DNA of 28,788 nt from a virus. This document shows, piece by piece, positions 1-28,788 of the stretch. The notes beneath the pieces are model-generated. The model was not told the DNA's origin, did not search any database, and was given only the letters and a program-made list of their open reading frames with translations. The stretch lies in IMG/VR virus record IMGVR_UViG_3300037584_001374, positions 1 to 28,788 of that record. One strand, given 5' to 3'. Numbering within the stretch: position 1 is the stretch's first letter; each line of letters opens with the position of its first letter. The position numbers and the translations under genes were made by a program.

Positions 1-90
1 TAAATCCGATATTTCGGTATCCACATACGCCTTGATGGATTGTTGGGTAGCGAGATGTGTAGCAGAGTTTGAGTTCAAATTATTTTCATT
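1..90 (-). repeat. Fibre repeat NSAT-x-QQSIKAYVD, copy 1 (at window edge)
   Basis: Encodes NSATHLATQQSIKAYVDTE, matching NSATKVASQQSIKAYVDAE at about 1006-1095. A looser third copy (ALAVKTYVDA) lies near 1455-1525. The QSIKAYVD phrase is common in cyanophage-type fibres. Confidence 0.75.
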
Positions 91-3000
91 TAGAACGGGT
101 ACTACCAAGTCTATCGTGTCGTCAGAGGTCTGATAGGTTGCAGTGATGAATGTCTCTGTGTTTCCTGTGAACATCCCACCTGCAAAGTCACGAACCTGTG
201 CCTGAGTGAGTTGTGTGTCTGTATTCACAACCGTTTCTGTTGCTGTTGATACACTTGTGACATGACCATTTGAGTCAAACTCTAGGTTCTGTATGTATGT
301 CCTTCCCGTATTACTTGTATCGCTTGCAGCACCGCTAATTGTTGGATGTGCGGTTAAGTATGTACTTGCATCGATAGCGTATGTTCCTGCACCTGTTCTC
401 TTCATGAACCCGTTACTGGTGAAGTCACCATCCATTATCGCTCCGGCTGCTGCTACATTAGTTGCATCAGTGACATTTGCTAATGCTTCGATACCATCTA
501 ACTTCGCTCCATCAACAGATAGGTCTCTACCATCGAACTGCTGTCCTGAGTTGAACGTTATGTCACCCGTCATCGTTCCACCGGATTTAGGCAACGCACC
601 TAAATCGCTTATCTGAGACTCAGTGATTGATAGGGCTGCTTGATGTTGCGTGACGTTGCTTTCTGCTATTCTGTTATCGTTGAATGTCCCTGCTGTTATC
701 TTTGAAGCATTCAGTGTGGGTATTCTTGCAGTTCCAAGAGTCCCTGCGGTTATCTTAGATGCGTTTAATGTAGGAATGTCGGATGCAGATAATCCGCCAT
801 CAAGGATATTTATCTCTGCTAGGCTTGCAGTTATTCCCAAGTTGGTCAGACCTTGTGCCTGTTGTGTGCTATTGAGGAATTGACTGCCATCAATTCTCAA
901 TCTGTTACCCAATGCTGTAGTGATAGTGGTGATGTCGCTGTCATTGTCTTGTAATGCAGTTGCTAACTCTCCAAGTGTGTTTAATGTGAGCGGAGCCGAA
1001 TTGATTAAATCTGCCACTTCAGCATCAACATACGCTTTTATCGACTGCTGACTTGCTACTTTCGTTGCAGAGTTAGATACCATATCGTTCTCATCTAGCA
1101 AGTCAGAAGATATTGAGTAGTTATTCGCACTAGTTTCAATCCCTGCTAGTTTGTCGAACTGGTCATCAGTCATTAAGCCATGAGCAGAGGTTGTTGCATC
1201 GGGTATCGTAGCAGAGATTGTTGTATTATCCACCTTGGTTAAAGTTAACGTCCCTTCACTGAACGCTAGACTTGAGGCTGGTTTTGCTGATGAATCTATT
1301 GTGATTCTATTATCTATTCTAGATACAGTAATATTTCCACTACCCTCAAAGAAAATAGAACTGAAAGTACCGTCTGTTCCAGTCATCTTCAACTCCTGAA
1401 TGTTAGTAGAATTCACATCCTCAACAGTGAATACATATTGAGTGTCGGTTGCTTCAAAGGATATGGCATCCACATAGGTCTTTACAGCCAACGCAGATGG
1501 AATTGTATCGTGATTACTACTTACAGCAGTGATATCTGAGTCTAGAGCAGTTATTCCAGCGAGGTCTGCGATGGTGGCAGATGTGGTTAGATAGTTACCA
1601 GCCGCCTGTTTCGCATTTAGTTGAGTTTGTATTGCAGATGTCACGCCATCTAAATAATTAATTTCGGCAGCAGATACCCCTGTAACTCCATCTAGAATGT
1701 TGATTTCTGACGAAGATGCGGTAATATTCAAATCGCTTAGACTACCTACCTTTCCGCTTAAAGCAGACACTAATCCAGTGACTTTGCTTTGTGATATATC
1801 TAGGAGTTTGCTATTTGCAATAGAACCTGCTAGTTGTGCATTGCTTATACCACCGGATTTCACCGTGACCGCGCCACTACTCACATCAAAGTCAGCAGTT
1901 GCAAAGGACGCTATTCCCTTGTTGCTTGATGTAGCATCTTCCACAGACACAGTTAGAGTTCCGTTGATGTCATCATATACTGAAGTGATTCCCTCTGCAT
2001 CTGTAAAGAGTGCATTGACTCTATCATCCACTCTCTCATCCGTGTAGTAGAGATTCGCTCCTTCTGCCACGTTTGCGGTTGTTAGAGTAATACTTCCACC
2101 TAAAGCAACAGTGCTTCCATTAACAGTTACTGATGAATTGGTTAGTTTGTTGTTTGCAATACTACCAGCAAGTTGAGCATTGGTGACTGAGATGTTACTT
2201 ACGTTAGTTGCGAAGTTAGCACCTGCTGTTGCACCAGTTTCTATTCCCGCCAACTTAGTGTTTAGAGCAGATGTGAAGTTCACATCGGATTGAGTATCAG
2301 CAGAAAGAACCCCTTGACCATTTATTGTCAGGTTACTACCGACCTTCACGCCGCCAAGAACATCTGACTCTGCCACTGGTAAGGAGTAATTATTAGCAGA
2401 GGCAGAAATACCCTGTAACTTAGATTTCAAAGCATCTGTGAAGTTATTCTGTGACAGACCCCCATCACCAACAGTGTATTGTGTATCTGTGACAGTTTCT
2501 GTTGCTGATGTTAGATTAGTTACATGACCATTTGAATCTAAAGTTACTGATTGAATATAGGTTCTGCTTCCTGAGTTATCAACACTGCTGGCTGCACCGG
2601 AGATAGTGGGATGCGATGTGAGGAATCCACTATTCGAGTTGTCATAGTTAGCCAAGTCTCCATCTACGTTCAGTGTGTCACCGCTCAATGAGATACGACT
2701 TCCTGCAACTAGATTGGTATCATCTGATATGTCTATCTCACCAACTGTAATTTGTTGTCCATTCAGAGTTAGATAGTTCCTGCTTCCTGTTAATGTGACA
2801 TTTGTTGAGTTGTCTGTTCCACTGACATCTACTTGAAGTAGGCTCCTAGCAACAGAGGCTGACAGTGTTTCAACGGAGCCAGTATTGCTACTGGTTCTAC
2901 CAATTAAAACTCCTGAGTCTACGTTCTGTATCTTGTCAAAGGTAACAGCATCATCTGCTATTCTTGCGGTAGCAAATGTGCCACTGGTAATCTTGCTTGC

Positions 3001-5097
3001 AGCGAGGTTAGGAATACGAGCGTCTGCAAATGTACCACTGGTTGTTTTGCTTGCTGCTAAGTTAGGTATGTCTGATGCTGCAAGTTGAGCAAACACATTG
3101 GACAGGTTGATTTTCTTCAATCCACTACCAGTGTCGTTATACATCAGGAAATCATTTGTCTTGTGTATTCCATTCTCAGTGCTTAGTTCAGTGATATCTA
3201 CGTTTATTGTTGCTCCTGAGTTAGACAATCCTGAGCCGAAGGTCAAGGTTGCCTGCTTACCTGCTAGGTCTGAGACTAGACTTGTTATCTTGGATTGAGC
3301 GATGCTTCCTGCTAGTTTGTCATTAGTAACTGCACTATCGACTATTACATCCGTACCTACTGCGTTGTTTGCCATATGGTCAGCAGTAATTTGGTCATCT
3401 GCGATATGAGCAGTTAGAACTGCATCGTCATCAATCTTAGCGGAGGTCACAGCATCATTCGCTAGTTTATCAGTTATGACACTGGAATCTACAATCTTAC
3501 CCGTTGTAACACTTAGGTTTGCTAGTTGTGTAGTACCTACTGACGCATCCTGTATCTCAGTTGCACCGACAGTGTTCGCTCCGATGGAAGTAGATAATGT
3601 GACGTTTCCTGAGCCATCAAAGGATACTGAAGGAGATGTAACATCTCCTGAAAGTTGGAAGTCTCTTTCGTTTGCTAGAGCAGTAGCAGATGATACAGTT
3701 CCTGTCACATTTCCAATGAATGTACCTGCAACGAATGTTTCAGAGCCAACTGTCCATCTTCCTGCACTTTCATCCCAAACCAAGGTCTTGTTGGTTTGGT
3801 TTCCTCTCTCTACTTCTATACCAGCGTCTTGTGATGGTGTGCCTGTCTCATCTGAGTTTAGGGTGATTATGCTATCTCCTATGTTGACAGTGTTTGAGTT
3901 GACTGTTGTTGTGCTTCCTGAAATGGTTAGATTACCACCAACAGTCAGATTGCCCACACTAATATTGTCATTCGTATCACCAAGACTGAAATCTCCTAGA
4001 CTCACATTGTCCAAAGCAGTCGTTACATTGTCTGTATCTGTTACATCTGCACCCGCTTCTATACCAAGCATGGTCACTAGATTGGCAGGGGTTATTTCCT
4101 CTACGTTTCCAGCACCGGAAGAGTCTCTTCCTAGTATTCGGTTTGTAGCAGATACATTCTGCATCTTGGCGTATGTGATTGCATCATTAGCCACATCTGC
4201 TGTTGCGATTGTTCCATCTGCTATCATGGCTGATGTGACTTGTACCTCTTCGACTGTTCCAGTGGAAGCCTTTCCTAAGACTCGGTTTGCTGTGCCAATG
4301 TCTTGTATCTTATCGTAGGTAACTGCATCACTTGCAATTTTATCAGTTGTCACATTGTTATTTGCAATCTTAGTAGTCGTGACAGCATTGGTTGCTAATT
4401 TCACCTCTGAAACTGCTCCGTTGTTTATCTTAGCAGTAGTCACTGCATTGTCTGCTAAGTTACTATCATCTAGACTAGTGAGTTCACTGGTTAGTGCCAA
4501 TGTTCCAGTGCTAGATGGTAGTGTAATAGTAGCAGAGCCTTTGGTCAGTGTTCCATCGTTATTGATTCTCATTGTCTCAGAACCACTGTTGATTGCGGAG
4601 AACTGTCGAGTTGCTTGCTCGTAAAAAACGAATTGATGTAACCTAGTAGCGTAGTTGTTTGCTTCTGCGTTATCGACTTTAACCACTATCAGTGGTATGT
4701 CTCCTGTTGCTAGTTCTGCAACAGTGGCTGCACCAGTAGTCGCCTTTCCAGTAACAGTACCGTGTCTCCATGCCAATGCATTTGACGAGTTAACCACTAT
4801 CAAACCATACCAGTCATTGGCGTTGGCAGAGATGGTGTCGGTAGTAGTTGTTAGGGTAGTGCCGCTGATATCCACTAACTTACCGTCTCTTAGCACTTTA
4901 CCCGATGCAACTTGGAAATGTGTCCTGCCACTGGTAGTACCTTGAGTCAAACCGAATCCGCTTATTCCTCTGTTCTCGCCAGTGGCAGCGTGTAGTGCCT
5001 TGATGATTCCTGAGTGTATGTTGTCTGTGTTATCCGTAAGTTGTGTGCCGGACGGATTCGTTGCTAATGTTGAGATGATACCCGGATTTGTTGACAT
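1..5097 (-). CDS. Long repeat-rich tail fibre protein, C-terminus off the window
   Basis: The frame is open from the ATG at 5097 to base 1 (1699 codons, no stop in the parts read), so the C-terminus is missing. The N-terminus (MSTNPGIISTLATNPSG) starts a beta-rich region that would anchor the fibre to the tail. Residues around 140-260 are runs of the form NAVTTAKI/DAVTYDKI. Around residues 370-410 comes a TVGGNLTISGSTTTVNS block followed by an IGDSIITLNSDETG segment. The rest is a tandem series of short motifs: IPTLNASKITAGT, EINILDGV/EINYLDGV, ATQQSIKAYVD and HPTISGAAS. These phrases are characteristic of fibres of marine cyanophage-type tailed viruses. It is the last gene of the tail operon, and its start overlaps the preceding stop (TAATG). 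Expected role: receptor-binding side or tip fibre. The receptor-binding end is not in the window. Confidence 0.88.
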   Translation of the reverse strand, partial: MSTNPGIISTLATNPSGTQLTDNTDNIHSGIIKALHAATGENRGISGFGLTQGTTSGRTHFQVASGKVLRDGKLVDISGTTLTTTTDTISANANDWYGLIVVNSSNALAWRHGTVTGKATTGAATVAELATGDIPLIVVKVDNAEANNYATRLHQFVFYEQATRQFSAINSGSETMRINNDGTLTKGSATITLPSSTGTLALTSELTSLDDSNLADNAVTTAKINNGAVSEVKLATNAVTTTKIANNNVTTDKIASDAVTYDKIQDIGTANRVLGKASTGTVEEVQVTSAMIADGTIATADVANDAITYAKMQNVSATNRILGRDSSGAGNVEEITPANLVTMLGIEAGADVTDTDNVTTALDNVSLGDFSLGDTNDNISVGNLTVGGNLTISGSTTTVNSNTVNIGDSIITLNSDETGTPSQDAGIEVERGNQTNKTLVWDESAGRWTVGSETFVAGTFIGNVTGTVSSATALANERDFQLSGDVTSPSVSFDGSGNVTLSTSIGANTVGATEIQDASVGTTQLANLSVTTGKIVDSSVITDKLANDAVTSAKIDDDAVLTAHIADDQITADHMANNAVGTDVIVDSAVTNDKLAGSIAQSKITSLVSDLAGKQATLTFGSGLSNSGATINVDITELSTENGIHKTNDFLMYNDTGSGLKKINLSNVFAQLAASDIPNLAASKTTSGTFADARIPNLAASKITSGTFATARIADDAVTFDKIQNVDSGVLIGRTSSNTGSVETLSASVARSLLQVDVSGTDNSTNVTLTGSRNYLTLNGQQITVGEIDISDDTNLVAGSRISLSGDTLNVDGDLANYDNSNSGFLTSHPTISGAASSVDNSGSRTYIQSVTLDSNGHVTNLTSATETVTDTQYTVGDGGLSQNNFTDALKSKLQGISASANNYSLPVAESDVLGGVKVGSNLTINGQGVLSADTQSDVNFTSALNTKLAGIETGATAGANFATNVSNISVTNAQLAGSIANNKLTNSSVTVNGSTVALGGSITLTTANVAEGANLYYTDERVDDRVNALFTDAEGITSVYDDINGTLTVSVEDATSSNKGIASFATADFDVSSGAVTVKSGGISNAQLAGSIANSKLLDISQSKVTGLVSALSGKVGSLSDLNITASSSEINILDGVTGVSAAEINYLDGVTSAIQTQLNAKQAAGNYLTTSATIADLAGITALDSDITAVSSNHDTIPSALAVKTYVDAISFEATDTQYVFTVEDVNSTNIQELKMTGTDGTFSSIFFEGSGNITVSRIDNRITIDSSAKPASSLAFSEGTLTLTKVDNTTISATIPDATTSAHGLMTDDQFDKLAGIETSANNYSISSDLLDENDMVSNSATKVASQQSIKAYVDAEVADLINSAPLTLNTLGELATALQDNDSDITTITTALGNRLRIDGSQFLNSTQQAQGLTNLGITASLAEINILDGGLSASDIPTLNASKITAGTLGTARIPTLNASKITAGTFNDNRIAESNVTQHQAALSITESQISDLGALPKSGGTMTGDITFNSGQQFDGRDLSVDGAKLDGIEALANVTDATNVAAAGAIMDGDFTSNGFMKRTGAGTYAIDASTYLTAHPTISGAASDTSNTGRTYIQNLEFDSNGHVTSVSTATETVVNTDTQLTQAQVRDFAGGMFTGNTETFITATYQTSDDTIDLVVPVLNENNLNSNSATHLATQQSIKAYVDTEISDL
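211..352 (-). repeat. Fibre repeat HPTISGAAS...DSNGHVT...TATETV, copy 1
   Basis: This encodes HPTISGAAS, then RTYIQ, DSNGHVT and TATETV in that order. The same series recurs in frame at about 2481-2622, with clear DNA similarity (both contain tgaccatttga). It is an internal duplication in the fibre gene. Confidence 0.75.
650..790 (-). repeat. Tandem fibre repeat IPTLNASKITAGT
   Basis: Two adjacent copies of IPTLNASKITAGT, each followed by a short A/D-R-I phrase. A diverged pair (IPNLAASKTTSGT and IPNLAASKITSGT) lies at about 2950-3075, so the unit has been duplicated at more than one place in the fibre. Confidence 0.7.
1006..1095 (-). repeat. Fibre repeat NSAT-x-QQSIKAYVD, copy 2
   Basis: In-frame copy of the module at the left edge. 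Both copies are followed on the N-terminal side by a serine/asparagine-rich linker, so the duplicated unit is about 30 residues. Confidence 0.75.
2481..2622 (-). repeat. Fibre repeat HPTISGAAS...DSNGHVT...TATETV, copy 2
   Basis: Second in-frame copy of the module at about 211-352. The ordered series HPTISGAAS, RTYIQ, DSNGHVT, TATETV is kept, but the linker residues differ. Confidence 0.75.
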
Positions 5098-5456
5098 TAA
5101 TTACCCACCTCTACTCTAACTGTAAACGTAACTGTGTCTCCACTGGCTACAACACCAGTGTTTGTGAAAGTGACTCGGCTCAATAACGTGCCGTTTCCGT
5201 TCGTGGTTCCCGTTTTGAAAATACCTAATTCTGAAACTCCTGATGGTGGTATCTGCGAGCCTGTGAAACTCACGTTGTAGACTAAAGTAGAACCCACCAC
5301 TGTTGGTGTTTGATTGGATGGATGCTGAAAGACGAAGTTGTTCAGCCCTGTTTGACTTGCTGATGTACTGTCACCACCATCACCTATTGCGATGATATCG
5401 AAATCTCCTGCTATCAATGTCGCTATTCTGTTTGCTCCTTCATTCACTACTGTCAT
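5097..5456 (-). CDS. Small beta-rich tail protein, 119 aa
   Basis: I do not recognise the family with confidence. The protein starts MTVVNEGANRIATLIAG and is rich in Ser, Thr, Gly and Val in alternating patterns, consistent with an all-beta fold. It has no signal peptide, membrane segment or cysteine. It lies between the giant hub and the long fibre, and both junctions overlap: ATGA with the hub stop, and TAATG with the fibre start. It is therefore very likely translated in coupling with them. A role as a baseplate or tail-tip adaptor that attaches the fibre would fit this position, but that is inferred from location only. The start is supported by GAGGGT five bases upstream. Confidence 0.8.
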   Translation of the reverse strand: MTVVNEGANRIATLIAGDFDIIAIGDGGDSTSASQTGLNNFVFQHPSNQTPTVVGSTLVYNVSFTGSQIPPSGVSELGIFKTGTTNGNGTLLSRVTFTNTGVVASGDTVTFTVRVEVGN

Positions 5457-8400
5457 AACTTACCCTCACTTGTATAATACCCTAATACCTGACTTCCTGT
5501 ATTCTCAAACCCTACTTCCTCAGTGAAACCCACAAGGTCATCAAAGCCCATGTTTGAACTTTTAGCAGTACCCGTAATTGTATACTGAACCGATGTGGTC
5601 TTTAACGATATAGAATCCTTGAAGACCTTGCCTATCGAAACCTCTTGTGCATTTCTACTGAATATAGTAGAACTGCTGGAATTTTGCTGGCTTCCTATTT
5701 CCGACAACCTCTCTGCTATCGTCTTGTCGAACGTGCCTACCGTCATAGTGAGAGTCGGTGTTAATACGTTCTCTATCTCGAATATGACATAATCATCAGG
5801 TGGAATATCGTATTGAGGGAAGTCCAAGTAAATGATATCCCCTGCTTCAAGTGTCTCAAGACCCTTTTTCTCAACTGTTAGCACTATTTTTCTAGCATCT
5901 GATGAATGTAATTCTAACAACTCATTTGCCTTCACCTTCGCATCTGTGATAGTCCTGATATTTGCATCCACGAAATTAATGTGTATTCCGCTCTCATCGT
6001 TCGCCACACTCGTTCTTATTCTATCACCAATCACAGTCACTTTGTTAGCCTTAGCAAACAATGAACTATTCTTCTTCACAGAGAAGATTCTATGGTCTCT
6101 ATAGGAAATTCCCTGTTTTCTCAATAAGGCAGAAGAATTCAAGTCACGAAATACCACTTTTTTATTGTTAATACGAAAATCCAAGTTCTTCTTTCCTGCT
6201 AATTTGTTTAACGTATCGAAAGCAGAAGACTGTACGAAATTATCGGTAGAAACAAAAGTCTTCTTATTTCTCTTAATTATCTCATCATTGACAAGAGGAA
6301 CGAACCATAAATCTACATCAGGGTCATCATCATCTACATCATTAACAGTGATTGTAGTTCCACTAGGAGTGGAAGCAACAACACCGATTGGGTATCCTTC
6401 ATGTGTGAATATGACATCTCCTGCTACAATATTCTCTACTGTGGCCTTGCAAGTAATGACATTATTGGAGACTGAACTCACGATGTTTCCAGTGAACTCT
6501 GCTTGAGACTGCACCATGTCAATATCGAGACCCGCCTCCTTGACTATACGCTCAATCTCCGTCTCCACCTCTTCACCGATAATCATGCTAGTTCCGATAT
6601 GGCACTTCGTCATGTTATCCAAATTCGGTTTTCTAGATAACTCCAAGTCTATTACTTCACCGAATGAAACTATGCCGTTCCCAGTTAACGTTCCTTCAAA
6701 GGTTAGTCTAGCCTCTCGTTGCCTAACTCCGGTGTGCAATGCTGGTGAAACATCTGTAAACGTGATTGTTTTTCTTTGTCTATTAGTGCCATCTGTGATG
6801 AAACAATCGAAAACATCACCATTCGAGAATGGTAGGTTATGCACAGAATTACTAGGATTTTCAGGTACTATCGACTCTATGCTTGTTGTTTCGGGTGCTT
6901 TGTCCAAATTCATGAGAACATAAGCACTGAATACCCCTTCGGCTAGATGTGAGGTTGAGTTTCCTGACTGGTTGCCCGTATCGTATCTAGAGGTTGTCTC
7001 ACTATAATCCAAACCAGTCGAATGCAATCTGTTCAATATTATCTCCCTCGGCGTATCTCTAAATGTTGTCTCTGCCAACTTCATTAATCTGAATCGTGGT
7101 ATCCTTGCTCGTTGTGAATTTCCTAAAAATACGTCACTGTCTTCTATGCTCCTATCCAATTTTATCACATGGGTAAAAGAATCATCATCCAAAGATGACT
7201 GGTCTGTAGTATGACTTAGAATCTTAGCGATGAACCCGATGTTCCCTCCGCCTCCTGACTCGAATATTTGACCTCTATGGAATGTAGTCCCACCCAACAC
7301 GGCTTGACCGAGAGTTAAATCATGTTTCAGTTCAAGCGTCTTTTCAGAAACAAGGTAGTAGCCTGTTAGATTCGGCACAAACGAAAGCCAAGTGTGCTGT
7401 GAATCAAAATCACTAATATCAATGGTAATCGTATCCCTCGCACTATTAGTTTGGCTAAGAGTTATATTACCATCATTTATGTCTAATACTGGCTTTATCA
7501 TCATCTGCGCTCTGTATAGTCCACCACCATCATTAGAGGTGAAATCCGCATCATCATGCAAGTCATATTCTGTGGTTGTCAAGGTGTTTCCTTCATTAGA
7601 CTCTAGGAAGTATGATACGCCTAAATCCGTAAAAGCCCCTTCACCGCTGTTCGCTGTATCGTCAAGACGCCCTGACCTAGTATGTGTTCCTGCTATTGCA
7701 TATGTGTTTGGGTTATTTTGGAATATCATTGTATTCACAGTATGTTGGTCAAGGTCATTTGCACTGTTATTGGTACCCCCATTGAAGCCACTCGTATAAG
7801 CAAGATAGTTGCTTTTCTGTTGTCTGCTTCCTAGTATCGCACTGGTTTGAAACATATCAGACGGTACACTTGGCCCGCCTCCGCTAACTTGCCTTATATT
7901 CCTAAACACCGCGATACAGTTCTCGTAGGGATGAGAATCAGTGAATAATCCATATTTCTCTGCTCGTTGTGTATTTCCGCCTGAATGACTTCGTTGTACT
8001 AGACCTGCAATCACCCTCGAACTGTTGATAAATTTATGACTCCCAGTGCTTAACCCAGTGTCGTTGTGCCATGTGTATTCAGGATGATAGGGACTCAAAT
8101 CTGATACTTTTGGGTCTGTGCTGTGTGTTGATGACTTGAACACTAGGGGGATGAAGACGTTAGGTGGCAGAAAATCACCTCCATTGCTGAGTTTAGCGAA
8201 CTTGAATATACCACTGTCTGAGTGATAGTTTGGTCTCGCTAAATAGACACTTGTGAAATCTATCTTTGTCTGTGATGCAGCAAGAGTGTCAGAGGTTATC
8301 AGTGGCGATTGAAATCCTCCATCTTCAAACTTGAATACCTCAAAGGACAACTTTGAGTATTGTCTGATTATGTAAGCAGGGGTGTTTAACGCAGTGGGGT

Positions 8401-11400
8401 CTCCTGTCATATTTATCAAGTTAGATTGATTAGCACCACTACTCATATTAGTAATAGTTGCCTTGGCAATAAGAACCAACTCTCCTGTGTCTGCCCTGAA
8501 GACAGCATCTCCCTGTTCTAGCGATAGAGTGCCGCCACCTGTGAAAGTCAAAGTGTTATTGCCACTGCCATCCCTAACGACTGCTAAACCGGCAGGTACT
8601 TCTCTTAACCTATACATCTGATATCTCTCGATGTCCAGTAGTGCATCAGCAGGAGAGGGTAGTGAATCAGGGTCAACGGGGTTGAAGTGCCAATCGAAAG
8701 TTGCTTCTACCAACCTAGCAATACCGAATCTCTTTATGTTGTTTGTAGTTGTACTAGCAGATTTTATCGATACTCTCTCATAGTTCGTGTCTGTCTTCTC
8801 AATCATTTTTGTCGTTCCACTGTAAGAAGAATGAGAAACAGATGTTGCAGAGTTTTTTCCATCGCTCTCTAACAGACATGCTAAGTCTTCAAAGTTAAGT
8901 GTCTGACTTCCGATGTTATTGTATCTTAATTTTGAATAAGGAAACAAATCTCCCGTTGCAAATATCTCATAGTTCTGCGCTTTAGGCGCGTAATTCAGCA
9001 ATTTGTCTATGTCAGGCACTCTTGAGTTCAACAGACTACCAACAGAAGTAATCGCATGATTCGGCGGTATCAGGTTCTCGTATCCAGTGCCTGCTGACTG
9101 AAATGGACTGCCAACTGTATTCTTCAGTGTGTAATTAGAGTCATTCATGTTGCTTCCCAACACAGGAGCAGTAGAAGCAGATAGAGTAGGCGAATCAGGT
9201 GCAATCCCATTTGCCTTTATCGGATAAGCGATTGAATATGCAGATATTGCCTGTGGTTGAGTTGAACTTCCATATATTCCAGCATCGGACTTAGTGACTG
9301 TTCCTGCTTGCAGTATTTGAGTATCCCAATATCTGTATGTCTCTTTAGGTGTATAGAAGGTGTTTTGCTGGTTTCCCTTTCCCCCTATTTGTGGGTCTAT
9401 TCTATGTATGAAACCACCAGTGTTTACATTGTTGTTCACCATGTAGAATGAATATCCGGTTCTAGTGTCACTGGTGTTGTTCTCTAGTCTAGCCATAACC
9501 AAAGGACAAATCGGTGCGATTGACATCTTGAATCCACCATCATCCTTTGAGATAGTCTCTACAATATCAAACATCTCAGAAGCATATGTCATCTTGTTAA
9601 TCTTGGTTGTTGATACCCCTGTCTCCCTTGACAACTGCACTGCAAAAGCGGAGTCTGCATTCAGTGTGCTGGTGTTCAATGAGTTGATGCTTATCGGGCT
9701 GGCGATGTCATACCCCAGTGTCCTGTCTTCAGCGAATGAAGCGGTATTGGAAGTTGATTCCAACTTGGTTCTAGTTCCGGTTCTATCGAATGAGAACGAG
9801 TCAGAGAACACCAAGCCCTTGTCGCTGACTCTTGAGAAGTCAGTAACAGAGTTGGCTATAGATGGATTACTGCCAATCGCCTTCTTACCTGAGAGGTATG
9901 TTGCTTCAGTGTGAGGGTCATAATAGTAGATATCAGTATTCGCAGTAGTGGATAGTGTAACTAAAGGCTCATGCGTGAGAGTTGTAAAAGATGTTTGTGC
10001 CGATGCTACCTCTCCAATGAAAATCATATTTTCTGCTTCAGTGGTACTCCTAGTAAACAACAGGGTTCTTGCTTTGGCAGTCGTATTCCAATTACTTATT
10101 GTAGCATGAATAATTTCCTTACCATTCACACTGCTTACATCCATAGTTGCCTCATTCAATGCTGGTACAATAGGATTCAATGTGCTGTATACTATGTCCT
10201 CAGAGAAAGACAGATTCTTGTCTATCAGTGTATTCAACAAAGAAGCATTGGTGTCTCTTCCCTCAATCACCAATGTTGACAGTCCGTTTTCAGCAGAAGT
10301 CTCGCTCAACTCAACTGTGCCATCAAAGACCTCTTCCTGTAAATTGTATGCGTCTGTGTAATAGTAGAAACGCTGTATGTTCGTATTTTGATAGAACTTC
10401 CTACTTGCGTCTTGAAATTTGACATACTCCATGTCCTTGTCAATGTAATCCACATGATTCTGATGAGTGCTTATGTTGGAGAATACCACCTTAGTATCAT
10501 AGAACTTAGATTCCTCTTTAGGGATGGTTGTGCCTGATACGGTCAATCTGTTTCCATCTGCATAGACTACCTGAGTATCGGAATCGAAGTTCTCTGTGTT
10601 TAGAACTCCTGTCCAAGCAGCAATCTCGACATTCTCATTCTGAAAGTGATGAACCGTTGGAGTAACAGTGAATGTCGTTGCCTTGAGAGTCTTATTCGCT
10701 TTCACTGTGACATCTTGCGTACCTGAAGATTTACTCTGTACTGCATTGACCACGTAGTAGTGGTCGCCTACCTTGATGATGGAATTGGATGTGAGTTTGC
10801 CGGACAAAGCATAATCATGGGAATCTAGCATGTCTGTGAATCGAATCTCATTTGCACCATCTACCTTGGATGCTTTGAATGGTAATTTCTTGAATGACAT
10901 CTTATCGCTAAAAGTCGTCTTCATTGCTTTGAGTATCTGACCCTCTCGTATTTTGTGTGACATCAATCCTGAGTTGTTTAGTAACTTAGTCTTGAATATC
11001 TTAGTCATTTTGTTCTGAGGGTTATTGACAATCAAATCAGTAGTAAATGGAATAACATCATTCCTACGAGGTCTTGGGTCGAATGTTATGTACCTTGAAG
11101 GGCCAGTGCGATTGCCATCTAGAGTCGCTGATGTCGCCGTTGTGCTATCTGAAGCATGTCTCTTCATGTTTGGAAATGCCTTATGCCATAGAATCGGATT
11201 GAAATTGCTATCGAAATCATCAGTCGTCCTTAGATTATCCACAAGCGTTGCATCTAGTTTACTCCTACCGATACTGGTTATTGTTCCTTTCAACTTCGCT
11301 TCCGTTCTGAATACTATATTCTGTATTCCTTTTCCATATGTTAAACCGAAGGTAGAAGTACCGCTTCTCCATGCAGTCGATGCTTGCCTAGCGAAATCCA

Positions 11401-12496
11401 ACTCAATAGAGTTATCACTAGTGTTGATTGTTTTTACATTACCAACAAAACTATCATCTGAGTCATTGAACAACGACATGCCTTGGAATACTATATTCAT
11501 AAAATTAGGATAACTGCTTGTATTCACAAATAGTTTCTTCGATGAACTGCCCTCTTCAAACGCTGAATAAGCAGCACTACTGCTTGTGAAAGCAACAGAT
11601 TTACCACTATCCCCTGTACCTAATGCAATATTATAGTCATACCATCTCAATCTAGTGACGGTGTATTTCTCCATGTAGTCCAATTGGTCATCCTGCTCCA
11701 ACCTGTCATTGTAGAAGTAGAACGTTGGTCTATCGACCCTGTTTAGCACATCATAGTTGTCCGTTGAAGCCTGATTGTCACCACGAAGACCATAACTCAC
11801 AGCCATGACCTCAGTATCTGTCTTTGCTGGCCCTTTGAATACCTCAAAGTTAGTTCCCTTTGGTATAGAAGTAGGATACTTAGGACTGAACTCCAAGCCA
11901 TCCCCAAACTCATCGAACGTAGATATTCTAGTTATCTTGGCAAAGTGCGGTCTTGCAGTATCAGTCTGTGTCGATGAATCGTATATCTCAGGATTCAACA
12001 TAATGAAGTAATCATATCTCTCTATGTCCAATGCTATAACATCAGTAGCAGGATAGTCAATGACAGCAACACCCAATGAGGTATCTGCATATACAAACTT
12101 TCTATTTGTCTCTCCTGTGCTAATACTGGTATCAAATGCCTTTATCTTGAAGGGAGGCGTTGTTTCCTTAGTCGTAGCATAGTTAGCGATTGTCTTATTC
12201 TTAGGAAGAAGCCTATTTCCTATTTGGTCAGCCTTGTCATTTGATATAGAGCCACCATGAGACCCCTTTCTAATCTCGGTGAATATAACAGATGGAACCA
12301 CATCAGATGTAGCAGTTCCAGTTCCGCTAGTCTCGGACTCCACATATGTCGCTTTCAATACAGGATTGACCGATACATCCCTGAATGCCTTTCCTGTAGT
12401 AAACTCAGTAACCATACCTGCATAGGCTTCATCGGCAAGGGATTCATTGACTCCTGATTTCAGAGGGTAGAGGATAGTCCCATTTGTCTTCGCCAT
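5453..12496 (-). CDS. Giant tail hub / tail-tip protein, about 2347 aa
   Basis: This is by far the largest gene in the window. Two segments look like parts of a gp27/late-control-D type hub. One is near residues 735-770, with LVIEGRDTNASLLNTLIDKN. The other is near 2090-2120, with FDTLNKLAGKKNLDFRINNK followed by KVVFRD, and then regular beta strands to about 2260. The roughly 1300 residues between them, and the region before the first segment, are beta-rich with many Asn, Ser and Thr. They contain several small modules with a G-x-I...G-x-V...TITV pattern, for example about 2000-2065, which includes an aspartate run DVDDDDPDVD. The neighbours are tape measure, distal tail and lectin proteins before it and the fibre after it, which matches a Tal/gpJ-like central tip. 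GGTGA lies six bases before the ATG at 12496. ATG 12499 and TTG 12502 are alternatives. The hub call is inferred from motifs and synteny. Confidence 0.75.
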   Translation of the reverse strand: MAKTNGTILYPLKSGVNESLADEAYAGMVTEFTTGKAFRDVSVNPVLKATYVESETSGTGTATSDVVPSVIFTEIRKGSHGGSISNDKADQIGNRLLPKNKTIANYATTKETTPPFKIKAFDTSISTGETNRKFVYADTSLGVAVIDYPATDVIALDIERYDYFIMLNPEIYDSSTQTDTARPHFAKITRISTFDEFGDGLEFSPKYPTSIPKGTNFEVFKGPAKTDTEVMAVSYGLRGDNQASTDNYDVLNRVDRPTFYFYNDRLEQDDQLDYMEKYTVTRLRWYDYNIALGTGDSGKSVAFTSSSAAYSAFEEGSSSKKLFVNTSSYPNFMNIVFQGMSLFNDSDDSFVGNVKTINTSDNSIELDFARQASTAWRSGTSTFGLTYGKGIQNIVFRTEAKLKGTITSIGRSKLDATLVDNLRTTDDFDSNFNPILWHKAFPNMKRHASDSTTATSATLDGNRTGPSRYITFDPRPRRNDVIPFTTDLIVNNPQNKMTKIFKTKLLNNSGLMSHKIREGQILKAMKTTFSDKMSFKKLPFKASKVDGANEIRFTDMLDSHDYALSGKLTSNSIIKVGDHYYVVNAVQSKSSGTQDVTVKANKTLKATTFTVTPTVHHFQNENVEIAAWTGVLNTENFDSDTQVVYADGNRLTVSGTTIPKEESKFYDTKVVFSNISTHQNHVDYIDKDMEYVKFQDASRKFYQNTNIQRFYYYTDAYNLQEEVFDGTVELSETSAENGLSTLVIEGRDTNASLLNTLIDKNLSFSEDIVYSTLNPIVPALNEATMDVSSVNGKEIIHATISNWNTTAKARTLLFTRSTTEAENMIFIGEVASAQTSFTTLTHEPLVTLSTTANTDIYYYDPHTEATYLSGKKAIGSNPSIANSVTDFSRVSDKGLVFSDSFSFDRTGTRTKLESTSNTASFAEDRTLGYDIASPISINSLNTSTLNADSAFAVQLSRETGVSTTKINKMTYASEMFDIVETISKDDGGFKMSIAPICPLVMARLENNTSDTRTGYSFYMVNNNVNTGGFIHRIDPQIGGKGNQQNTFYTPKETYRYWDTQILQAGTVTKSDAGIYGSSTQPQAISAYSIAYPIKANGIAPDSPTLSASTAPVLGSNMNDSNYTLKNTVGSPFQSAGTGYENLIPPNHAITSVGSLLNSRVPDIDKLLNYAPKAQNYEIFATGDLFPYSKLRYNNIGSQTLNFEDLACLLESDGKNSATSVSHSSYSGTTKMIEKTDTNYERVSIKSASTTTNNIKRFGIARLVEATFDWHFNPVDPDSLPSPADALLDIERYQMYRLREVPAGLAVVRDGSGNNTLTFTGGGTLSLEQGDAVFRADTGELVLIAKATITNMSSGANQSNLINMTGDPTALNTPAYIIRQYSKLSFEVFKFEDGGFQSPLITSDTLAASQTKIDFTSVYLARPNYHSDSGIFKFAKLSNGGDFLPPNVFIPLVFKSSTHSTDPKVSDLSPYHPEYTWHNDTGLSTGSHKFINSSRVIAGLVQRSHSGGNTQRAEKYGLFTDSHPYENCIAVFRNIRQVSGGGPSVPSDMFQTSAILGSRQQKSNYLAYTSGFNGGTNNSANDLDQHTVNTMIFQNNPNTYAIAGTHTRSGRLDDTANSGEGAFTDLGVSYFLESNEGNTLTTTEYDLHDDADFTSNDGGGLYRAQMMIKPVLDINDGNITLSQTNSARDTITIDISDFDSQHTWLSFVPNLTGYYLVSEKTLELKHDLTLGQAVLGGTTFHRGQIFESGGGGNIGFIAKILSHTTDQSSLDDDSFTHVIKLDRSIEDSDVFLGNSQRARIPRFRLMKLAETTFRDTPREIILNRLHSTGLDYSETTSRYDTGNQSGNSTSHLAEGVFSAYVLMNLDKAPETTSIESIVPENPSNSVHNLPFSNGDVFDCFITDGTNRQRKTITFTDVSPALHTGVRQREARLTFEGTLTGNGIVSFGEVIDLELSRKPNLDNMTKCHIGTSMIIGEEVETEIERIVKEAGLDIDMVQSQAEFTGNIVSSVSNNVITCKATVENIVAGDVIFTHEGYPIGVVASTPSGTTITVNDVDDDDPDVDLWFVPLVNDEIIKRNKKTFVSTDNFVQSSAFDTLNKLAGKKNLDFRINNKKVVFRDLNSSALLRKQGISYRDHRIFSVKKNSSLFAKANKVTVIGDRIRTSVANDESGIHINFVDANIRTITDAKVKANELLELHSSDARKIVLTVEKKGLETLEAGDIIYLDFPQYDIPPDDYVIFEIENVLTPTLTMTVGTFDKTIAERLSEIGSQQNSSSSTIFSRNAQEVSIGKVFKDSISLKTTSVQYTITGTAKSSNMGFDDLVGFTEEVGFENTGSQVLGYYTSEGKL

Positions 12497-12498
12497 CA

Positions 12499-13554
12499 TC
12501 AATCACCAAAAGAATAGTAGAAGAGAATATCATTGTAACTAGGAGTAAGCGTGGAGATGCTAGCACATGGAGTTGACGACTTATGAAATGCAATCTCGTA
12601 GAGTTCACCCATGAATTGTGTCGCCTTTCTATTCGGGTTATTTCCGTCCTGTCCTATGAAGCAATCACCCGGACTCGTATCCAATCTGAACTTACCGATG
12701 TTAACCTTCACTCTCTTTACTGGTTGATTATTCAGATACAGAGTAATGGTATTGCTATCGAAGGACACTCCTACTTTATTGGTCTGCTCTAGATACAATG
12801 CCTCTCTTTGCTGGTCTCTGTATATAGTGGATGTTACTGCCGTTGCCGGAGTATCCGATAATGTGATGGTATTTCCTGAGACAGATGCAACGGTTCCTAT
12901 CAATACTCCACTGTTGTTGTATATTTGATTACCAGCACCTATGTCATCGGCTTCACCTGAACCAACTGTTATGTTATTTCCTGAGCCACTTGCACTAGTG
13001 GTCACGTTTGTTTTGTCTGTTGATATCCCATTGTATAGCCCTTCAGGGTCATAGTAGCCTACAAGATTCTTCTGAGAGATGAATACTGGTTCACTTGCAA
13101 CAGTATGTGTTATCGGCGTACTAAGAGAATCGGTCAATTCTACCACTATCTTGTATTCTGCTGGTTGGTTGAAGTTCGATGATGTTGTATTCTGCAAGTA
13201 GAATTTTAGATAGTCATTGCAGAATATCATCATCTTATGCGTGTTTCTTCCAGCACCGAAATAGGACACGCTCTCATAATTGGAAGTTGTATCTGCATGG
13301 TCATCCAAAGACAGGTTCGGGCTTGGTGGCGTCTTCGTGCTATCTAGCCGTCCTTGGCCTGAGTCTCTATGGCCCACTCCGTTTACATCATAGGGAGTCA
13401 GTATCGCCTCTATTGAGAACGGCCCACCACAGTCCCACAACTTATGCTTTGAGTCATTCGTGTTGTAGTCATCATACTCTATTTTCAGATGTCCATCGCA
13501 CATTACGGGAAAAATCAATGCTCTTGATTCTCCTATGTGCGCTGTTGTTGCCAT
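12499..13554 (-). CDS. LamG/concanavalin A-like lectin tail protein, 351 aa
   Basis: Probable carbohydrate-binding virion protein. The N-terminal part has the GPFSIEAILTPYD pattern (residues 44-56) seen at the start of laminin-G-like jelly rolls. The C-terminal part (about 260-325) has a strand VGVSFDSNTITLYLNNQ, then FIGQDGN, then MGELYEIAFHKS, the usual closing strands of that fold. Residues about 183-246 look like a separate small beta module (GNQIYNNSGVLIGTVASV then GNTITLSD) inserted into the lectin. The gene lies between the probable distal tail protein and the hub, so the product is likely displayed at the tail tip to bind host surface glycans. AGGTGA lies four bases before the ATG. 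The stop overlaps the hub start region. Confidence 0.8.
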   Translation of the reverse strand: MATTAHIGESRALIFPVMCDGHLKIEYDDYNTNDSKHKLWDCGGPFSIEAILTPYDVNGVGHRDSGQGRLDSTKTPPSPNLSLDDHADTTSNYESVSYFGAGRNTHKMMIFCNDYLKFYLQNTTSSNFNQPAEYKIVVELTDSLSTPITHTVASEPVFISQKNLVGYYDPEGLYNGISTDKTNVTTSASGSGNNITVGSGEADDIGAGNQIYNNSGVLIGTVASVSGNTITLSDTPATAVTSTIYRDQQREALYLEQTNKVGVSFDSNTITLYLNNQPVKRVKVNIGKFRLDTSPGDCFIGQDGNNPNRKATQFMGELYEIAFHKSSTPCASISTLTPSYNDILFYYSFGD

Positions 13555-13562
13555 CTCTTCAC

Positions 13563-14315
13563 CTACAAACTGTTGATTGGGTTCTCCGATAAGACCCTAG
13601 CAACTTCAAATTCTAAGGTGAATGGCACTGTGTTCCCCTGCTCTCCTGCAAAGGTTGTGTTGAAAGAACGTATGAATCCCGACATTCCCGATAACTCGTC
13701 AGCAGATGAAACATCTGCGAATAGTGAAGTCTCTGTCTCTTGAAGATTCACAAGGGAATTATCAGTAACATTATCCACTAAATCATTGAATACTCTTTTG
13801 AATCTCTCATCGTATCTTCTATTTTTAAAGGTGAAAGGAATCAGCGGTAGTTCTGATATATCCTTGGTTTCATCACCTGCTGTGTGATATTCAAAGTTAG
13901 TGTCTATTCTACTAGGCATCAAGATGATTAGTTTGTTCATCGATTGGTCATCCTGTGCCGCACTGCTATCAACGTAGGAGTGAATCAACTGTGCCATCTC
14001 AAACGGAGATAGTATTCTCTCTTTGGGCGAACCGTCATTCTCCCCTGAGTCCTTCGACACTCTTTGATTCAACAATACTCCTGTCAAGGATATCGACTTC
14101 TGTGCTATTCCCATATCGAAAGCAAGGGTCTCTGACTCTCCGGTAAACACTGCTTTGAATGGAACAGGTATAGTGGGAACGGTCTTAGTCGTGATGATGT
14201 TTATTTCTGTGATGAACAGAGGTATTCTGTTAACCGCCCTATCTCCACCTATCTCATTTCTTCTCTGTAATTCCAGCCACACGCTGAAGTTGCTGTAACT
14301 GTCACTCGTTGCCAT
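13563..14315 (-). CDS. Probable distal tail (Dit-position) protein, 250 aa
   Basis: The product follows the tape-measure gene directly (TAATG overlap), which is the usual place of the distal tail protein that joins tube and tip. The segment VFTGESETLAFDMGIAQKSI near residues 54-75, followed by SLTGVLLNQ, resembles the first beta hairpin of tail-tube-related domains. The C-terminal part (FNTTFAGEQGNTVPFTLEFE) also reads as paired strands of a tube-like fold. There is no membrane segment and no signal peptide. The family assignment rests on gene order and the beta pattern, not on a diagnostic motif. An alternative is a baseplate wedge or adaptor protein. GGTGA precedes the ATG. Confidence 0.6.
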   Translation of the reverse strand: MATSDSYSNFSVWLELQRRNEIGGDRAVNRIPLFITEINIITTKTVPTIPVPFKAVFTGESETLAFDMGIAQKSISLTGVLLNQRVSKDSGENDGSPKERILSPFEMAQLIHSYVDSSAAQDDQSMNKLIILMPSRIDTNFEYHTAGDETKDISELPLIPFTFKNRRYDERFKRVFNDLVDNVTDNSLVNLQETETSLFADVSSADELSGMSGFIRSFNTTFAGEQGNTVPFTLEFEVARVLSENPINSL

Positions 14316-16306
14316 TAAAATCTCACCACCGATGTAGAAGTCCTATTCATTCTAGTGTTGATTTCTCTTGCTACCTTGTTTGCGATGTCTCGTATCTCGG
14401 TATCAGAAGCACCAACTCTTCCTGTGACTTGTACTGTTATGTGATTCGTAACTGAGGAAGCCATTGCCTTAGATTGTGAATTAGAATGTACTTGCGCCCC
14501 TCTAGGAAGTGTGACCAGTTCAGGGCCACGTTCCCCAACTATAGCAAGACCACCTTGACTTATCTTTCCGCCTTCTGCTAATCCAAGAACATTGCTTCCG
14601 AAATTCTTGACTTTATTATAAGTTCTTTTGCCAAATCCCAATGCTTTGCTAATCTCTTTACCTATACCACTAACTAGTTGCTCTACTAAAGAGGTAGCCC
14701 ATCCCCAAATATCTGAGAGAAAATCCTTTATTCCAAACAGAACATTTGCTATTTCCTCAGAATACTGATAGAGAAATTCTGCTGCTTTAAAGACTACTAT
14801 AGCGATTCCAGCAACTAATAGAGCAATCCAACCACCGCCAAAGAAAAAGGCGAGGAAAGCCACTCCTGCTACTATCTTTCCAATGATTCCTATTACTTTC
14901 AATGACGCTCCTATTATTGCTGCTCTAGCACTACCAAATTCTTCTTTGGCAACAGCGTAAAATCGCTTGTAGAGTGCTGAGAGGTATTTTCCAATGCCAA
15001 CAAGAACCGCTCCTAATGTAGCAACCAGCAACCCACCTAGTATCTGAATACCTGCCAGTAGTAGTTGTCCTGCACCTATTACCACCTTCTCTATGTCACC
15101 TTGTTGAAAACCAGCCCATATTTTCTGTAATGCATCTTTGGCATCACCTAGCCCGTCCGACACGATTGCCATGCCTATTGCGAATACTTCCTTCATTGCA
15201 GCAAAACCCACTGCTAGTTCGTCCTTCGTATCCGTGAACACGCTCTTCAATAGAGTGAGACCTAGCATTAGGATTAACAGGTATCCTACTGCCATTCCCA
15301 TGTATTTGACAATCTTTAGTATTCCCCCTCCTAGTCTAACCATTTGATTTGCTATGTTTCTAAGTGGTGTAGTGGCGAACTTGAAGAAAGCAGAAGTTTT
15401 TCTTCTCATTTTCTTTCTCGTTCTTCTGCTTTCCTCTGCCAATAGCACTAGTTTGTTGAATTCTTCTATCTGCTCTTTACTAGCAAAAGAACCCGCACCT
15501 TTTCCAATCTTGCCCGGCTTTCCATCTTCAGCCATCTTTACAAAGTCTTTATCGCTCTCTTTGCGACCCATTGCCTCGAATCTCGCAGCAATCTCTTCTT
15601 CGCTGATTCCAAAGAATTCTTCTTTTTTTCCTTCAGCAAAGTCTTTTATTTTGTCTAATTTTGTAGATGCTATTCCTTTCGTGCTTTCAAAGACACTCTT
15701 CATCTTCTCCGACAATCCACTAGCCATCTTGAATGTCAATGAATTGGTAATCAGCCCCTCTTTTCTTCTTCTTGCTGTTTTAGTTGCAATTTTCTCTAAC
15801 TTCTCCATGTCCTTAGTCTGTCTGTCCAGCAACAGGGACATTTCCGTGAGGGCTTTGTTTGAGTCTTGATACTGAAAGAGTAGTCCACCGAATATCTGAG
15901 ACTGGCCCTGCAAAGCCACTATTGCTTTCTCTCTAGTTTCTCCAGTGCTTTTCTCAGCCAATTCTATGTTGTCCTGTATTTTTTGTATTTCTTCTGCTTG
16001 TTCTGCAATCTCTGCGTAGGTCTTGAGTTGCTTTACTTGCTCTAGCCTTCTTCTCTCTGTGGAACTAGCCATCTCATTGAGAAGTTGAACAGTGGCCTTG
16101 ACTCTATTCTGAACTCGCCAAAGCCCTGTTCCTGAAATGAACCGAGAGAATATCTCCCAATTCTTTGAGCCTAAAACCGCATTTGTCTTACTGAGCGTTG
16201 ATTGTAGGTTTTTCATGTTTTTTGCGCCATCGATAATGGCTCGGTCAACACCCTCAAACTCTTCACGAAGTTCCTTGATATCTTCTTGTATGCCTGAATC
16301 CACCAT
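14315..16306 (-). CDS. Tape measure protein, 663 aa
   Basis: The first roughly 200 residues are charged and helical with coiled-coil character. The middle holds several long hydrophobic stretches, for example MGMAVGYLLILMLGLTLL, LLLAGIQILGGLLVATLGAV and a Gly/Ala/Ile-rich segment near residue 500. The C-terminus has the motif LAEGGKISQGGLAIVGERGP followed by ELVTLPRGAQVHSN, which is typical of phage tape measures. The protein would set tail length; at about 0.15 nm per residue this suggests a tail near 100 nm (general rule, not measured). It follows the tail chaperone pair, as in lambda and many siphoviruses. A TTG at 16312 would add two residues. ATG 16306 is preferred because AGTGA sits six bases before it. 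Confidence 0.93.
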   Translation of the reverse strand: MVDSGIQEDIKELREEFEGVDRAIIDGAKNMKNLQSTLSKTNAVLGSKNWEIFSRFISGTGLWRVQNRVKATVQLLNEMASSTERRRLEQVKQLKTYAEIAEQAEEIQKIQDNIELAEKSTGETREKAIVALQGQSQIFGGLLFQYQDSNKALTEMSLLLDRQTKDMEKLEKIATKTARRRKEGLITNSLTFKMASGLSEKMKSVFESTKGIASTKLDKIKDFAEGKKEEFFGISEEEIAARFEAMGRKESDKDFVKMAEDGKPGKIGKGAGSFASKEQIEEFNKLVLLAEESRRTRKKMRRKTSAFFKFATTPLRNIANQMVRLGGGILKIVKYMGMAVGYLLILMLGLTLLKSVFTDTKDELAVGFAAMKEVFAIGMAIVSDGLGDAKDALQKIWAGFQQGDIEKVVIGAGQLLLAGIQILGGLLVATLGAVLVGIGKYLSALYKRFYAVAKEEFGSARAAIIGASLKVIGIIGKIVAGVAFLAFFFGGGWIALLVAGIAIVVFKAAEFLYQYSEEIANVLFGIKDFLSDIWGWATSLVEQLVSGIGKEISKALGFGKRTYNKVKNFGSNVLGLAEGGKISQGGLAIVGERGPELVTLPRGAQVHSNSQSKAMASSVTNHITVQVTGRVGASDTEIRDIANKVAREINTRMNRTSTSVVRF

Positions 16307-16312
16307 TATCAA

Positions 16313-16881
16313 TCACTTCTTAGTTCCTTCTTTCATCGCCTCCGATTCCAGTCTCTTTATCTCTCCATGTATTTCCAACATTTCCTTCACTACGGATACT
16401 GGTGTATCATAAGCCTCCAAAGGGTTGATGGAGAAAGTAGTGCAGTAGGTGTATAGCATAATCTTCATTGCCACCTCACTGCTCACACTTCCACCTTTCA
16501 GACCTCTTCGGATTAGTTTTCGTTTCCCGTATCATCCCCCATGACATCCACGAATGGATTAGGGAGGATTTCCTTCAATTGCGCTCCGATATACGGGTTG
16601 AGTCTGATTAAGTCGGTAGTAGACAGTTGAGGCTCAGTCTTCTCTACGAAGTTCTCAACCATGTATCTATACATCTTGTTTAGATTGATGCCCATAGTTT
16701 GACCCTGAGCATCCATGTCCATAACAGACGACAACGCCTGTTCTACCTGTAGCCAAGTCGGTTCCTTAATCCAAACTTGGAGGTATTCATCAGAGTCAGG
16801 GGCTACCCTAATCTGATGGCATTCGGTTGCTGCTCTTGCGAACAGCATGTTCTTATCACTTACAATTTTTCTTTCTGTCAT
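16313..16881 (-). CDS. Tail assembly chaperone, -1 frameshift fusion (gpGT-like), about 189 aa
   Basis: Ribosomes reading the 122-residue chaperone meet the heptamer GGGAAAC in the correct phase (G GGA AAC) just before its stop. A -1 slip gives residues 1-120 plus 69 more (RKLIRRGLKGGSVSSEVAMK onward), ending at a TGA at 16313-16315, directly before the tape-measure start. The added segment is helical and contains AMKIMLYTYCTTFSINPLEA, and it ends with a charged helix and KEGTKK. Size, place and slippery sequence match the lambda G/GT arrangement, in which the fusion recruits tail-tube subunits to the tape measure. The 69-codon extension has no ATG near its beginning, so expression by frameshift is the simplest reading. 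The frame was read by hand from the sequence. Confidence 0.8.
16513..16881 (-). CDS. Tail assembly chaperone, short form (gpG-like), 122 aa
   Basis: A small acidic, mostly helical protein between tail tube and tape measure, the standard place for the lambda gpG-type chaperone. It contains VWIKEPTWLQVEQALSSVMD and ends NPFVDVMGDDTGNEN. The ATG at 16881 (MTERKIVSD) is chosen over a GTG at 16893 because the AGGTGG that forms the ribosome site overlaps that GTG and lies eight bases before the ATG. It acts in the cytoplasm during tail assembly and is not expected in the virion. The last codons carry the GGGAAAC slip site that produces the longer fusion. Confidence 0.82.
   Translation of the reverse strand: MTERKIVSDKNMLFARAATECHQIRVAPDSDEYLQVWIKEPTWLQVEQALSSVMDMDAQGQTMGINLNKMYRYMVENFVEKTEPQLSTTDLIRLNPYIGAQLKEILPNPFVDVMGDDTGNEN
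16522..16528 (-). promoter_or_regulatory. -1 ribosomal frameshift site GGGAAAC
   Basis: Read on the minus strand, the heptamer is G GGA AAC in the chaperone frame, an X XXY YYZ site differing only in the last base from lambda's GGGAAAG. A run GGGGGAT lies about 6-12 bases upstream and could act as a Shine-Dalgarno-like stimulator. I see no clear downstream pseudoknot. The zero-frame stop follows two codons later. Confidence 0.82.
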
Positions 16882-16904
16882 TTTTCTTTCCACCTAACTA
16901 ATAT

Positions 16905-16926
16905 ACCAACAAACAAACGTGTTGGT
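16905..16926 (-). other. Inverted repeat in the leader of the tail chaperone gene
   Basis: A perfect 7-bp inverted repeat (accaaca / tgttggt; 16905-16911 and 16920-16926, 8-base loop) lies between the T-run and the ribosome binding site of the chaperone gene. It may be a second stem of the same attenuator, or a leader hairpin. Confidence 0.4.
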
Positions 16927-16934
16927 GGAATCGA

Positions 16935-16965
16935 AAAAAGGATAGCGTGACCTGTTTGGTTACGC
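16935..16965 (-). terminator. Possible terminator or attenuator after the tail-tube gene
   Basis: On the minus strand an 8-bp stem with one A.C mismatch (GCGTAACC/GGTCACGC, arms 16958-16965 and 16945-16952) is followed five bases later by six Ts at 16935-16940. It sits directly downstream of the tail-tube stop, where reduced read-through would lower expression of the chaperone and later genes. Confidence 0.45.
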
Positions 16966-16968
16966 CTC

Positions 16969-18516
16969 CTAATTACCTGTTGCAGTTCCGCCTAATGTTT
17001 GGATTGCCCACTTGCCTGTGTAGGTTGCACTGGTCAACGTCCTAGCAGTAGCGGCCACTTCTACTTCGATTGGCCCCTTGTCTTCAGGGAAAGGAACAGT
17101 AACTGAGTTAATTAGGTAGTCATTCAGTTTTATCTCTATCTTCTCCCCACCACTCTTCTCGAATGTTAATTGTAAAACACCTGTTGATTCTTCTTTCTGC
17201 CTCATCTCATCCCACAGTTTTGTGTCTGTGATTAACATGGTTAGTGTTATGTCGTAAGTTCTCTGACCCGGCAGATGAGCGGAGGTTATCTTCCTGTTGT
17301 ACTGTCCTATGAATCTCTGTGGCTGTAGGTTGTTAGTTATGGTAAGAGAACCGCTCTTTACTCTAGCCATCGTTTGACCGAATAGTTTGATAGAGCCATC
17401 AGAGAACAAGAATGGATAGTTGTCCTCCTTGGTATCGCTGTAATTTACCATACCTCTACCATTCTCTACGCTGTTTAATGCGGATAGAGAGACGTTTCCA
17501 CCTAGAGGGACGTAGTTGGATGGTGGGTCGAAAGCACTTCGGGATACCATATCGACACTTGCCTTCAGTTCCTGCCCCTCTTCAAAGTTCAAAGCGAGGC
17601 TGTTTACCTGACATCCGGTGTATAGTACGCTGTACATATTCTCATGCGGGGTCAGGTCATCTATGTCAGTGGTGTTCGTCTGACCGGATTTCCTGTAAAC
17701 CACATCAAGAGCGAAAGAAGGCAGAACATCATCATCTGCTTCTGTGAAAGTGTAGTTGAACATATCTGTGTTGTTGTATACAGTTAGTGCGGTTGCTGCT
17801 AAGTCAGCACCTGAGCCATCATTTATCTCAGGGTAATTGTTGTGTTCATACGTTCTGACTATTCTGTTGGCTGATGCATTGACAGCAATACCATTCTCAC
17901 CGTTAGTTCCTGATAAAGCAGTATGAGTGCCTGAGAGAGTATAGGTGAGTTTACCTAATGCGTAATATAACCAAGAGCCATTGTTCATCGATACGTCCAA
18001 TGAGCCACCGCTTACAGTCTCCGCTCCCTTGTACTGATAGTCGAAGTTTCTTCCACCTGCGGCAGCAAGGTTGAGTTGCTTCATTTCCACCTCCACGCTT
18101 GGTGGTGTGAACGTGTTTACCAATCCAAGCCAACTGTCAGAGTGAATCCTAGTGTTTGTGATACCGTCTCTAGAAGCATAGAGAGGCGCACCAAAAGCAA
18201 GTATTGTTGCATCTAAGCCAGTATCAGAAGTAACAGCAGTACCATTAGAGTCGGTTGGGGCTGAGTCTATGGTTATGGTAGTGGCATTGTTTGCTGTCAC
18301 AGTTCGATATGATACTGCATCGTTACTGCTTAGGTCATCAATCTTGATTGTGCAACCGACGTATAGGTTAGGAACTAAGTGAATCAAGGCTTGTTGCCCT
18401 GAAGATAGAGTCAGAGTTACCCCACCACTAAGAACGGCATCCTGAAAATACAAATCCAACTCAGGACTCATTCCGACTTGTGCGTTTGCTCCTACAAATA
18501 CTTCATTGCTTACCAT
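16969..18516 (-). CDS. Major tail tube protein, 515 aa, with inserted domains
   Basis: This would form the stacked rings of the non-contractile tail. The segment SGGSLDVSMNNGSWLYYALG near residue 170 and the C-terminal part (FEKSGGEKIEIKLNDYLINS, then VTVPFPEDKGPIEVEVAATA) are typical of tube-fold proteins, which assemble from paired beta sheets. Order supports it: it follows the probable tail terminator and precedes the tail chaperone pair. At 515 residues it is roughly twice the common size. Residues about 30-95 look like an inserted small beta module (YVGCTIKIDD, then NNATTITIDSAP), and the middle region may hold another surface domain. GAGGGA lies seven bases before the ATG. Confidence 0.85.
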   Translation of the reverse strand: MVSNEVFVGANAQVGMSPELDLYFQDAVLSGGVTLTLSSGQQALIHLVPNLYVGCTIKIDDLSSNDAVSYRTVTANNATTITIDSAPTDSNGTAVTSDTGLDATILAFGAPLYASRDGITNTRIHSDSWLGLVNTFTPPSVEVEMKQLNLAAAGGRNFDYQYKGAETVSGGSLDVSMNNGSWLYYALGKLTYTLSGTHTALSGTNGENGIAVNASANRIVRTYEHNNYPEINDGSGADLAATALTVYNNTDMFNYTFTEADDDVLPSFALDVVYRKSGQTNTTDIDDLTPHENMYSVLYTGCQVNSLALNFEEGQELKASVDMVSRSAFDPPSNYVPLGGNVSLSALNSVENGRGMVNYSDTKEDNYPFLFSDGSIKLFGQTMARVKSGSLTITNNLQPQRFIGQYNRKITSAHLPGQRTYDITLTMLITDTKLWDEMRQKEESTGVLQLTFEKSGGEKIEIKLNDYLINSVTVPFPEDKGPIEVEVAATARTLTSATYTGKWAIQTLGGTATGN

Positions 18517-18527
18517 TTTTCATTCCC

Positions 18528-19070
18528 TCACAACGTACATCTAGCAAATCGCTTTAATTCGACTCCAATCTTGTATCCCAATAGTCTTTTCCCTCTATCA
18601 TTAGCCTCGTTTCTTGAAGTTAATCGTATTAAATCGGCATCTCCTAAAGTTGCCGAACTGCTGTCGGCAGGTGTTGCATATACTGCTGGCCTAAAAGCAT
18701 TGTTTTCTAAAATATGTCTGACTATCTTGTATAATGCCTCTAACCTATCTCTAGAAAACGTATTACTAGTCATATCTCTCCTGTGTAAAACCCTCAAATG
18801 AAGGGTAAAAGAGAAGTCCTCATTTCTAGCAGAATAATCGATGGTTGGGTAGGAGGTGGCGGAACTATCTTCGTACACGATTATCACTGCGTCAGAATCG
18901 ACATCTACTCGTCTCCCTTGTTTCGGTTCAATTGACCTGACATCTATGAATAACATATCATCAGTGCCGACAACGTGGCTCTGCGTGATAGTGCCTGCTG
19001 CTGCTAATGCTGTTGTTGAAGATGTCCAGTTGTCTTGCAACAGTCTGATTACAAAAGTCACTTCATCCAT
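18528..19070 (-). CDS. Probable tail terminator / tail completion protein, 180 aa
   Basis: An alpha/beta protein of the size of tail terminators (gpU-like), located directly before the tail tube gene, where such proteins are usually encoded. It starts MDEVTFVIRLLQDNW. A long middle helix (RDRLEALYKIVRHILENN) follows a strand-rich region (FSFTLHLRVLHRRD), and the end LGYKIGVELKRFARCTL reads as closing strands. The expected role is to cap the tail tube and join it to the neck. The start overlaps the preceding 65-codon gene by 13 bases. The call rests on position and the secondary-structure pattern. A head-closure protein is the main alternative. Confidence 0.65.
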   Translation of the reverse strand: MDEVTFVIRLLQDNWTSSTTALAAAGTITQSHVVGTDDMLFIDVRSIEPKQGRRVDVDSDAVIIVYEDSSATSYPTIDYSARNEDFSFTLHLRVLHRRDMTSNTFSRDRLEALYKIVRHILENNAFRPAVYATPADSSSATLGDADLIRLTSRNEANDRGKRLLGYKIGVELKRFARCTL

Positions 19071-19255
19071 TTCTTCAACTTCTCCTTAAGTTCCTTATCA
19101 TACGCCTTAGCAAACGTATCTCTAGCATTCCTCATGACCATCTCATCAGAGAAACTGATATCGAATCCCAATATGCCCTCCATTTCCTTCAGGGCTTTGT
19201 TGCGCTCCTTCTCTAGAGCAAGAATCTCATTGAATATCCTATCTGAATCGCCCAT
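19058..19255 (-). CDS. Small helical protein of the neck region, 65 aa
   Basis: I do not recognise this family. The sequence is highly charged and almost entirely helical (KERNKALKEMEGILGFD, then KELKEKLKKWMK) with no cysteine and no membrane segment. AGTGA four bases before the ATG supports the start, and the gene overlaps the next by 13 bases, so it appears real despite its size. Between the adaptor and the tail terminator it could be a small neck or head-closure factor, but nothing in the sequence proves that. Confidence 0.7.
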   Translation of the reverse strand: MGDSDRIFNEILALEKERNKALKEMEGILGFDISFSDEMVMRNARDTFAKAYDKELKEKLKKWMK

Positions 19256-19259
19256 ATAA

Positions 19260-20339
19260 TCACTGTATGAAATGAATAATGTCTCTCTTTCCCTTCAGTA
19301 TGGCATTCGCTTCTTCAAGAAGGATGTCATGCTTTGTCTTCAAGTCTATGTTAGAGCCTGTCTCAGCAATGAGTATAGAGTTGTCATCGTGTCGTATCAC
19401 CTCTGCTGCAACTAGTTTGGTGGCAGCATCCTGTATTGTAGCAGGAACCCTAGATTCCCCACTAACATACGTCACTCGAATTGAGTGAGAGTGTAGGTAT
19501 GGATAGTTCTTCAAGAAGAATATCTTACCGTCTTTGTTGATTGTCCAATAGTCTCCTAGTCTTCTTTGGTCTTGGTTATCTGTGAATTGAGTTACCGTTC
19601 CGACAGTTGAGGTTATCGTACATGCGGAGCCGTCATCACCCATCAACAGAGATGAGATAACAACAGTATCCCCTGCCTCGCTGTCTGTTGTAGCATAGAA
19701 GAAATCAGATATATTCACACCAACCGCTCCTTCAGCAGTTACAGTCTTCGCAACAGTTTCACCAGTGAACTTAGCAGTCTTGTGTGGAAATACCTCGTTG
19801 ATTGCATCTGCTATCTGACTAGCAGTTGTCTTTGGGCCGTAGTTGTCAAAGAAGTCAGTTGCTTTATCGAGATGGAATGTATATGCCCCGACTCCTAATG
19901 CTATTCTCCAATTACCGCTCTCAGGGCCGCTTGGAACCTTTATCTTCGCAGTTGCGGATGCCAAGTCCACATACTCATTTCCTTGCCATACTTCCAATCT
20001 AACAATCTTCTGAACATTGTTTCTATCTAATTGAACGAAGCCGATGTAATCCTTGTATCTGTTAACAGGATAAGCACCCATCTGAAACGCCTCGAAACCA
20101 TGAAATTCATGGTGATAGATAACAGGTCGATATGAGTGTCCTACAATGTCATCCACTCTTTCCTCTGCTCTCTTGATTAGGTTGCCTACTTCACCGATGG
20201 TCGGTGTAGTAGTGGTAGCAGTGAAAGGTGATATTTGCAATAACTGGGACACATCAGTATGTGTTGTATAGAATCCTCTACCATCTGCATAATTTGGGTT
20301 AATGTTAGTAAAGTCACTTGGGGAGGATAGTTTTGGCAT
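19260..20339 (-). CDS. Head-tail adaptor (gp6/gp15-like connector), 359 aa
   Basis: The ends of this protein fit the helical adaptor that forms a ring under the portal. Near residues 50-70 is LIKRAEERVDDIVGHSYRP, and near the C-terminus is VPATIQDAATKLVAAEVIRH, followed by a last long helix. These two segments are the usual core helices of the HK97 gp6/SPP1 gp15 family. That family is commonly 100-150 residues; here about 200 residues of beta-rich sequence lie between the helices, including a module near 190-258 (GDTVVISSLLMGDDGSACTI). The gene precedes the tail terminator and tube, as expected. CAGGAG lies eight bases before the ATG. Confidence 0.75.
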   Translation of the reverse strand: MPKLSSPSDFTNINPNYADGRGFYTTHTDVSQLLQISPFTATTTTPTIGEVGNLIKRAEERVDDIVGHSYRPVIYHHEFHGFEAFQMGAYPVNRYKDYIGFVQLDRNNVQKIVRLEVWQGNEYVDLASATAKIKVPSGPESGNWRIALGVGAYTFHLDKATDFFDNYGPKTTASQIADAINEVFPHKTAKFTGETVAKTVTAEGAVGVNISDFFYATTDSEAGDTVVISSLLMGDDGSACTITSTVGTVTQFTDNQDQRRLGDYWTINKDGKIFFLKNYPYLHSHSIRVTYVSGESRVPATIQDAATKLVAAEVIRHDDNSILIAETGSNIDLKTKHDILLEEANAILKGKRDIIHFIQ

Positions 20340-20343
20340 TTAA

Positions 20344-21942
20344 TCAACTCCTGAATTTCTTTGTTCCATTTATGAACGTCTTAACGCCTCGCACTGCTTC
20401 CCTCATGCTCTTAACATATGTCTTGCCTACACTGACGAATGCACCTTCTCCTGAAAGTTCCAACTCACCCGTCTTGTCTACTTTTATCGATGTTGTGAAA
20501 AGAGGAATATCTGATGTGTCTTTCGTTTCTATCTTTTCAAACAATTTCTCAATGTTATCAGTGTTTATGGTTATTTGAAGAGTCATTTTTCCTAAATCTA
20601 AATCACGGTAATTCATGGTCAGTTCTGCTTGTGTAGGCACATTCATTACGTCATCTCCCACTCTCTTGCTTGCTCCCCTTTGCTCTTTACCCTTGTCTCT
20701 AGTTTTTTTAGGCTTCATGAGAGATGACTCCGCAAGAAGGTATTCTCCCATTTTCTTTTCATCAAAGTCTCTCATTATCTCTCTCGCCTTAGCCTTACAT
20801 TCCGCTGACAGATTCTCAACACCGATAATATCCTCTCTCTTCACCTTATATGGGTCAGGCTCTTTTTCGCTATAACTTTCATACTCACCTAGAACTTCAT
20901 TGTCTTTCATTATCCTTATTTTCTTGATTCGGTTCCTGCCTTTCTTCGTCAAAGCGCGACTGTCTAGGAGTACATCAAGATAATATTCCCCATCGAATAA
21001 TTTTGCCTGTTGTGTTCCTCCACTGCCAACTGGTATCCTTTTTCCTCTCAATGCGCTACCCTTTGCGCCGGGATACCTACTAGTCCTTGATGAAATTTCC
21101 ATGATTTGTCCTTTCTCTGCCGTATCGGTGTTTACCACTAGATGAGCAGAGTCTCCTGTCTTATCTGCATCCTTGATATCTTTGTCAGTTAGGCCGTCAC
21201 TGATATCATATCCAGCAGTCGTAAACAACGTCCGTATATATTTCTCCGCATCATACACAATGGCACGACTATCGCTACTTTTTTCGCCGGGTTTGATTTG
21301 ATTAAATTTCTGTGAGTCATATAGTGACTTTCCTTCATCGACTTGTTGCATAAGTCTTGAACCCTTTATCTCTAACTCTCCATCTTCTCCCTGAACTGAT
21401 ATGCCCTCATATGTCTGACCGAGGGATACTGGGTTGGATAGTTCACCGAACGTGGTATTCCTTTCAGATATTAGTTGGTGAGCAGAGCCTTTTCTTTTCT
21501 CACCGAATACCCGTACCGCAGGTGCGGTTTTTGAGAAGTGTGCTTTTAGTGATTTCATAGTTTCTAGAACTGGTGCATCCATAGCCTTCTTGACTAATTT
21601 TTCCATGTATTCTTCATACGTCTTGTATTCTTCATCCGTGGAGAAATCAGACCTGTCTAGTTTTCTGATTTTAGCAAAGATGTTATTCACCTGTCTTCTG
21701 CCTAGATTGCCGACATCCTCCTTGAATCCTAGTTTCTCTACTTGAGCCAGCATCTTCAAGACAAACGCTGTCAATAGCCTTGAAGCGTCTGTTGATTTTC
21801 CGAAGTCAGCAGTATTTACATCCTCATCAGTCAGAACGAAGGTAGTTTTGATTCCTCTAGCGTTCTGATTGTTGATGGTTATGGTAGGTTTTACAGTAGT
21901 TTCCTCTACAACCTCTTCAGGTTCTTCCTTTACCACTGTCAT
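20344..21942 (-). CDS. Unrecognised 532-aa protein of the head-neck region
   Basis: I cannot assign a family. The first 20 residues are acidic (KEEPEEVVEETT) and probably disordered. Residues about 55-130 form long helices (LLTAFVLKMLAQVEKLGFKE, then YKTYEEYMEKLVKKAM). The middle is basic and mixed alpha/beta (RALTKKGRNRIKKIRIMKDN), and a Lys/Arg-rich stretch (MKPKKTRDKGKEQRG) precedes a C-terminal beta region and a closing basic helix ending NGTKKFRS. No signal peptide or membrane segment is seen. It lies directly before the adaptor, so a minor head, internal or ejection protein is possible, and the basic patches would suit contact with packaged DNA. This is speculation from position and charge. 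Confidence 0.75.
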   Translation of the reverse strand: MTVVKEEPEEVVEETTVKPTITINNQNARGIKTTFVLTDEDVNTADFGKSTDASRLLTAFVLKMLAQVEKLGFKEDVGNLGRRQVNNIFAKIRKLDRSDFSTDEEYKTYEEYMEKLVKKAMDAPVLETMKSLKAHFSKTAPAVRVFGEKRKGSAHQLISERNTTFGELSNPVSLGQTYEGISVQGEDGELEIKGSRLMQQVDEGKSLYDSQKFNQIKPGEKSSDSRAIVYDAEKYIRTLFTTAGYDISDGLTDKDIKDADKTGDSAHLVVNTDTAEKGQIMEISSRTSRYPGAKGSALRGKRIPVGSGGTQQAKLFDGEYYLDVLLDSRALTKKGRNRIKKIRIMKDNEVLGEYESYSEKEPDPYKVKREDIIGVENLSAECKAKAREIMRDFDEKKMGEYLLAESSLMKPKKTRDKGKEQRGASKRVGDDVMNVPTQAELTMNYRDLDLGKMTLQITINTDNIEKLFEKIETKDTSDIPLFTTSIKVDKTGELELSGEGAFVSVGKTYVKSMREAVRGVKTFINGTKKFRS

Positions 21943-21956
21943 ACATCAAACTCCAC

Positions 21957-22646
21957 CTATGCTAACCACTTTGCCCATGCAACGCCCTTTGTAATGGCCG
22001 CTCCTAAACCAAGACCACTTTGAGGTGGAGTGTAAGAGGGCTGTCCAGTAGCGGGGTCAATCCAATATGGGTTATTGTTCATGTCATAGCCAGCAGGTGG
22101 AACAGGATATCCAGTGCCATTGTTCATTGCCATTTGTTGTTGCATCATTGCGTTGTTCATACCCATACCCATGTTGCCTCCTTGTATGTTGGCAGGATTC
22201 ATTTGCGGCGACCCCATACCTTGCATAGCATCAGCAGAAGGTGATGCGAATCCTTGTGATTCTAGATACTGCTGCTTCGCCATTCTTCGCTGCATTATTA
22301 CTTCCGAGTTGACCGCAGTTGCTAGCAGGTTTACAATATCCAAGTCGATATTCTCTTGAGTGATTGATGTGAATTCACTGAGGGAATCAGGATGTATCTC
22401 CAAGTCACCTTGAGTGTTGGAAACGAACTTCATCTTAACGAGCATCTGACTGACAACTCTAGTCATGACATCTTCCATCATCTTCTCAAACGCAGACAGG
22501 AATGGCTCTCCATGATATTGAAAGAACTCTTCCACATGATTTTCCTGTAGTGTGAGTAGGTTGTTAACAGACTTGAAATTCTGCTGTCCCATCTGATTCA
22601 TTTGCGAGGCAAGAGCAGTATTGCTTGTTCCGAAGACTCCCATCAT
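21957..22646 (-). CDS. Met/Asn/Gln-rich protein, 229 aa
   Basis: Not a family I recognise. The first half is helical (SVNNLLTLQENHVEEFFQYH, then FEKMMEDVMTRVVSQMLVKM). Residues about 140-200 are low complexity, dominated by Met, Asn, Gln, Gly and Pro (QGGNMGMGMNNAMMQQQMAM), then PPAGYDMNNNPYWIDPATGQ. The last 18 residues (LGLGAAITKGVAWAKWLA) form a hydrophobic, possibly membrane-active helix. The start overlaps the preceding stop (ATGA), with AAGGTG four bases before it. A flexible internal or ejected virion protein would fit the composition, but this is inference. Confidence 0.78.
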   Translation of the reverse strand: MMGVFGTSNTALASQMNQMGQQNFKSVNNLLTLQENHVEEFFQYHGEPFLSAFEKMMEDVMTRVVSQMLVKMKFVSNTQGDLEIHPDSLSEFTSITQENIDLDIVNLLATAVNSEVIMQRRMAKQQYLESQGFASPSADAMQGMGSPQMNPANIQGGNMGMGMNNAMMQQQMAMNNGTGYPVPPAGYDMNNNPYWIDPATGQPSYTPPQSGLGLGAAITKGVAWAKWLA

Positions 22647-23329
22647 TCAGCACCTTCCTGTGTAGTTACCTTAACGCCTTCGGTCAATAAAGATTTTATC
22701 CTCTCAGACATGGCCGCATTCTCAATCATCATAGCATACAATTGCTCTTCCTTAGAAGATGCTTCGTTAGTAGGAGGGGTAATCTTCCATCCTAGAGATG
22801 ATAGTGAGTTGATGTCTTCTTGCTTCAATCTTGTTATTGGCCCTGATTTCACTAAGTTAACTGGGTTCAGGCTCTTAGCAGATGGAATGTATGCGCTGAA
22901 TGAAAGTCCGTGTTCTTGTGCCAGTATCTGCTGCTCTAGCATCTCATACTGCATGTGAATTGCTGCATGTTTCTCACAGTAAGTACCTCTCATTGGGTAT
23001 CCCTTGCGAACCTTGTGCAGTGGAAGAGGTGGTCTTCTAGCATCATCTGCTGTCCAAAATTTCTGTGTACCGCAAATCACACACCTGTCTTTGTAGTTGT
23101 ACTTGAAACTATACGGTATCTTGAGAAATGTTTTCTTCTCAGGTTTCAATACCTTCACTATTTCTTTCAGTTGCTTTTTTGGTTTTAATGATTTGAACTC
23201 GTATGCCATAATCGGCCCTGCGGCTCTTGCAGTAGTTAGTCTATCCATGAAAGGATTGACACTATTTGTGTTAACTGTGGCATTCGTAGCACCAATCAAA
23301 CTTGGGGGATTAAATTGTTGCATTGTCAT
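22643..23329 (-). CDS. Zinc-binding protein with CxxC...CxxH, 228 aa
   Basis: A single likely metal site is formed by Cys83 and Cys86 (RCVICGTQ) and Cys118 with His121 (TYCEKH), with His125 nearby. A proline-rich loop (RRPPLPLHKVRKG) lies between the pairs. A basic region (SLKPKKQLKEIVKVLKPEKK, residues 47-66) precedes the site, and a charged helical region rich in Glu follows. The spacing CxxC-31-CxxH resembles small treble-clef or HNH-like folds, but I see no HNH nuclease catalytic set. It could bind nucleic acid or serve as a structural protein. It follows the GTPase gene, with AAAGGAG eight bases before the ATG and a small hairpin between the two genes. Confidence 0.78.
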   Translation of the reverse strand: MTMQQFNPPSLIGATNATVNTNSVNPFMDRLTTARAAGPIMAYEFKSLKPKKQLKEIVKVLKPEKKTFLKIPYSFKYNYKDRCVICGTQKFWTADDARRPPLPLHKVRKGYPMRGTYCEKHAAIHMQYEMLEQQILAQEHGLSFSAYIPSAKSLNPVNLVKSGPITRLKQEDINSLSSLGWKITPPTNEASSKEEQLYAMMIENAAMSERIKSLLTEGVKVTTQEGAE

Positions 23330-23350
23330 TTTTCCGACTCCTTTTTCTAT

Positions 23351-23370
23351 CAGTCAGCCTGTGCTGACAG
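23351..23370 (-). other. Small hairpin in the leader of the zinc-protein gene
   Basis: An 8-bp inverted repeat with one mismatch and a 4-base loop (cagtcagc/gctgacag; 23351-23358 and 23363-23370) lies between the GTPase stop and the ribosome site of the next gene. No T-run follows, so it is more likely a leader or processing structure than a terminator. Confidence 0.4.
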
Positions 23371-23393
23371 TCAAGCCTGTCCACCATGACGTA

Positions 23394-24065
23394 CTAATAG
23401 TCTTTTATCATTGTTAAGATTCCCCGATACACCATCTCAGAATCTGACTTGGCACTGACAATGTATTTGTGACAAGGTATTCCAGTTTCATTCAGTTTCT
23501 GAAGACCGGGCTTGAATGACTCAAATATCGGGTGATTCTCAATTTTACCATCGTGTGGATACTTGTCTTTCCATAAGTCATACTTGTTAGCCCAAAGACC
23601 GACAGCCAACGGGTAATCATGTTCTTGCTTCTTTTTCTTCCTGCCACCGATAGTCCAATATTGATTGCAGATGGTATCAACGAGAAAAGTCCAAGATAAC
23701 TGTTGCTCGATGTCATAGTGTTTGTCTAAGTGTCTGTCATCAAAGAGGAATACGATATACTTCACATGTCTTCCTCTCATGTCTCTAACCCATTCTTCCC
23801 AGTAAACCGTCTGACCTCCTATGTCAGCAGTCTTTACGGTATGTGCATCTCCATCTAATTTAACGAATTTACGAGTAGCCCTGTGTCTGCCAACAGTTCT
23901 TTTCTGAATATCGGGAACCTCCCCTCTAGTCATCAACTGTCGATGCAATGTCGTCTTACCTGCTTTACTTGCACCATAGATACCGAAATTGATAGAATGA
24001 AGACGATTATACAGTTTGTTCATGGCTTCTACAATGAGTATTGCAAAACCCGCCATCACCGACAC
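23394..24065 (-). CDS. Arf/Ras-like small GTPase, 223 aa
   Basis: A complete P-loop GTPase. G1 is GASKAGKT (residues 31-38). A switch-I threonine is at about 57 (KRTVG). G3 is DIGGQ (81-85), the Arf/Rag/SR-beta form rather than the Ras DTAGQ. G4 is NKYD (160-163) and G5 is SAK (204-206). Strand VKYIVFLFDD follows G3 as in Arf proteins. Residues 4-20 (MAGFAILIVEAMNKLYN) could form an amphipathic helix like the Arf N-terminus. A basic insertion GGRKKKK (140-146) precedes G4. The start is a GTG at 24065 with AGGTGA four bases upstream; GTG 24059 and ATG 24056 are possible. It follows two membrane-protein genes within the structural operon. GTP binding is well supported. The cellular role and partners are unknown. 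Confidence 0.93.
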   Translation of the reverse strand: MSVMAGFAILIVEAMNKLYNRLHSINFGIYGASKAGKTTLHRQLMTRGEVPDIQKRTVGRHRATRKFVKLDGDAHTVKTADIGGQTVYWEEWVRDMRGRHVKYIVFLFDDRHLDKHYDIEQQLSWTFLVDTICNQYWTIGGRKKKKQEHDYPLAVGLWANKYDLWKDKYPHDGKIENHPIFESFKPGLQKLNETGIPCHKYIVSAKSDSEMVYRGILTMIKDY

Positions 24066-24119
24066 ACTATCACCTCGTCAGTGAGTCGGATGTAGAAGAG
24101 CATTAAAATGGTTGAGAAG

Positions 24120-24341
24120 TCAATGACCGCCCCAAAGGGAACTAAGAAGATGCCATCCACCTGAAAATAGATTCACACCGAACACTGCTACTGCATGTCC
24201 TAGAAAGAAACAAGCAACGGACGATATTGTTCCCCAAAGCCAAAATCTCGCTCTTAGAAACCAAACGTCAGCAGAGTGCGCTCTTTGTAAGTCATATGCG
24301 AGTGTGGTCTCATCCATCCCGAATAGGATTTCGCTTACCAT
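24120..24341 (-). CDS. Small membrane protein, 73 aa
   Basis: An acidic N-terminus (ILFGMDETTLAYDLQ) is followed by a hydrophobic region, WFLRARFWLWGTISSVACFF then LGHAVAVFGVNLF, enough for one membrane helix and perhaps a second short one. It ends in a Trp/Gly/His-rich tail. It starts five bases after an AGTGA that overlaps the stop of the upstream membrane-protein gene. With that gene and the GTPase it forms a three-gene membrane-related group. I do not recognise the family. A holin-like role is possible from size alone but is not supported by any motif. Confidence 0.75.
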   Translation of the reverse strand: MVSEILFGMDETTLAYDLQRAHSADVWFLRARFWLWGTISSVACFFLGHAVAVFGVNLFSGGWHLLSSLWGGH

Positions 24342-24346
24342 TCAAA

Positions 24347-24772
24347 TCACTCTTGGAATCCAGTTAAGAACGTAGGACTAACAGTAGTGGGTTCTTTGTT
24401 CTGTATAGGCAAGTTAGGCATAACACTGTCACCATAAGGTGCGTTGGTTATACCAAACTGCTGCTGGAAGTTTCTTAGTGACTCCCTGACCCTCTTCCTG
24501 TTGTCTTCCTCTCTTGCCTTTCTGTCCCAATAGTTGTTTATTTGACGCTGTAGTAGGAAGTCCTCGATGTAGTCATTCAACATCAAGTCGAATAATGCTT
24601 TCATTATCATTATTCCACCGACAGTCAAAACACCAAATAGAACGGCATGAATGTACGTGCCGAATAATAGCATGTCTGCTACTGAAGCGTAGAAGTAAAC
24701 GTTGACACCACTTACTGCTCCAACGAACAAGATGGTCATTATGAGTTTTGTATCTGTATCTATGCTTGGCAT
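24347..24772 (-). CDS. Two-helix membrane protein with a charged coiled-coil tail, 141 aa
   Basis: Two hydrophobic helices lie at residues about 10-38 (IMTILFVGAVSGVNVYFYAS) and 41-66 (YIHAVLFGVLTVGGIMIMKA). A strongly charged helix follows (DRKAREEDNRKRVRESLRNF), then a Pro/Thr-rich tail. A longer frame starting at 24838 exists, but GAGGTGATT six bases before ATG 24772 marks the real start, and the longer form would overlap the upstream gene. The arrangement suggests a membrane anchor with a cytoplasmic or virion-interior helix that could recruit a partner. The GTPase two genes downstream is an obvious candidate, but that is inference. Confidence 0.8.
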   Translation of the reverse strand: MPSIDTDTKLIMTILFVGAVSGVNVYFYASVADMLLFGTYIHAVLFGVLTVGGIMIMKALFDLMLNDYIEDFLLQRQINNYWDRKAREEDNRKRVRESLRNFQQQFGITNAPYGDSVMPNLPIQNKEPTTVSPTFLTGFQE

Positions 24773-24775
24773 ATG

Positions 24776-24785
24776 AATCACCTCA
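24776..24785 (-). promoter_or_regulatory. Stop codon fused to Shine-Dalgarno, TGAGGTGATT (second copy)
   Basis: The stop of the 98-residue gene forms the start of the ribosome binding site for the two-helix membrane protein. Fourteen bases, including the preceding Ala codon, are identical to the capsid junction. This site decides the start at 24772. Confidence 0.7.
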
Positions 24786-25079
24786 AGCAAAGTTGACCGA
24801 ACAGGTTCCAGTTCCTGTAATCTGAACGTATATTCCATTCGCTACAAGAACACCGTGTAGGTCTTGCTCGATGGTCTGAGCGGTTCCTCCGGCGTGTAGA
24901 ACTATTCGGGCAACCTCTTTCTTGCCTGATGTGGTTGAATTGTCGCTGTCCCATATCTTGACAGTCATCAGAGCGTTTGCCGTTGAAGTGACATGAACGC
25001 TCATTATCTTAGCATGGTGCTTTATTGCTACTGTGCTAGTAGAAAGTACGCCTGTGGAGTTGCATGTTGGGGATGACAT
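24783..25079 (-). CDS. Small beta-rich head-region protein, 98 aa
   Basis: The sequence alternates hydrophobic and polar residues (SVHVTSTANALMTVKIWDSD) and ends in ANGIYVQITGTGTCSVNFA, the pattern of a small beta sandwich. Two cysteines are present (about residues 6 and 93). It shares a TAATG overlap with the SAP-domain gene before it. Small beta-sandwich proteins coded just after the capsid gene are often capsid decoration or head-fibre proteins, so that role is likely but not shown. Confidence 0.75.
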   Translation of the reverse strand: MSSPTCNSTGVLSTSTVAIKHHAKIMSVHVTSTANALMTVKIWDSDNSTTSGKKEVARIVLHAGGTAQTIEQDLHGVLVANGIYVQITGTGTCSVNFA

Positions 25080-25561
25080 TATTCAGCCCCCGACATCCTC
25101 TCTACCAAGTCTGCTTTCTTTCCGTCAGTTGATAGTCCCTTTTCCTCAAGCATCTCCTTGAGTTTCTTCACTGTGTATTTTGAGTAGTCAATAGTTTCCA
25201 CTGCTACCTCTTCAGGTGCTTCCTCTATCACTGGTTCTTCCTCTACAGGAGTATCTTTGATTATGTTAGGAATGAATGACTTCTTTGCTGAAGGAAACAA
25301 AGCAGCCTTGACTGCCTTTGCATCTCCCTCAACGTTGAACTCTCTCTTGAGTATGTTGAGTAGGTAGTCGTTCAATTTTAGAACGTCTGCTGCATCTGAT
25401 ATGTCTAATTCAATTAGGAGACCTTTATCCCCTAACATAGTAACTGCGATTCCTAGTGGAACAACAGTTTCCTCTTGCGCTGTTAATGCGTATGTGCCAC
25501 CGCCCCTTCTCAATAGAAGAGGGCCAGTTGGTCTGTGTCTAACTAACTTTACTTTTGCCAT
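25079..25561 (-). CDS. SAP-domain protein, 160 aa
   Basis: The last 35 residues (YTVKKLKEMLEEKGLSTDGK then KADLVERM, about 126-160) form a helix-turn-helix of the SAP/LEM-like type, a small nucleic-acid-binding fold that also occurs at the ends of phage structural proteins. It is joined by an acidic linker (VEEEPVIEEAPEEVAVE) to an N-terminal domain with a basic strand region (KVKLVRHRPTGPLLLRRGGG). ATG 25561 is preferred to GTG 25570 because AGGTGA lies five bases before it and overlaps the GTG. Placed just after the capsid genes and before a small beta protein. Contact with packaged DNA or capsid assembly is plausible. Confidence 0.8.
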   Translation of the reverse strand: MAKVKLVRHRPTGPLLLRRGGGTYALTAQEETVVPLGIAVTMLGDKGLLIELDISDAADVLKLNDYLLNILKREFNVEGDAKAVKAALFPSAKKSFIPNIIKDTPVEEEPVIEEAPEEVAVETIDYSKYTVKKLKEMLEEKGLSTDGKKADLVERMSGAE

Positions 25562-25583
25562 TTTATTCACCTTTTTTATTGTG

Positions 25584-25623
25584 GTAGTAACCCCTGCCCC
25601 GTATTAGGGGCAGAGGCCACTAC
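25584..25623 (-). other. Strong 17-bp hairpin after the capsid and decoration genes
   Basis: Arms 25584-25600 and 25607-25623 pair over 17 positions with only three G.T wobbles on the minus strand and a 6-base loop. No T-run follows on the minus strand (the sequence downstream is A-rich), so it is not a classical intrinsic terminator. It may protect the abundant capsid mRNA from decay, be an RNA-processing site, or set the expression step between the capsid genes and the SAP gene. Confidence 0.65.
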
Positions 25624-25651
25624 TTTACGTTATCACTTAATCATTGTTGTT

Positions 25652-25987
25652 TCAGAGATTACCATAGACACGGACTCTTACCATGCCTTCATCTGCTGTA
25701 CCTGATTGTTGCCCGCTGCCATTTGACAGGATAAGTTTGGCACTTGTTCCTGACTCGTATGCACCTGCTGTACTGATGACGGCTCTAGCACTGTGTCCAA
25801 TCTCTTCTACACCTGTTACTAGAACACAGTGTAGTGAAGATAGACCCAATGAAGCAGCAGTCAGGGTTATTCCACCCTGAACGTATGCAGTGATGTTGAT
25901 TATTGCATCAACCACATACTCGTCACCGACGACCTTTGGGGCAGTTATGCCCTTATGGTCAGCAACTAGAGTAACCGCGTGTGTCAA
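25652..25987 (-). CDS. Probable capsid decoration protein, 111 aa
   Basis: A small protein directly after the major capsid gene. It has a hydrophobic/polar alternating pattern (DEYVVDAIINITAYVQGG, then ITLTAASLGLSSLHCVLVTG), and ends with strands GMVRVRVYGNL. The GGITLTAASLGLSSL phrase is common in small proteins coded beside capsid genes of marine phages. It starts at a TTG with AGGTGA six bases before it; that Shine-Dalgarno contains the capsid stop codon, which suggests coupled, high expression. Role: surface decoration or cement protein, inferred from position and fold pattern. Confidence 0.7.
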   Translation of the reverse strand: MTHAVTLVADHKGITAPKVVGDEYVVDAIINITAYVQGGITLTAASLGLSSLHCVLVTGVEEIGHSARAVISTAGAYESGTSAKLILSNGSGQQSGTADEGMVRVRVYGNL

Positions 25988-25991
25988 CTCT

Positions 25992-26001
25992 AATCACCTC
26001 A
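25992..26001 (-). promoter_or_regulatory. Stop codon fused to Shine-Dalgarno, TGAGGTGATT (capsid to decoration)
   Basis: The capsid stop TGA is the first part of a strong ribosome binding site for the TTG start of the next gene. The same ten bases recur at 24776-24785. There the next gene starts at an ATG. Confidence 0.7.
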
Positions 26002-27372
26002 AGCACTCTTGATGTTGGTTATCTTTCCTTGTCCCTTGAAGAACGAACATCCGGTCTCAGCCATAGTTCGGTACATTCCTTGGTTTCCAAGTTTGCCAAC
26101 ACCGAATGGGTTTCCGCTAGTGATACCATCCTCGAAGTATTGAGTAGGCTTCATCACCGATAGCCACAGATGGTCTGTGTCTAGCAGAAGTATGTCACTC
26201 AGTTCATTGGTTGTGTTACCACCAGTAGATGGCATGTCCTTGGTTGGGATGATTGGGATGTCGTAGTATGTTGCAACTCTGAATCCAACCTCTGCACCCT
26301 TGACACCACGAACTCCGTTGTGGCTAGGCACGATTTCCTTCCTGTCCATGAATCTCTCTTGGCTCTGTAGAAGGTCAGCGAGGTGCTGAACCGTGTCGTA
26401 GCCAGTCAACATGACCTTCGGGTTTCCGCCGTTCTGCCTGATTCTCCTAATCATGTCGTTAAGCATGGTCAGGGTTAGAACCCTAGCATCGCCAGCAGCA
26501 TATCCTGCACCGAAGTCAACCTCTGCATCCAAGAAGGAAGCAGTTCCAGTTGCAGCGTTGCTTGATACGCCAACAGTTCGGGAAGTTCCGAATAGCCTTA
26601 CAACCTCACCGATTACAGCGGAGTTGTCTCCGTTGTTAGCACCAGTGGTCAATAGGTTTGCGTTGTACATAGCAGCAATCTCGGCAGCAGACGAAACAAT
26701 CTTCATGAGAGATGTGTAGTTTCTCTCGATGTCCGTTAGGTTTGCACCATCATACAACTCAAGAGGCATGACTAGCATCTTGCTCTGTACTTCAGCGTGT
26801 AGTTTACCCATGTCCTCACGAACGATTGCACGAATGTCACCAACACCGTCATCGATTGCAGCAAGTTCCATACCAAGTTCAGAGAACTCGAATAGATGAG
26901 CCACAGTCTTTGGACTGACGTATAGTTTCTCATACTGAGGTGCAATTGGTGGGATATCGTTTCCAGTTCCTAGAGTTGCGTTCTCACCAACACCACCAAT
27001 CTTGTCTGCTCTTACTGAGTCTGCACCTTCAACACCTGAACCATTCGGGTCAACGGAAAATGCAGAACCTGAGCCACCTTGCGCTCTGTTCTTCAGGACT
27101 CGCCATCCACTGGATGTGTATGGCCTCTTTGCTAGCATAGCAAGAGGGTTAACCTCTTGGTTAAGCATCGACCAAACTTTCTGTCCGTAGAGAACGTTGT
27201 ATAGGTCTCCCAATCCACTAGCAGCACCCGAAAACGGGTTGCTTGCTGCATCGTGTGGCGTTCCGAAACCACCAACGACACCAGCAGCCTTTAGCAGAGC
27301 GTTGCCCTGTGCGCCAGCGTAGCCGTAAGTGGCTGCTTCTAAGTCTTTTACAGTGTTAATATATCCAGTCAT
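25999..27372 (-). CDS. Major capsid protein, HK97 fold, 457 aa
   Basis: Forms the icosahedral head. The position (after protease/scaffold, before small decoration genes), length and pattern fit an HK97-fold capsid protein. The N-terminal region is Ala/Gly-rich and helical. A segment DLYNVLYGQKVWSMLNQEVN is the long-helix/E-loop region. The end has DIPIIPTKDMPS, DILLLDTDHLWLSVMKPTQY and GMYRTMAETGCSFF, typical of the beta sheet and closing strands of this family. A longer frame to 27498 would overlap the protease. ATG 27372 has AAGGTGG six bases before it and directly follows the protease stop. No long N-terminal delta domain is visible, consistent with a scaffold supplied by the upstream gene. 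Confidence 0.92.
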   Translation of the reverse strand: MTGYINTVKDLEAATYGYAGAQGNALLKAAGVVGGFGTPHDAASNPFSGAASGLGDLYNVLYGQKVWSMLNQEVNPLAMLAKRPYTSSGWRVLKNRAQGGSGSAFSVDPNGSGVEGADSVRADKIGGVGENATLGTGNDIPPIAPQYEKLYVSPKTVAHLFEFSELGMELAAIDDGVGDIRAIVREDMGKLHAEVQSKMLVMPLELYDGANLTDIERNYTSLMKIVSSAAEIAAMYNANLLTTGANNGDNSAVIGEVVRLFGTSRTVGVSSNAATGTASFLDAEVDFGAGYAAGDARVLTLTMLNDMIRRIRQNGGNPKVMLTGYDTVQHLADLLQSQERFMDRKEIVPSHNGVRGVKGAEVGFRVATYYDIPIIPTKDMPSTGGNTTNELSDILLLDTDHLWLSVMKPTQYFEDGITSGNPFGVGKLGNQGMYRTMAETGCSFFKGQGKITNIKSA

Positions 27373-27373
27373 T

Positions 27374-28063
27374 TTATTCCACCTTCCTTGCGAGGTTGTG
27401 TATGTCTCCCCATGACATCTCAGCCATTGCACCAGCAGTGGTTGGGAATCCTTCGGGTAGGGAGAAAGCAACTTCTCTTGCTTTCCTAATCTCATCATCC
27501 TTTGCAGTTAGAGACTTGCGTAGTTCTGCAAACTCTTCTTTGAGAGCCGCTACTTCTGTTGAAGCATCGTACTCTGCTCGCTCTGCGGCTGATTTCTTAA
27601 CTTCGAGTTCAGCAGCGAATCTGTCAGCGAATGTCTTCGATAGATTATCGTAGGCCATTGCCTCTAGTTGCTCTGCCCTGAAAGCCTCGTAAGCCTTCTC
27701 TACGTTCTCAACACTCAAGTCGAGAGTGGTAAAGTCAGAGCCTTCTAGACCTTTAGAGACTGATAGAGCAGCAGGAGCAGCCTTTGGCTTTCCGCCACTT
27801 ACTACTTCTTCACCAGCCTCGTAGTCCCTTGTTGAATCCTCATCAAGAGCCTTCATTTCATCGTCTTCGCCTGATTCGGATAGTTTACCCATCACGCTCA
27901 ACTTTTCCATGCTCTCAACATCGTCTTCTTCTTCTTTCATCGTTTCATCCATTGTTTCCATTTCTTCTTTCATTTCATCTTCCTTTGTAACACTAGTAAC
28001 ATCACGAACCTGCGTTAGCAGACCATTGAGTTCTTCCAGTGCTTTTTCTAGTTTTTCCGTCAT
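27374..28063 (-). CDS. Nested scaffold protein from an internal start, 229 aa
   Basis: Within the protease reading frame, ATG 28063 (MTEKLEKALEELNG) is preceded six bases upstream by AAAGGAGGT, the strongest Shine-Dalgarno in the window. The internal start lies right at the boundary between the protease domain and the scaffold domain. This matches the lambda C/Nu3 arrangement, in which a free scaffold is made in excess from inside the protease gene. The product would be an all-helical, acidic scaffold that is degraded or expelled before DNA packaging. Translation from this site is inferred from sequence and not proven. Confidence 0.75.
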   Translation of the reverse strand: MTEKLEKALEELNGLLTQVRDVTSVTKEDEMKEEMETMDETMKEEEDDVESMEKLSVMGKLSESGEDDEMKALDEDSTRDYEAGEEVVSGGKPKAAPAALSVSKGLEGSDFTTLDLSVENVEKAYEAFRAEQLEAMAYDNLSKTFADRFAAELEVKKSAAERAEYDASTEVAALKEEFAELRKSLTAKDDEIRKAREVAFSLPEGFPTTAGAMAEMSWGDIHNLARKVE

Positions 28064-28600
28064 TTCTTTACCTCCTTTCGCTTTCAAAATGTCGAATTTC
28101 GCTTCAGGGTTTATTCCTTTTTCACATATAGTAACTTCATGCAACTCCAAGTTGTCAATCTCGTTGTATTCCCCGTATTCCTCCGATTTTCTCTCTCTCT
28201 TTGATATCGCTTGACCACCGATGCTGAAGGAACGTAGTGTGCCTTTTCTGATTCCTCTGTTGATTTCCTTTGCCTTCTCTATGTCATCTCTCATTTTGAT
28301 AACTACATAGAATCCGACACCATCTACACCTGTCTTGTGTAATGTACCATTGGAATCACGGTATTGCTCTATCACCTCTCCTACCTGAACATTGGAATGA
28401 TTTGACATGACGTTTCGATAAGATTTCTCACTCATGAAATCTTTAACTGCCTTTTCGAGTGCATCTAGTGTTATCAAGTCATTTTGCTTGTCTACTATTT
28501 CGATGGATGCATATCCTCCGATTACTAGATTATCTGACTTGAGAATAGTGAAATCACTAGCACTCTCCTGTCTAATCAATACCTCCTGTTCAACTAACAC
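27374..28600 (-). CDS. Prohead protease with fused C-terminal scaffold region, 408 aa
   Basis: Residues 1-175 form a herpesvirus-assemblin-like prohead protease (S78/U35 group). His68 (SNHSN), Ser126 (RSFSIGGQ) and the acidic/His pair in LHEVTICEKGINPEAKF (154-155) correspond to the usual catalytic residues and to the EVSLV...NPEA motif. Residues 180-408 are charged, low in aromatics, and rich in Glu, Lys and coiled-coil heptads, as expected of a capsid scaffold (EMKEEMETMDETMKEEEDD). The protease would remove scaffold and mature the head. The start is a GTG with AGGTG six bases before it. The same stop ends a likely shorter scaffold product from an internal ATG. The capsid gene begins immediately after the stop. 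Confidence 0.9.
   Translation of the reverse strand: MLVEQEVLIRQESASDFTILKSDNLVIGGYASIEIVDKQNDLITLDALEKAVKDFMSEKSYRNVMSNHSNVQVGEVIEQYRDSNGTLHKTGVDGVGFYVVIKMRDDIEKAKEINRGIRKGTLRSFSIGGQAISKRERKSEEYGEYNEIDNLELHEVTICEKGINPEAKFDILKAKGGKEMTEKLEKALEELNGLLTQVRDVTSVTKEDEMKEEMETMDETMKEEEDDVESMEKLSVMGKLSESGEDDEMKALDEDSTRDYEAGEEVVSGGKPKAAPAALSVSKGLEGSDFTTLDLSVENVEKAYEAFRAEQLEAMAYDNLSKTFADRFAAELEVKKSAAERAEYDASTEVAALKEEFAELRKSLTAKDDEIRKAREVAFSLPEGFPTTAGAMAEMSWGDIHNLARKVE
28070..28078 (-). promoter_or_regulatory. Internal ribosome binding site AAAGGAGGT
   Basis: A near-perfect anti-16S match inside the protease frame, six bases before an in-frame ATG at the domain boundary. It encodes Lys-Gly-Gly in the fusion, so it is also neutral for the longer protein. 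Confidence 0.8.
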
Positions 28601-28626
28601 TCCCTACACCTACTTTTCTTACTATA

Positions 28627-28654
28627 AGAACTACGTGGTTATTTAGGTAGTTCT
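28627..28654 (-). other. Inverted repeat over the upstream stop codon
   Basis: An 8-bp perfect inverted repeat (agaactac/gtagttct; 28627-28634 and 28647-28654, 12-base loop) contains the stop of the upstream gene in its loop. No T-run follows. It may be a translational or mRNA-processing hairpin before the protease gene. Confidence 0.35.
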
Positions 28655-28788
28655 AAATTGCTATACTTGTCTTTTGTAATATCGATAATTCCATCATCGG
28701 ATTTATCATCCAACATATCTTGTTTCTTACCCGTAAAAACAATCCAAGACTTCTTTTCATCTAGCGGAACAACTCTGAAATGTATTCG
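28639..28788 (-). CDS. C-terminal 49 codons of an upstream gene (possibly portal)
   Basis: The frame enters from the right edge and stops at TAA 28639-28641. The visible end is RIHFRVVPLDEKKSWIVFTG, then a Lys/Asp-rich tail ending NLELPK. The end shows no diagnostic motif. Portal genes usually lie directly before the prohead protease in this type of virus, so the portal is the best guess from gene order alone. The start and most of the gene are outside the window. Confidence 0.6.
   Translation of the reverse strand, partial: RIHFRVVPLDEKKSWIVFTGKKQDMLDDKSDDGIIDITKDKYSNLELPK

What the first reader, a model, noticed from the sequence alone, without database searches (positions are those of the whole stretch)
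23394..24065. Arf-like small GTPase encoded inside a viral structural operon
Seen: all five G motifs are intact (GASKAGKT, a switch-I Thr, DIGGQ, NKYD, SAK), with the Arf-type G3 and a hydrophobic N-terminal helix. Known: Arf/SR-beta/Rag GTPases control membrane recruitment and trafficking, and are characteristic of eukaryotes and some archaea. Small GTPases are not part of standard tailed-phage head or tail modules. Inferred: a virion-associated or assembly-time GTP switch, or a captured host gene acting on the host membrane. It sits between the capsid and connector genes, transcribed with them, so it is not a stray end-of-operon cargo gene.
Basis: partly seen in the sequence, partly recalled or inferred. 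Interest (0 to 1): 0.87.

Follow-up and report, generated by a model that had tools for sequence, protein, structure and literature searches.

The report
Small GTPase core gene in magroviruses
Tailed viruses of abundant marine archaea carry, next to their capsid gene, an intact Ras-superfamily small GTPase (a GTP-powered on/off switch of the kind that runs membrane traffic in our own cells), which is as conserved as the capsid itself and sits beside two small membrane proteins, so these viruses probably use GTP to control a membrane step when building or releasing particles.

Summary
Window 23394-24065 (minus strand, GTG start, 223 aa) encodes a small GTPase with complete G1-G5 motifs, and a predicted structure of the window protein matches Rab/Ras folds. 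The window is a fragment of a magrovirus-like archaeal tailed virus. The gene is core: in loci collected by capsid gene alone, all 117 with enough sequence downstream carry it, same strand, 1.3-2.6 kb past the capsid gene. The order MCP>TM2>TM1>GTPase>Zn>w12 holds in all 292 loci that span it (179 distinct sequences). It is the most conserved protein measured in the module (median identity 70%, capsid 66%), with dN/dS about 0.01-0.05. 'Arf-like' is only partly right: DxGG and the +7 Trp are invariant, but the catalytic Gln is Glu in 78% of homologues and every Arf, Ras, Roc and SRPRB model scores below its cut-off. It is a separate, divergent small-GTPase family, with no counterpart found in 50,697 phage records, in PHROGs or in plasmids. 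Two small transmembrane proteins always lie immediately upstream. Best mechanism: a GTP-dependent membrane-recruitment switch in head/neck morphogenesis (confidence 0.4). Rivals: an ejected virion protein, or an egress/vesiculation factor like ArvA.

The parts
23394..24065 (-). Small GTPase, 223 aa: N-terminal hydrophobic/amphipathic helix (2-22), G1 31-39, Thr57, G3 81-85, polybasic loop about 141-147, G4 160-163, G5 204-206
24120..24341 (-). TM1 (w15): 73-aa protein with one predicted TM helix (41-59), immediately upstream of the GTPase in all 292 loci that span the module
24347..24838 (-). TM2 (w16): 163-aa protein with two predicted TM helices (32-50, 65-83) and a charged C-terminal tail; conserved next to TM1
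22643..23329 (-). Zn_w13: 228-aa conserved protein with a CxxC...CxxH motif, directly downstream of the GTPase
21957..22646 (-). w12: 229-aa conserved protein of unknown family; overlaps the end of w13 by 4 nt
25999..27498 (-). Major capsid protein (SU10_MCP/phrog_24667 type), related to Druskaviridae and methanogen-virus MCPs; first gene of the conserved order MCP>TM2>TM1>GTPase>Zn>w12
27374..28600 (-). Prohead protease (Peptidase_S78)
24783..25079 (-). w17: small conserved protein between MCP and TM2, resembling HVTV-1 gp123 by eye and by position (decoration-like, inferred)
19260..20339 (-). w10: connector/neck protein with similarity to the HVTV-1 region (gp125), downstream of the GTPase cassette

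Best explanation
This is a virus-encoded Ras-superfamily small GTPase, a separate divergent family and a core gene of magrovirus-like archaeal tailed viruses. Shown computationally: motifs, fold, near-invariance, fixed place in the head module, and two small membrane proteins immediately upstream. Inferred: the GTP-bound protein inserts its N-terminal helix and docks on the TM1/TM2 complex at the host cytoplasmic membrane, where it recruits or licenses head/neck assembly partners (w13, w12 or the capsid). GTP hydrolysis, using Gln or Glu at position 85, then releases it. In short, a GTP-dependent membrane-recruitment switch for virion morphogenesis.
For: Invariant nucleotide-binding and switch residues; window-protein model pLDDT 78 matching Rab/Ras, Foldseek probability 1.0, TM up to 0.70 by target length. 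Core status: 117/117 MCP-anchored loci with room carry it at 1.3-2.6 kb; identical order in 292/292 loci, 179 distinct module sequences. Most conserved protein measured in the module; dN/dS 0.01-0.05. Membrane link: TM1 and TM2 always adjacent and, apart from the tape measure, the only window proteins with predicted TM helices; hydrophobic first half and amphipathic second half of the N-terminal helix; polybasic loop. GTPase distances correlate at 0.84-0.85 with TM1, TM2 and w12, against 0.74 with MCP, although all these genes are linked.
Against: No biochemical or virion-proteome data. No recognisable GEF or GAP: no Roadblock/LC7 protein in 26 related records. Adjacency to TM proteins does not show interaction. 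The catalytic Gln is mostly Glu, so hydrolysis may be unusual. HVTV-1, a related tailed virus, has no detectable GTPase in its homologous region, so the step is not generally needed for this type of head. Low confidence in the P-loop and switch I in the model (segments 35-38 and 49-51 below pLDDT 50).
Confidence: 0.4

Rival explanations
1. Virion-packaged, ejected protein: the GTPase, with TM1/TM2 and w12, is built into the head and enters the host with the DNA, where it acts at the membrane during entry or takeover (comparable in logic to internal/ejection proteins of podophages).
For: Position in the head module between capsid and connector; conservation equal to the capsid; TM proteins encoded among head genes.
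Against: No signal for packaging is recognisable; no virion proteome of a magrovirus was available; a switch enzyme needs host GTP, which is available either way.
Confidence: 0.25
2. Egress/host-membrane remodelling factor: the GTPase drives vesicle-like membrane deformation or lysis timing through TM1/TM2, by analogy with the archaeal vesiculating GTPase ArvA.
For: ArvA shows that a small GTPase drives vesicle formation in Euryarchaeota, and it sits in an operon with partner genes (PMC10927574); the viral gene is adjacent to two small membrane proteins.
Against: Location in the head module rather than a late lysis position; host-directed genes are usually patchy and fast-evolving (general knowledge), whereas this one is universal in the sample and nearly frozen. 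No sequence test against ArvA itself was possible.
Confidence: 0.2
3. Not a classical switch: a nucleotide-bound structural or chaperone-like protein, or a packaging/assembly NTPase, that keeps the GTPase fold without regulated hydrolysis.
For: Catalytic position is Glu in 117 of 150 homologues; no GAP/GEF candidate.
Against: Thr57, the DxGG motif and all base-recognition motifs are invariant in 150 distinct proteins, the pattern expected of a working switch.
Confidence: 0.12

Closest known systems
Eukaryotic/archaeal Arf, SR-beta and G-alpha GTPases
   Same: DxGG at G3, Trp at +7 (W92 aligns with the ARL8 Trp), hydrophobic/amphipathic N-terminal helix, NKxD and SAK
   Different: Scores below the Pfam Arf and SRPRB cut-offs; Glu usually replaces Gln; no Trp before the G3 Asp (Ala80); no Gly2; polybasic insert before G4
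Rab/Ras GTPases, including those of giant eukaryotic viruses (Tupanvirus, Klosneuvirus, Marseillevirus relatives)
   Same: Best structural matches; single-domain viral small GTPase
   Different: DxGG rather than DTAGQ; no C-terminal prenylation tail; giant-virus versions come from viruses of eukaryotes, whereas this one is a fixed part of a tailed-virus head module
ArvA (OapA), archaeal vesiculating GTPase of Euryarchaeota
   Same: Euryarchaeal small GTPase in an operon with partner genes; membrane action shown for ArvA (PMC10927574)
Magrovirales (Aoguangviridae, Apasviridae) and Druskaviridae (HVTV-1)
   Same: Related MCP, protease and connector; relatives have PolB, RFC, TFB zinc ribbon and (clades 2/3) GroEL, as described for Aoguangviridae
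   Different: No GTPase is mentioned in the magrovirus papers held; HVTV-1 lacks the TM2-TM1-GTPase-Zn-w12 block

Membership tests
Small GTPase (Ras superfamily, TRAFAC) | G1 GxxxxGK[ST], switch-I Thr, G3 DxxG, G4 NKxD, G5 SAK | tested here: met
   Invariant in 150 distinct homologues
Small GTPase (Ras superfamily, TRAFAC) | Ras-like alpha/beta fold | tested here: met
   Model pLDDT 78; Rab/Ras matches, probability 1.0, E about 1e-7
Small GTPase (Ras superfamily, TRAFAC) | Curated profile score (NCBIfam small_GTP TIGR00231, cut-off 42.5 bits) | tested here: not met
   E 1e-5, 25.3 bits; 35 of 36 members match at E<=0.01: a divergent member. This is a score threshold, not a defining feature of the superfamily
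Arf family | Pfam PF00025 above cut-off (22.3 bits) | tested here: not met
   16.0 bits; 10 of 36 homologues match at E<=0.01
Arf family | DxGGQ | tested here: not met
   DxGG invariant, but Gln in only 33 of 150; Glu in 117. Met in the window protein itself
Arf family | Trp at +7 from the catalytic Gln | tested here: met
   W92 invariant, aligned with the ARL8 Trp
Arf family | N-terminal amphipathic helix | tested here: met
   Helix 2-22 in the model; hydrophobic first half, amphipathic second half
Arf family | Myristoylated Gly2 | tested here: not met
   Ser2 invariant in the A6 alignment
Rab/Ras family | DTAGQ G3 and C-terminal lipidation tail | tested here: not met
   DxGG[QE]; protein ends at ...IKDY with no Cys motif
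Rag/MglA type | Roadblock/LC7 partner encoded nearby | tested here: not met
   No PF03259 in 26 related records
ArvA | Sequence orthology and ArvB/ArvC partners | not tested
   No ArvA sequence could be fetched; neighbours match no Pfam family
Magrovirales | HK97-type MCP related to Druskaviridae, prohead protease | tested here: met
Magrovirales | Replisome with PolB in N- and C-terminal parts, clamp loader, TFB | tested here: met
   In relatives, not in the window itself, which is only the structural part: PolB in 12 of 13 records, N- and C-terminal parts as separate ORFs in the one listed in full; RFC, TFB zinc ribbon and ERCC4 nuclease in a 98-kb relative
Magrovirales | Host is Poseidoniales | not testable with these tools
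   No tRNA in the loci scanned; host inferred from papers

The most novel reading that the evidence does not exclude
A tailed virus lineage depends on a GTP-driven, membrane-bound switch complex (GTPase + TM1 + TM2) to assemble or mature its heads at the host membrane, a regulatory principle not known to me in any Caudoviricetes, with the viral family as an early-branching relative of the Arf/SR-beta/G-alpha GTPases.
Probability: 0.25. Interest if true: 0.93.

Novelty: new variant of a known kind. Interest (0 to 1): 0.8.

Why it matters
Small GTPases run membrane identity and traffic in eukaryotes; in the viral structure library searched here the convincing ones belong to giant viruses of eukaryotes. 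A small GTPase as a near-invariant core gene of abundant tailed archaeal viruses implies that a GTP-controlled, probably membrane-linked, step is built into their particle formation or delivery. It gives a defined five-gene cassette to test, a new outgroup for the Arf/Ras superfamily, and a possible viral link in the history of archaeal membrane GTPases.

Tried and rejected
Chance motif match: rejected. Phage P-loop family that is not a GTPase: PHROGs gave only a weak Sak4-like P-loop match (E 0.048, residues 16-43), rejected by the NKxD/SAK motifs and the fold. Stray cargo gene: rejected by 117/117 MCP-anchored synteny. Apparent absences in 15 PolB-bearing contigs: 14 also lack the MCP and one has the MCP at the contig end, so these look like fragments, not losses. 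MglA/Roadblock pair: none. First AF2 model, made with a homologue first and 17 sequences, was poor (pLDDT 64.5) and was superseded by the window model. An alignment-distance run with hmmsearch -A was unreliable and was redone. ICTV exemplar genomes OR863078, ON649702 and PP497039 are not in the collections; Philosof 2017 and Prabhu 2025 are not held, so an earlier annotation of this gene cannot be excluded.

Full report
Observation. The minus-strand ORF 24065..23394 (GTG, 223 aa) has complete small-GTPase motifs. The start is backed by a Shine-Dalgarno-like GAGGTGAT and by homologues starting at the same codon. Single-sequence family searches are weak: Roc 21.4, MMR_HSR1 18.9, Arf 16.0 bits, all under their cut-offs; NCBIfam small_GTP E 1e-5.

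Homologues. Scans of IMG/VR with three queries returned 101, 188 and 145 related stretches, partly overlapping. Among 150 distinct full-length proteins all nucleotide-binding residues and Thr57 are invariant; position 85 is Glu in 117 and Gln in 33; W89 and W92 are invariant. dN/dS against close relatives is 0.01-0.05 with dS near saturation.

Structure. An AlphaFold2 model of the window protein from a 36-sequence alignment has pLDDT 78.3 and pTM 0.78, and the small-GTPase element order with an extra N-terminal helix. Foldseek against PDB gives Rab/Ras structures first, E about 1e-7, probability 1.0, TM to 0.70 by target length. In the viral structure library, searched with the earlier homologue model, the convincing matches are Rab/Ras proteins of giant viruses. 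Sequence profiles do not single out one subfamily. The DxGG motif and the +7 Trp point to the Arf/SR-beta/G-alpha side, the fold ranking to Rab/Ras; I treat it as a family of its own.

Virus identity. The MCP matches haloarchaeal Druskaviridae and methanogen-virus MCPs. Related 84-103 kb records encode PolB (12 of 13), with N- and C-terminal parts as separate ORFs in the one fully listed. A 98-kb near relative encodes RFC, a TFB zinc ribbon, an ERCC4 nuclease and a ribonucleotide reductase. Clades 2 and 3 carry GroEL-type chaperonin. This fits ICTV descriptions of Aoguangviridae/Magrovirales; the window's own clade lacks a chaperonin in 12 of 12 records. The Poseidoniales host is taken from the literature, not tested.

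Core status and synteny. To avoid circularity I collected loci by MCP: of 147, 117 carry the GTPase on the same strand 1288-2598 nt downstream (median 1749), and the other 30 end within 2.5 kb. The order MCP>TM2>TM1>GTPase>Zn_w13>w12 holds in 292 of 292 loci spanning it, 179 distinct sequences; some loci come from the same contig, which is why the distinct count is given. Median pairwise identity over 155 loci: GTPase 0.70, MCP 0.66, w12 0.60, TM2 0.55, Zn 0.52, TM1 0.50, w17 0.38. PolB-bearing contigs without the GTPase are explained as fragments. The sample covers at least three clades but not demonstrably every published magrovirus group.

Contrast. HVTV-1 shares protease, MCP and connector, but profiles of the GTPase, TM1, TM2, w13 and w12 find nothing in its homologous region. 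No match in INPHARED for the GTPase, a clade-3 homologue or an ARL8 fragment; no Arf/Ras family in PHROGs, only a transposition ATPase matched a KRAS fragment weakly; none in plasmids. The papers held do not mention a magrovirus GTPase; key ones are not held.

Mechanism. TM1 and TM2 are, with the tape measure, the only window proteins with predicted TM helices, and they lie immediately upstream. The GTPase has a hydrophobic-then-amphipathic N-terminal helix and a polybasic loop. I therefore favour a GTP-dependent membrane-recruitment switch in head/neck morphogenesis (0.4), over an ejected virion protein (0.25), an egress/vesiculation factor (0.2; ArvA precedent), or a non-switch role (0.12). 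Everything beyond motifs, fold, order and conservation is inference.

Noticed in passing
window 16313-16893 (-): The tail assembly chaperone ORF (16513-16893) is followed by an open -1 frame (16531-16313) entered at a slippery G-GGA-AAC near 16528-16522: probable programmed -1 frameshift, as in the HVTV-1 gp129/gp130 arrangement.
   Followed up: partly
window 19260-20339 (-): The connector protein (359 aa) appears by eye to carry an insert of roughly 130 aa relative to HVTV-1 gp125.
   Followed up: no
L093, L094 (NZMJ01000101, NZMJ01000024): Two magrovirus-like contigs are binned in a 'Maricaulis sp. IN14' MAG in GTDB: virus contamination of a bacterial bin.
   Followed up: partly
L124 / G029 (184,733 bp): One IMG/VR record holds two GTPase genes about 92 kb apart and two chaperonins: two genomes joined or a concatemeric assembly.
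   Followed up: no
window 5453-12502 (-): A 2349-aa protein with no PHROGs match; a 2376-aa ORF with a similar start is present in the 98-kb relative (L476).
   Followed up: no
records G030-G042 and G029 against G001-G012: A GroEL-type chaperonin gene is present in all 14 clade-2/3 records searched and in none of 12 records of the window's clade.
   Followed up: partly
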